Shown here piece by piece: positions 1 to 44,565 of a stretch of DNA of 44,565 bases. The translations under genes were made by a program, and so were the position numbers. The notes beneath the pieces were generated by a model that had not been told where the DNA came from, made no database searches, and saw only the letters and a list, made by a program, of their open reading frames with translations. How positions within the stretch are numbered: position 1 is the first letter of the stretch; every line of letters starts with the position of its first letter. This stretch comes from Acidobacteriota bacterium (GTDB lineage: Bacteria; Acidobacteriota; Vicinamibacteria; Vicinamibacterales; UBA8438): assembly GCA_009861545.1 (NCBI GenBank), contig VXME01000169.1, forward strand, positions 2,748 to 47,312, in the 5' to 3' direction.

Positions 1-166
1 GGGGCGCTTCTGCGCCGCCTGCCGGGCGGTGCCGGCGGTTTTGTTTAACTCAGACTACTATGCGGTTCTGTAATTATGCGGCCCGGGCCTCCGACGGCCG
101 CGCGTTCTCTTGACGATTCCGAGTTGACCAAGTAACCTGACCAAGCTGCCGAAGACCGGTTGGGAC

Positions 167-394
167 ATGCTCCAGGTCAACGTACACGAAGCCAAGACAC
201 ATCTCTCAAGGCTCATCCGGCAGGCTCTGGACGGTGAGGAAGTCGTGATCGCGAGGGGGAACCGGCCGCTGATCCGCCTGCAGGTTCTGCCCGAGGCGCG
301 GAAGGCGCGAGAGCTCGGCAGCGAGCGCGGCCTCATCGTGCGCATGGAAGACGACTTCGATGCTCCGCTCGAGGACTTCGCGGAGTACGTCTGA
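167..394 (+). CDS. Phd/YefM-type antitoxin
   Basis: This 75-residue protein has the N-terminal pattern of Phd/YefM antitoxins: a VNVHEAKTHLSRLI segment (the usual 'V..AK..LS.L') followed by GEEVVIARGNRPLIRL. The acidic C-terminus (MEDDFDAPLEDFAEYV) is the kind of tail that wraps a toxin. In this family the N-terminal domain dimerises and represses its own promoter. Its stop codon TGA (392-394) is followed directly by the GTG start of the PIN-domain toxin, so the two are translationally coupled. The family call is secure. The cognate relationship is inferred from adjacency. I see no strong Shine-Dalgarno site before the ATG. Confidence 0.88.
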   Translation: MLQVNVHEAKTHLSRLIRQALDGEEVVIARGNRPLIRLQVLPEARKARELGSERGLIVRMEDDFDAPLEDFAEYV

Positions 395-781
395 GTGCGT
401 CTCCTTCTCGACACCCATGCCCTGCTCTGGGCCGTCGGTGCTCCCGACCGGTTGACCGAGCGCGTGCGCGCAGCGCTGCTTGCGGATCACAACGAAATTT
501 CGCTCAGCATCGCGAGTCTGTGGGAGGTCGCCATCAAGGTGAGTCTTCAACGCCTCGAGCTCTCACCGGACTGGCGGGCGTCGATCGACAACGGCCGCGC
601 GCGGATGGGAGCGCGTTGGCTGGCCGTCGAGTCGAATCACTGCGTCCAGGTGGCGCAACTCCCCTGGCATCATCGGGATCCGTTCGATCGCATGCTCATC
701 GCGCAGGCGATGTGCGAGGGCATGACCCTGATCAGCAGGGATCGCGCCGTCGCTGACTACTCCGCGCCCGTATTGTGGTAA
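395..781 (+). CDS. VapC-type PIN-domain RNase toxin
   Basis: This 128-residue PIN protein has the full set of acidic residues that bind metal in VapC-type RNases: D6 in LLLDTHALLW, E44 in SLWEVAIK, D95/D98 in RDPFDRMLIAQA and D116 in SRDRAVADY. The length is normal for the family. VapC toxins cleave specific RNAs (often initiator tRNA or 23S rRNA) and are held inactive by the antitoxin encoded just upstream. The start is GTG, immediately after the antitoxin stop with no gap. The gene looks intact. The RNA target cannot be told from sequence. Confidence 0.9.
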   Translation: MRLLLDTHALLWAVGAPDRLTERVRAALLADHNEISLSIASLWEVAIKVSLQRLELSPDWRASIDNGRARMGARWLAVESNHCVQVAQLPWHHRDPFDRMLIAQAMCEGMTLISRDRAVADYSAPVLW

Positions 782-787
782 CGGCGA

Positions 788-930
788 GTAGCGGGAGACG
801 TCACGGGCGCGCGAGTCCGGACGCACCTGCAGACCTGGAACGACAGCCGGGAGGTCGACCTGATGGTCGGGAAGGGGCAGGGGATTCTGGCCATCGAAGT
901 GAAGCAACGCGACGCCGGCCGAGCGGCGCC
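788..930 (+). pseudogene. C-terminal fragment of a DUF4143 ATPase
   Basis: Just after the toxin gene, an open stretch reads VRTHLQTWNDSREVDLMVGK and then GILAIEVKQRDAGR. This matches the C-terminal PD-(D/E)XK-like signature of the DUF4143 domain found behind AAA ATPases ('W....G.EVDF......IEVK'). There is no start codon, no ATPase domain and no more than about 45 codons of homology, so this is a remnant. It is the first of many broken genes in the window. Confidence 0.5.
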
Positions 931-956
931 GCGACGCGTTCGTTCGCCCGGCCGCG

Positions 957-1040
957 CTATTCGCCCTCCGGCAGCGTCAGCACGACTCCCGCTGTAAACG
1001 ACTTAATGTTCATGAACTTACGCGGATACCAGAAGAGTCT
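957..1040 (-). pseudogene. possible C-terminal scrap of an outer-membrane barrel protein
   Basis: On the minus strand a short reading frame ends LFWYPRKFMNIKSFTAGV then VLTLPEGE and a stop. The pattern of a final amphipathic strand resembles the last strands of some outer-membrane barrel proteins. The frame continues upstream only into CRISPR and non-coding sequence. It is too short for a firm call and is recorded as a likely remnant. Confidence 0.2.
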
Positions 1041-1360
1041 ATCCCACGATGTACCCCACAACGTCGGGAAAGGCTCTGACGGCCTCCGGGAGGCGCTGCC
1101 CCTGCCCCGCTGCCCAGACTGCCCATGTGGCCCATGATACGCCGAGTCCCTCGGTCGCGATGCCTCGGGGTCGAACCCCCAGCGGGTCAGCGGTACTGCC
1201 ACGACCCGTCTTCCGTCCGCCGGCACGCGGCAAGCGCGGGCCGTCCGCTCGCCAGCGACAGCGGGCTGCCGGCAACCTTCGCACGGAAGCACGCCGCGGC
1301 GACCGCCACCGAGGGCGCGCGGGGCACAGGCTGGTTGAGGAGGCCCGGTTCGAATGGGCT
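1041..1360. other. intergenic stretch left of the CRISPR remnant
   Basis: No credible gene is seen. The long open frames here are GC-driven, and some of them are translations of the CRISPR repeats. A segment at about 1169-1192 (GGTCGAACCCCCAGCGGG) loosely resembles the neighbouring repeats and may be a further decayed unit, but its spacing from the first good repeat (about 195 nt) does not fit the array period well. Confidence 0.4.
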
Positions 1361-1567
1361 GACGGTCGATCCCCGCGCGTGCGGGGCTGACGCACATCGA
1401 AGCACGGGCGACGTGTGTCCGCAGAGGTCGATCCCCGCGCGCGGGGCTGAAGGGCCCCGGTGAACGTCGGAGACGCCTTCGGCCCCGGTCGATCCCCGCG
1501 GCGGGGCTGAAGGTAGCAACACAGGCGAAATCGTCGAACGCCTCGGTTCATCCCTGCCGCGGCGGGA
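1361..1567 (-). CRISPR. eroded type I-E-like CRISPR array, four repeats
   Basis: Four units lie at about 1364-1390, 1426-1450, 1487-1510 and 1545-1567, that is, at 62, 61 and 58 nt intervals. This is the 61-nt period of type I-E arrays (28-29 nt repeat, 32-33 nt spacer). Read on the minus strand the best unit is GTCAGCCCCGCACGCG then CGGGGATCGACCG, the form of the well-known I-E repeat with its GC hairpin and GACCG/AACCG end. The hairpin shrinks along the array: CCCCGCGCGTGCGGGG, CCCCGCGCGCGGGG, CCCCGCGGCGGGG, then CCCTGCCGCGGCGGG. Three spacers of about 34-36 nt by these boundaries separate the units. No cas gene is visible in the window, so the array is probably inactive. Confidence 0.72.
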
Positions 1568-1599
1568 CACCCCTTCGGGCCTGATCTTCAGCCGCGCGT

Positions 1600-1980
1600 T
1601 CAGGTGCGGCCGTTTCGCCCGCCTGTCTCCGGCGGCACGATCCGCGGCTGCATCGGGTAGTTCGGGTGCTCCCGGTCGCTGGTGATCGTTGCGCTCGGCA
1701 GCCGCCGTCGCGTTTCTTCGACGAGACGCTCCGGATTCGCGTGTCTCTGCAGGTGCTTCGACGATGAGGGCGTCTTCCGGCGCGCCTCCAGCAGGTCGGC
1801 GGCAGATTCGCGTAGCGCCCAAGCGAGCGCGAACCCGAGCATGACGATCTCAAGCGCTGACGGGACGACCTCATAGAGCACGAACGTCGCGTGCGGCTGT
1901 GCCAGCTCCCACGCGGACGGCGCCATCCATTCGAGCGGCTCCTCGAGCGACATCTGCACAGCCCAGAGCGCAAGCGTCAC
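1600..1980 (-). CDS. small putative membrane protein
   Basis: This is a 126-residue open frame starting at GTG. A hydrophobic segment at about residues 40-57 (VPSALEIVMLGFALAWAL) could be one transmembrane helix. It is followed by a charged tail rich in Arg and Pro. I recognise no family. It sits between the CRISPR remnant and an IS110 fragment, in debris-rich sequence, and has no clear ribosome binding site, so it may be a decayed or spurious gene. Confidence 0.35.
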   Translation of the reverse strand: MTLALWAVQMSLEEPLEWMAPSAWELAQPHATFVLYEVVPSALEIVMLGFALAWALRESAADLLEARRKTPSSSKHLQRHANPERLVEETRRRLPSATITSDREHPNYPMQPRIVPPETGGRNGRT

Positions 1981-2084
1981 CGTGGCTACCGAACCCTTTG
2001 TGGTGAACGCGCGCCAGCGCCGGCCGGTAGTAGGGCATGGCCGTCATCTGGCCGAGCTGTCATCGGTCACCCAATAATGCCCAG

Positions 2085-2102
2085 TATGACCAGCTGGTCA
2101 TA
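2085..2102. repeat. 18-bp perfect palindrome
   Basis: TATGACCAGCTGGTCATA is a perfect inverted repeat without a spacer. It lies just upstream of the IS110 transposase fragment. It could be an operator or part of an old mobile-element end. Nothing in the surrounding sequence decides between these. Confidence 0.5.
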
Positions 2103-2112
2103 CACCGCGTTT

Positions 2113-2323
2113 CTCGAGGCTCGTTGACATACAAGCGAGCGATCCTCGCCACGGCCCGCAAGCTCCTGCGCGTGATCCACGCCGTGCTTCGCCACGACCG
2201 CCCCTACACCGACCCGGGCATCGACTACGAACGGCTCGTCGTCGCCCGCAACGCGCCGCGCTCCGATCCGGATGCTCACGCACCACGGATTCCTCGAAAA
2301 AGCGCAAGCTGCGCGCAACTGAC
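2113..2323 (+). pseudogene. IS110-family transposase C-terminal remnant, frameshifted
   Basis: The frame reads YKRAILATARKLLRVIHAVL then RHDRPYTDPGIDYERLV, the distinctive C-terminal helix region of IS110/IS116 transposases ('A..ARKLL......L....PY.DP..DY'). After NAPR the homologous reading continues in another frame as IRMLTHHGFLEKAQAARN followed by TGA, so there is a frameshift near 2262. The N-terminal catalytic (DEDD) part is absent. This is a dead fragment. Confidence 0.65.
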
Positions 2324-2577
2324 AGCCGACGTCCCCGATCCGCGGCGCCGTGCAGGGTCATAGAACGGGGCTACCCGCACGAGCCATCCGATTGGGATCT
2401 GCCGCCGGACTCCAACGGGCCGCCTGACACCTCAGCGATCGCCCGTCACGTCCTCCGTATACCTGCGCGAGAAGAACGTTCACACACAGACAATTGTCGT
2501 TGATCACGGGATTCGCACCCGCTGAGGAATGACGCCTTTCACGGCGCACTCGATCACTGTCCTTAGAAGCTTGATCG

Positions 2578-2931
2578 CTATAACTTTGCCAAGTTCCGCG
2601 ACGCGCGCGCCCATGCCTGCGGCGTCATCGCGCGAGAAGGCGGCAACGTAATTCCCTTCAGTGTCCTTAGTTCCGAGTAACTTAGGGTCTCAGCGGCTAC
2701 ATCGATCTCCTCACTGTTACGACCAGTCGCCGCCGCCATTGCCAGAAACGCCCCGACGCGGTTACCGTGCATTGACCGTTGTTCAGGCAGCAGACAATTG
2801 TCCCATCCACGATCACGTGAACGAACACCATCAGCGAGCGCAGCTCGCTCACCTGCAAGCTCCAACCTGATTATCACAAGAGCGACAGCGATGACGAGTG
2901 CAACGATGGCGAGTACAACGTTCCTAGTCAT
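2578..2931 (-). CDS. small single-span membrane protein, unknown
   Basis: This is a 117-residue protein with a clear N-terminal membrane helix (residues 4-21, NVVLAIVALVIAVALVII) followed by a soluble domain of unknown family. An excellent ribosome binding site (AAGGAGGT, then CCCTC) precedes the ATG at 2931, which makes this a convincing gene despite its size. The orientation of the tail (periplasm or cytoplasm) cannot be fixed. It begins the AT-richer cargo block and reads away from the potassium channel gene. Confidence 0.6.
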   Translation of the reverse strand: MTRNVVLAIVALVIAVALVIIRLELAGERAALADGVRSRDRGWDNCLLPEQRSMHGNRVGAFLAMAAATGRNSEEIDVAAETLSYSELRTLKGITLPPSRAMTPQAWARASRNLAKL

Positions 2932-3404
2932 GAGGGACCTCCTTCACATCACCGGCTCACTCTCGGGCGGGACACTGCCGATGTGCATCGTCGCACAGAC
3001 GACGGGGCGCAGGCGGATTCCGAGAACCGACCCTTCCCTAATATGGTCGGATCGTATCCCTCGATCTCCCAGCTGCTCGATAGCCTCCAACCGTCGGCCC
3101 AAATGCCGCTCCCCGGAGTCCAGCCACCGTCCGGCGTGGCTGCTGATCCTCGATGCCCGTCACGGCCAACGACGCGGCCGACAGCAAGCTCAGGTGCGCA
3201 TCGAACGGTCCGCGACCATCTCCCAGCGCTCCACCTGCCCGCGGAGCTTCACGGCCTCGACTGCCTGCTCTGACAGCGTCGACCTAGCGTCCTGCGCGGC
3301 TGACGACATGGCGATCAGCATGAACACAATCACAGTGCCTTCATGCTCCCAGTATACCGGCCCGGCCGAGCCCGACCTACACTCGTCCCCTTCCGGCCTG
3401 CCCC
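2932..3404. other. intergenic region between two divergent genes
   Basis: This 470-nt gap separates the minus-strand membrane-protein gene from the plus-strand potassium channel gene. It must hold the promoters of both. A TATACT hexamer at 3408-3413 is a fair -10 candidate on the plus strand, but it lies inside the annotated start of the channel gene. The gap also holds one weak minus-strand small ORF, listed separately. Confidence 0.4.
3190..3333 (-). CDS. possible 47-residue secreted or membrane peptide
   Basis: The frame starts at GTG (VIVFMLIAMSSAAQDARSTL...) and ends at TGA. The N-terminus has a short hydrophobic run ending in SSAAQ, which looks like a signal peptide with a cleavage site, followed by a helical, heptad-like tail. 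No clear ribosome binding site is seen. It is offered only as a candidate because the signal-like start is unlikely by chance. Confidence 0.2.
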   Translation of the reverse strand: MIVFMLIAMSSAAQDARSTLSEQAVEAVKLRGQVERWEMVADRSMRT

Positions 3405-4304
3405 GTGTATACTACAGTCACGTTGCAAGAATCACTGAGCCTGGAGCCAGGCGGATCTCGGCAGCCCCTCCTACAGAGGATTGTGGACGCTCCCCTTTGG
3501 AAGCACCTGATCGTGTTCTTGGTCGTCGTCATTCTCTTCGGATGGATGTACTCCTGCCTGACGGTACACGGCCACGGCGTTGACAAGCCTGGACTTGGAT
3601 TCCTCGATGGAATCTACTTCAGTATCGTGACCGTAACGTCCTTGGGCTACGGCGACATATCCCCAGTTGGCCTCTCACGATTGATTGTCGGTCTGGAAGT
3701 GCTGTTCGGCCTCGCAATCATGGGGATCATGATTGCAAAAGTTACGTCGCGGCGGCTCTCCTACTACGTCCAGCGTTTGTTTGCTGCCGATGCACAGCGT
3801 TACCTGAACAGTTCTACGGACAGATTGGATACGATCCGCGAATCGCTAAATACCGCTGAGGCAATGGATGACATCTGGAACACGGTCGTGCGGCTCCATA
3901 CCGAGACGCGAGTGCTGCACGACTACATTGATCTTGAAAGCAAACAGCACGCTCTTTTTACGATCATTTCCGAGCACTCCGTGCGGCGTGTCGGAACAAG
4001 CCTAGAAGGAATCCTGTCTCAACTCACGCGGCTCCTCAGCCTGCCTACAGAGTTAAGATCACAGGCCAACCGCCAAACTGGGTTGCTAGCTCTCACGACA
4101 GTGCTAGACCGAATCGCATTACTAGTGCTAACGCAGTGCTCTGGTCAAGACTCGCTCGCATGCTTTCGCGTTGTCCGAGAAAACTGCAAGAAGATCCGGG
4201 ACAGTTTAGCATTGCCGCCTAGCGCAGTAGTGGGCGACCCTCCCAGCCAGAGAGTCCCCAGAGACCCCCAGCCAGAAGGTGGTGGAGTCGGTTCGAGGAG
4301 GTAA
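3405..4304 (+). CDS. two-transmembrane potassium channel (Ion_trans_2)
   Basis: This is a 299-residue membrane protein with the TM-pore-TM layout of prokaryotic K+ channels: helix 1 at about residues 35-51, a pore helix leading to the selectivity filter TVTSLGYGD (76-84), and helix 2 at about 93-111. GYGD is the hallmark of K+ selectivity. Residues 112-270 form a long, mostly helical cytoplasmic domain without the RCK Rossmann signature, so the gating ligand is unknown. The tail (PPSQRVPRDPQPEGGG) is disordered. The start at GTG 3405 is uncertain; GTG near 3483 (VDAPLWKHLIV) with AGAGGA upstream is an alternative. A GIY-YIG gene follows 24 nt downstream and may be co-transcribed. Confidence 0.82.
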   Translation: MYTTVTLQESLSLEPGGSRQPLLQRIVDAPLWKHLIVFLVVVILFGWMYSCLTVHGHGVDKPGLGFLDGIYFSIVTVTSLGYGDISPVGLSRLIVGLEVLFGLAIMGIMIAKVTSRRLSYYVQRLFAADAQRYLNSSTDRLDTIRESLNTAEAMDDIWNTVVRLHTETRVLHDYIDLESKQHALFTIISEHSVRRVGTSLEGILSQLTRLLSLPTELRSQANRQTGLLALTTVLDRIALLVLTQCSGQDSLACFRVVRENCKKIRDSLALPPSAVVGDPPSQRVPRDPQPEGGGVGSRR

Positions 4305-4328
4305 GGGAGAGTCGCGGGAGGACGAGAC

Positions 4329-4688
4329 ATGGCGAGCTTAGTGCAATGGATAAAATGCCAGGGCGAAGTGTGGTGTCAGTTGAACTCAGTGGACCTTAAC
4401 CACTCCCATTTCAACAATCGGGGCGGGGTTTACGTGATCTGGCACGGAGGAGAGACACCGGAAACAGTCTATGTGGGCCAGACGAACAGCCTCCGCGACC
4501 GACTCGCCACGCATAGGATGGACGACTCGATACAGCGGTACCAGCACCTCGGCCTATTCGTGACCTGGGCTAGTGTCCATCCGGTGGACCGTGACGGGAT
4601 CGAGCGTTACCTATTCGACACGATGCGTCCTAAAGTTAGCGATAGACGGCCGAGCGCCTTGCCAATACCGGTGCAGCTACCACGATAA
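4329..4688 (+). CDS. GIY-YIG nuclease-domain protein
   Basis: This is a 119-residue protein with a GIY-YIG fold signature: GVYVIW (33-38), VYVGQTNSLRDRLATH (47-62; the second Tyr and Arg56/Arg58) and a downstream Glu in IERYLF (E92), which would bind the metal. The domain fills nearly the whole protein, with no obvious DNA-binding partner domain, so it is like stand-alone GIY-YIG proteins rather than homing endonucleases. It lies 24 nt after the potassium channel gene and converges on the minus-strand operon with a 28-nt gap. The function (repair, defence or mobile-element nuclease) cannot be told. Confidence 0.75.
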   Translation: MASLVQWIKCQGEVWCQLNSVDLNHSHFNNRGGVYVIWHGGETPETVYVGQTNSLRDRLATHRMDDSIQRYQHLGLFVTWASVHPVDRDGIERYLFDTMRPKVSDRRPSALPIPVQLPR

Positions 4689-4716
4689 GTCCGCTAGCTC
4701 GCCCGATAGTGGATGA

Positions 4717-4923
4717 TCAGCTTACGCCTACCGGAGTAATCCAGGTCCGGTCATCTACATTTGTGTCGTTGCCAGTTTCCTGTGAGTATATGTCGATGAA
4801 CGTTTCAACATGCCCCGTTGGAGTACAACTTACCCAGCTATCACCCAAAGCTGTCGTCTCCACAATCTCGGACTCCCAGCCCTCTAGCAGTTCGCGAGGT
4901 ATCGGCTTCAGCTCAAGCAGCAT
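4717..4923 (-). CDS. small hypothetical protein, last gene of the six-gene operon
   Basis: This is a 68-residue protein of unknown family, acidic and apparently soluble, with no membrane segment. Its ATG lies inside the end of the preceding 298-residue gene (11-nt overlap, 4913-4923), so translation is coupled. Its position at the end of a compact operon and its base composition, which matches the upstream genes, support it as real. Confidence 0.55.
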   Translation of the reverse strand: MLLELKPIPRELLEGWESEIVETTALGDSWVSCTPTGHVETFIDIYSQETGNDTNVDDRTWITPVGVS

Positions 4924-5809
4924 CGTACTCGCCCAAGTAGTTCACCAATGCTTCTGACATCAGGTATCGGTCTACATTAGTGTAAGTGATATCTAGTACA
5001 GCCCCCGAGTTTACCAGGACGCCTACCTTGTTCGCTAAGTCGTCGTAGACTTCGTAGTGGTAGACGAGTATCCGCTTGTAGCCGCCGCCGCTGTATATGG
5101 CGTTCTGGGGCATAGTGATGAACTCTCGCTGTAGCGGGCTCTCCTCTATGTCTTTGCGCATCGCAGCAAAAAGATCAGGCATCAGAGCCTCTAAGCGTTT
5201 TAGTGCAGCGCTATCAGGAACCCCAGTGTTGATAGGGAGTTGTGGACGTGGACGTGTCGAGATAGCCTTCGTGATCTGGGGCAGCTCCTTCTTGAGAAGC
5301 TCAGCGACCTCGTTCTTTGGCCAGTCAGGGACAATCCCTCGGAATGCGTCCACGGTCAGAGTCTGATCCTCGGCGACTCCGATGGCTCGCCAATACCAGA
5401 ATGGCGTCCACCTATAGCTGACCTTTACTCTAAAAGGCTTCAGCGGGGACTTGTCTTTCCCCACAAGACTAGGGGCCATTCCAAACAAGGTAGTAATGTA
5501 TTCCTCCGGACCTAGAAGTGCGAACGGACCTTTGTAGCGCCAAGTCAGTAGGACTGAATGGTCCTCGAAGTCAACCTCATCAACGTCTATGAGTTCGACT
5601 TCCAAGTTCTTCGCCGCCCCTCTTCCGAGATTGGCTATAGCCAGCTCGAATACATTGGGCTTGCCGGGGCGCGGGCGAAGATAGCACTCAATCTGCGGTC
5701 TGGTGTTCAGATCCAGCATGCGGATTGCTGACCACAGGGTAAGTGTTAGCGCCAGAAGGGTAAGAGCCAACACCGCCAACGTTGCCTGTTCGCCGTAGGC
5801 CTCAATCAT
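4913..5809 (-). CDS. membrane-anchored hypothetical protein
   Basis: This is a 298-residue protein with one N-terminal transmembrane helix (about residues 10-28, TLAVLALTLLALTLTLWSA) and then a beta-rich soluble region (PNVFELAIANLGRGAAKNLE, a form seen in Ig-like 'unknown membrane-anchored' proteins with a conserved N-L-G near the start). A helical segment follows at about 180-240, with a C-terminal region after it. GGAGG precedes the ATG at good spacing. It overlaps the 68-residue gene downstream and starts 24 nt after the 107-residue gene. I recognise no enzyme motif. Proteins of this shape often occur in AT-rich islands. Confidence 0.7.
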   Translation of the reverse strand: MIEAYGEQATLAVLALTLLALTLTLWSAIRMLDLNTRPQIECYLRPRPGKPNVFELAIANLGRGAAKNLEVELIDVDEVDFEDHSVLLTWRYKGPFALLGPEEYITTLFGMAPSLVGKDKSPLKPFRVKVSYRWTPFWYWRAIGVAEDQTLTVDAFRGIVPDWPKNEVAELLKKELPQITKAISTRPRPQLPINTGVPDSAALKRLEALMPDLFAAMRKDIEESPLQREFITMPQNAIYSGGGYKRILVYHYEVYDDLANKVGVLVNSGAVLDITYTNVDRYLMSEALVNYLGEYDAA

Positions 5810-5833
5810 CGATTTCCTCCAGCCGCAACAGAG

Positions 5834-6157
5834 CTACTTGGGCCTCACACTGCGACGGCGTGTTCCGCCCAGATTCTTCACGGAACCAGAGACACCAGCC
5901 TCGCGCATCGCCTGCGCCGCTTTGCCCATGTCCTTGTTCGGAACCTGCAGCACACGCTGTGATGCGCCGCTATCGTCCAACCGCTGGGCAGCGTTACGTA
6001 GGCGTTGCGGCTCTCCGCTGCGTTCCACCTCCGTAGCCCTGGCGCCGCCGGACGTGAGAGCGTCCAGGCGCCGATTGCCCGACAGCGGCACCTCAGTGTC
6101 TCCGTGGGTCCCGGCCGCGCGGTTCTTCGTCCTCCGATGTGAAGTCGATTCTGCCAT
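5834..6157 (-). CDS. small basic hypothetical protein
   Basis: The start is set at ATG 6157 (MAESTSHRRTKNRAAG) because a strong GAGGAGGT lies just before it. A longer open frame upstream overlaps the preceding gene and is rejected. The 107-residue product is hydrophilic, with an Arg/Gly-rich disordered N-terminal half and a short folded-looking tail (VPNKDMGKAAQAMREAG, then VSGSVKNLGGTRR). No family is recognised. The tail could bind nucleic acid, but this is only an impression from charge. Confidence 0.6.
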   Translation of the reverse strand: MAESTSHRRTKNRAAGTHGDTEVPLSGNRRLDALTSGGARATEVERSGEPQRLRNAAQRLDDSGASQRVLQVPNKDMGKAAQAMREAGVSGSVKNLGGTRRRSVRPK

Positions 6158-6189
6158 TACTACCTCCTCGGTTGATTCTACTATGCCAG

Positions 6190-6621
6190 CTAGCCTCCTA
6201 CCTTTGGATCGATCCAGTCCACAGGTAGAACGTGCTTCGCGCTCGCAGCCTCGAACTCTACCTCCCACGCAATGTTCATAACCCAGATCGTGGGTGGACC
6301 CTGAGGCGTTACCCCAATGATTGGCTTTTGAAGCGTCTCCACCAAGGTTCTCTTGCAGCCGTTGCTGACTGCCGACACCTGCTCTTGGAACTCCTCAACT
6401 AGCTCGCTGACCTTTTGCTTAACGATCACTTCTGGGTCTAGCGCTCTTTCTAGCGCTTCCGCCTCGATCACAACGCCGGTCGCGACAACACGATGTCCAC
6501 GTCGGCTGGGCCATATGCGGTTCTCGATCGGCGGGCACTGCAGCGGAATCGCATCCAGATGGATGTCGACGATCTCCTGCAATCTCGTTCGCTCAACTAG
6601 GCTCGACAGGTCTGTCCCCAT
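6190..6621 (-). CDS. hypothetical protein of the six-gene operon
   Basis: The start is ATG 6621 (MGTDLSSLVERTRLQEIVDI), preceded by GGAGGTGG. A longer version from ATG 6702 would overlap the stop of the 47-residue gene as ATGA, which would also allow coupling, but its extra 27 residues are Arg-rich and look non-native. The 143-residue form has a helical centre (PEVIVKQKVSELVEEFQEQV) flanked by beta-rich parts. There is no membrane segment and no known motif. It is the fourth-to-last gene of a unidirectional operon. Confidence 0.6.
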   Translation of the reverse strand: MGTDLSSLVERTRLQEIVDIHLDAIPLQCPPIENRIWPSRRGHRVVATGVVIEAEALERALDPEVIVKQKVSELVEEFQEQVSAVSNGCKRTLVETLQKPIIGVTPQGPPTIWVMNIAWEVEFEAASAKHVLPVDWIDPKVGG

Positions 6622-6698
6622 TTCCACCTCCGCGGGCAGGATACCACGTCGCTGCCTAGACACCGGCCGATGTAACCTGTACGATCCCGGCCACGCGC

Positions 6699-6842
6699 TC
6701 ATCTTAGCGGCTTCATGAGCTCCGGGGACAGAGCTCTTATTGCTGGGGATGACGGGTCTGCTGCTTGACCTCGCCCGCCTTGGCTAGCTGGCTGCACCCG
6801 TCGATCCATCGCTTGCCTGACCTTGGTCGCATCCGCTGACAT
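6699..6842 (-). CDS. 47-residue small protein with strong ribosome binding site
   Basis: The frame MSADATKVRQAMDRRVQPAS...SPELMKPLR has AAGGAGGT, then AGCG, directly before its ATG (6842), so it is probably translated despite its size. It lies 30 nt after the zinc-ribbon gene, and its TGA overlaps an upstream ATG of the next gene as ATGA. The sequence is polar and probably flexible. Function unknown. Confidence 0.5.
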   Translation of the reverse strand: MSADATKVRQAMDRRVQPASQGGRGQAADPSSPAIRALSPELMKPLR

Positions 6843-6872
6843 CGCTACCTCCTTGTCCCGATCAACCAGCGG

Positions 6873-7772
6873 CTAGACGGCTATATTGCGCCGAAACTCC
6901 TCGCCTACAAACACCTTCATCAATCGAGCTAGCTTTAACAGTACAGCGTACACGTCCACTTCATTGACGTATAGCCTACCGTCTTCGCCTTGTGATGCCT
7001 TTGCTTTCTGCTGACTATTGGGGATTTTCAACCCCTGATCTTCGCCATATCTAAGCAACTGCCACAGGCCGTGAGGTAGACTGAACAGCAAGCTTTTGAA
7101 ACTCTCGTCGCCTACATTCTTGGCATCCAATCGCAAGCGCCTAGACGGTTCCAACGTGCCGCGGAGAGACACTAGGCTATGCTCTCTTGACGGAGGCACA
7201 AACTCCGAATCGTCATCAGTACGCCCATCGTCATCACTAGGGTAGTAGTAGCTCCCTCCCAACTCCCTGAGGAACAGCTCGCAAGCCTGGTAGGCATTGT
7301 ACGACGCTGAAAGTAATGGTGTGCCGGCAAGTCTTTCCGCTGCTTCCAGATAGTCCTCTGCAAGATAGCAGCGCGCGTATTCAGGTGAACCTAACTTCAT
7401 GTAGTTGCAGTTATCACAGACTAGTGACGAGCTATACACGACGTCGCCTTCGGTGTCGTCCCGGATTTCCAGCCTACCATTGCACCCTCTTCGCTTGCAG
7501 TGATCGTCTCTAGCTACTATTTCTTCAAGTCGAGCGCGGCGTCTTTTCTGCCTTTCTATAGATCTCCTGAACTCCGCCTCTATACCCGAGAAGTGCGCGA
7601 TAGCAGCGTCAAATTTGGGGAGACTGGCGGCTATCTGTGAGTAGTCTGGGAGACTGGCGGCTATCTGTGAGTAGTCTGGGAGACTGGCAAGCACATCGCT
7701 CACGTTGTCCCTGGCAAAGCGTTCTATATCCCGGGCCTGGGCTAGGAGTCGGTCAAAATCATCTCTTGTCAC
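6873..7772 (-). CDS. zinc-ribbon, HEPN-like protein; first gene of the operon
   Basis: This 299-residue protein starts at GTG 7772, chosen because GGAGGT sits 5 nt before it. Residues 27-53 hold a duplicated ten-residue unit (SLPDYSQIAA twice, then SLPKF). A coiled, Arg-rich stretch follows (60-85). A zinc ribbon comes next: C92-x4-C97 and C119-x2-C122. The second half is helical, with SASYNAYQACELFLRELGG resembling the helix of HEPN domains in which 'A.....A.EL.LK.L' recurs. I do not see the R-x4-6-H of catalytic HEPN RNases, so RNase activity is not supported. It leads a minus-strand operon of six genes. Confidence 0.62.
   Translation of the reverse strand: MTRDDFDRLLAQARDIERFARDNVSDVLASLPDYSQIAASLPDYSQIAASLPKFDAAIAHFSGIEAEFRRSIERQKRRRARLEEIVARDDHCKRRGCNGRLEIRDDTEGDVVYSSSLVCDNCNYMKLGSPEYARCYLAEDYLEAAERLAGTPLLSASYNAYQACELFLRELGGSYYYPSDDDGRTDDDSEFVPPSREHSLVSLRGTLEPSRRLRLDAKNVGDESFKSLLFSLPHGLWQLLRYGEDQGLKIPNSQQKAKASQGEDGRLYVNEVDVYAVLLKLARLMKVFVGEEFRRNIAV
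7621..7688. repeat. 30-bp in-frame tandem duplication
   Basis: Two exact copies of a 30-bp unit (7621-7650 and 7651-7680) are followed by the first 8 nt of a third. The unit is a multiple of three and codes for the ten-residue repeat in the zinc-ribbon protein, so changes in copy number would keep the frame. Confidence 0.9.
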
Positions 7773-7950
7773 ACACTACCTCCGAACAGCACTGCAATCC
7801 GATTCCACAGATGATCCGGCGGATCATAGCACACGGGCAGGCCACGACAGGAACCGCGGCGATCATCGGATGGACGGCTTGACTCTGTGCCGCAGATCCG
7901 GCTACCGTCCGCGGCATGAACCTCAACGACAGTCAACGCCGTGCGCTAAA
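7773..7950. promoter_or_regulatory. upstream region of the six-gene operon
   Basis: This short gap must carry the promoter of the minus-strand operon that starts at 7772. Only the GGAGGT ribosome binding site next to the GTG start is clear. I could not identify a convincing -35/-10 pair. Confidence 0.3.
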
Positions 7951-8186
7951 CTAATCGGGCTCGCCAGCATAATAACTTCTGACGCTTTCGATGAGCTCTT
8001 CCGGCGAGAGGAGTTCGAATGGGCCGGAGACAGGGGTGTTGTCCCACCTGTCGAGAACCTCGTCGACCGTCGAGCCCGTCTCGCGAGCCTCCTTGATAGC
8101 CTGTCCGATAAAGGCCTTATATATAGAATCGTGGGTATTTCGGTGAAGTGGAACAGCGATTCCGGGGATCTGGACCTCGGTCGACA
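7951..8186 (-). pseudogene. hypothetical gene truncated by IS21 insertion
   Basis: The minus-strand frame ending at 7951 reads VQIPGIAVPLHRNTHDSIYK, AFIGQAIKEARETGSTVDEV and on to SVRSYYAGEPD. It looks like genuine coding sequence, with acidic helices and no low complexity. Upstream it runs straight into the left end of the IS21-family element at about 8187, and no start codon of its own survives. It is the 3' part of a small gene of unknown family. Confidence 0.5.
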
Positions 8187-8188
8187 CC

Positions 8189-8230
8189 CAAAACCGGCCA
8201 TTAGTGGACGGCTGAAAACCGGCCATTTCC
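8189..8230. repeat. left terminal repeats of the IS21-family element
   Basis: Two direct units sharing AAAACCGGCCATT are spaced 25 nt apart, as expected for the multiple transposase binding sites at IS21 ends. They match the right-end units at 14921-14962 in inverted orientation. Confidence 0.8.
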
Positions 8231-8284
8231 GATAGCGGCCCGAGACGTTGACGCGGGTCGGGAACTCGACGTTCCTGCCCCGGC

Positions 8285-8983
8285 ATGAGCAACGTCTTGA
8301 GCAAAGAGAAACGACAACAGATCCTCGCGCTGGGACGCCTCGGCTGGTCGCTGCGGCGGATCGAAGAGGCCACCGGGGTCCGGCGCGAGACCGCCAGCGG
8401 TTACCTGAAAGCGGCCGGCCTGACCGTGCGCGGCCGTGGCCGCCCACCCGCTCGTCCGGCAAATCCGGCCATTTCCTCGGAGGTGTCCACCGACTCTGCG
8501 CCGGCCACGACGGCTGGCAAGTGCACGGACGACACCGCGACCGTCGCCGCGCAGCGGCCCAGTCGAGCGCCGCAGGCGAGCGCGTGCGAGCCCTACCGCG
8601 AGCTGATCGTCGACGCGCTCGGCCGCGGGCGCAACGCCACGGCCATCTGGCAGGACCTGGTCGACGACCACGGTTTCCCGGCGGGCTATGCGAGCGTGCG
8701 GCGCTTCGTCTCGACCGTCCGGCAGCAGCCCGCCGTCGAGGCTCGGGCGGTGATCACCAGGGCCCGGGGGGAGGAAGCACAGGTTGACTACGGCGACGGA
8801 CCGATGGTCCGTGACCCTGACACCGGCAAGTACCGCCGGACACGGCTCTTCGTCCTGACCCTGGGCTATTCGCGCAAGGCCGTCCGGCTGCTGGTCCACC
8901 GCTCCAGCGCGCAGGTCTGGGCCGAGCTGCACGAGCGGGCGTTTCGCCGCCTGGGCGGCACCACCCGTGTCGTCGTGCTCGAC
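8285..8983 (+). pseudogene. istA: istA, N-terminal part (IS21-family transposase)
   Basis: From the ATG at 8285 (MSNVLSKEKRQQILALGRLG) the frame codes an N-terminal helix-turn-helix (LGWSLRRIEEATGVRRETAS, then GYLKAAG) and the start of the DDE catalytic core: EEAQVDYGDGP supplies the first Asp, and TRVVVLD supplies the second. The frame is broken at that second Asp codon by the RIT element, and the C-terminal half resumes at 12507. Joined in frame, the junction reads VVLD-NLKEG, which is the normal IS21 sequence. The product cannot be a working transposase. Confidence 0.88.
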
Positions 8984-9007
8984 TATGTTCCCGGGAACAT
9001 AGTCGAG
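8978..9007. repeat. 30-bp perfect palindrome at the left RIT junction
   Basis: CTCGACTATGTTCCC is followed at once by its own reverse complement, GGGAACATAGTCGAG. The outer six bases CTCGAC belong to istA and recur at the right junction (12501-12506), so the palindrome is built from the target hexamer plus RIT left-end sequence. This is a likely recombinase core site. Confidence 0.9.
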
Positions 9008-9034
9008 CTTATGTGCCCGCGCACGATATGTGGC
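9002..9034. repeat. RIT left outer inverted repeat
   Basis: The 33 bases from GTCGAGCTTATGTGCC to GATATGTGGC are an exact reverse complement of 12474-12506. The inner part overlaps the 30-bp palindrome by its GTCGAG. Confidence 0.93.
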
Positions 9035-9082
9035 GCTGCGGGTGGAGCGGCTCGGTGAAGCAAGGCTGTGGCGGCTTCCGAT

Positions 9083-9096
9083 GGCCACATAACGGT
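9083..9096. repeat. RIT left inner inverted repeat
   Basis: GGCCACATAACGGT is exactly inverted at 12414-12427, right after the ritC stop. It shares GCCACATA with the outer repeat, which suggests a second binding site for the same recombinase. Confidence 0.8.
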
Positions 9097-9151
9097 GAGC
9101 ACGTCAGCACGGGGATGATCGCCGAGCGCCGAGAGCGCAAGGAGGTTGTCC

Positions 9152-10420
9152 ATGCTGGAACGATGCTACGCCCGCCCGAAAACCGTCGACCGCATTCGGT
9201 CATCCTGGCTCGGTGCCGCCATCGAGCAGTACGCCACGTGGTTCCTGGAGCGTGGCTATTCCCCGAAGCATCTCGGTCGCGCGGTGCCGATCCTGCTCCG
9301 CTTCGGGACGTTCGCCTACGACCGGGGCGCGAGATGCTACGCGGAGCTTCCGCCCGTGGTGCGGCCGTTTGTGGAGTACTGGATTACCCGCCCGGACCAC
9401 CGTCGCGCCCCGGGACCCGTAAGGCCGCGGTTGGCGCAGGAGATCCGCCGGCCGATCGAGCAGATGCTCCGGCTGATCGTCCCGGGCTTCGTCGGCACGC
9501 AGCGCCCCGTACTGGCGACGCCGTTCATCGACCAAGCACCGGGCTTCTTCGCCTACCTGCGTGATGAGCGCGGCCTGCGCGCCGCCACGCTCACGGAGTA
9601 CACCCACCACCTGCGGCAGCTTGCTGCGTATCTGCGCGACCATCGGCTCGACGACCTGCGGGCGCTGTCGCCAGTGGTCATCAGTGGATTCCTGACCGAT
9701 CGCAGCCGGCATCTCTCACGCTCGGGAATCGCGTGTCGGTGTGTCGTGCTGCGCGTGTTCTTGCGGTACCTCCATCGCGAAGGGCTCGTCGCGCGGGACC
9801 TGAGTCGTACCGTCGAGACCCCACGGGTCTACCGTCTGGCTAAGGTGCCGCGGTCGATTCAGTGGGACGAGGTTCGACGCATGTTGGAGGCGGTGGATCG
9901 CCGCACCGTCGTGGGCCGGCGCGACTACGCGATGCTGCTCCTGCTCGTCACCTACGGCTTGCGGGCGCGGGAGGTCGCTGCGCTCACGCTCGACGACATC
10001 GACTGGTCCTATGCTCGCCTTCGCATCCCGGAGCGGAAGGCCGGCCACTCGACGGCCTACCCCCTGTCCCCGCTCGTGGGTGGAGCCATCATCGACTACC
10101 TGAAGTCCGGCCGACCGACGACGCAGTCGCGCCGCGTGTTCTTCCGAATCATCGCTCCGTGCAAGCCCATCGAGTCCCACGCGGTTTCCTGCCGCGTCAC
10201 CTACTACCTGCGGGAAGCGGGCATCGTCGTTCCCCGGCCCGGTTCGCACACGCTGCGCCATACCTGCGTACAGCGCCTCGTCGACGCGGGGTGGCCCCTG
10301 AAGTCGATCGGCGACTACGTCGGGCATCGCAGTTCCGCGTCGACCGAGGTCTACAGCAAGGTGGCCATCGAGACCCTCCGTGAGGTCGCCTGCGGCGATG
10401 GCGAGGAGGAGGTCGTATAA
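9152..10420 (+). CDS. ritA: RIT tyrosine recombinase A
   Basis: The start ATG 9152 (MLERCYARPKTVDRIRSSWL) has AAGGAGGT just upstream. The 422-residue protein has an N-terminal SAM-like DNA-binding region and the catalytic set of tyrosine recombinases: Arg in TYGLRAREVAAL, HTLRHT (H-x-x-R), the GHRS motif in the His/Trp position, and the nucleophile in STEVYSKV. The extra N-terminal segment makes it the largest of the trio. Its TAA stop (10418-10420) overlaps the expected start of ritB. In the RIT elements I know of, the three recombinases act together, but the exact division of labour is not settled. Confidence 0.88.
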   Translation: MLERCYARPKTVDRIRSSWLGAAIEQYATWFLERGYSPKHLGRAVPILLRFGTFAYDRGARCYAELPPVVRPFVEYWITRPDHRRAPGPVRPRLAQEIRRPIEQMLRLIVPGFVGTQRPVLATPFIDQAPGFFAYLRDERGLRAATLTEYTHHLRQLAAYLRDHRLDDLRALSPVVISGFLTDRSRHLSRSGIACRCVVLRVFLRYLHREGLVARDLSRTVETPRVYRLAKVPRSIQWDEVRRMLEAVDRRTVVGRRDYAMLLLLVTYGLRAREVAALTLDDIDWSYARLRIPERKAGHSTAYPLSPLVGGAIIDYLKSGRPTTQSRRVFFRIIAPCKPIESHAVSCRVTYYLREAGIVVPRPGSHTLRHTCVQRLVDAGWPLKSIGDYVGHRSSASTEVYSKVAIETLREVACGDGEEEVV

Positions 10421-11403
10421 GCCGCCTCTGGACCGGATTTCGGAGCGCCTGCACCGACGGGATACAGGCCTTCCTGGCGTACAAGCGCGCTCTCGGGCGG
10501 CAGTACCGGGCCGAGGAGAAGGCCTTGCGGCTCTTCGATCGCTTCCTTGCGGAGCATCGCATCACCACGGCCGCCGAGGTCACGCCCGTGATGATCGACG
10601 AGTTCCTCTCCTCCCGACCACGCCCGGCGCCGCGAAGCTACAACCACCTGCACGGGACCCTGGCCCGATTCTTCGACTGGATGATTCGCCATGAGCGTCT
10701 CCAGTGCTCCCCCGTGCGCTCGAAGCCGCGCCGCGGGACCCGCGTTCGCCTGCCGTTCCTCCTCGATCCCGCGGCCGCGCGGCGGCTCTTCAACGTGGCG
10801 GGTCAGTTACCGGACACCCGTTTCACAGCCTGCCGCGGGTCGAGCTTCCGCACCATCTTCACGCTGCTCTACGGCTTGGGCCTGCGGGTGGGGGAAGTCG
10901 AACGGTTGCGCATCGGCGACATCGACGCCACCCGGCGCGTGCTCCACATTCGGGACACGAAGTTCGCCAAGAGCCGTCTGGTGCCGTTCGGCCCGCGGAT
11001 CGACGCGGTGCTCACCGCGCATCTCGCGCGGCGCGCGCAGCAGCAGCTTCTCTCAGCCGAGATGCCCGTGTTCGCGAAGCGTAGCGGGCGACCGATCAGC
11101 GCCGTCGCCATCAGTCTGATGTTCCATCAGCTCGTGCCGCAACTGGAGCTGGTCGTTCCCGACGGCGCCGTCGGCCCGCGGGCCCACGACCTGCGCCATG
11201 CGTTTGCGACCCGCACGCTGACGCGATGGTACCGGAACGGAATCGACCCCCGCTCGCGGCTGTTGTCGCTCGCCACTTTCCTTGGACACGTGAATCCTGC
11301 CTCCACGGCCGTCTATCTCACGATGACGCCGGAGCTCTTGAGTCATGCGAGCGAGCGGTTTCGCACGTGGGCCGAGCCCGTCCTCGAGGAGGTGCCGCGA
11401 TGA
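10417..11403 (+). CDS. ritB: RIT tyrosine recombinase B, start codon changed to ATA
   Basis: Homologous-looking sequence begins at codon 10417 (ISRLWTGFRSACTDGIQAFL, then AYKRALGRQYRAEEKALRLF), immediately after GAGGAGGT at the right distance. The codon there is ATA, not ATG; the overlap with ritA is ATAA where ATGA would be expected, as at the ritB-ritC junction. No ATG or GTG start is seen near the true N-terminus, and the next usable codon (TTG 10525) would drop 36 residues of the N-terminal domain. The catalytic motifs are intact: GLGLRVGEVERL, HDLRHAFATR, GHVNPASTAVYLTM. The protein may be poorly made or initiate at ATA. Confidence 0.82.
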   Translation: MSRLWTGFRSACTDGIQAFLAYKRALGRQYRAEEKALRLFDRFLAEHRITTAAEVTPVMIDEFLSSRPRPAPRSYNHLHGTLARFFDWMIRHERLQCSPVRSKPRRGTRVRLPFLLDPAAARRLFNVAGQLPDTRFTACRGSSFRTIFTLLYGLGLRVGEVERLRIGDIDATRRVLHIRDTKFAKSRLVPFGPRIDAVLTAHLARRAQQQLLSAEMPVFAKRSGRPISAVAISLMFHQLVPQLELVVPDGAVGPRAHDLRHAFATRTLTRWYRNGIDPRSRLLSLATFLGHVNPASTAVYLTMTPELLSHASERFRTWAEPVLEEVPR

Positions 11404-12413
11404 CACCCTCGCTCGGTGCGCTGCTGCACGCGCTCCTGGTCGATGAGCTGCCGCTCCAGAGGGGCTTCCGCCCCGCTTCGATAAAGGCGTACCGGGACGG
11501 ACTACGCCTCTTTCTCACGTTCGTTGCCGCAGACCGGGCTTGCCGGCTGACGCAGCTCACCCCCGAGGACCTGACCGTCGAACGGGTCCAGCGTTTCCTG
11601 TTGCATCTCGAGGAGAAGCGGCACAATCACCGGCGTACCCGCAACCATCGACTCACGATCCTGCAGACCTTCTTCGAGTTTCTCGCGCAGCGGTGCCCCG
11701 AGCTGCTCGCGGTCGCACAGCGCGTCGCCGCGATTGCCGTCAAGCGTACGGCCCCAGCCGAGACTCGTTTCCTCGAGCGGGAGGAGATCGCTCAGCTCTT
11801 CCGCCGACTGCCCTCCGCCGGGCCCTACGCCCTCCGTGACCGGACCCTGTTGTTACTGCTCTACAACACCGGCGCCCGCGTGCAGGAAGTCGCCGACCTG
11901 CGCATCGCGGACCTCGACTTGCAGGGCCAGCCGAGTGTCCGACTGCACGGCAAGGGTGACAAATGGCGGACCTGTCCACTCTGGCCCCAGACGGCTCAGC
12001 TGCTGGAAGACCTGCTCCAGACCAGACGCCCCGCGCCATCGGCTACGATGCCCGTCTTCGTCTCCCGCAGCGCCCGTGCCCTCACACGCTTCGGGATCTA
12101 CAAGATCGTGCGTCGCCACACCCGCCATCTGGACAGCCTGGGCCCGCCGACCAGACAGCACATCAGCCCGCATGTCTTTCGACACACAGCGGCCGTCCAC
12201 CTCCTGGAAGCCGGAGTCGACGTCAACGTGATCCGCAGCTGGCTCGGCCACGTTCACCTCGACACGACCAACCGGTACGCCGAGATCACGATTCGCACGA
12301 AGCTGGCAGCCGTACAACTCTGTGAGCCCGTCGCAACCGCTGCGGATTCACCCCGCCGAAGATCTATTTGGCGCAACGACGAGGCGCTGCTGTCCTGGCT
12401 CGCTTCGCTGTGA
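11400..12413 (+). CDS. ritC: RIT tyrosine recombinase C
   Basis: ATG 11400 overlaps the ritB stop as ATGA and has GAGGAGGT upstream. The 337-residue protein has an N-terminal core-binding domain (about 1-110) and a catalytic domain with Arg in NTGARVQEVADL, Lys in LHGKGDKWR, HVFRHT and GHVHLDTTNRYAEI with the nucleophilic Tyr. It is the most XerC/D-like of the three. The right inner and outer repeats follow within 100 nt. Confidence 0.9.
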   Translation: MTPSLGALLHALLVDELPLQRGFRPASIKAYRDGLRLFLTFVAADRACRLTQLTPEDLTVERVQRFLLHLEEKRHNHRRTRNHRLTILQTFFEFLAQRCPELLAVAQRVAAIAVKRTAPAETRFLEREEIAQLFRRLPSAGPYALRDRTLLLLLYNTGARVQEVADLRIADLDLQGQPSVRLHGKGDKWRTCPLWPQTAQLLEDLLQTRRPAPSATMPVFVSRSARALTRFGIYKIVRRHTRHLDSLGPPTRQHISPHVFRHTAAVHLLEAGVDVNVIRSWLGHVHLDTTNRYAEITIRTKLAAVQLCEPVATAADSPRRRSIWRNDEALLSWLASL

Positions 12414-12427
12414 ACCGTTATGTGGCC
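12414..12427. repeat. RIT right inner inverted repeat
   Basis: ACCGTTATGTGGCC is the exact reverse complement of 9083-9096 and starts at the base after the ritC stop codon. Confidence 0.8.
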
Positions 12428-12473
12428 GCCCGCTCGAGGTCCGCCTCGCAGAGCTTCGCCCGGTACACCCACG

Positions 12474-12506
12474 GCCACATATCGTGCGCGGGCACATAAG
12501 CTCGAC
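12474..12506. repeat. RIT right outer inverted repeat
   Basis: This is an exact 33-bp reverse complement of 9002-9034, ending in CTCGAC, the hexamer that also precedes the left end. The istA reading frame resumes directly after it with AACCTCAAGGAGGGC. Confidence 0.93.
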
Positions 12507-13399
12507 AACCTCAAGGAGGGCGTCCTCGCCCCGGACATCTACGACCCGACGCTGAATCCGCTCTACCGCGACGTGGTCGCCCACTACGGCGTCGTCGCCC
12601 TGCCGTGTCGCGTCCGCGATCCCGATCGGAAGGCAAGGTCGAAGCCAGTGTCGGACACACGAAAAGGACGCCGCTGCGCGGCCTCCGCTTCGAGCACCTC
12701 GACGACGGCCAGGCATACCTGGACCGCTGGGACCGGCGCTGGGCCGACACCCGCATCCACGGAACGACCAAGCGCCAGGTCGCCGCCATGTTCGAGGAAG
12801 AACGCCCCGCGCTCGGTCCGTTGCCCATCGAGCCGTTCCGCTACTACCAGTACGGCCGCCGCAGTGTGCATCTGGACGGTTGCGTCGAGGTCGCCTCGGC
12901 CTACTACTCGGCGCCGCCCGGATGGATCGGACGCCGCGTCGACGTTCAGTGGGACGACATCCACGTCCGCCTCCTCGACCCGAGCACCGGCCAGCTGCTG
13001 CGCGAGCACCTGCGCACAAAGCGCGGCTGGCATCGCATCGCCGACGACGACCGGCCCACTCGCACCCCGCCGAAGACCCTCGCCCTGCTCGCCGCCGCCA
13101 AGCGGGCCGGCCCCGCCATCTCCACCGTCTGCGACCACATCCACCGGCATGAGGGCGCCGCCGGCGTCCGACGCATCCTCGGCGTCCTCTCCCTCGTCAA
13201 GAAGCACGGGGCCGCCGTCGTCGAACACGCCGCTACCGGCGCACTCGAACTCGGCGTGCCCACCTACCGCTTCCTGAAACGCTTCCTCGACCGCCATCGC
13301 GTCGCGCCGCCGCTGTCGTTGCGCCAGGTCGACCCGCTCATCCGCGAACTGACCGTCTACCGCGATCTGATCGACCGCAGAACAGGAGACCCTTCATGA
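12507..13399 (+). pseudogene. istA: istA, C-terminal part, with an additional frameshift
   Basis: The sequence resumes as NLKEGVLAPDIYDPTLNPLY, then RDVVAHYG, and reaches DPDRK near 12630. There one G appears to be missing (AAGGCAAGG where AAGGGCAAGG would give RKGKVEAS), and the reading continues in another frame as KVEASVGHTKRTPLRGLRFE, including the catalytic Glu, to the stop at 13397-13399. So istA carries two independent lesions: the RIT insertion and a 1-nt deletion in a G run. The stop overlaps istB as ATGA. Confidence 0.85.
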
Positions 13400-14157
13400 A
13401 TCTCGTCGAACTCGACCAGGCGCTGCGAAAGCTGCGCCTCTCCGGCATGGCCAACGTCCTCGAAACCCGCCTGCTCCAGGCCCAGACCGAGCAGATGGCC
13501 CCTATCGACCTGCTCGCCGCGCTCGTCTCCGACGAGCTCCAGCGCCGCGAGGACCGCCTGCTCGAACGCCGGCACAAGCAGGCCCGATTCCGGGACCCCG
13601 ACCGCGCGCTCGACGGCTTCGACTTCGACTTCAACAAGAAGATCAACGGCGCGCTCGTCTTCGAGCTCGCCACCGCACGCTTCATCGCAAAGCGCGAGGA
13701 CGTTTTGCTCATCGGCCAGCCCGGTACCGGCAAGAGCCACCTCGCCCAGGCCATCGGCCGCGCCGGCATCCAGCAGGGCTATCGCGTCCTCTACCGCGAA
13801 ACCCACACCTTCCTCGAAGAACTCGCCGAGGCGACGCTCGCCGAGACCCGCAAGGACTACCTCGCCGAACTCGCCCGCGCGCACCTGCTCATCATCGACG
13901 ACCTCGGCATGCGCAAGCTGCCACACACCGCCGCCGAGGACCTGCTCGAGCTGATCATGCGCCGTTACGAGCGGGCCTCGACGATGCTCACCTCCAACCG
14001 GCCGGTCGACGAGTGGGGCAAGCTGCTCGGCGACACCGCCGCGGTCACCGCGCTGCTCGACCGGCTCCTGCATCACGCACACGTGCTCAAGTGCGGGCCG
14101 CGCAGTTGGCGCACCCGGGTGCGGACCACCTTGATAAAGTCGACGGGAGGCGCGTAA
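13396..14157 (+). CDS. istB: IS21-family helper ATPase IstB
   Basis: This is a 253-residue AAA+ ATPase with a complete Walker A (GQPGTGKSH) and Walker B (LLIIDDLG), the R-rich DELQRREDRLLERR segment, and the family's C-terminal LLHHAHVLKCGPRSWR. IstB binds DNA and helps IstA choose and engage the target. It is intact in length and overlaps istA by ATGA. Since istA is broken, this copy could act only on related elements elsewhere. Confidence 0.93.
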   Translation: MNLVELDQALRKLRLSGMANVLETRLLQAQTEQMAPIDLLAALVSDELQRREDRLLERRHKQARFRDPDRALDGFDFDFNKKINGALVFELATARFIAKREDVLLIGQPGTGKSHLAQAIGRAGIQQGYRVLYRETHTFLEELAEATLAETRKDYLAELARAHLLIIDDLGMRKLPHTAAEDLLELIMRRYERASTMLTSNRPVDEWGKLLGDTAAVTALLDRLLHHAHVLKCGPRSWRTRVRTTLIKSTGGA

Positions 14158-14920
14158 CCGGTGCGGAGTCGGTGGCTCATCCGGCGCTTTCGCACCGGGT
14201 CGCAGTCCAGACCCCGTGGGCACGTTTCCTCCACCCCCGATCCGGTAGCCGGCGTTCGGCGGGCGTCCGAAGGCGTCCGCAGCCTTCCGCCAGTTGCCCC
14301 GGTGTTGCACAGCGGCGCGGAGGATTCGCGCGCGGCCGAGCGTCAACGCCCATCCGGACGTGGTCCGCGCGCGCGAGAGCACGGCCTCCAGGCTCGCGCG
14401 GCGCAACTACCGACTCCGACCGTCCCCACCGCCGCCGCGTGCGCCAGACGAGCCTTCCGCGGCACTCGAGTGGTCGCTCGACGCAACGCCCTTTCCCGCT
14501 CGTCGTCGTCGACCACACCGTCCGGCCCAGCCCGGCCGTTGCGTCTCGCGAGCGTACCCCGGCCGGGTATGACCAACACCGACGTCCGGCTCGGAACCCA
14601 CCCGGCAGACCGGACCAGACAAGGCCCTCGCTGCCGCTCGGAACATTTGCCTCGCGCACGCTGTCGCGGACCAACGCGAACGCATACACCGATGCCGATG
14701 ACAACCGAGCGGCGGGTCTGTCGCCACGCTTGCGCCTCGATCACTCGGCCGACGGGTTCGCGACCGCAGAGTTGCTCGAGCAGGTCTGCGATCTGGATCT
14801 GTCGGTACTGGAGGCTGTCGAGCTGCCCAGGGGCTTCGGGTGTGACGGCTACCGCGCCGGCAAACACCTTGCCAACAGAGGACGCCGTGAAGTAGATCTC
14901 AACTCCAGTCTCGGGCCGCC
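14158..14920. other. non-coding tail of the IS21-family element
   Basis: About 760 nt lie between istB and the right terminal repeats. All long open frames overlap each other and have GC-driven, Arg/Pro/Ser-rich translations. I see no recognisable domain, no ribosome binding site and no RNA gene. It may be a decayed passenger or a piece of captured flanking DNA. Confidence 0.5.
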
Positions 14921-14962
14921 GGAAATGGCCGGCTTTGAGGCGCCCACAAATGGCCGGTTTTG
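14921..14962. repeat. right terminal repeats of the IS21-family element
   Basis: Units GGAAATGGCCGGCTTTG and AATGGCCGGTTTTG are inverted copies of the left-end units. Confidence 0.8.
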
Positions 14963-14971
14963 ACCCGTCCA

Positions 14972-15396
14972 TTGAGGGGGTTGCGGGACGGCGGACATCG
15001 GTCATCAAGACCCCGGCAGCGGAGAGCGGCCAAGTCGTGGTTGAGCGGTTCGGCGACGAGATCACGCTCAAGCGGTTCGTGCGCCTCGACGTTCGGCGCG
15101 TGGAGCTGCGGCCGGAGAGCTACAACCCGGAACACGAGGTGATGACGCTCGACCTGCCGAAGCACATCCTGAACATCGACGGCGTCGGCGGCGGGGCGAT
15201 GACCGGAGCATTCCAGGACATGGTCAGTCGCGGGAACCTCCTCGCTGAAGCAGAGATAGAGACGACGGGAGTACATCGTCGGGTGGGGCGACGACCCCAG
15301 GCCAGGCAACCGCACGCGAACCGCCACACGTTTCCGATCGAAGCGGCATCCGACTTGGCGGAACCCAAGCGGAGCCAGCGCCGGTCTGCCGCATGA
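14972..15396 (+). pseudogene. LexA/S24 repressor C-terminal fragment
   Basis: From about 14985 the frame reads TSVIKTPAAESGQVVVERFG, then DEITLKRFVRLDVRRVELRP and ESYNPEHEVMTLDLPKHILN. This is the C-terminal peptidase half of a LexA-like protein: ESGQVVVE, then the catalytic Lys in EITLKRF, then the ELRPES.NPEHE strand. The N-terminal DNA-binding domain, cleavage site and catalytic Ser are missing, cut off by the IS right end. Homology fades after about 15210. The matching N-terminal half is not found on the left side of the IS. Confidence 0.55.
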
Positions 15397-15525
15397 GCCC
15401 CAAGACCAGCGACGACGCAGGTCGATGGCCACGAAAGGCTGATGCACGCCGCACGCCGATCTGCCCCAGCGCGACCGCGCGGAAACGACGAAACAGACCG
15501 GCCCACCGGTAGCCGCACCCCGATC

Positions 15526-17505
15526 TCACAAGTCCCGGCGGAGAAGCCTGTCCTCCGCGGCACCGCCGAGCGTCTCCACCAACCACGGATCCATCCGCAG
15601 TGCGCTCGGCGGACTCGTGGTGGTCGTCACGATGTACTGAAACGATGGACCATCACCGCCGTCCTCCAGATCGCGCACGAAGTGAAACAGCCGGTGGTAG
15701 ACGCCAAGGCCGAGGTCGGCCTCTCGCGGACTGTCATGGATCAGGAACGCAGGCAGGTGTGTGAGCCCCTCGATGCTCATCTGCATGACCGCCAAGTCGA
15801 ACGCGATCACCTTCAGAGAGTCGATGGCGGCCGTCGACCGCTCGCCGCCCAGTACAACGGACGATCTGAGGCCGTGGCCGTCAAAGGCGACCCTTCCCGA
15901 AGCATTCATCCCGACCACGGTCCGGATGATACCGTCGAAGGTTCTCGACAACTCATCGAAAACACCAGCCTGTGCATCACGAAAGGCACCCACCCGGTCA
16001 CGTCTAGCCTGAATCTCACCTTCCATAACATCAGCGCGAGACTGTATCGATTCGTGCTCAGCCAGCAATCGATCCAGGCGATCGACATCTTCAATGCAAC
16101 GACGAGCGCGAAACCAGGCTTCGGACCGAGTATCTCTCATGAGCTCCACTGACCGCAGCCGCTGGTGGAGCTTGTCGGCACGTTCACGAACCGGGTTCAA
16201 CTCCAGAACAATGCGCTGCTCCTGCTCGCGGTGCTGGTCCAGCCGCTGCCGTTCGCGCTCGGCGTCCTGCTGGAGCTGGTCCAGCCGCCGGTTCATGTCC
16301 GCCAGATCCGGCAGTCGGTGCGACAGCTTGCAGCCTTCCGCCAATGCCAGATCGACAGGCACTTCACACACCGGGCATACCGGGTGCGCCGCGCCGCGGG
16401 CGCGGGCAGACGCACCGGGGATTTCTCCTCTGATGCGAGCAATCAGCGCCTCGATTTCCGGGATTCGCGCCTGTACGCCGGACAACCGGTTCTGCAACTC
16501 TTCGACCCGCTGCCTTGCAGCGTAGCTTTCCGAGCGCAACGCGCCGAGATCGGTTACGGCTGCATCAGAACCATCCTCTGCCTCTCCCAGCCGATCAAGA
16601 CGTGTTGTCGCGGCTTCTCGCAACACCTCCACCGCCATGGGACCGGCAACCAGGCTTTCCGGATTGAGCTCCAGCTCCTCGCTCAGGCTCGACTGCAGAC
16701 GGCGCGCCTCCGAGACTCGGCGACCCGCCTCTTTCTTGGCCTCATTGTGCTCCGCTTCCAATCTCGCGATTTCCCCGCGAAGCGCGTATTCAGCCGGGTC
16801 GATGGCTCCAATCAATGCTCTCAAAGCGTCCCGGATCTGCGGAACCGAAAGGCTGCGCGCCGCCGAACCGGAGTGCGAGTCCGGAGATCGCCAGTCCAAC
16901 AGCTTGTCGAACCGACACTCCTGGTCCCGAGACAGCCAAGCGAGCGCGAGACGCCAGATGTCGCGGGGCTGATCTTCGGGAACGACGGCTGCAAGCTTCT
17001 CGAACCGAAAGGTCGCAGCGATCGCGTCAAGGAACGGTTCCACGCCCTCCGCTTCCGGGCTGTCGTTCACCGCCTCATCCAAGTCCCCGTCCCGGACGGC
17101 CAAATGACCCCGTCCCATGCCAATCGAGCGGACCACGGCCCACGGAACGCCATCGACCACCACTTCGGCACCGACGCTTCCGTTTGGAAACGCATGAGCA
17201 ATAGCTCCCCGCTGCTCATCGGCCGCAAATCCGTCCTCACCGAGACAATATCGAAGCAGACGGCAGAACAGCGTCTTTCCGCTGCCGTGCCCTATGACGC
17301 TGGCGTGACCATCCACCGCGTCACGCCGCTCCGCTGGGTCCGGCGCCCAAAGGATGTTGAGGCCCCGCCGCAATCGAACTTCGCGCAGTTGGACTCCAGG
17401 CTCGCTCCAGACTACAAGCCGCCGAACCCAGAGACGGGGCCGCGACCCACGCGTTCCAGATCGCCCGGGCCTTCCACCGGGGACGAGAAGCTCAAGCTGC
17501 TGCAT
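15526..17505 (-). CDS. Rad50/SbcC-like zinc-hook ATPase of the defence operon
   Basis: The start is ATG 17505 (MQQLELLVPGG), chosen because it overlaps the methyltransferase stop by 14 nt; a longer frame lies inside the methyltransferase gene. The 659-residue protein has a Walker A (GHGSGKT, about 71-77), long coiled-coil arms on either side of CPVC (about 377-380), and a second half ending in PAFLIHDSPREADL (about 583-596), a Walker B-like strand. This is the head-coil-hook-coil-head plan of Rad50/SbcC/RecN-type ATPases, though shorter than Rad50. The hook has one CPVC plus a later Cys (EGC). It probably senses or tethers DNA and couples ATP use to the partner enzymes. It is the last gene of the operon, in the place where DISARM carries a PLD nuclease (DrmC). 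Confidence 0.78.
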   Translation of the reverse strand: MQQLELLVPGGRPGRSGTRGSRPRLWVRRLVVWSEPGVQLREVRLRRGLNILWAPDPAERRDAVDGHASVIGHGSGKTLFCRLLRYCLGEDGFAADEQRGAIAHAFPNGSVGAEVVVDGVPWAVVRSIGMGRGHLAVRDGDLDEAVNDSPEAEGVEPFLDAIAATFRFEKLAAVVPEDQPRDIWRLALAWLSRDQECRFDKLLDWRSPDSHSGSAARSLSVPQIRDALRALIGAIDPAEYALRGEIARLEAEHNEAKKEAGRRVSEARRLQSSLSEELELNPESLVAGPMAVEVLREAATTRLDRLGEAEDGSDAAVTDLGALRSESYAARQRVEELQNRLSGVQARIPEIEALIARIRGEIPGASARARGAAHPVCPVCEVPVDLALAEGCKLSHRLPDLADMNRRLDQLQQDAERERQRLDQHREQEQRIVLELNPVRERADKLHQRLRSVELMRDTRSEAWFRARRCIEDVDRLDRLLAEHESIQSRADVMEGEIQARRDRVGAFRDAQAGVFDELSRTFDGIIRTVVGMNASGRVAFDGHGLRSSVVLGGERSTAAIDSLKVIAFDLAVMQMSIEGLTHLPAFLIHDSPREADLGLGVYHRLFHFVRDLEDGGDGPSFQYIVTTTTSPPSALRMDPWLVETLGGAAEDRLLRRDL

Positions 17506-20500
17506 CGATCCAGACCCGGGCGGCCTGCGGAAGAGTCCGGACGATCTCGTCCTCGCCACGGCGGTGCAAGACATCGAGCACCATACGCACTCGCCCGTCC
17601 GGCCATCCGCCGGTTTCGATGGCATCGATTGCAGGACCGGGCGCCCATGTCTTCTCCTCCAGATCCTCCAGGAGATCGCCCGGGACGCGAAGCTGCCGCA
17701 CCGCTGCCCCCCAGGCGTACCCGGGACGCCGCAACTGCGAAACCCCGGTGGGCAACGGCTCTGCCTCGGATCCAATCAGACGGCACCACTCCTCGGCATT
17801 CGCCGGCGACAACGATGGGGTGAGCAATCTCGGTTCCATCGCCAGGAGCGCGGCCAAGCGAACCCGGCGTATCGGCGCCGGAGCACCGATCGCCTTGAGA
17901 ACCGCAGCAAGCGCAGGGACTTCCTGTGCGACTTGATCGCCGGTGACCGGGCTCGCCCAAGCACCATCGGGCAAGACCGCAGGCTCGGGGACGGTGGTAG
18001 CGACCGCGACCGCACGCGGCAGATGGCAGCACCGGGGGTCGGCGGGCGCCGGGTCCAGCTTGCTGCGGTACGAGGTACCGGTCGCGACGGCTTCCTGGAG
18101 GGCGTCGTAGATCTCGAGGATGACATCCCTGGTGCGGTACTGACCGAACCGCTCCTCGTCCTTGCGCCGGACGATCGGAAACGTATCCATGACGTACCCG
18201 ACAGCCGCGCGCGGGGAGGAGAAGTGGGCGCGTAGTTCATCGAGTTCCGCCGATGTCTCATCGTGAGGACAACCATCCGCGCTCCGTGCCGGCCTCCAGT
18301 CGCCACGATCGTCCGAAGGCAGGTACAGGTGAAAGAAAGCGGCGTCGAGCTCGCACCGAAGCAGGAAGCGCCGCTCCTCGTCCCAACGGAACGGCGGGCC
18401 GTTCCAGTCGCACTCGCGAGCGAAGGTCTCGAGGTGATCGGTCGTGTACGTCAGCTCCAAGATGCGAGGCACCAGCCAGTCTCGGATCGTTCCTTTCGGA
18501 CTCTGGGTAGCCAGCCACGGCGCCGGCAAGCTGAGCGTCGTCGGGGACAAGACGGGAAGCTGCTTGGCAACGAAGAAAGCCAGACTCTTGCCGCCCAATT
18601 TCAGTCGCGCCGCGAAGTCGCACGCGAAGCTGCACAGGATCGACGGAAAGACGTGAACGTGCTCCCCAGATACCCTCCATACTGGGAGCTTGTGCCCCAC
18701 CGCCGAAGCCGGAAAGGCGCTACAGATCACGGTTCGGCTATCGGTGCTGGCCGTGACATCGCGGCATCCGATCAACCAACGCGGCGACGTCCGCACCAAC
18801 AGTTCCTCGGCATAGGCGACCGCCGCGTCCGCCTCGCGAAGCGACCCTGCGGGCAAGAAGAGATGCCGATTGTCTGACGCGAACTTCAGCAGAACCGAGA
18901 CACGATCGTGCTCCGCGGCGTACCAGACGGCACCGCTATCCCTGATCTCCTTCCGGGTCCACCAGGGAGTGCGCGACAGTTCGTCGATGTCGAGCTCGTC
19001 GGCGGACAACTCGTCCAACGGCAGAGCCGGAACGTAGGATCGATCGAGCGGCTGGATGCACGCTGAAGCGTCCGCCAGCGAGGAAACCATGCCCGCCATG
19101 GCAACCGCACGGGCGAACGGATGGTGCGCTACGAAGGCCATCCACGCCGGGAAGATCTCCCGCGATGCTTGATTGGCCAACTCACCGAACCGCCCGTGAA
19201 GCCAGTGCGCGAACAGCAGATGGGCGACGCAGAACAGGATCGCCGCGCGGTCGCGTTTGCGAAGCGCATCCAGAAGGCCCCGCGGCAGATCGGCGATCCG
19301 CAGGTAGACCTCACGCGCTTGTACCCAATGACGGGGAAGAACCGTAGAATCAGGACTCCGTTTTTCCAGGACGGTCACGTCGCGCCGGTCCCCGTCCTCC
19401 CATGTTTGCCACCGGTGATCGAACTGGTGCACCATCTTGCCTTCGTAGAGCGGTAGGTGCTCCTCGCCGTTCCGACAGAACACGTTGCCCGACAGTCGCC
19501 AGCCCTCGGCCTCAAGCTCCGTTCGTGAGCGGAAAAGACCGGAATCGTTGGCCATATGAAACATCGTGCTGAACCGGAGGTTCCACGGATTACCGATCGG
19601 ATCCGGTCCATTCTCGGATTCACGAACGAGCACGTGTACACGACGGTAAATCGCCTTGCCGAGTACGGCGTCCATGCGGGTGCGAAAGATGGGGCAATTG
19701 CGGGTGTTGGGATTCAGGAGCCCGATGTCCCCCGCGGAGAGCGTGAACCGGCGGTCGTTGATCTCGACATCCTCTACGGCGCGGGCAAAGAAGACGAAAT
19801 CGGCGGTGGCCGACGCATGCTGCACCCCGCTGCCGGTGGTGAACAGACAGAACTTCTTGTCAGCACGGACATCGGGAAAGAACCGCTTCCCATGGTTCTC
19901 GAAATCGAGGAGGCTGATCAGCGACTCGGTGGCGACGACCTCCTGGAAGAAGAACTTGGTCGTATCGTCCGTGGCAATTCCGGTCGGGACCACGCATCCG
20001 ACGCGACCGCGATCGTTCACCAGACCCCGCATCATCTCGGCGAACACGGTATAGAGATCTATGTCTCCTCGCCCGCATAGCGGATAGCGGCCACTGTTCC
20101 CAATCAGATGCCGCCGGGCCGCCGAGTTCCGGAGGGCGTTCAGGAATTGGCCGTACAGCACAGGATCATCCGTTTCCAGTGATCCGATCATCTGCTTGCG
20201 CTTGGCGGCGGTGGACGCCTGCGCGATCTCCGGCCGACGTTGGGCAAACCACGCCTTCTCCTCGATCTTGACCCGTTCCCACGGCGGATTGCCGAGCACG
20301 CAGTCGAATCCCCCGTTCTCGAAGACCTCCGGGAACGCGAGATGCCAATGGAGGAACCGATACCGGTTAGCCAACTCCGCGACTCTCCGGCTTTGCGCGG
20401 GCGCCATGGCATCGGGCTCCGAACGCAGGGCCTTCACCGTGTCGGTCGTGATGCACGACGGACTATCGCCGGCCCGCTTGGGCCACACGAAGGCCGCGCA

Positions 20501-22636
20501 CCAGACATCGGCCACAAGCTGTTCATGCCGGTACTGCGGGGAGACGACAAGGGACCGAAACCGCGTCGCCTTCCGCCGCACATCGCCGAGGGTGCCGTCC
20601 GGTGACTCGTCGACGCCCCGGCTCAGCGAAGCAAGGCTGCCGTACTCCGGGCGCGTCTCGGCGACCATCAGACGCCCCATGTCCTGCTGGCCGCTGTCAC
20701 GCTCCACGCGGTTCCGCTTCCTGAGCTCGGAACAGACTGTCTGGTCGTCCCCCTCAATCCGCTTGAACGCCTCGTCCGGCAAACCCGCCTCGACGAGATC
20801 CGGCGTGGCGCCAAGCAGGCTGTCGCCGACTCGGATGTGATGGTCGAGAAACGACAGCGGCTTGCCGGGCTCCAGCGCCTCCAGCCAGAGGCTCACGCGG
20901 CACAGTTCGGCCGCCATCGGGTTGACGTCGACGCCGTAGAGGCAGCGGCCAATCACGTCGCGCAGCGCATGCTGATAGAGCCGCGGCGGCGGTTCGGCGT
21001 CCCCCACCGCGTGCGCACGGACACGCGCCAGGTGACGGGCGAGACGGTGCGCGGCGCCAACCAGGAAGTGGCCGGAGCCGACCGCCGGATCGCAGACCTT
21101 GAGCTCGAGGATCGCGCGCTCCGCCGCGCTGCCGACCTTGTCGCGGATCGCTGCCTCGACCACTGGATCAAGAGCGGAGTCGAGGAGGCACTGCACGAGT
21201 TCGTCCGGCGTGTAGTAGGAACCCGACGTCTTGCGGACGTTGCCGGCGAACTCCTCGAAGGTGAAGCGCGCGCCATCGCCGTTCAGCCGCGGCGTGAGCC
21301 CGAGCAGGCTCTCGTAGACGCCGCCCAACTCCTCCGCGCCGAGATTGCGGTAATCCACCGGCCGCAGGACCTTGTCCTGACGAATGAAGGCGAGTCGCCG
21401 CAGCGACTCCAGGAAGTCGTAGTTGGTCAGCTCCGCGCCGTTCAGCGCGGCAGTCGCATCCGAATCCCAGAGGAAACTGCCGAGCGCCGGCAGCGCCAGC
21501 GCCCGGCGAGCGGTCTCGAAACCGGGATCACCCGAAAGCGCACGTGCCAGAAGCTGAAACTGGCGCCACAGGTCGCCGTGGCGAGAGCCCTTGATCCGGC
21601 CGGCCAACTCCCGTAGCCGACCGGTACTGTAGTGCGCGACGAAGCGCTCGCGAGCAATCCGTGCGGGATCGGAATCGTCCCGCGGGTGCAGCAGGGGCTG
21701 TCCATCGAGGATGCGGTCCTCCGCGACGAAGAGAAAGATCAGCCGGTACACGACACGCAGGAGCTGGCCGTGGAAGTCATCCAGCGCCAGCGTCCCGCTC
21801 CGGAGCGCTTCGCGCAGCCGGACGTTCTTCGGGTGAGCGGTGAAACCCGCGCCCAGGACCTGCAGGACGCGCTCGACGCTGCCGCGCAGTTCCCCCAACG
21901 CCCGCGCGCCCTGCCGTTCCGCCTCGCGGGTCCACTGCTCCAGCCAGCATGTCTCGGGCCGTTCGCCTTCCCGCGGTGCGAAGCGCGTTGCGTGAACCAC
22001 GAGCCACAGGAGCACGAAGTCGGCGTAGACCTCGCCCGAGAACATCGCTTCGAGATCGAACTCGAGCCAGGACTGCCGGGATAGCGCCTGGTTGTCCCGG
22101 AGGATGCGCAGGCGCAGGCCGTTCGAGACGATGGCCCACAAGCGCGCGTCGTCGCGGTTGAGCAGATCCTGCACGAGCCCATGCGGGTTGCCCGACGCCG
22201 CGCCATGCTGGCCGGCGGCGCGGCTGTCGAGCGAGAGGCCGCATCCGATGAGGTGTATGGGCACCGGCCCGAAGCTACGGCGGATGGGGTAGGAGCGGCC
22301 GTCGATCTCTGGGCCGGTGGTCGCCGGCAGGAGACCGAACCCGAGCTCGCGAAGCAGCGGCAGGCTCCACTTCTCGTTGGTGAGGCGCGTTCCGGCAACA
22401 CCCTCGGGCAAGTCCGCCGCAACGGCGCGGAACTCTCTCCAGTGCTTGCGCAGACGGTTCCACGACTGCGTGACGGCTTCGTTCACACGCTCCCCGGCCG
22501 CGAGTGCGTAGTCTTCAAGGCGTGTACCCGGCAGCGTCGAGTGGGGATCCGTCAGGCGGCGCAGCAGATCCGTCGGGAGCAGTCCGCCCTCCGAACGGAT
22601 TGTCTGGAACCCTCCCGGCCGTCGGCGGGAAGCCAT
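17492..22636 (-). CDS. giant adenine DNA methyltransferase (Eco57I/PglX-like)
   Basis: This 1714-residue protein has motif I DPAVGSGHFL (about 516-525), the GVDVNPMAAELCRVSLWLEA motif and the catalytic NPPW (about 783-786, in LGNPPWERVK). These are the hallmarks of gamma-class N6-adenine methyltransferases in the Eco57I/PglX group. The N-terminal 400 residues (LTNEKWSLPLLRELG, VSNGLRLRILRDN) resemble the start of many such large enzymes but show no clear PD-(D/E)XK nuclease motif. The long C-terminal half is probably target recognition. It starts 1 nt after the SNF2 stop and overlaps the ATPase gene by 14 nt. In DISARM class 1 the equivalent is DrmMI, which marks self DNA; here the site methylated is unknown. 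Confidence 0.88.
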   Translation of the reverse strand: MASRRRPGGFQTIRSEGGLLPTDLLRRLTDPHSTLPGTRLEDYALAAGERVNEAVTQSWNRLRKHWREFRAVAADLPEGVAGTRLTNEKWSLPLLRELGFGLLPATTGPEIDGRSYPIRRSFGPVPIHLIGCGLSLDSRAAGQHGAASGNPHGLVQDLLNRDDARLWAIVSNGLRLRILRDNQALSRQSWLEFDLEAMFSGEVYADFVLLWLVVHATRFAPREGERPETCWLEQWTREAERQGARALGELRGSVERVLQVLGAGFTAHPKNVRLREALRSGTLALDDFHGQLLRVVYRLIFLFVAEDRILDGQPLLHPRDDSDPARIARERFVAHYSTGRLRELAGRIKGSRHGDLWRQFQLLARALSGDPGFETARRALALPALGSFLWDSDATAALNGAELTNYDFLESLRRLAFIRQDKVLRPVDYRNLGAEELGGVYESLLGLTPRLNGDGARFTFEEFAGNVRKTSGSYYTPDELVQCLLDSALDPVVEAAIRDKVGSAAERAILELKVCDPAVGSGHFLVGAAHRLARHLARVRAHAVGDAEPPPRLYQHALRDVIGRCLYGVDVNPMAAELCRVSLWLEALEPGKPLSFLDHHIRVGDSLLGATPDLVEAGLPDEAFKRIEGDDQTVCSELRKRNRVERDSGQQDMGRLMVAETRPEYGSLASLSRGVDESPDGTLGDVRRKATRFRSLVVSPQYRHEQLVADVWCAAFVWPKRAGDSPSCITTDTVKALRSEPDAMAPAQSRRVAELANRYRFLHWHLAFPEVFENGGFDCVLGNPPWERVKIEEKAWFAQRRPEIAQASTAAKRKQMIGSLETDDPVLYGQFLNALRNSAARRHLIGNSGRYPLCGRGDIDLYTVFAEMMRGLVNDRGRVGCVVPTGIATDDTTKFFFQEVVATESLISLLDFENHGKRFFPDVRADKKFCLFTTGSGVQHASATADFVFFARAVEDVEINDRRFTLSAGDIGLLNPNTRNCPIFRTRMDAVLGKAIYRRVHVLVRESENGPDPIGNPWNLRFSTMFHMANDSGLFRSRTELEAEGWRLSGNVFCRNGEEHLPLYEGKMVHQFDHRWQTWEDGDRRDVTVLEKRSPDSTVLPRHWVQAREVYLRIADLPRGLLDALRKRDRAAILFCVAHLLFAHWLHGRFGELANQASREIFPAWMAFVAHHPFARAVAMAGMVSSLADASACIQPLDRSYVPALPLDELSADELDIDELSRTPWWTRKEIRDSGAVWYAAEHDRVSVLLKFASDNRHLFLPAGSLREADAAVAYAEELLVRTSPRWLIGCRDVTASTDSRTVICSAFPASAVGHKLPVWRVSGEHVHVFPSILCSFACDFAARLKLGGKSLAFFVAKQLPVLSPTTLSLPAPWLATQSPKGTIRDWLVPRILELTYTTDHLETFARECDWNGPPFRWDEERRFLLRCELDAAFFHLYLPSDDRGDWRPARSADGCPHDETSAELDELRAHFSSPRAAVGYVMDTFPIVRRKDEERFGQYRTRDVILEIYDALQEAVATGTSYRSKLDPAPADPRCCHLPRAVAVATTVPEPAVLPDGAWASPVTGDQVAQEVPALAAVLKAIGAPAPIRRVRLAALLAMEPRLLTPSLSPANAEEWCRLIGSEAEPLPTGVSQLRRPGYAWGAAVRQLRVPGDLLEDLEEKTWAPGPAIDAIETGGWPDGRVRMVLDVLHRRGEDEIVRTLPQAARVWIDAAA

Positions 22637-22637
22637 C

Positions 22638-25493
22638 TCAGTTCAGTACAGGCAGCAGAACGTACGCGCCGAGAATGTCGGCCGGCAGCACCGGTTCGAC
22701 GGCTGTGCCGCTCCTGGCACGTGACCTGCCGATGCCGGACGCGTCGCGCACGCGTTCGTGCGCCGCTCGTTGGGCATCCGCACGCTCGGCTGCGATGGCT
22801 TCGAGGCTCGTCTGGAGCGCCGACAAGGCGGGGAGCAGCATATCGAGCTGCTGTTCGATGGCGGTCGGCAACAAGTTGCGCGCAGGCCGCGCCGCCAACA
22901 GACGCTCGGCGTCCGGCGCCGCCAACCAGACCGGTGCTTCCACAGGACCGGTGCACGCCAGCGGAATGATCTCTTCACAGAGCATGGTTCCCTCACCCGA
23001 ACCGCCACGACGCAGGTGATAGCGGAAGCGCACTACCAGCAGGGACGTGCGCACAGACACCTCCCTGGTGACGATCGCCCCGCAACGGGACGCGACGGAC
23101 CCGCCAACGTCAAGGGGCTCCGCATCGAGAGCCTGATCCAGCGTCCAACTCGCAAGGCCTTCGACGACCGGGCTGGTGCGCCCAAGGTGGATCTCGCCTT
23201 CCGCCAGCGGCAGATCGAAACGCCCCGCGAACGGCTCTTCCTGCCCGATCGCCTGACGCAGCGTGCGCGGCGTTTCGCGGCTGACACGGATCTCGATCCG
23301 ACCGTTCATGCGGGCAGGTACGTTCGCCGTGTGCAGCACGGCAGTGAAGAACCGCGCCACATCCTGGCTGCCTCCGATGGCGGCGCGTACGCGCTCAAGC
23401 TCCGCGGCGACCACCTCTGGATGGAGGGTGTGCTGCGCGAAGCGCGAGCGGCTCGCCTTCTCACGGTGGCGGGCGTTCTCCCACTCGGCATGAAGGTTCT
23501 GCTTCTTGGCATCGAGGTCGATATCGTCGATGAAGTCGAGCGGGAGCTGTTGAGCGGTCGCGCCCGTTTGCTCGCGGAACAGGGCGCCCTCGAAGAGCGT
23601 CTCTGCCATCTGCTCCGCCGAAGCCGGCACGGCGACCGCCACCCCCAGATCACTCTTGATGGACTTGTGCTTGCGGATGAGGACGTCGAGAATCACACCG
23701 TCAATAGCGTTGTCGGTCCCGTAGTAGGTCACGACCCGGACCTCGCGTCGACGCTGACCGAAACGGTCCACGCGTCCCTCGCGCTGCTCATGTCGCGTCG
23801 GGTTCCACGCCAGGTCGTAGTGCAGCACCGCGTCGAAATGCTCCTGCAGGTTGATGCCTTCCGACAAGCAGTCCGTACAAACCAGCACGAACAAGCCGCT
23901 GCCATCGGCGAGAGCATCGATACGCGCCTCACGTTCGGCAGGCGGGAGATGGCCAGTGACCGATTCCACTCGGACATCTGCCGACAGCGACTCGCGCAGG
24001 TGGCGCGCGACGTACTCCGCAGTGTCGACGAAGCGACAGAAAACGACGGGATGGAAACCATCCTGGAGAAACGCTCTGACCTCGCGGATCGCGCCCTGGA
24101 GCTTCCGGTCGTCCCGGGGCGCGATCGACCGGGCACGGCGAGCGAAACCGAGCAGTCGGCGACGCGTCGTCTCATGCCCGCCTTCCACGTCGGACCCGGG
24201 ACTGAAGTCGAACCCGACAGCGTCGTCGTCGTCGCTCTGGTCGAGAACGGTGCGGCGGCCCACGTCCTCCAGGTCTTCTTCGTCGGCCTCGTCGACCGCG
24301 GCTCGGCTGCGCAGGGTCGCCGCGGCGGCCTCCGGACTCGACGAGACGCAGCGCAACAGCGCGAGCGCGGACCAATAGCGCACGCGCTGCCGGCGAGGCC
24401 CCCCCTCGACATCGGCCACGTACTCGCGGGCGAACGCACAGATGTCATTGAAGAGCGTTCGGTAAACGGGACTGAACGTGTAGTGCGCTTCCTTGTCTCT
24501 GCGTTCGGGAAACGCCGTGTCGGTCTCAAGGTACCGGCGGATGTCGCCACGACGGCGCTGAACCAGATGGCGCGCAAGTCGGCGGCGAATGCCTTCCCGG
24601 CCGGCCTGATCGAGATCCGCTGGCAGGGCGGCGAAGTCGTCGTCGAGGAGGCTCAGTAGCGAACGGAACGCCTGTTCGTTCCCACTGTGCGGCGTTGCGG
24701 TGACCAGCACCAGATGGCGCTCCGCGTCCGCCGCGAGACGCCGCAGCAGGGCGTGACGCTGCTGCCGGCCGCGGCCGGCGCCGCCAGCGAGCGTGCAACC
24801 GTGGGCCTCGTCCACGATGACGAACTCCGGGCATCTGAGCGCGAAGTCCTCGGCACGCCGGACCGCCTTGATGAAGTCGGTGGAAACCACCGTGAAGGCA
24901 TGCCGATCGAAGACCGAGACGCCGAGGGGAAGATCGCGTTCGAGACGCTGGACCGTGCTCGAGAGAACGAGCTCCGCCTCGACGTGGAACTTCTCCGCGA
25001 ACTCGCGCTGCCACTGCTCGGCCAGATGCGGCGGACAGAGCACCGCGATTCGACGGATCTCGCCCCGATCGAACAGCTCCCGCGCGATGAGACACGCTTC
25101 GATGGTCTTGCCGATGCCGACATCGTCCGCGATGAGCATGCGCACCGGATCGAGCTTGAGCGCCATCATCAGCGGCACGAGCTGATACGGCCGGGGCTCG
25201 ATGGCGATGCGGCCGAAGCTGCGGAAAGGACCGGCGGCCGAGCGGGTCGACAAGCGCGCCGCGTCGCGGAGTAGCTGCCCTCCGGTGAAGTCGCCGAGGT
25301 CCGCCTTGCCGGGCAGTCGGAACGTCGCCGATTCGACCGCCTCGACCGCCGGCAGGACGCCTGTGACCTCCTCGTCGAGCCCGCCCACCGGACGAACGAT
25401 GAGGATCTCGTCCGTCGACTCCGGCAGGACGACCCACTCGCGGCCTCGCGCTTGAACGAGCGTCCCGGGCGTGGAGAGAGAAGCGGTGCTCAT
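22638..25493 (-). CDS. SNF2-family helicase (DrmD-like)
   Basis: This is a 951-residue superfamily 2 translocase starting at ATG 25493 (MSTASLSTPGTLVQARGREW). A frame extended upstream to 25544 looks non-native. It has the SNF2 motifs in order: DDVGIGKT (about 122-129), VDEAHGC (about 226-232), VTATPHSG, then in the second lobe VFCRFVDTAEYVARHL and NPTRHEQREGRVDRFGQ (about 563-580). A helical C-terminal region of about 370 residues follows. SNF2 proteins move along duplex DNA without strand separation; DrmD in class 1 DISARM has this role. The gap to the upstream helicase gene is 77 nt, and the downstream methyltransferase gene starts 1 nt after its stop. Confidence 0.88.
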   Translation of the reverse strand: MSTASLSTPGTLVQARGREWVVLPESTDEILIVRPVGGLDEEVTGVLPAVEAVESATFRLPGKADLGDFTGGQLLRDAARLSTRSAAGPFRSFGRIAIEPRPYQLVPLMMALKLDPVRMLIADDVGIGKTIEACLIARELFDRGEIRRIAVLCPPHLAEQWQREFAEKFHVEAELVLSSTVQRLERDLPLGVSVFDRHAFTVVSTDFIKAVRRAEDFALRCPEFVIVDEAHGCTLAGGAGRGRQQRHALLRRLAADAERHLVLVTATPHSGNEQAFRSLLSLLDDDFAALPADLDQAGREGIRRRLARHLVQRRRGDIRRYLETDTAFPERRDKEAHYTFSPVYRTLFNDICAFAREYVADVEGGPRRQRVRYWSALALLRCVSSSPEAAAATLRSRAAVDEADEEDLEDVGRRTVLDQSDDDDAVGFDFSPGSDVEGGHETTRRRLLGFARRARSIAPRDDRKLQGAIREVRAFLQDGFHPVVFCRFVDTAEYVARHLRESLSADVRVESVTGHLPPAEREARIDALADGSGLFVLVCTDCLSEGINLQEHFDAVLHYDLAWNPTRHEQREGRVDRFGQRRREVRVVTYYGTDNAIDGVILDVLIRKHKSIKSDLGVAVAVPASAEQMAETLFEGALFREQTGATAQQLPLDFIDDIDLDAKKQNLHAEWENARHREKASRSRFAQHTLHPEVVAAELERVRAAIGGSQDVARFFTAVLHTANVPARMNGRIEIRVSRETPRTLRQAIGQEEPFAGRFDLPLAEGEIHLGRTSPVVEGLASWTLDQALDAEPLDVGGSVASRCGAIVTREVSVRTSLLVVRFRYHLRRGGSGEGTMLCEEIIPLACTGPVEAPVWLAAPDAERLLAARPARNLLPTAIEQQLDMLLPALSALQTSLEAIAAERADAQRAAHERVRDASGIGRSRARSGTAVEPVLPADILGAYVLLPVLN

Positions 25494-25570
25494 GCTCCGA
25501 AGGATACAGACCGTTGGTCGCTTTCCGTATCGGAACCTGAGCACCGAAGCTGTAGCGCGGCTACCGACTG

Positions 25571-28500
25571 CTACCGATTCAGCTCATGTACGGGAGCGCC
25601 GAAGACATCGGCATGCTGGCGGAACAGGGCTGGCCAATCGGCTGCGTGGTGAAACCGGAGCACGATGTAGCCGGCCTCGATCAGGCGTCGCGTCGTCGCC
25701 TCATCCGCGCGGACCTGGTCAGGGACATCGTGCGGCGGACCGTCGACGTAAATCGCGGCGTTCGCCTCCCGATAGAAGAAGTCGGGGCGCGTGCGGTACT
25801 GCGGAATGCCGTACTGGGCGTCGCTCGGCAATCGAAGCGCCAGCGAATCCACCATGTCGAGCCACTGGCGTTCGAGGCCGCTGTCGCAGCGATTACGAAG
25901 CGCGACCAAACGCTCCGCCCGCGTGCCGGCGCCGCCCGCCGGCTTGCAATCGGCATGCGAAAGCTCGGCGAGCAGATCCCGAATCAGCGCCCGATCGAGG
26001 TGCCTGTGGTCCGGCTGGTTGCCGTAATCCAGAAGACACTCGTAGCACGCTTTCCCGCACCGATCCACAGCCAGATCCTCGAGTGTGCCCGGGGCGTAGT
26101 GACAGATCTCCAGCGCTTGACGAGCGAGCGCCGGCACCACCGCCGGATCCTCGGCAAGCTGCCGCAGGACACCCGCACCTCCTTCCGACGCCTCGTAGAA
26201 GAGAATCTCCCGCTGGTCGTCCCGTGACGGCATCGCCTCGGCGGCAAGCTCCCGCGGCTCAAGCTGAAAATGCCGCTGGATCGCCTCCTTGAACGCCGCC
26301 TGCAGGCTCATCAGCTCGGGACCGGAACGCGTCGGATCGAAACGCATCACCACAGCGTTCCTCGTGTCCCGGACGAAAGGCACGACGCGCGCAATACGCC
26401 CATCGTTCGCCGCGTCGTCGCGGTCGTCGGCATCCGCCTGGTTGCGGGACCAGTAGCCACGCTCCAGGTCGAGATTGAAGCCGCGCGGCTGGTTTCCACC
26501 CTGGTTCAGCCAGCCGAGGTTGACACGGTAGAGATCGGTGGCATCGGCATAGCTCAGTGTGATTACGCGGGCGCCACCACAGTGGACGTCCGCGTCCCTG
26601 CGGTCGACTTGGCTGCCGACCTCGGGAAAACGGTAGGCGGCCACGAGCTCATAGCCATAACGCCGCCGCTCCTCCTCGTCGCATGTGATGCGCTGGGCGA
26701 GCTTCAGGCTCACGTTCTGCAACTGGACGAGACCATCAATGCAGGATTGCGGATCGAGAGCCGCCCCGCAACGCTCACAGACCTCGCTCAAATGGGTGTC
26801 ACCTGCCTGGAGATGGGCATAGCCGCATCTGCCGCAACGCTTCATCCTGGCGGTGGTGATCTGATGAGAGTCCTCGACGGCGTCCGAGCCGAAGTCGAGA
26901 TTGACCTTGTACACCCTGTACCGCGCCCCCTCGTGGTAGATAAGGGCACGGGGGCCGAACTCGGAGATGGCAAGGAAACGGGGGCGGGAAATGAACTCGT
27001 CACGCCCCTTGCCCTTGCGCCTACCGGGAACATAGGCCGAAATTGGCAGCCGCGGGAAGTTGTACCCGGGCAGGAATCCCTCCGTCGCGAAGTATCGGTA
27101 GGAGTAGAAGTCTCCCTCGTAGACGCCCTCGGCTTCCGTGAGGAGACGAATCTGGCTCTCGGCTTGGGCGCGGAGTCGCCGCGAATGGTTGCGCTCGGCG
27201 TCCGGCCGCGAATGGTCCCCGATGATCGCATGGTGGAGGCCGCGCTGGCGGACGGCCGCTCGGTAGAGAGTACGCCACCGCTCGCACGCGGAGTCGAAAC
27301 TACGTTCGAGCTGGGCAAGCACGTCGTCGGTCCAGCCATCCTGAAACCAAGTCGTCCCCTCGAGCTCGGCCCGGATCTCTTCAACGACCGCATCCGCTCT
27401 CGCCCGCGCCGCACCGCGGTGTATCGGACTGCGCAACTCGTCACCAAGAGCACTCTTTACAGGCAACGGAAGCGCTGCGTCGGTCGCTTCCAGATCCAGG
27501 ATCGCCGTCAGGGTCTTCCCCAGGTCTAGATGCGCGCTTTCCATCCAGATGGCATGAATGTGCGAGCGGACCAGGTCACGGTTCCGCAGATCGATACGGG
27601 GAGGCGCCACCGCTCCGGCGACCATCCTGTTGGGTTCGCGGTAGAAGTACTGATCATGAGGGCTGCGCCCTGCGCAGTACGTGAAAACCAAGGCGGGCTG
27701 TCCGCCACGGCCTGCGCGACCGCTACGCTGCGCGTAATTGGCCGGCGTCGGCGGCACGTTGCGCAGGTTGACGAGGTTGAGCTGGGCGATGTCGACGCCG
27801 AGCTCCATCGTCGGAGAGCAGAAAAGAAGCGGCAGCTTCCCCTCTCGGAAGCGCTCTTCCCGCTCCTGCCGTTCACCGGAGGTCACCTGGGCCGTATGCT
27901 CCCGCGCTTCAAGAGCACATTCCAGGTCCACGAACCTGCAATAGCATTCCGCGAAGTACCGGTTCACTTCCGCCGGACGCCCGCCTTCGTCAAGAACGCG
28001 GATGCGGTCGGGCGCGCCCTGGCCGTCCCCGACCAACCATCGAAGAGCACCGGCGTTGAGCTGATAGCCTGGATCATCACCCCCGGATGCTGTTCGCACC
28101 TGTTCGACGATACCGTAGCGCTTCAGCGCAAGAAACAGGAACCGGATGATCTCGTCGATGTCCACACCGCGAAGAGTCCGATCCGAAGCCCGACACTCAA
28201 GGAGCCGGCGCTTCACGTATTGGCCGTAGGCCCCGCGGGATGAGACGAAGAAATCAGCCCGGTCACCTCGGCTCTGGGGACGAGGCCAAGCGATACGGGC
28301 ACTGGTCAAGTCCCGTTCGTCATCGAGGTGCCAGACCGTGTCTTCGAGGAGACGGGGTTTCGTCTGCTCGACCAGATCATGGCGCTTCTCAGAATCGAGG
28401 ACGTCAACCTTGACGGCGAGCGCCCGCCGCAGCTCGTCGAGCAGCGTACGGACGATCTCCTCACGCACATCCGCAGTCGCCAAGCGAAGCTCTGCGGGCA

Positions 28501-30856
28501 CTTCGATGGAGGTTTCGCTTCCGCGATGTCCAGATACGGAGAATCCCGTCTCCCACAACGTCGTCTCGCCGAGCAGCCCATCGTGCCCGGCGAGCCCTTC
28601 GTACTCGAACCGCAACAAGCCGCAATCTTCGAGGTTGGGCGCCGTCACCCGCCAGCCCCGTTCGAGGTCGCGATAGAGAAAGTACTCGAGAACGCGCCGC
28701 AAGGCGTCCCGGGTATGCTGCCGCGCCGGACCGCGAACTGCCGGGTCCGCTGCGTAGTCCTCAAAGCGGGGCTTCATCGCGTCAAGCACGCAACGCGACA
28801 AATCGCCATGCCCAAGCCCCTGCAGTCCTGCCTGCCGGCACGCGGCGTACAACGCAGACCGCAGCAAAGCCACCTGTACGAAATCGTTGAAGTGACCGGC
28901 CTGCAGAGAAGCGTCCTGACGGTTGTCGGTGAAACTCAGCAACTTGCGCGCTTCAGGGCTCAGACTCCGTTCCCGCTGCAACGTAATGAGCGACCGTACC
29001 GCGAGGATTGTCGTTGCAGTGCTCCGGCTGTCCACACCGAGCGTGGCCAGCTTGAAACGCTCGGAACGCTGGGTCCTGGTGTAGGTGACTCCGCACGACG
29101 GTTCCAGGCAGAAGAGAAAGTTCCGGTAAAGCAGAGCCGCCGGCACACCTTCGCCCTCTGGGACGATTCGCCCGGAAGGGGCGACGAACACCGGCTCCGG
29201 AACGTCCTGGCGGGCGTTAGAACGGATCCGTTCCTCCCCCGCGGTGGTCGTCTCCTTGAGAGAGTCCGGCAAGCGACTGAGCAGCTCACAGCCAGCGGCC
29301 CGAGGCCAGGGCGCTTCCTTGGAGAGATGCAGGTACGCTTCACGCATCCCATCGTCCACCTGTTCCCGACGGTCCTCGCGGGGCAGCAACCTCCTGTCAT
29401 CTTCATCCGCCGCGACCCAGACCCGGTAGTAGGCGGTTCCGCAACGGCGACAGAACACGAGCGGGAACAGCGGCTTGTCCGGTTCGCCCGGCTTCGCCGC
29501 CTTCTTCGCGATCTCCAGATGGCGGTCCGCTTCGGGTTCGAGCGATGCCCAGACCGTATCGCCACGCGTCAGAAACTGATGCAACCGGAACGCGAAGATG
29601 GAAAAGCGGCTGGAGTCGTCTCGCAGGCTGGAACCCCAAAGCAGCCAGCGGCGGAGCGCTTCCGCGCAACGTTCAGGATCGGACTCCACCAACGCCGCAA
29701 GCTCCGCAGCCGCGCTCGGTACGTCTCCGATCGGATCCCCCTCCAAGCGCCGCGGCGTCTGCCTGAGCAACCTGCCAGTGTCCGGTTCCTCACGCACTCC
29801 GAAAGTCGATTCGATCCAGGAGGCGAGAGGGTGCATGCAGAACGTCCCATACTCGACCGGCGGTTCTTCATCCGAAACGACGGCGGCCCGAATGGCGGCC
29901 CGAATCAAGGGATCCGCCAACTCAATCTCCGGGGTAGCCCGCTCCAAACTCTCGGTGACCACCTGCTCAGGCGCAATCGGCACACCGAACAGGGTCTGCG
30001 ACACTCCCGCTACTTCGCGGCGCTGCTCCTCGCTGCCACCTCCACTGGCCATCGTGGCGGAAGTCCCGATACAGACGACGCTGTTGCCCACCGCGTGGCG
30101 GCAGCGGCGGATCAGCATCGCGATGTCAGCTCCCTGACGGCCCCGGTACGTATGCAACTCGTCGAAGACGAGAAACCTGAGACCCTGCGCTGCTCTCAGC
30201 AGCTCACGGTCTTCGGTTCGCGTGAGCAGCAACTCGAGCATCATGTAGTTCGTCAGGAGGATGTCCGGCGGGTCGCTTCGGATGGCTTCGCGGGCGGGGC
30301 CTCGTTCCTGCCCCGTATAGCGCGCGAACCGGACCGGTGACCGGCCTTCCGCGTAGCCCTTGTCGACGAACTTGCCGAGCTCCTCGTCCTGGCTGTTTGC
30401 CAGGGCGTTCATGGGATAGACGATGATGGCCTGGACCCCCCGGCCGGATCCGCGTCGGAGCACGTGGTCCACGATCGGCACTATGTAGGCGAGGCTCTTG
30501 CCGGAACCGGTGCCGGTCGTCAGTACGTACGACCGACCCTTGGCGGCCTCCAGAATCGCGTCGCGCTGGTGCCGGTGCAGGAGAAGCTGCTTGCCGCGGT
30601 GATCCGTATCAGACTTGCCGATCCGGAAGACCCGTGAGCATTCCTCGTGAAGGACTCCCTCCGCCACCAGATCATCGATCGTGCCGCCGGGCTTGAACGT
30701 CGGGTTCAGTTGCAGCAGCGGTTGCGGCCAGAAGCCCTCTCCAGCGAGGTGGCTGTCCACAAACTGCCTGATGCGACGGTCGCCGATCTTGATGAAGCTG
30801 CGGGTATAGTCCCGATAGTCAGAGACCAGACGGTTCCTGAGATCAAAAACATCCAT
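25571..30856 (-). CDS. giant DUF1998 helicase with C-terminal nuclease-like domain
   Basis: The ATG at 30856 (MDVFDLRNRLVSDYRDYTRS) gives 1761 residues; a TTG two codons upstream is an alternative. The helicase core has TGTGSGKS (about 113-120), a DELH box (about 231-234), CIGTSATM and QRSGRAGRGG (about 1041-1050). A zinc ribbon (CGRCGYA...CERCGAA) lies near 1340-1365. DUF1998 follows, with its Cys cluster DRCGKACYECLLDYGNQ near 1595-1611. The last 110 residues look like a Vsr/DUF559-type PD-(D/E)XK domain: SGLERQW, RPDFFY, IYVDGPPHD, and GYIVLRFHH. The architecture combines DrmA and DrmB of DISARM in one chain and resembles DruE of Druantia in size. It is the first gene of the operon. Confidence 0.86.
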   Translation of the reverse strand: MDVFDLRNRLVSDYRDYTRSFIKIGDRRIRQFVDSHLAGEGFWPQPLLQLNPTFKPGGTIDDLVAEGVLHEECSRVFRIGKSDTDHRGKQLLLHRHQRDAILEAAKGRSYVLTTGTGSGKSLAYIVPIVDHVLRRGSGRGVQAIIVYPMNALANSQDEELGKFVDKGYAEGRSPVRFARYTGQERGPAREAIRSDPPDILLTNYMMLELLLTRTEDRELLRAAQGLRFLVFDELHTYRGRQGADIAMLIRRCRHAVGNSVVCIGTSATMASGGGSEEQRREVAGVSQTLFGVPIAPEQVVTESLERATPEIELADPLIRAAIRAAVVSDEEPPVEYGTFCMHPLASWIESTFGVREEPDTGRLLRQTPRRLEGDPIGDVPSAAAELAALVESDPERCAEALRRWLLWGSSLRDDSSRFSIFAFRLHQFLTRGDTVWASLEPEADRHLEIAKKAAKPGEPDKPLFPLVFCRRCGTAYYRVWVAADEDDRRLLPREDRREQVDDGMREAYLHLSKEAPWPRAAGCELLSRLPDSLKETTTAGEERIRSNARQDVPEPVFVAPSGRIVPEGEGVPAALLYRNFLFCLEPSCGVTYTRTQRSERFKLATLGVDSRSTATTILAVRSLITLQRERSLSPEARKLLSFTDNRQDASLQAGHFNDFVQVALLRSALYAACRQAGLQGLGHGDLSRCVLDAMKPRFEDYAADPAVRGPARQHTRDALRRVLEYFLYRDLERGWRVTAPNLEDCGLLRFEYEGLAGHDGLLGETTLWETGFSVSGHRGSETSIEVPAELRLATADVREEIVRTLLDELRRALAVKVDVLDSEKRHDLVEQTKPRLLEDTVWHLDDERDLTSARIAWPRPQSRGDRADFFVSSRGAYGQYVKRRLLECRASDRTLRGVDIDEIIRFLFLALKRYGIVEQVRTASGGDDPGYQLNAGALRWLVGDGQGAPDRIRVLDEGGRPAEVNRYFAECYCRFVDLECALEAREHTAQVTSGERQEREERFREGKLPLLFCSPTMELGVDIAQLNLVNLRNVPPTPANYAQRSGRAGRGGQPALVFTYCAGRSPHDQYFYREPNRMVAGAVAPPRIDLRNRDLVRSHIHAIWMESAHLDLGKTLTAILDLEATDAALPLPVKSALGDELRSPIHRGAARARADAVVEEIRAELEGTTWFQDGWTDDVLAQLERSFDSACERWRTLYRAAVRQRGLHHAIIGDHSRPDAERNHSRRLRAQAESQIRLLTEAEGVYEGDFYSYRYFATEGFLPGYNFPRLPISAYVPGRRKGKGRDEFISRPRFLAISEFGPRALIYHEGARYRVYKVNLDFGSDAVEDSHQITTARMKRCGRCGYAHLQAGDTHLSEVCERCGAALDPQSCIDGLVQLQNVSLKLAQRITCDEEERRRYGYELVAAYRFPEVGSQVDRRDADVHCGGARVITLSYADATDLYRVNLGWLNQGGNQPRGFNLDLERGYWSRNQADADDRDDAANDGRIARVVPFVRDTRNAVVMRFDPTRSGPELMSLQAAFKEAIQRHFQLEPRELAAEAMPSRDDQREILFYEASEGGAGVLRQLAEDPAVVPALARQALEICHYAPGTLEDLAVDRCGKACYECLLDYGNQPDHRHLDRALIRDLLAELSHADCKPAGGAGTRAERLVALRNRCDSGLERQWLDMVDSLALRLPSDAQYGIPQYRTRPDFFYREANAAIYVDGPPHDVPDQVRADEATTRRLIEAGYIVLRFHHAADWPALFRQHADVFGAPVHELNR

Positions 30857-30967
30857 GACCAATCGCGACGCTCGTTTGCACCCGCGGGCGCAACACGGTC
30901 AACACAGATATGGCCGACCACCGAGCCCTACGGACTGAAGGCACCGCGTAGCTTCGTCCACTCACGA
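30857..30967 (-). promoter_or_regulatory. upstream region of the defence operon
   Basis: The short gap between the operon start and the Rpn pseudogene must hold the operon promoter, unless transcription reads through. On the minus strand TTGACC occurs, but no good -10 lies at 16-18 nt. No operator palindrome is evident. Confidence 0.25.
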
Positions 30968-31924
30968 CTACGACCAATCCTCGAACCGCGCAAACAGATC
31001 ATCTGAGGTCTCGGACTCGATGATCCAGTCCCCCACCTGCGCCAAGCGATCCGCATCCTCGACGCCCTTGAGCTTCGCGGCCAGCCGCTCCGCCGCGGCT
31101 GCATCGAACTTCCGCGCCGCCTGACGGCACGGCAATTCCCGCTGGCCCTGCTCTCGGCCCTGTTCGACCCACTCCGCAGTCCACTCCTGAACGGTCTCGG
31201 CCAACATTGCCCGCACCTCCTCAAGCCGCGGTAGCGGCCCGGTCACCGACCCGCGGAATCGACGCGGCAGCAGCACTTGCGCCGCCCACTCGCCGAACGC
31301 CGCCGTCAGCTCCTCATCATCCTGCTTCCCCAGCAGATCGATCAACGCCCCCAGCAACGCTGGCGCCCGCGCCCGATCGCGATTCGTCTCGAGCGCGATC
31401 AGCGCCGACACCAAGTTGCCCGATGGGAGATCACGACCCCCGACCCGGGCCTCATCCACCAGGAAGTACCGCTGCGACGGTTGATACCGCGCCAACGCCG
31501 CTTCGCGACCAGAAGCATCAGCTCCGCCACATCCACCGGCGCCATCCATGGCCGCCGGCCGTTGTAGATCACGACCGGCAACACCGGCGGCAGGACGGAG
31601 CGCTCCCGCAGCACTCCCTCGGCGATCAGCTTCTGATATAGCAGCGCCGTGTACGTCAGCATGCGGACCGCCATCGACCGGTCGACTGCGGACTGGAACT
31701 CCAGGAGCAGCACGACGTACAGCCATCGGTCATCCTTGAAGCGGAGGCGCCACACCAAGTCGCCGTGTCGCTGCCGCAGGTCGTGGCTGACGTAGCTGGC
31801 AGGGAGCGGCGTCAGCGAGTCCAGGTCGAACTCGGCGCTCCAGTCCCGGGCAGCGAAGCCGCGCAGCAGGTCCCGGACCATCCGGGGCCGCGAAAAACAA
31901 CCGCTTGTACGCAGGGTCATCCAT
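30968..31924 (-). pseudogene. Rpn-family nuclease/transposase (PF04754-like), two frameshifts
   Basis: Read with two frame changes, the sequence is MDDPAYKRLF, then SRPRMVRDLLRGFAARDWSA, LVWRLRFKDDRWLYVVLLLE, FQSAVDRSMAVRMLTYTALL, then RYQPSQRYFLVDEARVGG and a helical tail. This is the Rpn (recombination-promoting nuclease) pattern with the LLEFQ catalytic strand. The first shift is at an A5 run (31893-31897, one base too many); the second is near 31505. Each frame alone is open, so the lesions look recent. Rpn nucleases are PD-(D/E)XK enzymes, some with roles in anti-phage defence. Confidence 0.72.
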
Positions 31925-32496
31925 CAGACGAGCCGATCATAACGCGCCAACGGTCACCGAGGACTCCCAACGGGGAGCGGATTTACGCCGACGCAGTCGG
32001 CTTCCAAATCGGCACATCGCGAGCCCGCATCGGCAACGCCGAGTCTCGCGCACGATGGTGTCCAGGGTGCTCACCGCACAGCAGATCGCGCTCGTGCGCG
32101 CGGAACCGGAACCGTGCTGGATGGCCGCAGGATGGCGATCGCCGGGGTCACGCAGACGACCTGGCGGCCGCTTCCAGGTTTGTCAGAATTGCCGCCGCCT
32201 CGTCATGCCGCACCCCCGGCCAAAGGACCGCGCCACGGCACCATCCTGGACGGCGACGTCGGACGCGCAACGTGGGACATCTGCGGATCTCGCCAACCGC
32301 CGGCCTGCCAGGCGGCTCTGGTGCGGTGAGCGTCCGGTTCACTGCCGCCGATGGCCGGTGCGCTGAGGCGCCGCGTCGAGCCGCGCTGCGTCGGCCCCCA
32401 GCTCAACGACGCCACGCGCGCATTTGCACGCCGCGCGCGGGCGGCGACGCGTTGCGCAAGGCGGCCGGGTGTATGGATTCTTCAGCTTGCGCCCGC
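31925..32496. other. intergenic debris
   Basis: No convincing gene is seen. Overlapping open frames on both strands are Arg/Pro/Ala-rich and lack ribosome binding sites. The region probably consists of worn mobile-element sequence, given the fragments that follow. Confidence 0.4.
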
Positions 32497-32556
32497 AGGC
32501 GCTGATGCGCCCCGCATGATGGTGAAGATTCTGCTCTACGCCTACGCTGTCGGCCG
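32497..32556 (+). pseudogene. transposase scrap (IS1182/IS5-like)
   Basis: A 20-codon stretch reads DAPRMMVKILLYAYAVG, matching the very characteristic N-terminal 'P.MM..LLLYAYAVG' of IS1182-like DDE transposases. It is followed directly by relaxase-like sequence in another frame, so two mobile fragments are joined here. Confidence 0.4.
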
Positions 32557-32780
32557 TCGCCGTCGCGCTCGACAGCCTCGGTCTCGCCGACCGGCACTAC
32601 GCGGTCTGCGCCGCCCACTCCGACACGGCCTGCCCGCACGTCCACGTCGCCGTCAGCGGCGTCGACCCAAATACGGTCGAAGCCGTTGACAAGGGCGCGC
32701 CACGCGCAAGCTCAGCCGCTGGGCCGAGCAATACTAGCGCGACCACGGCGGCATCGTCGTGCCCGGACGCGTCGAACGGC
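32553..32780 (+). pseudogene. relaxase (mobilisation nuclease) fragment, frameshifted
   Basis: The frame reads VAVALDSLGLADRHYAVCAA, HSDTACPHVHVAVSGVDPNT, then EAVDKGAPR; the next part (RKLSRWAEQY) is in another frame. HSDT..PHVHV is the histidine motif (H-x-D...H-x-H) of plasmid and ICE relaxases that coordinates the metal for nicking oriT. No intact start or catalytic Tyr region is present. It marks the former presence of a conjugative or mobilisable element. Confidence 0.5.
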
Positions 32781-33356
32781 GCGAGGCGCGGGCGGTCGGT
32801 CTCGATCGAACGGTGACCGTGCGCCGAGCCCATGCCGCTCGATCTCCGTGGCTGCCGTGGCCACGTGGCTGGCTACGCCGGGGTCGAAACGGAAGACGAA
32901 GGACGTCCCGCTTCCGGCGGGAGCCACGGACCAGATCTCCGGACTGCTGGCTACCTCCAAAACACTTCGAAAGCCGAGGCCCTTGTTGCCGACGCTCTCG
33001 TTGGGATCCTTCGGGCTCTGCGCGAGCTGGCAGATCCCATCGAAGTCTTCCTTGCGAAACGGTCGCCCGCTATTGCCGACAGACAGTACGGGTTCGCGAT
33101 CGGTGCTCAACACGAACGAGATTCGCCGGGCGTCATCGGGACCGGCGTGCGCGAGCGCATCATGTGCGTTCTGTAGCAACTCGAGGACGCAGCGGCCTCG
33201 GTACTCCTGGCCGATCTGGGCGTCGAGGCTGGCGACCGTGCGATAGTTGCTCGTGCCGTTCTTGAGTTCATCGAAGAACGTCTGGACTTGGCGCTGAGCC
33301 TGAGCGACGACAAGTTCGTCTCCGGCCAGCCTCGTCGCCGAATGGTCGGCACTCAT
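32712..33356 (-). pseudogene. sacsin-like GHKL ATPase, N-terminal fragment
   Basis: The ATG at 33356 (MSADHSATRLAGDELVVAQA) begins a good GHKL-type ATPase of the sacsin-like group: the N box CVLELLQNAHDAL, the G1 region EPVLSVGNSGRPF, and ESVGNKGLGFRSVLEVASSP (G2). Homology ends near 32800, where the frame enters relaxase remnant sequence, so only about 185 of the usual 1000 or more residues remain. Intact members occur beside restriction and defence genes. A short zinc-ribbon gene lies 64 nt upstream. Confidence 0.65.
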
Positions 33357-33420
33357 GCGAGAGATGCGGTGGAGGCAGACTCGGGCGGCGCGCTCGTTGA
33401 AGACGCGGTTGACCGCGGGG

Positions 33421-33747
33421 TCAACTCGGTGCCGGGGATCGCGGCTCCTCGCCGCGCTTTGAGCTACGCGTCGTCAATCTGACGTCCGGCCCGGCTCTCT
33501 CCACGCGCCGAAGAACCCGGGGCATGACGTCTCGGAGGAACGAGTCCTCGCGCCATCTCGCGCCACACAGAGGACAGGCGACGATCCGCGGTGTCAGAAC
33601 GCCAACGGTCTTGATGTCCTCGAAATCGAACTCGCATCGGCAAAACGGACACGTTGTTCCGCGTTTCTGAACGCTGAACCGGCCTGCCGCCGGCTCCGGC
33701 CGGGGTGGCTCGTTCACGTCCCGTGCCGCATGTTCCTGATCGCTCAT
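33421..33747 (-). CDS. small zinc-ribbon protein
   Basis: The start is ATG 33747 (MSDQEHAARDVNEPPRPEPA). The 108-residue product has a disordered N-terminus, then CPFC (x2) ... CPLC (x2) about 28 residues apart, a two-knuckle zinc ribbon, then a basic tail (LRDVMPRVLRRVERAG, TTRSSKRGEEPR). It probably binds nucleic acid or a partner protein. It precedes the truncated sacsin-like gene on the same strand, perhaps once in one operon. Confidence 0.5.
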   Translation of the reverse strand: MSDQEHAARDVNEPPRPEPAAGRFSVQKRGTTCPFCRCEFDFEDIKTVGVLTPRIVACPLCGARWREDSFLRDVMPRVLRRVERAGPDVRLTTRSSKRGEEPRSPAPS

Positions 33748-34311
33748 GCAGGTCCATCGTATCCGTGCTGGCCAGTCCGCCGCAAGGAAACTACGCCATC
33801 GGCTCGCTGGCGCGGGAGGCGCCCGAGCGGCCGCACCAGAGGGCCTGTCGGAGTTCGCCTGCATCGCCGAAGACTTGCCCAGAACGGACCATCGGGACGC
33901 CACGGGACAACCTCGCGTCCCGTACACACGACCGGACCGCACAAGCATCGCGCACGACCTCTCCGCCCCGACCAACCGTCCGGCCAGCCAGCCAGCCTTT
34001 CGGACGCCAACGTCCGGGCGGGCATCGTCGTCAAGGGCCAAGTCTGGACCAGCGTGCGGGGAGCCGGCGTCACGAGCGTAAGCCCCGCGGAGCGGGGGCC
34101 GAGCGGAGCGAGGCCCAGCCGTCCTAGTCCAACTTCGCGGGGACCAACTGCTCAGCACGCACGCCGCGCCGACGCCCGCGGCGAGACAACCCTTTGCCAC
34201 CGCCGTGTGCAACGACCGTCGTTTTCGAGGGTTCCATGGTCAACTCTCGGGACCTCGGCGGCCCACCCTTTCTGCTGGACATTCGTCCTCGTCGCACCCG
34301 GAGAACCCGGC

Positions 34312-34317
34312 TATAAT
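34312..34317 (+). promoter_or_regulatory. candidate -10 box (TATAAT)
   Basis: A perfect TATAAT in otherwise GC-rich sequence points toward the plus-strand genes at 34695. No good -35 lies at the usual spacing, so the promoter would be weak or activator-dependent. Transcription from here would give a leader of about 370 nt. Confidence 0.3.
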
Positions 34318-34610
34318 GGAACATTGGAACTTTGTCTGCTCCTTCGGCATCCGGAGCCTCGGCCCCCTGCATGCCCCACGAGCAACCGCCGATTCGTCCT
34401 CGCGCAACGTCCGGCTTGTCGGTGTCCGGTACCCGCGCCAGACCTGCAACTCCCAGCCGCGGTGTGGCCGATATGCAAGACGCTTGGCCGCACCGGTGTC
34501 GACTCGACTCGACTACGCCACCAGATCGCAGCCGACGGCGCCCGTCCGCTCTGTACGACGGCGACGATAGCGTTCGATCCTGCTCGGTCTCTCGACGATT
34601 GCATGCAAGC

Positions 34611-34640
34611 CTTGCCTTGCCTTGCCTTGCCTTGCCTTGC
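34611..34640. repeat. CTTGC pentanucleotide repeat, six copies
   Basis: Six perfect tandem CTTGC units are followed by CTTCC. A five-base unit changes frame with each copy gained or lost, and the tract lies 55 nt upstream of a start codon, so it may vary in length and affect expression. Confidence 0.95.
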
Positions 34641-34694
34641 CTTCCATCCCACTGGCTCCTCCTGTGGCACTAACCAAATGACCGGTGATTGACC

Positions 34695-35210
34695 ATGCCT
34701 TCCCATGACTACAGCCCTCGCGAAGCTCTTGACCTGTTGCTCCGAAAGGTTAAGGAAAGAGCACCCGAGTTAGCCAATAATCTCCAATCCGCAATAGATG
34801 CCGGCAAGGACGTTTCGGAAAGGGAAGAAACCACCGAACGCAAGAAATCAAGAACATATCGGAAGACCGTACCACTGACCGATGAAGAGGCTCTTCTCGT
34901 CGTCATAGGCAGCCTGCGAGCATACTTTGTCGAGCAACCACTATTTGCGAATTCGGCTATTCGTGAATTCACGGACGCAGCTTTAGCTGCTCACCCTGAT
35001 CCTCAAGAACTCGTGTCTGGCAACTCGCCGCCAAAATCGACCGAGGGCGTGGGCCTGGAGAAGCAGCTTCAAGTGGAACTCCAGACTGCGACGCAAATCT
35101 CGGAAACCGGCGAACAGACCGCTCGACTATCGTCGACTTCTCAAGATCTTCTGATGGAACAGCAAGCAAACCTCAAGCGTCTCCTCGAAGCTCTCACATT
35201 TGACTCCTAG
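34695..35210 (+). CDS. hypothetical partner of the D...ECK nuclease
   Basis: The start is ATG 34695 (MPSHDYSPREALDLLLRKVK); a TTG two codons earlier is possible. The 171-residue product is helical: an N-terminal amphipathic helix, a Lys/Arg/Glu-rich linker (SEREETTERKKSRTYRKTV), a central domain (LTDEEALLVVIGSLRAYFVE) and a Gln/Leu-rich coiled tail. No family is recognised. It lies 15 nt upstream of the nuclease gene, both AT-richer than their surroundings, so they form a two-gene unit. It might be a specificity, regulatory or immunity partner. Confidence 0.6.
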   Translation: MPSHDYSPREALDLLLRKVKERAPELANNLQSAIDAGKDVSEREETTERKKSRTYRKTVPLTDEEALLVVIGSLRAYFVEQPLFANSAIREFTDAALAAHPDPQELVSGNSPPKSTEGVGLEKQLQVELQTATQISETGEQTARLSSTSQDLLMEQQANLKRLLEALTFDS

Positions 35211-35225
35211 CTGGCTAGCAAAACG

Positions 35226-35900
35226 ATGGCATCCCTTGCTGATTTGGAAACCGCGATCGATACACTGCTGAACCACCCTCTAGGAGCTCAGCAATATCAA
35301 CTGACCCAGGCTGTTGAAGGAAAAGCCTATGAGGCATATGTGTTCGCCCTGTGTCTTCGGGCCGTCCGCGAACTGGGTGTAACGCCTGTACTTTGCGGAA
35401 GGCAAGCGCCGCCGAATCCATTCATATTTCGCGGCGCGCCTGGTCAGATCCACTCGACCTCAAGGAACTACGGATACGCGGCTCTTGTTATAAATGGGTT
35501 TTCGTTCGAGATCCATGCAGGCGTGGAATTCAAGGGAAGTAGTGGCATGACACACGAACTGGACGTATGCATAATGCGCGGTGATGACGCCGTGAAGTGC
35601 AGGCAACAGCCAGACGATCCCCCGTCTGCCAGCCTAGTTGGAGGTTGGGAATGCAAATTCTATGCGGGCAATCTTAAGAAAGGACTGGGAAGGGCTTTCG
35701 TGGGCTTGATGGATGATATGGGTACAAACGTGCGACTGAGTGGGTTATGTTCGAACTCAGTGCATCCGCAGCTGCGAGAGTACTTTCAACCACGCCGTCG
35801 TCCTTACCCTCATTTTTACCTTACTCCACTGGAGCCATCGAACGAGAATATATTCGTCAACCAACTAAAAGGAGAGCTCAAGAAGATGACAGCTTGGTAG
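35226..35900 (+). CDS. PD-(D/E)XK-type nuclease
   Basis: This 224-residue protein has HELDVCIM (D at about 113) and, 28 residues later, GWECKFYAG (E142-C143-K144). This is the D...E-x-K active site of PD-(D/E)XK restriction-type nucleases, and an upstream Glu (GVEFKGSSG) could complete the metal site. There is no DNA-binding domain of known type. The size and stand-alone form fit a restriction or defence nuclease more than a repair enzyme. The surrounding sequence offers no methyltransferase partner; the preceding 171-residue gene is the only candidate partner. Confidence 0.65.
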   Translation: MASLADLETAIDTLLNHPLGAQQYQLTQAVEGKAYEAYVFALCLRAVRELGVTPVLCGRQAPPNPFIFRGAPGQIHSTSRNYGYAALVINGFSFEIHAGVEFKGSSGMTHELDVCIMRGDDAVKCRQQPDDPPSASLVGGWECKFYAGNLKKGLGRAFVGLMDDMGTNVRLSGLCSNSVHPQLREYFQPRRRPYPHFYLTPLEPSNENIFVNQLKGELKKMTAW

Positions 35901-37294
35901 CACGCGTTCTTTTCACGCACCTGTCGGAAGCGCCTGTTTCGTCATGGTCGGTTGTAGGGCAAGGCGCCGTCCTCGCCCGGCGCTCGGCCGCTCCGCTGTC
36001 GCCCTCGCCTTCGATGCAACGTCCGTCCGCGCAGATCAGTTCGCCCGGCCAGGGTCCGAGCGACGTGGACGCGATGCGATCGCTCTTTGTGTGCCTGCTG
36101 GACGCCTGCCGTGCCGAGTGGCCGAGGACCATCGCGGCGAAGTCCGCGCGGCCCACGGCTCGCTGTGGTCCACATCCGGCGGCGAACCCTCAACTGAAAC
36201 AACCCGCACAAGCGCTCTCACTCGAGTGACGGGGTTGAGTTCGGTCCACCAGCTCCCGACCCGCGTTGATTTGCGGCTTTGCGGCGGCAGCAGAGTTGGC
36301 GAAGTCGGCAAGGTCAGCGGTGGCCGTCTGATCCGCCGCGTCCTCGCCGCACACCGCGACGGGAATGGAGTTCGGTGCGGACTCCCGCGTTTGCCGCGAA
36401 GTCCAGGTTTCCTGAAGGAAAGTGGAAAGGACGGCGTCGTCGTACTCATTTCCATGTGCAATCGACGCCCGGATTGTGGTGGACCCGACTGGACGATTGT
36501 TCCGTGGAAGGAGTCGTCGCGTCGCCATCCATGCGGAGCAGGAACTGCGGCATGTCCTCCACGCGATTCGGGGTGGGGTCGTTCTGGCGAGTCGGCGCCT
36601 GCGGCCAGTCGTTGTTGTGACCTCGTGTGTGGCGGGTACTGGGGGAGGTCGTCGAGTGCGCCTGCGCGCCTGATTGGCGGTCTCGACCGCGAGGTCGAGC
36701 GTCGTCGCCGACCCGCACAACGATGTCGTCCTGGCGCGCGATCGTCAGATATGGACGAAGATGAAGCCGCTGAACCGGCCCCAATGCCCCCGAGGATGGT
36801 CTGGTTTTGCACGATGGTCACATGGTCGCCGAATGATGACCCCCGGGCTGGGATGAGCGTCTTTGCACGACTGGTCGGCGAGTCGCTTGAGCCGACGCTG
36901 CTCGGCCCAGGGTGCGTTCTGCGCCTGCTCCGGGCCCTGATCGTTCTGCGCCTCGGTCGAGTCCAACCAGTAAGTGGCCCGCAGGTAGTCCAGACGTCGT
37001 AGCGGCGGTGACCGCTGGCGCGCGACACGCAGGCTCTGCCGCGCGACGGAGTGGCAGCCCATCGGCCGCCTGCTGCGGAGAACGCTCGCATCACGGTCGT
37101 CGACAAAATCACCCCGCTACCCGAAAAAACCGCAAACCCTATCAATTTGGGTAGCGCAAGGACGCGTGCACCTGCGCTAGGATGCGCCGCAAGGTGGGGA
37201 CTGCCCCGCGGTACGAAGACGGGAAGTACGGCCGTGCCCGGGGCGATTGGAACCGGCTCGATGGGGAGTAGGTTCAGCGGTCTTGGCGTCCGGT
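35901..37294. other. 1.4-kb region without a confident gene
   Basis: Several long overlapping frames exist on both strands but their translations are Arg/Ser/Pro/Thr-rich and none has a ribosome binding site. A minus-strand frame at 36745-37062 (RLDYLRATYWLDSTEAQND in its middle) is the least random-looking. I suspect decayed coding sequence but cannot name it. Confidence 0.45.
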
Positions 37295-37328
37295 TTTGCT
37301 CGCGATAACTGCCGTTATCGCGAGCAAA
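37295..37328. repeat. lox-like site, left
   Basis: Arm TTTGCTCGCGATA, spacer ACTGCCGT, arm TATCGCGAGCAAA. The length and 13-8-13 layout equal those of loxP, and the arms end in ATA/TAT next to the spacer, as in loxP. The only asymmetry is the TGCC core, which sets orientation. Confidence 0.85.
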
Positions 37329-37355
37329 GTGCATCTCCACACCAAAACGGACCCC

Positions 37356-37361
37356 ATTCTA
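37356..37361 (-). promoter_or_regulatory. weak -10-like box inside the segment, pointing outward
   Basis: On the minus strand TAGAAT lies 27 bp inside the left lox-like site, directed at that site. After inversion it would point at the right-hand site and the surface-protein gene. No convincing -35 is present, so this is only a candidate. Confidence 0.15.
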
Positions 37362-37506
37362 CAACGCTTGCCGAACGCGATCCACAAGCCGGCGGCCTCG
37401 GGCGCAACTTGCTGACACCGCTTGAGTTCTTCGGAATGCGCCGCGTCCGACCGGCGTGACGACCGCCTCCGGCCGGGGCGGCATCGGAGTGGGACGCGCT
37501 CACATT

Positions 37507-37524
37507 TTTACTCGCGATAACTGC
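37507..37524. repeat. degenerate half lox-like site
   Basis: TTTACTCGCGATA differs from the full-site arm at one base and is followed by ACTGC, the first part of the spacer, but no second arm follows. It may be the trace of an older third site. Confidence 0.7.
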
Positions 37525-37624
37525 ACGCCGAGCGTCCGTGACGGACCCTCGAACGGCAGGCACACGTCCCCGCCCGGCCGCCGCCGCTGGCGGCTTCACG
37601 GCCCTCGACCCACGACCGCCTTGC

Positions 37625-38608
37625 TCAGCGCTGCTGCCGCTCGGCCAACTGCGCGGCGCCGCTGCGCCTCGCTAGCAGCCTCTCCCCGTAGCGCTGGACC
37701 ATGCGCGCGCTCTTCCAGCGCCCCGACTGGAGGATCGCCGGCAACTCGATGCCGCAGGCGATCATGTCCTGGACCGCCCCGACGCGCGTGCTGTGCCCGG
37801 CCAGCGTGTCCGCGATGTCGTCGGGCAGGCCCGCCCGCCGGGCCATCCGCTTGTAGATGCGCGGCACTTGGCTGGCGTCGAGCTTCTCGCCGATCTTGCC
37901 ATCCTTGCGGACCGAACGGAAGAGCCGTGCCGTGCCGACGCCGCTGCGGTCGAGCCATGCCTTGACCATCTGCACGGTGTCCCGCGCCAAGTAGAGCATC
38001 GCGCCCCTAGCGTCCTGGTCGGTCTTGCCCGAGCGCACGAGCAGCGTAGCCGTCCCGTCGATATCCTCCAATAGATCAGTCACTTCCAGCGACACCAGCT
38101 CGGCGCGCCGCAGCAGCGTGTCGTAGCCCACGGCCAGCAGCGCGCGGTCCCGGACGTCGATCAGCCGGTCTCCCGCGGCCTCCAGCAGCCGGTTCCGCAG
38201 CGGCCAGGTCAGGCCCTGGACCTGCGCCTGCCGGCGCCCCCGGTGCCGGTGCATCCGCTGCAGCGCGAAGCGGACCGAGGCACTGTCGAGCGGGTTCGGC
38301 TGCCGCAGCGCCTTGTGCAGGGCGGCGATGCTCGACACGTAGCGGCGCACGGTGGCTGGCGTCTTGACGTGCGCCATCTCGTCGACGAAGGCGGTCACCG
38401 TGTCGGGGCTGGCGGGGAACGCCGGCAGGAAATGTCGTCGGCACCACGCCTCGAACACCTGCATGTCGGCGCGCAGTGCGCGCTCCGTGTTGCGGCTGAA
38501 CGCGCCGCTGGCCGCCTCGAAGTAGGCGGCCAGCGGCTCACCCGCTGCCGCGTGTTGATCGTCGTGGAACGAGCGCTCGAACTCCAACGTCGCGTGCGAA
38601 CCCAGCAT
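37625..38608 (-). CDS. Cre-like tyrosine recombinase
   Basis: This 327-residue recombinase has the full catalytic set: R167 in YDTLLRRAEL, K195 in RSGKTD, H272 and R275 in GHSTRVGAVQDM, W298 in SGRWKS and Y307 in MVQRYGE. Several segments match P1 Cre closely in form: NTLLRIAEI, LFCRVRKNG and GHSARVGAARDM in Cre against DTLLRRAEL, LFRSVRKDG and GHSTRVGAVQDM here. The length (Cre 343) and the N-terminal AWC segment agree as well. GGGAGG precedes the ATG at 38608. It lies between two inverted 34-bp sites of lox layout, which are its likely substrates. It was probably acquired from a phage or plasmid. The general family is certain; true Cre-like grouping needs a tree. Confidence 0.88.
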   Translation of the reverse strand: MLGSHATLEFERSFHDDQHAAAGEPLAAYFEAASGAFSRNTERALRADMQVFEAWCRRHFLPAFPASPDTVTAFVDEMAHVKTPATVRRYVSSIAALHKALRQPNPLDSASVRFALQRMHRHRGRRQAQVQGLTWPLRNRLLEAAGDRLIDVRDRALLAVGYDTLLRRAELVSLEVTDLLEDIDGTATLLVRSGKTDQDARGAMLYLARDTVQMVKAWLDRSGVGTARLFRSVRKDGKIGEKLDASQVPRIYKRMARRAGLPDDIADTLAGHSTRVGAVQDMIACGIELPAILQSGRWKSARMVQRYGERLLARRSGAAQLAERQQR

Positions 38609-38645
38609 CTGGCGGCCTCCCGATCAGTCGCAAAGACCGGGATTT

Positions 38646-38679
38646 TTTGCTCGCGATAACGGCAGTTATCGCGAGCAAA
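38646..38679. repeat. lox-like site, right (inverted)
   Basis: Arm TTTGCTCGCGATA, spacer ACGGCAGT, arm TATCGCGAGCAAA: the exact reverse complement of the left site over all 34 bases; the match extends one further base on each side as a palindrome (38645-38680). It lies between the recombinase start and the surface-protein gene, so it may also act as an operator for either. Confidence 0.85.
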
Positions 38680-38839
38680 ACCTCGTTGCGAAGGCGAGCC
38701 TGTTGGGCTGTCGCTCAAGTACCCGAAAGCGGTGACGGCGCCGTGTTCCGCGGGGTGGGTGTCAGCTGGGAGAAACGCCATGTCTCACGCGCGATCGTCG
38801 GTGAAGCCGGCCGTGCCGGTTCGAGGGAAGGAGCAGTGG

Positions 38840-41800
38840 ATGCCGAGAATCACGAGAGGTCGGGGGGCAAGTGGCACGAGTCTTGCGCCGGCAGCCCAAT
38901 TGCTGCATCCCTCCACAGGGCGGCTCTCGCTAGACCCTGACTACCGCGCAGCTGACGACATTGGCGCGTCAAGCGGTTCGCGGGAGCGCGATCTGGATCT
39001 GAGGCGCGGACTCCGCTGTTCGGTCGCGGTGGCCTGTACCTCTTCTCCTCCCGGAACATTGCGACGACTTGCTCGCGCGTGGAGGGCGCCAGCGGGCCCG
39101 CTCGCCCTCGCCCTCGCCCTACTGCCGGGCGCCGGGACCGTTGCGGCACAAGGCACATTGCCGACGTTGAGCGTGTCCGATGCGCAGGACTACGAGGACG
39201 CAACGTGGATGATATTCGAGGTGTCGCTGTCGGCGGCGAGCGCTGACACGGTGACGGTCGACGTTGAAACGTCAGATGGGACTGCCACGGACGGGCCGGA
39301 TTACAGGTTCGAACCGCTGACGCTGACCTTTCCTCCGGGCAACAGGTCGCAGCGCGTGGCTGTGCGGGTGATTGACGACGAGGCGGTCGAGTCGGACGAG
39401 ACCTTCACGGTGACGTTGACGAATCCGACGGGGGCCACGCTGGGCGATGCGACGGCGACCGGCACGATCAAGAACGACGACACTGCGGCGACGCTCACCG
39501 CGAGCGACATCGGGGACACGACGGCTACGCTGACCATCGGCAGCCACACGGACGGTTGGTGGTACCGGGGCCAGAACTTGGGAACCAGGCAGTGGAGTAG
39601 CTGCACCGCAGTCACCGCCGGCACGACGGTGGTTAGCATCACCGGTCTCACGCCAGCAACAGGCTACCTCTACAGGGCGTACAGCGATAGCACATGCAAC
39701 ACTAGACTGGCCAGGGTTGAGTTCAGGACCATTGCGTCAGCGGGCACGCCGACAGTGAGCGTGTCCGATGGGCGGCTGGACTCCGAGGACGACGTGTGGA
39801 TGACGTTCGAGGTGTGGCTGTCGGCGTCGAGCCGTGAGACGGTGACGGTCGACTATGCCACATCGGATGGGACGGCCGCGAGCGGGACGGATTACAGGGC
39901 CGAGTCGGGGACGCTGACCTTTGCTCCGAACGGCGCTGGGGTGGGGGTGGTGAATGTGTTGGTGTATGACGACGAGGATCTCGAGCCGGACGAGACCCTC
40001 ACGGTGACGTTGACGAATCCGACGAAAGCCACGCTGGGCGATGCGACGGCGACCGGCACGATCAGGAACGACGACACTGCGGCGACGCTCACTGCGAGCG
40101 ACATCGGGGAGACGACGGCGACGCTGACCATCAGCAGCCACACGGGCGGTTGGTATTACCGGGGCCAGGACTTGGGAACCGACCAGTGGAGTAGCTGCAC
40201 CCTAGTCGCCGCCGGCACGACGGCAGTTGACATCACCGGTCTCAAGCCAGCAACGCCCTACGACTACTGGGCGTACCGCGATAGCACGTGCAACACCCAT
40301 GACAAATTGGCCAGGGTTCAGTTCCGGACCATTGCGTCAGCGGGCACGCCGACAGTGAGCGTGTCCGATGCGCGGGGATACGAGGACGAAACGTGGATGT
40401 CGTTCGAGGTGTCGCTGTCGGCGGGGAGCCGTGACCAGGTGACGGTGAAGTATGCCACGTCGAGTGAGTCGAGTGATACGGCCACGAGCGGGACGGATTT
40501 CAAGGCGAAGTCGGGGACGCTGACCTTTCCTAAGAACAGCACGAGCCCGCAGCGCGTGAGTGTGCAGGTGATTGACGACGAGGATCTCGAGTCGGACGAG
40601 ACCTTCACGGTGACGCTGACGAGTCCGGCGGGGGCCACGCTAGGAGATTCGACGGCGACCGGGACTATCAGGAACGACGAAGCGAAGCCCGCCAGCGAGA
40701 TGATGGCGCAGGCCGCAACGCGGACGACGGTCGACCTGGCGTGGAGGCTGCCCGAACAACCCCGTGGGGTAACCGTGCGCGCGGTTGGTGTGCAACGGCA
40801 GGAGGCGGATGAGTCCTGGCGCACGGAGGCGACGCTTGCCGCCGACGCGGTGTCGCACACCGTGACCGGGCTGAGCGCCGGGACGGCCTACAGCTTCCGC
40901 ACCCGGCTCGCGACGAACAAGGGGAACGCGGATTCGGAACCCGTGTCTGCGACCACGCTGACTACCGCGGCCGCCCTCACGGCGTCGTTCCACGACGTGC
41001 CGGCCGAGCACGACGGCAGCCGGCTGTTCAGCTTCGAGATCCGGTTCAGCGAGGAATTCGAGGGGCTGAGGCTGACGGCCCTCGAGGCCGGGGCACTCAC
41101 TGTGCAGGGCGGGCGCCTGGTGGACGTCAAGCGCACCACGCGGGGGCAGAACCGCAGCGTGACGGCCAGGGTGCGTCCGGCCTCGTCGGGGGACGTGGCC
41201 ATGTCGCTGGTGGCGACGACGGACTGCGCGGCCAGTACCGCGATCTGCACGCGGGACGGGCGCATGCTGTCGAACTCGCCCTCGGCGACGGTGTCGGGAC
41301 CGAACACGGCGGCGACCGGCGCACCGACCATCACCGGCGAGGCGCGGGTGGGCGAGACCCTGACGGCGTCTACCGCGGGCATCGAGGACGCGGACGGGCT
41401 GCACGGCGCGGCGTTCGCGTTCCAGTGGGTGTCGGTCGACGGCGGCGCGGAGACCGACATCGCTGGCGCGACGGGTGCGAGCTACGTGCTCGCGGACTCG
41501 GACGCGGGCTCGGCGGTCAAGGTGCGGGTGAGCTTCACCGACGACGCCGGCCACGACGAGGAGCTGACCAGCGCCGCGACGGCGACGGTGGCGCCGCGGC
41601 CGCTGACGGCGGCGTTCCACGGCATGCCGCTCGGGCACGACGGCAGCCGGCTGTTCAGCTTCGAGATCCGGTTCAGCGAGGAATTCGAGGGGCTGAGGCT
41701 GACGGCCCTCGAGGCCGGGGCACTCACTGTGCAGGGCGGGCGCCTGGTGGACGTCAAGCGCACCACGCGGGGGCAGAACCGCAGCGTGACGGCCAGGGTG

Positions 41801-44565
41801 CGTCCGGCCTCGTCGGGGGACGTGGCCATGTCGCTGGTGGCGACGACGGACTGCGCGGCCAGTACTGCGATCTGCACGGCAGACGGGCGGAAGCTGTCGA
41901 ACTCGCCCTCGGTGACGGTGTCGGGACCGGGAGCGTCGAACACGGCGGCGACAGGCGCACCGACGATCACGGGCGAGGCGCGGGTGGGCGAGACGCTGAC
42001 GGCGTCTACCGCGGACATCGAGGACGCCGACGGGCTGAGCGGCGCATCGTTCGCGTTCCAGTGGGTGTCGGTCGACGGCGGGGCGGACACGGACATCGCC
42101 GGCGCGACGGGCTCGAGCTACACGCTCGCGGACTCGGACGCGGGCTCGGCGATCAAGGTGCGGGTCAGCTTCACCGACGACGCCGGCAACAGCGAGGAGC
42201 TAACCAGCGCCGCGACGGCGACGGTGGCGGCGCGGCCGAATTCGCCAGCCACCGGCGCACCCGCCATCAGCGGCACGGCGCAGGCGGGCGAGACGCTGAC
42301 GGCGTCGACGAGCGGCATCTCGGACGCGGACGGGCTCAGCAGCGCGACGTTCGCGCTGCAGTGGGTGTCGAGCGCCGACGGTTCGGACACGGACATCGCC
42401 GGCGCGACCGGTTCGAGCTACACGCTCGCCGATTCGGACGTGGGCTCGGCGATCAAGGTTCGGGCGAGCTTCACCGACGACGCCGGCCACGACGAGGAGC
42501 TGACCAGTGCCGCGACGGCGACGGTGGAGCCGCGGCCGCTGACGGCGGAGTTTCAGGGGATGCCGGCCGAACACGACGGGCGGCGCTTGTTCTCGTTCGA
42601 GCTGGTGTTCAGCGAGAACTTCCCGGGGCGGTTCCCGCACACGACGCTCAGGGACAGCGCGTTCACGGTGACCAACGGCAGCGTGCGCGCGGCCGAGCGT
42701 GTGGTCAAGGGCGAGAACCGGCGCTGGAAGATCGGCGTGCGCCCGTCGTCGAACGACGACGTGACGATCACGCTGCCGGCGAGGTCGGTGTCGACCGAGT
42801 CGGGCCGGCCGCTGTCGAACAGCCCGTCGGGGCGGGTGGCCGGCCCGGTGGGCATCTCGGTGGCCGACGCGCGAGTGGAGGAAGGCGCCGGCGCGGTGCT
42901 GTCCTTCGCGGTCACGCTGAGCCGTGCGGCCACGAGCGCGTTGACGGTCGACTACACCACCTCCGACGGCAGCGCGCTGGCCGGCGAGGACTACACGGCG
43001 GCGAGCGGGACGCTCTCGTTCCAGACGGGCGAGACGTCGGGAACCATCGAGGTGGCGGTGCTCGACGACGCGCACGATGAGGGCGAGGAGACGCTGACGC
43101 TGACGCTGTCCAATCCGTCGGGGGCGGTGGTAACCGACGGCGAGGCGACCGGGACGATCGAGAACGCGGACCTGATGCCGGCGGCGCTTTTGGCGCGCAT
43201 CGGGCGGGCGACGGCCGAGCAGGTGGTTACCCACATCGAGGAGCGGATGGCGGCGCCGCGTCAGCGGGGCTTCCGAGCGCGGGTCGCGGGCCGGGAGCTG
43301 CAGCCGGGCGGCGAGCGGGACTTCGCGCTCGGCTTCCTGTCGTCGTTCGCGCCGATGGGCATGGGTCCGGTGGGGGCGGCCCCGATGGGCGGCGCCGTGA
43401 TGGGCGGCTCGGCGATGGGTGCAGCCCCGATGGCGATGGGCTCGCACTCGGCCGGGGCCGGCGTCGGCCTCGCCGGCGCGGGCACGGCCGGCATGGGCGG
43501 CGCGATGAGCATGACCGGCATGAGCGGCGCTGCGACAGCCATGGGCGGCATGAGCGGCGGCGCGATGGGCGCGACGGGCCGGCATGCGCCGCTGGGCAGC
43601 CCGTCGGCGATGGCCGGCTACGGGCCGGCGGGCGCCGCGCACGGCGGCGGCCTGTTCGGTTCGATGTTGGGCTATGACCCGCTGTCGAGCTCCGAGTTCG
43701 AGCTGAACCGCGAGAGCCGCGGCGGCATCCTGTCGCTGTGGAGCCGCAGCTCGCGGTCGCACTTCAGCGGCATGGAAGACGCGCTGTCGCTCAACGGCGA
43801 CGTGCGCACGACGATGCTCGGGGCCGACTACGCCCGCGGCTCGCTGACGGTCGGCCTGTCGGTCGGCCGCACCCTCGGGCTGGGCGGCTACAGCGGCCCG
43901 AGCAGCGGGCAGATGACGACGTCGATGACCGGGTTCTACCCGTGGGTGGGCTACCAGGTCAACGACAAGGTCTCGGTGTGGGGGGTGACCGGTTACGGCG
44001 CGGGGACGCTGAGCCTGACGCCGGGCAGCGCCGCTGCGCTGGAGACGGGCGTGTCGATGGCGATGACGGCGGCAGGGACGCGGGGCGAGCTGATTGGGTC
44101 GCGGGCCACCGGCGGGTTCGGGCTGGCGTTCAAGGCCGACGCGATGTGGGTCGGCGCGGCCAGCGACCTGCTCGACGGCCCGAGGGGCCGGCTGAACGCG
44201 TCGGAGGCCGGGGTGACGCGCGTGCGCACGGCGCTGGAGGGGTCGCGCGGCTTCACGCTCGGCGGCGGCCGGGTGTCGCTGACCCCGAGCGTCGAGGTCG
44301 GCCTGCGGCGCGACGGCGGCGACGCCGAGACCGGCGCGGGCATGGACGTCGGCGGCGGCCTCGCCTTCACCGATACAGTCACGGGGCTGTCGCTGGACCT
44401 GCGGGTGCGGACGCTGGTCGTGCACCAGGCCGAAGGGTTCAGCGACCGGGGGATGTCGCTGTCGTTCGGGTGGGACCCGACGCCGTCGAGCCCGCTGGGC
44501 CTGACCGCGAAGGTGGCCCCGTCGTGGGGCGGGCAGGCGCGGGGCGGGGCCGAGGCCCTGTGGGG
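38840..44565 (+). CDS. giant Calx-beta/Ig-like repeat protein with C-terminal beta barrel, 3' partial
   Basis: One frame stays open from 38840 to the window end (1908 codons). ATG 38840 has AAGGAG upstream. A signal-like segment (PLALALALLPGAGTVAAQG) lies about 90-104 residues in, so GTG 39029 or TTG 39059 may be the real start. Domains in order: Calx-beta 39167-39480, a linker module, Calx-beta 39755-40075, the same module, Calx-beta 40355-40675, an FnIII-like domain (40725-40965), two near-identical modules (from 41008 and 41635) with Ig-like repeats to 42530, another module, Calx-beta 42850-43170, a Met/Gly/Ala-rich linker (43330-43600) and barrel-like strands to the end (SLWSRSSRSHFSGMEDALSL, MLGADYARGSLTVGLSVGR), as in autotransporters. 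It is probably a secreted, surface-held adhesin. Confidence 0.85.
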   Translation, partial: MPRITRGRGASGTSLAPAAQLLHPSTGRLSLDPDYRAADDIGASSGSRERDLDLRRGLRCSVAVACTSSPPGTLRRLARAWRAPAGPLALALALLPGAGTVAAQGTLPTLSVSDAQDYEDATWMIFEVSLSAASADTVTVDVETSDGTATDGPDYRFEPLTLTFPPGNRSQRVAVRVIDDEAVESDETFTVTLTNPTGATLGDATATGTIKNDDTAATLTASDIGDTTATLTIGSHTDGWWYRGQNLGTRQWSSCTAVTAGTTVVSITGLTPATGYLYRAYSDSTCNTRLARVEFRTIASAGTPTVSVSDGRLDSEDDVWMTFEVWLSASSRETVTVDYATSDGTAASGTDYRAESGTLTFAPNGAGVGVVNVLVYDDEDLEPDETLTVTLTNPTKATLGDATATGTIRNDDTAATLTASDIGETTATLTISSHTGGWYYRGQDLGTDQWSSCTLVAAGTTAVDITGLKPATPYDYWAYRDSTCNTHDKLARVQFRTIASAGTPTVSVSDARGYEDETWMSFEVSLSAGSRDQVTVKYATSSESSDTATSGTDFKAKSGTLTFPKNSTSPQRVSVQVIDDEDLESDETFTVTLTSPAGATLGDSTATGTIRNDEAKPASEMMAQAATRTTVDLAWRLPEQPRGVTVRAVGVQRQEADESWRTEATLAADAVSHTVTGLSAGTAYSFRTRLATNKGNADSEPVSATTLTTAAALTASFHDVPAEHDGSRLFSFEIRFSEEFEGLRLTALEAGALTVQGGRLVDVKRTTRGQNRSVTARVRPASSGDVAMSLVATTDCAASTAICTRDGRMLSNSPSATVSGPNTAATGAPTITGEARVGETLTASTAGIEDADGLHGAAFAFQWVSVDGGAETDIAGATGASYVLADSDAGSAVKVRVSFTDDAGHDEELTSAATATVAPRPLTAAFHGMPLGHDGSRLFSFEIRFSEEFEGLRLTALEAGALTVQGGRLVDVKRTTRGQNRSVTARVRPASSGDVAMSLVATTDCAASTAICTADGRKLSNSPSVTVSGPGASNTAATGAPTITGEARVGETLTASTADIEDADGLSGASFAFQWVSVDGGADTDIAGATGSSYTLADSDAGSAIKVRVSFTDDAGNSEELTSAATATVAARPNSPATGAPAISGTAQAGETLTASTSGISDADGLSSATFALQWVSSADGSDTDIAGATGSSYTLADSDVGSAIKVRASFTDDAGHDEELTSAATATVEPRPLTAEFQGMPAEHDGRRLFSFELVFSENFPGRFPHTTLRDSAFTVTNGSVRAAERVVKGENRRWKIGVRPSSNDDVTITLPARSVSTESGRPLSNSPSGRVAGPVGISVADARVEEGAGAVLSFAVTLSRAATSALTVDYTTSDGSALAGEDYTAASGTLSFQTGETSGTIEVAVLDDAHDEGEETLTLTLSNPSGAVVTDGEATGTIENADLMPAALLARIGRATAEQVVTHIEERMAAPRQRGFRARVAGRELQPGGERDFALGFLSSFAPMGMGPVGAAPMGGAVMGGSAMGAAPMAMGSHSAGAGVGLAGAGTAGMGGAMSMTGMSGAATAMGGMSGGAMGATGRHAPLGSPSAMAGYGPAGAAHGGGLFGSMLGYDPLSSSEFELNRESRGGILSLWSRSSRSHFSGMEDALSLNGDVRTTMLGADYARGSLTVGLSVGRTLGLGGYSGPSSGQMTTSMTGFYPWVGYQVNDKVSVWGVTGYGAGTLSLTPGSAAALETGVSMAMTAAGTRGELIGSRATGGFGLAFKADAMWVGAASDLLDGPRGRLNASEAGVTRVRTALEGSRGFTLGGGRVSLTPSVEVGLRRDGGDAETGAGMDVGGGLAFTDTVTGLSLDLRVRTLVVHQAEGFSDRGMSLSFGWDPTPSSPLGLTAKVAPSWGGQARGGAEALW
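41008..41250. repeat. long direct repeat, copy 1
   Basis: About 243 bp are repeated at 41635-41877 (offset 627 bp) with a single visible difference (accgcg against actgcg near the end). Such identity at silent positions means recent duplication or gene conversion within the surface-protein gene. Confidence 0.9.
41635..41877. repeat. long direct repeat, copy 2
   Basis: This is the partner of 41008-41250. The unit is 627 bp (209 codons), in frame, so unequal recombination would add or remove a whole module without breaking the gene. Confidence 0.9.

Follow-up and report, generated by a model that had tools for sequence, protein, structure and literature searches.

RIT elements consist of three adjacent, overlapping genes for Xer-like recombinases, are about 3.5 kb long and are bounded by inverted repeats of about 28-34 bp with an overlapping palindrome (PMC3414803; PMC10214605). 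RitA has two core-binding domains, and RitC has an extra C-terminal helix (PMC8138268). RITs are known in transposon genes, such as IS66 tnpA, a Tn6049-type transposase and radC (PMC3414803; PMC2864759). Their target specificity was given as untested in a 2023 survey (PMC10214605), and no target rule for RITs is stated in the relevant sections of PMC3414803, PMC2864759 and PMC10214605. SEs, GInts and Tn554 resemble RITs in using several tyrosine recombinases and in being site-specific (PMC10214605; PMC5385486); the insertion sites described for SEs are bcp, insJ of IS3 and yjjN (PMC10214605). Moreover, the ends of SEs and Tn554 bear a 6-bp fingerprint and footprint, as in the RIT clade studied here. 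Unlike RITs, however, these elements carry additional genes that do not encode recombinases (Tfp and Srap, or TnpC), and no long palindrome at their junction is described in the relevant sections of PMC10214605 and PMC5385486.

The window, that is, the whole stretch of 44,565 nt analysed from contig VXME01000169.1 of an Acidobacteriota bacterium, contains an insert at 8984-12506 that met the RIT criteria of three overlapping recombinase genes, repeats, palindrome and a length of about 3.5 kb. The three tyrosine recombinase genes lie on the forward strand as follows: ritA (9152-10420; 422 aa; PF00589, 5.7e-26, and PF02899), with an ATG start and an AGGAGG ribosome-binding-like sequence upstream; ritB (10417-11403; 328 aa; PF00589, 1.2e-20); and ritC (11400-12413; 337 aa; PF00589, 6.6e-32). 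The genes adjoin with 4-bp overlaps, which read ATGA between ritB and ritC and ATAA instead of ATGA between ritA and ritB. Thus ritB begins with ATA, whereas a 99.6% identical copy (L016) has ATG, and the RitB of the window is without a standard start codon. The catalytic residues R...H-x-x-R...Y were invariant in the RitC and RitB alignments and were read by eye from the translation in RitA. Only these three genes, and no cargo or control gene, were found between the inverted repeats, and the element fails the SE/GInt criterion of four genes including Tfp/GinC and Srap/GinD.

The two 33-bp terminal inverted repeats lie at 9002-9034 (forward strand) and 12474-12506 (reverse strand). The first 6 bp of the left repeat form an inner hexamer, the reverse complement of CTCGAC, and the right repeat ends in the N-side hexamer CTCGAC (12501-12506, forward strand), which by the family rule given below is the resident target hexamer with the x-Asp codons. 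On the other side lies an 18-bp perfect palindrome, TATGTTCCCGGGAACATA (8984-9001, no strand assigned), preceded by the palindrome (P)-side hexamer CTCGAC (8978-8983, forward strand), which by the same rule was brought in by the element. The palindrome and both of its hexamers form a 30-bp palindrome at 8978-9007, and joining the ends of the window element as a circle on paper gave an 84-bp perfect palindrome.

The 3,523-bp element (8984-12506, insert plus one hexamer) splits the istA gene of an IS21 element after the second catalytic Asp codon. The 5' part of the host, matched by the NCBIfam IS21 transposase family, lies at 8175-8983 on the forward strand, with a terminal region from about 8175 and the istA codons through the catalytic Asp at 8285-8983. 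The 3' part of istA, beginning NLKEG, follows at 12507-13399, and istB, encoding an IS21 helper ATPase of 253 aa (NF038214, 3.5e-75), at 13396-14157, both on the forward strand; the host thus has both istA (NF033546) and istB. The NF033546 match runs up to the interrupted Asp at profile position 184, and the Pfam rve match of the istA half stops at profile position 73. The initial annotation had placed the insertion exactly at the catalytic Asp codon, and this held on the abutting hexamers, on the profile limit and on an empty site in a relative. It had further claimed that removal of the insert with one hexamer restores the frame. Across the junction this also held, as the joined flanks read in frame as ...RRLGGTTRVVVLD/NLKEGVLAPDIYDPT...; however, istA remains frameshifted within about 130 bp downstream, a second lesion not shared by intact relatives. 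IS21 proper has an IstA with a DDE core and an IstB ATPase, whereas the window copy is interrupted by the RIT and frameshifted, and no right terminal repeat of the host IS21 was found at 14050-14500. Intact IS21 copies without these lesions are present elsewhere.

The empty form of the window istA site is independently proven by locus L153 of a genome of the same genus (G003). The two window flanks align to this locus at 91% (from 8175 on) and 95% with no gap between them (2856/2857), and the uninterrupted site reads CTCGAC AACCTC. The istA Asp site is likewise uninterrupted in L156, L157 and L146. Mobility of the window RIT can only be inferred from indirect signs, namely the empty sites and L016, whose genome, a MAG, is filed under another phylum and whose end hexamer is different (TTGGAC); neither a circle nor movement of the element nor enzyme activity has been observed.

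The target was surveyed in 80 genome loci picked by RitC similarity alone. In 47 of them the flanks lie in istA at the second catalytic Asp codon, and in a further 6 they lie at the corresponding Asp of other DDE transposases of the rve type (53/80 together); of the others, 7 lie elsewhere, 5 were unclear and 15 had no usable flank. Four of the 47 istA calls (L026, L045, L053 and L089) were based on short peptides without HMM support. Of the upstream halves, 40 of 52 matched NCBIfam IS21, as did 38 of 44 of the downstream halves. In three of four interrupted halves the Pfam rve match stopped at position 73 of the 102-position profile, and in L028 at position 70. The downstream end read GAY followed by AA in 45 of 48 istA-locus ends; of the other three, one is cut by the end of a contig and two are irregular. 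These relatives span many phyla, from Acidobacteriota to Actinomycetota, and the istA site is the most frequent target across an 84-row clade of a quick RitC tree. Among six RitC-chosen loci added after the rule was seen, five fit (L199, L200, L201, L202 and L204) and no istA was found in the sixth (L203); L143 and L155, located through their IS21 flank, also fit. The 7 loci outside rve-type DDE genes lie in an IS110, a dehydratase gene, two ParB-like genes and, in three cases, a YCDNLIF gene. Profile matches gave no identification of this last gene (L019, L020 and L023).

The initial annotation had proposed that RITs favour this conserved core, with IS21 copies as repeated landing sites, and that the idea would be refuted by copies in unrelated targets without a CTCGAC-like core. 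The proposal held, and more widely than was suggested: RITs at the same istA codons in other genomes and uninterrupted copies of the IS21 element, both of which it had named as checks, were found. The refuting observation was partly made: L031 (CTCGGC, dehydratase), L078 (CTGCAC, IS110), the ParB-like targets (L067 and L070) and distant clades in istB and other genes are without a CTCGAC-like site in istA. Therefore, the preference is stated as a property of this clade, with the core NNNGAY/AAY rather than CTCGAC. We consider it very likely that the clade prefers the istA Asp codon; near-matches elsewhere are sometimes used.

The ends of the element follow a rule of their own. The RIT genes run in the same orientation as the target in 28 loci and in the opposite one in 28, not counting loci in which both ends are alike or the ends are unclear, and in either orientation the 18-bp palindrome with its hexamer stays on the 5' side of the target. 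Where both ends could be compared (37 loci), the end hexamers agree in their first five nucleotides in 22 loci and differ in 15; CTCGAC as a plain direct repeat from target duplication was rejected on this count. The hexamer of intact ISBmu3, CCCGAC, is the far-end hexamer of L008, and that of an intact relative (L159), CCGGAT, is the far-end hexamer of L011, and the P-side hexamer differs in both. Thus, in the two loci for which an intact relative is available (L158 for L008, L159 for L011), the hexamer opposite the palindrome was shown to be the resident one; these loci also satisfy the SE/GInt criterion of a resident 6 bp at one end and an incoming 6 bp at the other. The window is uninformative on this point because its two hexamers are equal. 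The inner hexamers read NNNGA in 52 of 55 palindrome sides.

CTCGAC as a required site was likewise rejected, as 29 istA sites are invariant only at GA within the hexamer and at the AA that follows. A position matrix from these 29 sites, with L032 (no downstream flank) and L050 (irregular ends) left out, ranked the IS110 site 1 of 3554-3590 whichever of three widths was used. The dehydratase site came 5th of 3578, or 21st of 3554 with the widest matrix, and the non-IS21 DDE sites L028, L033 and L024 ranked poorly (L028, 178 of 3578). The palindrome was present at both ends in L044, L048 and L063 and at neither end in L021, L045, L054 and L083, which possibly reflects assembly collapse of multicopy elements, a reading that is unproven. 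L050 and L064 have irregular ends.

These data make it very likely that the insert is a RIT of a clade attaching at the second catalytic Asp codon, with the following Asn, of DDE transposase genes, chiefly IS21 istA. We infer that RitA, RitB and RitC would use the hexamer to recombine a symmetric circle junction with the istA site. Two equivalent inverted core sites would be present in this junction, and therefore entry in either orientation would be possible. The P-side and inner hexamers may be remnants of earlier landing sites, and recognition would be of the DNA sequence, not of the gene. The insertion would disrupt the transposase, so the site occupied by the element would be one that is dispensable, widespread and strongly conserved. 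Compared with known RITs, the clade of the window is bound to a single codon, obeys an end-hexamer rule and inserts in both orientations. This istA-Asp target rule is unreported in the open-access literature searched, a scope that did not include Ricker 2013 and Van Houdt 2009.

The alternative that survives best is a strand-biased copy-out, as in SEs or Tn554, instead of excision and integration of a double-stranded circle. It is supported by the resident hexamer at one end and the foreign one at the other, as in SEs (PMC10214605). However, SEs depend on four genes, and in their circle junction an imperfect repeat surrounds a 6-bp spacer (PMC10214605), whereas three genes, a long palindrome and two hexamers are present here. 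The sequences do not discriminate between copy-out and a circle, and we lean slightly against copy-out. In a second alternative, a single ancient insertion gave an IS21::RIT composite that spread by descent, and the common codon records one event, which would agree with the predominance of the istA site across the RitC clade. This was judged very unlikely and rejected on the equal orientations (28:28), on the upstream istA halves (31 lineages when grouped at 70% identity, and all 34 kept apart at 80%), on intact beside interrupted IS copies (L153 and the window, L158 and L008, L159 and L011) and on the differing end hexamers, without comparison of an istA tree with the RIT tree. It is also very unlikely that the insertion was kept for a benefit, either by restraining IS21 or by switching istA through regulated excision; the site is precise and hexamer-mediated excision could restore an open junction, but the window istA carries a frameshift as well and its IS is without a right end, so restoration here would yield no working IS, and neither cargo nor a control gene is present. 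Finally, near-random insertion with survival in dispensable transposase genes, which are abundant and in several of which RITs were found earlier (PMC3414803; PMC2864759), is all but excluded for this clade by the common codon, since such bias cannot single out one codon of about 500 in istA.

Distant RIT clades use other sites. A second clade sits at the Walker B Asp of istB (4/4 read), another at an HEL zinc-motif site in ArdC-like genes (2/2), and further distant RITs lie in sno and IS66 tnpB motifs, L168 and L169 being called sno from neighbouring annotation only. The target remained unsettled in 8 of 19 distant plasmid RITs (L164, L165, L166, L170, L172, L173, L175 and L177). In a phylum search, most other matches were distant clades; their loci were only pattern-scanned for ends, and among them L179 and L180 alone were classified by target. 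A scan of viral contigs gave distant recombinases only. The istA-Asp claim is limited to the clade of the window because of the sites outside rve genes (IS110, dehydratase, ParB-like) and the distant clades (istB, ArdC-like), which hint at a wider habit. On a bolder reading, which we can neither favour nor discount, all RITs parasitise active-site codons, each clade using the most conserved motif of a mobile-element gene; if true, this would give them a harmless target supply that crosses phyla.

With these results, RITs become a system whose attachment site is precisely defined and open to test and whose circle junction can be predicted. The safe harbour of one mobile element is the catalytic codon of its rivals' transposase; the conservation that keeps the transposase working also keeps the landing site open. 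Inteins and introns, too, occupy the most conserved enzyme codons; they leave at the RNA or protein level, whereas the RIT does not, so the gene should be disrupted. The inner hexamer may be a readable record of earlier landing sites, and a set of site-specific recombinases whose DNA target is short and widespread would also be of value as a tool. The genome of the window also contains a second RIT (L013), which has 72-bp inverted repeats and flanks that look non-coding.

The insert in istA of the window was a recombinase-in-trio (RIT) element, as judged by its gene content, size and ends. With both hexamers included, it covered 8978-12506: a first CTCGAC was followed by an 18-bp palindrome and a 33-bp inverted repeat, then by three genes for tyrosine recombinases (9152-10420, 10417-11403 and 11400-12413), and lastly by the second 33-bp repeat, whose end is again CTCGAC. 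It split istA of an IS21 element whose istB lies at 13396-14157. The initial annotation had claimed that removing the insert and one hexamer restores the frame. This held at the junction, where the rejoined flanks read VVLD/NLKEG in frame with a single hexamer; the IS21 was otherwise degraded, istA being frameshifted farther downstream and the right terminal repeat missing. The uninterrupted copies proposed as a check were also present: locus L153, of the same genus, carried the same IS21 (flanks 91% and 95% identical) and read CTCGAC AACCTC at the empty site, and L156, L157 and L146 concurred. An ATA codon opened the window ritB (10417-10419), making the A/B overlap ATAA; ritB began with ATG (overlap ATGA) in L007, L008, L009, L011 and the 99.6% identical L016. 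Given the ATA start, the window copy may possibly yield little RitB. Short repeated units of the GGGAGACTGGC type were observed upstream of the IS21 (7617-7688).

A genome collection was scanned with an alignment of the window RitC and four plasmid relatives; 398 stretches encoded relatives, and the best 80, picked blind to their flanks, were surveyed. Element ends were placed by the palindrome and inverted repeats, and the flanks were then classified. The second catalytic Asp codon of istA was the target at 47 of the 80 loci (four resting on short peptides alone: L026, L045, L053, L089), which bore out the annotation's suggestion that RITs recur at these codons. Six insertions hit the equivalent Asp in other rve-type transposases (L024, L028, L033, L040, L048, L056); neither L040 nor L048 had IstA-HMM support, L048 matched Pfam rve, and L040, without a Pfam match, was placed by eye. 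The target lay elsewhere at seven: an IS110 element (L078), a dehydratase (L031), ParB-like genes assigned by eye (L067, L070) and an unidentified gene (L019, L020, L023). Copies in unrelated targets without a CTCGAC-like core had been named as refuting evidence, and this was partly met, the dehydratase site having CTCGGC. Five loci were unclear (L037, L052, L077, L081, L092) and 15 lacked a usable flank. The related RITs of L019, L020 and L023 lay at a D-N codon pair in a gene reading QVEYCDNLIF.

The NCBIfam IS21 scan took in 52 upstream and 44 downstream halves, of which 40 and 38, respectively, gave a match. Moreover, the upstream istA halves formed 31 lineages at 70% identity and remained separate at 80% (34/34); therefore, the insertions were largely independent. 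Outside the 80, five plasmid loci read during the discovery of the rule fit it (L007-L011; L007 through a short peptide). The rule was obeyed at five of six later RitC-chosen loci (L199, L200, L201, L202, L204), no istA being seen at L203, and at two found through IS21-flank similarity (L143, L155). By record titles, mostly of MAGs, the relatives in istA span Acidobacteriota, Actinomycetota, Pseudomonadota, Planctomycetota, Verrucomicrobiota, Nitrospinota and others. RITs are a known kind of element, and their target specificity has been marked as not tested (PMC10214605). No target rule was stated in the open-access literature searched, where RIT papers are few, and the rule is new only relative to that literature.

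On the P side of the element, hexamer H1 comes first and the 18-bp palindrome next, then an inner hexamer (H2) and the inverted repeat; the N side consists of the inverted repeat and hexamer H3. The 5' half of istA always adjoined the P side regardless of RIT gene direction, and the genes lay on the target strand at 28 loci and on the opposite strand at 28, excluding loci whose ends were alike or unclear. Wherever an intact relative was read, H3 was the resident sequence: CCCGAC at L008 matched an intact ISBmu3 on a Burkholderia plasmid (H1 differs, TTCGAT), and CCGGAT at L011 matched an intact Rhizobium relative (H1 differs, TACGAT). At L031, H3 was CTCGGC and H1 ATCGAT. The final base was almost always T or A in H1 and mostly C in H3, which suggests that exchange stops before that base. 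The noncoding H2 read NNNGA on 52 of 55 P sides, as would be expected if it derived from earlier Asp-codon landing sites. Palindromes with 5' target halves stood at both element ends in the contigs of L044, L048 and L063, and 3' halves at both ends in those of L021, L045, L054 and L083. Such contigs probably reflect assembly collapse of several copies in two orientations; inversion between copies is a possible alternative.

Comparison of 29 istA sites left no base invariant other than the G and A of the hexamer and the AA immediately after it. By position matrices of several widths built from these sites, the IS110 insertion came out top among 3554 positions, and the dehydratase site was 5th of 3578, dropping to 21st of 3554 when the widest matrix was applied; both of these sites outside DDE genes therefore look like near-matches. 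Other non-IS21 sites ranked worse with the middle matrix (L028 178th, L024 31st, L033 26th), and their RITs may have shifted specificity.

The site, orientation balance, end rule and empty sites of this clade are shown; what is inferred is a circle, an exchange of strands, the part that each of the three enzymes plays and the restoration, or not, of the donor. On the preferred reading, the three recombinases integrate the RIT site-specifically at the hexamer. Joined on paper, the window ends form an 84-bp perfect palindrome, and such a symmetric junction, in the inferred circle, would supply two equivalent cores and thereby allow two-way entry. As in SEs and Tn554, RIT ends pair a resident with an incoming hexamer (PMC10214605). 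Copy-out is favoured for those elements (PMC10214605); for RIT, copy-out and cut-out cannot be distinguished on sequence alone. The L016 element differed from the window RIT by 14 mismatches in 3,495 bp (99.6% identity), its end hexamer being TTGGAC versus CTCGAC. Its contig is filed under a Chloroflexota MAG, whose binning is possibly wrong; therefore, no phylum jump is claimed.

Nineteen more distant RITs (L012, L160-L177) were read from 543 plasmid records, and the target was settled in all but eight. Four (L012, L160, L163, L176) lay in istB, directly behind the first Walker B Asp (residue 168, where the IstB alignment breaks), and formed one clade in a quick tree (support 100). In L163 and L176, it was the 3' half of the target that adjoined the palindrome. 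Further targets, called from motifs by eye and annotation, were an ArdC-like gene broken at HEL of the zinc motif (L167, L171), a strawberry-notch gene (L161, L162) and IS66 tnpB (L174); L168 and L169 were assigned to strawberry-notch from neighbouring annotation only. Earlier known RIT insertions were in IS66 tnpA, a Tn6049-type transposase and radC (PMC3414803; PMC2864759). The window's own genome held a distant second RIT (L013, G000:C34:3000-11675) with 72-bp inverted repeats, both containing a 32-bp palindrome.

At L153, a two-gene element of about 3.35 kb (2983-6335), one gene of which reads like a large serine recombinase, lay in the istA that is intact at the Asp. It was inserted at the KGKVE motif, which we take to hold the catalytic Glu, and another catalytic motif of istA may thus serve a second kind of element.

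Follow-up and report, generated by a model that had tools for sequence, protein, structure and literature searches.

The locus described here raises the question of whether a DNA segment placed just upstream of the gene for a giant surface protein can be inverted by a recombinase that it encodes itself, and whether such an inversion would decide if the surface protein is made. It lies in a stretch of 44,565 nucleotides from an Acidobacteriota bacterium, hereafter the window, to which coordinates refer unless another locus is named. In our preferred reading, which we consider probable, the segment is a self-contained Hin-like invertible-promoter switch assembled from Cre/lox parts and is now in its OFF state.

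The surface-protein gene and the segment beside it

The gene in question (38780-44563, + strand) encodes an exported Calx-beta/fn3 repeat protein (Calx-beta E 1.1e-68, fn3 E 9.9e-8) with a hydrophobic signal-like stretch at the N-terminus (..LALALALLPGAGTVAAQG), and it is cut by the contig end, so that the product has at least 1,900 residues. An earlier note had placed the start at the ATG at 38840, about 160 bp from the nearer of the two recombination sites described below, and although the distance is right (158 bp), the choice of start codon is probably not, since an earlier in-frame ATG at 38780, about 98 bp past that site and with a Shine-Dalgarno sequence of its own, opens a peptide resembling that of the related locus L089/L004 and is therefore the likelier start.

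The predicted invertible segment, with recombinase gene and putative promoter, spans 37292-38682 (1391 bp) and is bounded by a far lox-like site at 37292-37328 and a near one, on the side of the surface gene, at 38646-38682. The two are exact reverse complements across 37 nt, and a search of the 6.35-Mb genome allowing up to three mismatches found just these two copies. Each site is furthermore palindromic in itself, with 13-bp arms (TTTGCTCGCGATA) flanking an 8-bp spacer, and thereby has the layout of a 34-bp lox-like site, loxP being likewise arranged as 13-8-13. On the + strand the spacer reads ACTGCCGT at the far site and its reverse complement ACGGCAGT at the near site, and the pair is therefore inverted and not direct. 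Inverted recombination sites bounding a short stretch are one of the features expected of an invertible-promoter phase switch. An extra lox-like half-site is found within the segment at 37506-37525, about 100 bp past the recombinase stop, and a comparable one occurs in L029 at about 2165, some 110 bp past the stop. The sites were also considered as intrinsic terminators, a candidate rejected by the sequence, in which A and not T follows the stems.

The gene between the sites (37625-38608, - strand) encodes a Cre-type tyrosine recombinase of 327 aa, is divergent from the Calx-beta gene and starts 37 bp from the near site, a gap (38609-38645) that the earlier note had given correctly. The protein matches the Pfam family Phage_integrase (E 1.1e-16), NCBIfam returned XerC/XerD only and below threshold, and in a phmmer search of PDB sequences every strong match was Cre or the Cre-derived Tre (best E 1.7e-27, residues 33-316). 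Its identity to the Cre protein of phage P1 and to Dre of D6 is 28-29%; the similarity to Cre spans the core-binding and catalytic domains, and in the alignment with Cre the full catalytic set R-K-H-R-W-Y is kept (R167, K195, H272, R275, W298 and Y307) together with the equivalent of E176. A Hin-type serine invertase is ruled out, the catalytic domain being that of a tyrosine recombinase by both Pfam and PDB matches.

Recurrence of the layout in related loci

Twelve further loci, with recombinases 55-76% identical to that of the window, were found in Acidobacteriota, Gemmatimonadota and a Bryobacterales MAG. Group 1 (67-76% identity) comprises L097/L029, L089/L004, L090/L030, L091/L032, L092/L031 and L093/L033, from MAGs labelled Acidobacteria, Gemmatimonadetes, BD2-11 and Bryobacterales, and group 2 (55-58% identity in the alignment) comprises L082-L087, found in genomes related to a Gemmatimonadota genome. 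In L089/L004 the contig ends inside the gene, and both ends are thus available in 12 of the 13 loci, the window included. Inverted lox-like sites flank the recombinase in all 12, the arrangement of the window being repeated in 11 of 11 relatives, and the segments measure 1140-1390 bp (1391 bp in the window). The recombinases of the relatives are intact and have all catalytic residues.

The site arms vary widely between loci (CTCGCGATA, GGTTGATA, TCCCGATA and GCTCTCGATT), and the paired spacers are identical in 10 of 12, with one mismatch in L086 and two in L097. Over nine 8-mers this amounts to three mismatches against 25 expected, and no alternative assignment of far to near spacers is as good (exact p = 1/5040 for seven distinct 8-bp pairs), in tests that count related loci as independent. 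Agreement of the spacers within a locus is what recombination between both sites would demand. Spacers of 9 bp are found in L082, L083 and L085, and one of 8 bp in L084, a locus of the same genome as L082 and L083; the difference in length could be a way to hold these switches apart.

The neighbouring gene recurs as well. In 10 of the 13 loci a gene for an exported protein lies directly beside the near site and divergent from the recombinase, and wherever domains are readable these proteins are of the beta-sandwich kind (Calx-beta, fn3, SWM repeat, cadherin-like); the neighbours of L083 and L097 are cut by contig ends to an N-terminus, in which no domain was found. An exported beta-sandwich repeat gene follows after a gap of about 0.4 kb in L087 and comes second, behind a gene for a hexapeptide-repeat protein, in L086. 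In L092 its place is taken by a gene for a di-haem peroxidase lipoprotein. An inverted pair together with a surface-type neighbour is present in 12 of 13 loci versus 0 of 14 with more distant Cre-like genes (Fisher 7e-7, by a lenient count of loci that are not independent), and since the loci share ancestry this p-value is only descriptive. The comparison set consists of four plasmid loci, which have no inverted lox pair and at most one palindrome near the gene, two loci in the genome G1117 (44-46% identity), likewise lacking such a pair on their flanks, and eight loci from Gemmatimonadota relatives (L110-L117), which have neither an inverted pair nor a giant neighbour; an exported neighbour of the kind described is missing from the plasmid and G1117 loci as well. 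Relatives of the recombinase in phages and plasmids were distant only and without an inverted lox pair, and none were found in the viral contigs searched.

The putative promoter and the present orientation

The note had drawn attention to a TAGAAT pointing outward at the far end of the segment, and this is indeed present on the - strand (37361-37356) as the -10 element of a putative outward promoter, TGGATC-17-TAGAAT (37356-37384, - strand), whose -10 hexamer stops 27 bp short of the far site. Of random 210-bp stretches taken from the window, 1.3% attain its score of 9.9 (shuffle p 0.06), and a strict consensus scan gave no promoter match in the element. By alignment, far-end elements are in register across the window and L090-L093 (TTGACA-17-TCCGAT in L090, TTGACG-18-TCAAAT in L091, TTGACG-17-TAGGAT in L092 and TTGACG-17-TACAAT in L093), L097 being a poorer fit, and the element is strong in L093 and L092 but weak in the window. 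Those of group 2 are weaker, with 17-bp spacing and 11-18 bp from the site, and the combined shuffle p for an outward far-end promoter, 3e-5 over 12 loci and 3e-4 in group 1, is to be read with several best matches of group 2 straddling the site.

As the segment now lies, with the 5' end of the recombinase gene closest to the surface gene, promoters directed at the latter did not, by contrast with the outward ones, rise above shuffled sequence (combined p 0.37). The earlier note had named a surface-gene promoter lying wholly within 38680-38840 and working equally in both orientations as the observation that would refute a switch; between 38683 and 38839 the best score in a scan for sigma-70-type promoters was 1.9, below the median of 3.7 for random stretches, and in seven relatives (L090, L091, L093 and L082-L085) the near site is no more than about 23-40 bp away from the start codon. 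A sigma-70 promoter can hardly be accommodated there, so that transcripts of the gene must begin inside the segment or cross it.

We infer from these features a mechanism in which the Cre-type recombinase is active, the far-end promoter is used, switching is reversible and the protein has the role of a surface protein. The segment would hold both the recombinase and, at its far end, a promoter pointing outward, and recombination between the two inverted lox-like sites would flip 37292-38682. In the sequenced orientation the promoter would face away and the surface gene would be OFF, and in the flipped one TAGAAT would come to lie at a distance of 27 bp from the site and of about 160 bp from the ATG at 38780, upstream of both, so that the promoter would read across the site into the Calx-beta/fn3 gene and turn it ON in that cell. 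Inversion may in addition, as the note had proposed, part the recombinase gene from a promoter of its own.

The notion of a phase switch, as it had been put forward earlier, is thus upheld as regards the inverted pair, the cognate recombinase, the surface neighbour and the outward far-end element, all of which recur in relatives, but the promoter of the window is weak and the same orientation is found in 13 of 13 loci. No flipped locus was found in a wider sampling of the order and phylum of the window and of the relatives and phylum of the Gemmatimonadota MAG. The assemblies run uninterrupted across both sites, an indication that a single orientation prevailed in each sample, and free 50:50 switching would not yield 13 of 13 loci in one orientation; from both observations it follows that switching is rare, biased or lost. 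The last of these would make the segment a locked or vestigial switch, which inverted in the past but has since become fixed, in most lineages, in a single orientation, and the spacer mismatches in L097 and L086 as well as G347, where only a broken recombinase remnant is found, are in agreement with this. We nevertheless regard it as unlikely, since the sites of the window are perfect, the spacers match in 10 of 12 loci and the recombinases retain an intact catalytic set.

It might alternatively be the present orientation that is functional, the outward promoter driving a gene in the far flank and the surface gene not being the target at all. Such a reading would account for the orientation common to all loci, and a candidate target exists in L084-L087, where a gene for a GAF-type sensor kinase lies past the far site in the same direction, in L084 and L087 with the full domain set of a hybrid kinase (GAF-PAS-histidine kinase-receiver-OmpR-type DNA-binding). 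In group 1 the far flank holds a block conserved in the four relatives L090-L093, which 37245-37291 of the window resembles in an alignment. The kinase is however missing beside the group 1 loci and L082/L083, the common neighbour is the surface gene, and in the seven relatives mentioned above that gene has no room for a promoter of its own, which makes a far-flank target quite improbable. The conserved block just outside the far site contains neither a gene nor an Rfam family, a search of five loci against Rfam giving no RNA family, and a conserved RNA in the far-end transcripts was rejected as a candidate (folding z -1.1 to -1.6), since the fold is mostly the site hairpin. Near both segment ends of group 2 there are furthermore repeated TTGTGA/TCGTGA boxes, which could be binding sites of the hybrid kinase.

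The unit of site, recombinase and site could also be mainly a mobile cassette or a maintenance module of plasmids or ICEs, serving dimer resolution and carrying its surface cargo incidentally. It is distributed across phyla, the recombinases of L092 (Bryobacterales) and L093 (Gemmatimonadetes) being nearest neighbours in the tree, the closest plasmid relatives resemble plasmid resolvases, and in L090 the surface gene is followed by genes for an AlpA-type regulator and for conjugation (TraG-like ATPase, TrbI), to which L091 has homologous ORFs. It is accordingly fair to suppose that the unit has spread horizontally on conjugative elements, but resolution requires direct repeats of one site, and neither single nor direct sites but an inverted pair encloses the gene in the window, whereas the plasmid loci have a single palindrome at most. 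Inverted sites lead to inversion, and with the type and side of the neighbour constant in addition we hold maintenance as the main function to be highly improbable. A chance repeat without function, finally, is hardly credible, given a 37-nt perfect inverted repeat that recurs in relatives with covarying spacers.

Known switches and wider meaning

The favoured reading, an invertible-promoter switch, has much in common with the flagellar switch of Salmonella, in which the serine invertase Hin acts on hix sites with the aid of an enhancer. Here as there, the recombinase gene lies within the invertible segment, inverted sites are found at both ends, an outward promoter (putative in the window) lies at the far end and a surface structure is the target (by prediction in the window), but the enzyme is a tyrosine recombinase of the Cre kind and the sites are lox-like. 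The Hin/hix switch is mentioned in PMC9368917. The parts resemble those of P1 Cre/loxP and D6 Dre/rox, to whose enzymes the recombinase is similar over most of its length, with all catalytic residues retained; the 13-8-13 site is shared with P1, and a site near the recombinase start with both. In P1 and D6 a single site serves for circularisation or dimer resolution, whereas two inverted sites enclose the gene here.

The promoter switches fimS, hyxS and ipuS of E. coli, which depend on tyrosine recombinases, likewise control a surface adhesin by inversion of a promoter element, as is proposed here, but their recombinases are of the Fim type and encoded outside a small element, that of the window being of the Cre type and inside the segment. 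In Clostridioides difficile the recombinase RecV is not encoded within the cwpV segment, again unlike the window recombinase, and inversion acts after the start of transcription. Of these switches, ipuS acts on a LuxR regulator and on the autotransporter adhesin UpaE (PMC6083910), and CwpV is, according to PMC2784873, a large surface protein that is phase-variable through DNA inversion, which is also what we propose for the Calx-beta/fn3 protein. In the open-access literature we found no report of a Cre-type phase switch or of DNA inversion in sponge symbionts.

The MAG names resemble those of sponge-microbiome bins, and the bacteria may come from such a habitat. A part in host contact is ascribed to proteins with Calx-beta and fn3 domains, and both domains are among the eukaryote-like ones enriched in sponge microbiomes (PMC9531527). 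If the ON/OFF switch is real, a single bacterial population would confront its host or phages with a mixture of surfaces, and the loci would provide a number of new Cre/lox-like pairs that differ in their sites. It is conceivable, and we advance it tentatively, that a Cre-type recombinase lineage, spread across phyla in part by conjugative elements, has been recruited as a flip switch dedicated to the giant, animal-like adhesion proteins of marine bacteria that live in association with hosts, and that a second variant inverts a signal peptide instead of a promoter. Candidates for this variant are found in the genome G101, where each of two more distant Cre-like genes, at L094 (5661-7426, G101:C57) and L095 (4246-5944, G101:C7), has on one side a giant repeat ORF lacking a signal peptide and on the other a short lipoprotein start in the opposite orientation. 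Inversion in silico at the shared 17-bp inverted repeat yields in-frame fusions of 2411 aa and at least 1598 aa, respectively, and part of the 17-bp match may reflect protein similarity, since the repeat sits in coding repeats. Similar giant ORFs without signal peptide are found beside a Cre-like gene in L120 and L123.

Elsewhere in the window, 15526-30862 contains large genes matching defence families, namely a DruE-like helicase with an MZB domain, a DpdE-like helicase (E 1e-239), a DrmMI/type IIG methyltransferase-like gene and an LmuB-like ATPase gene, and this region is possibly a composite defence island.
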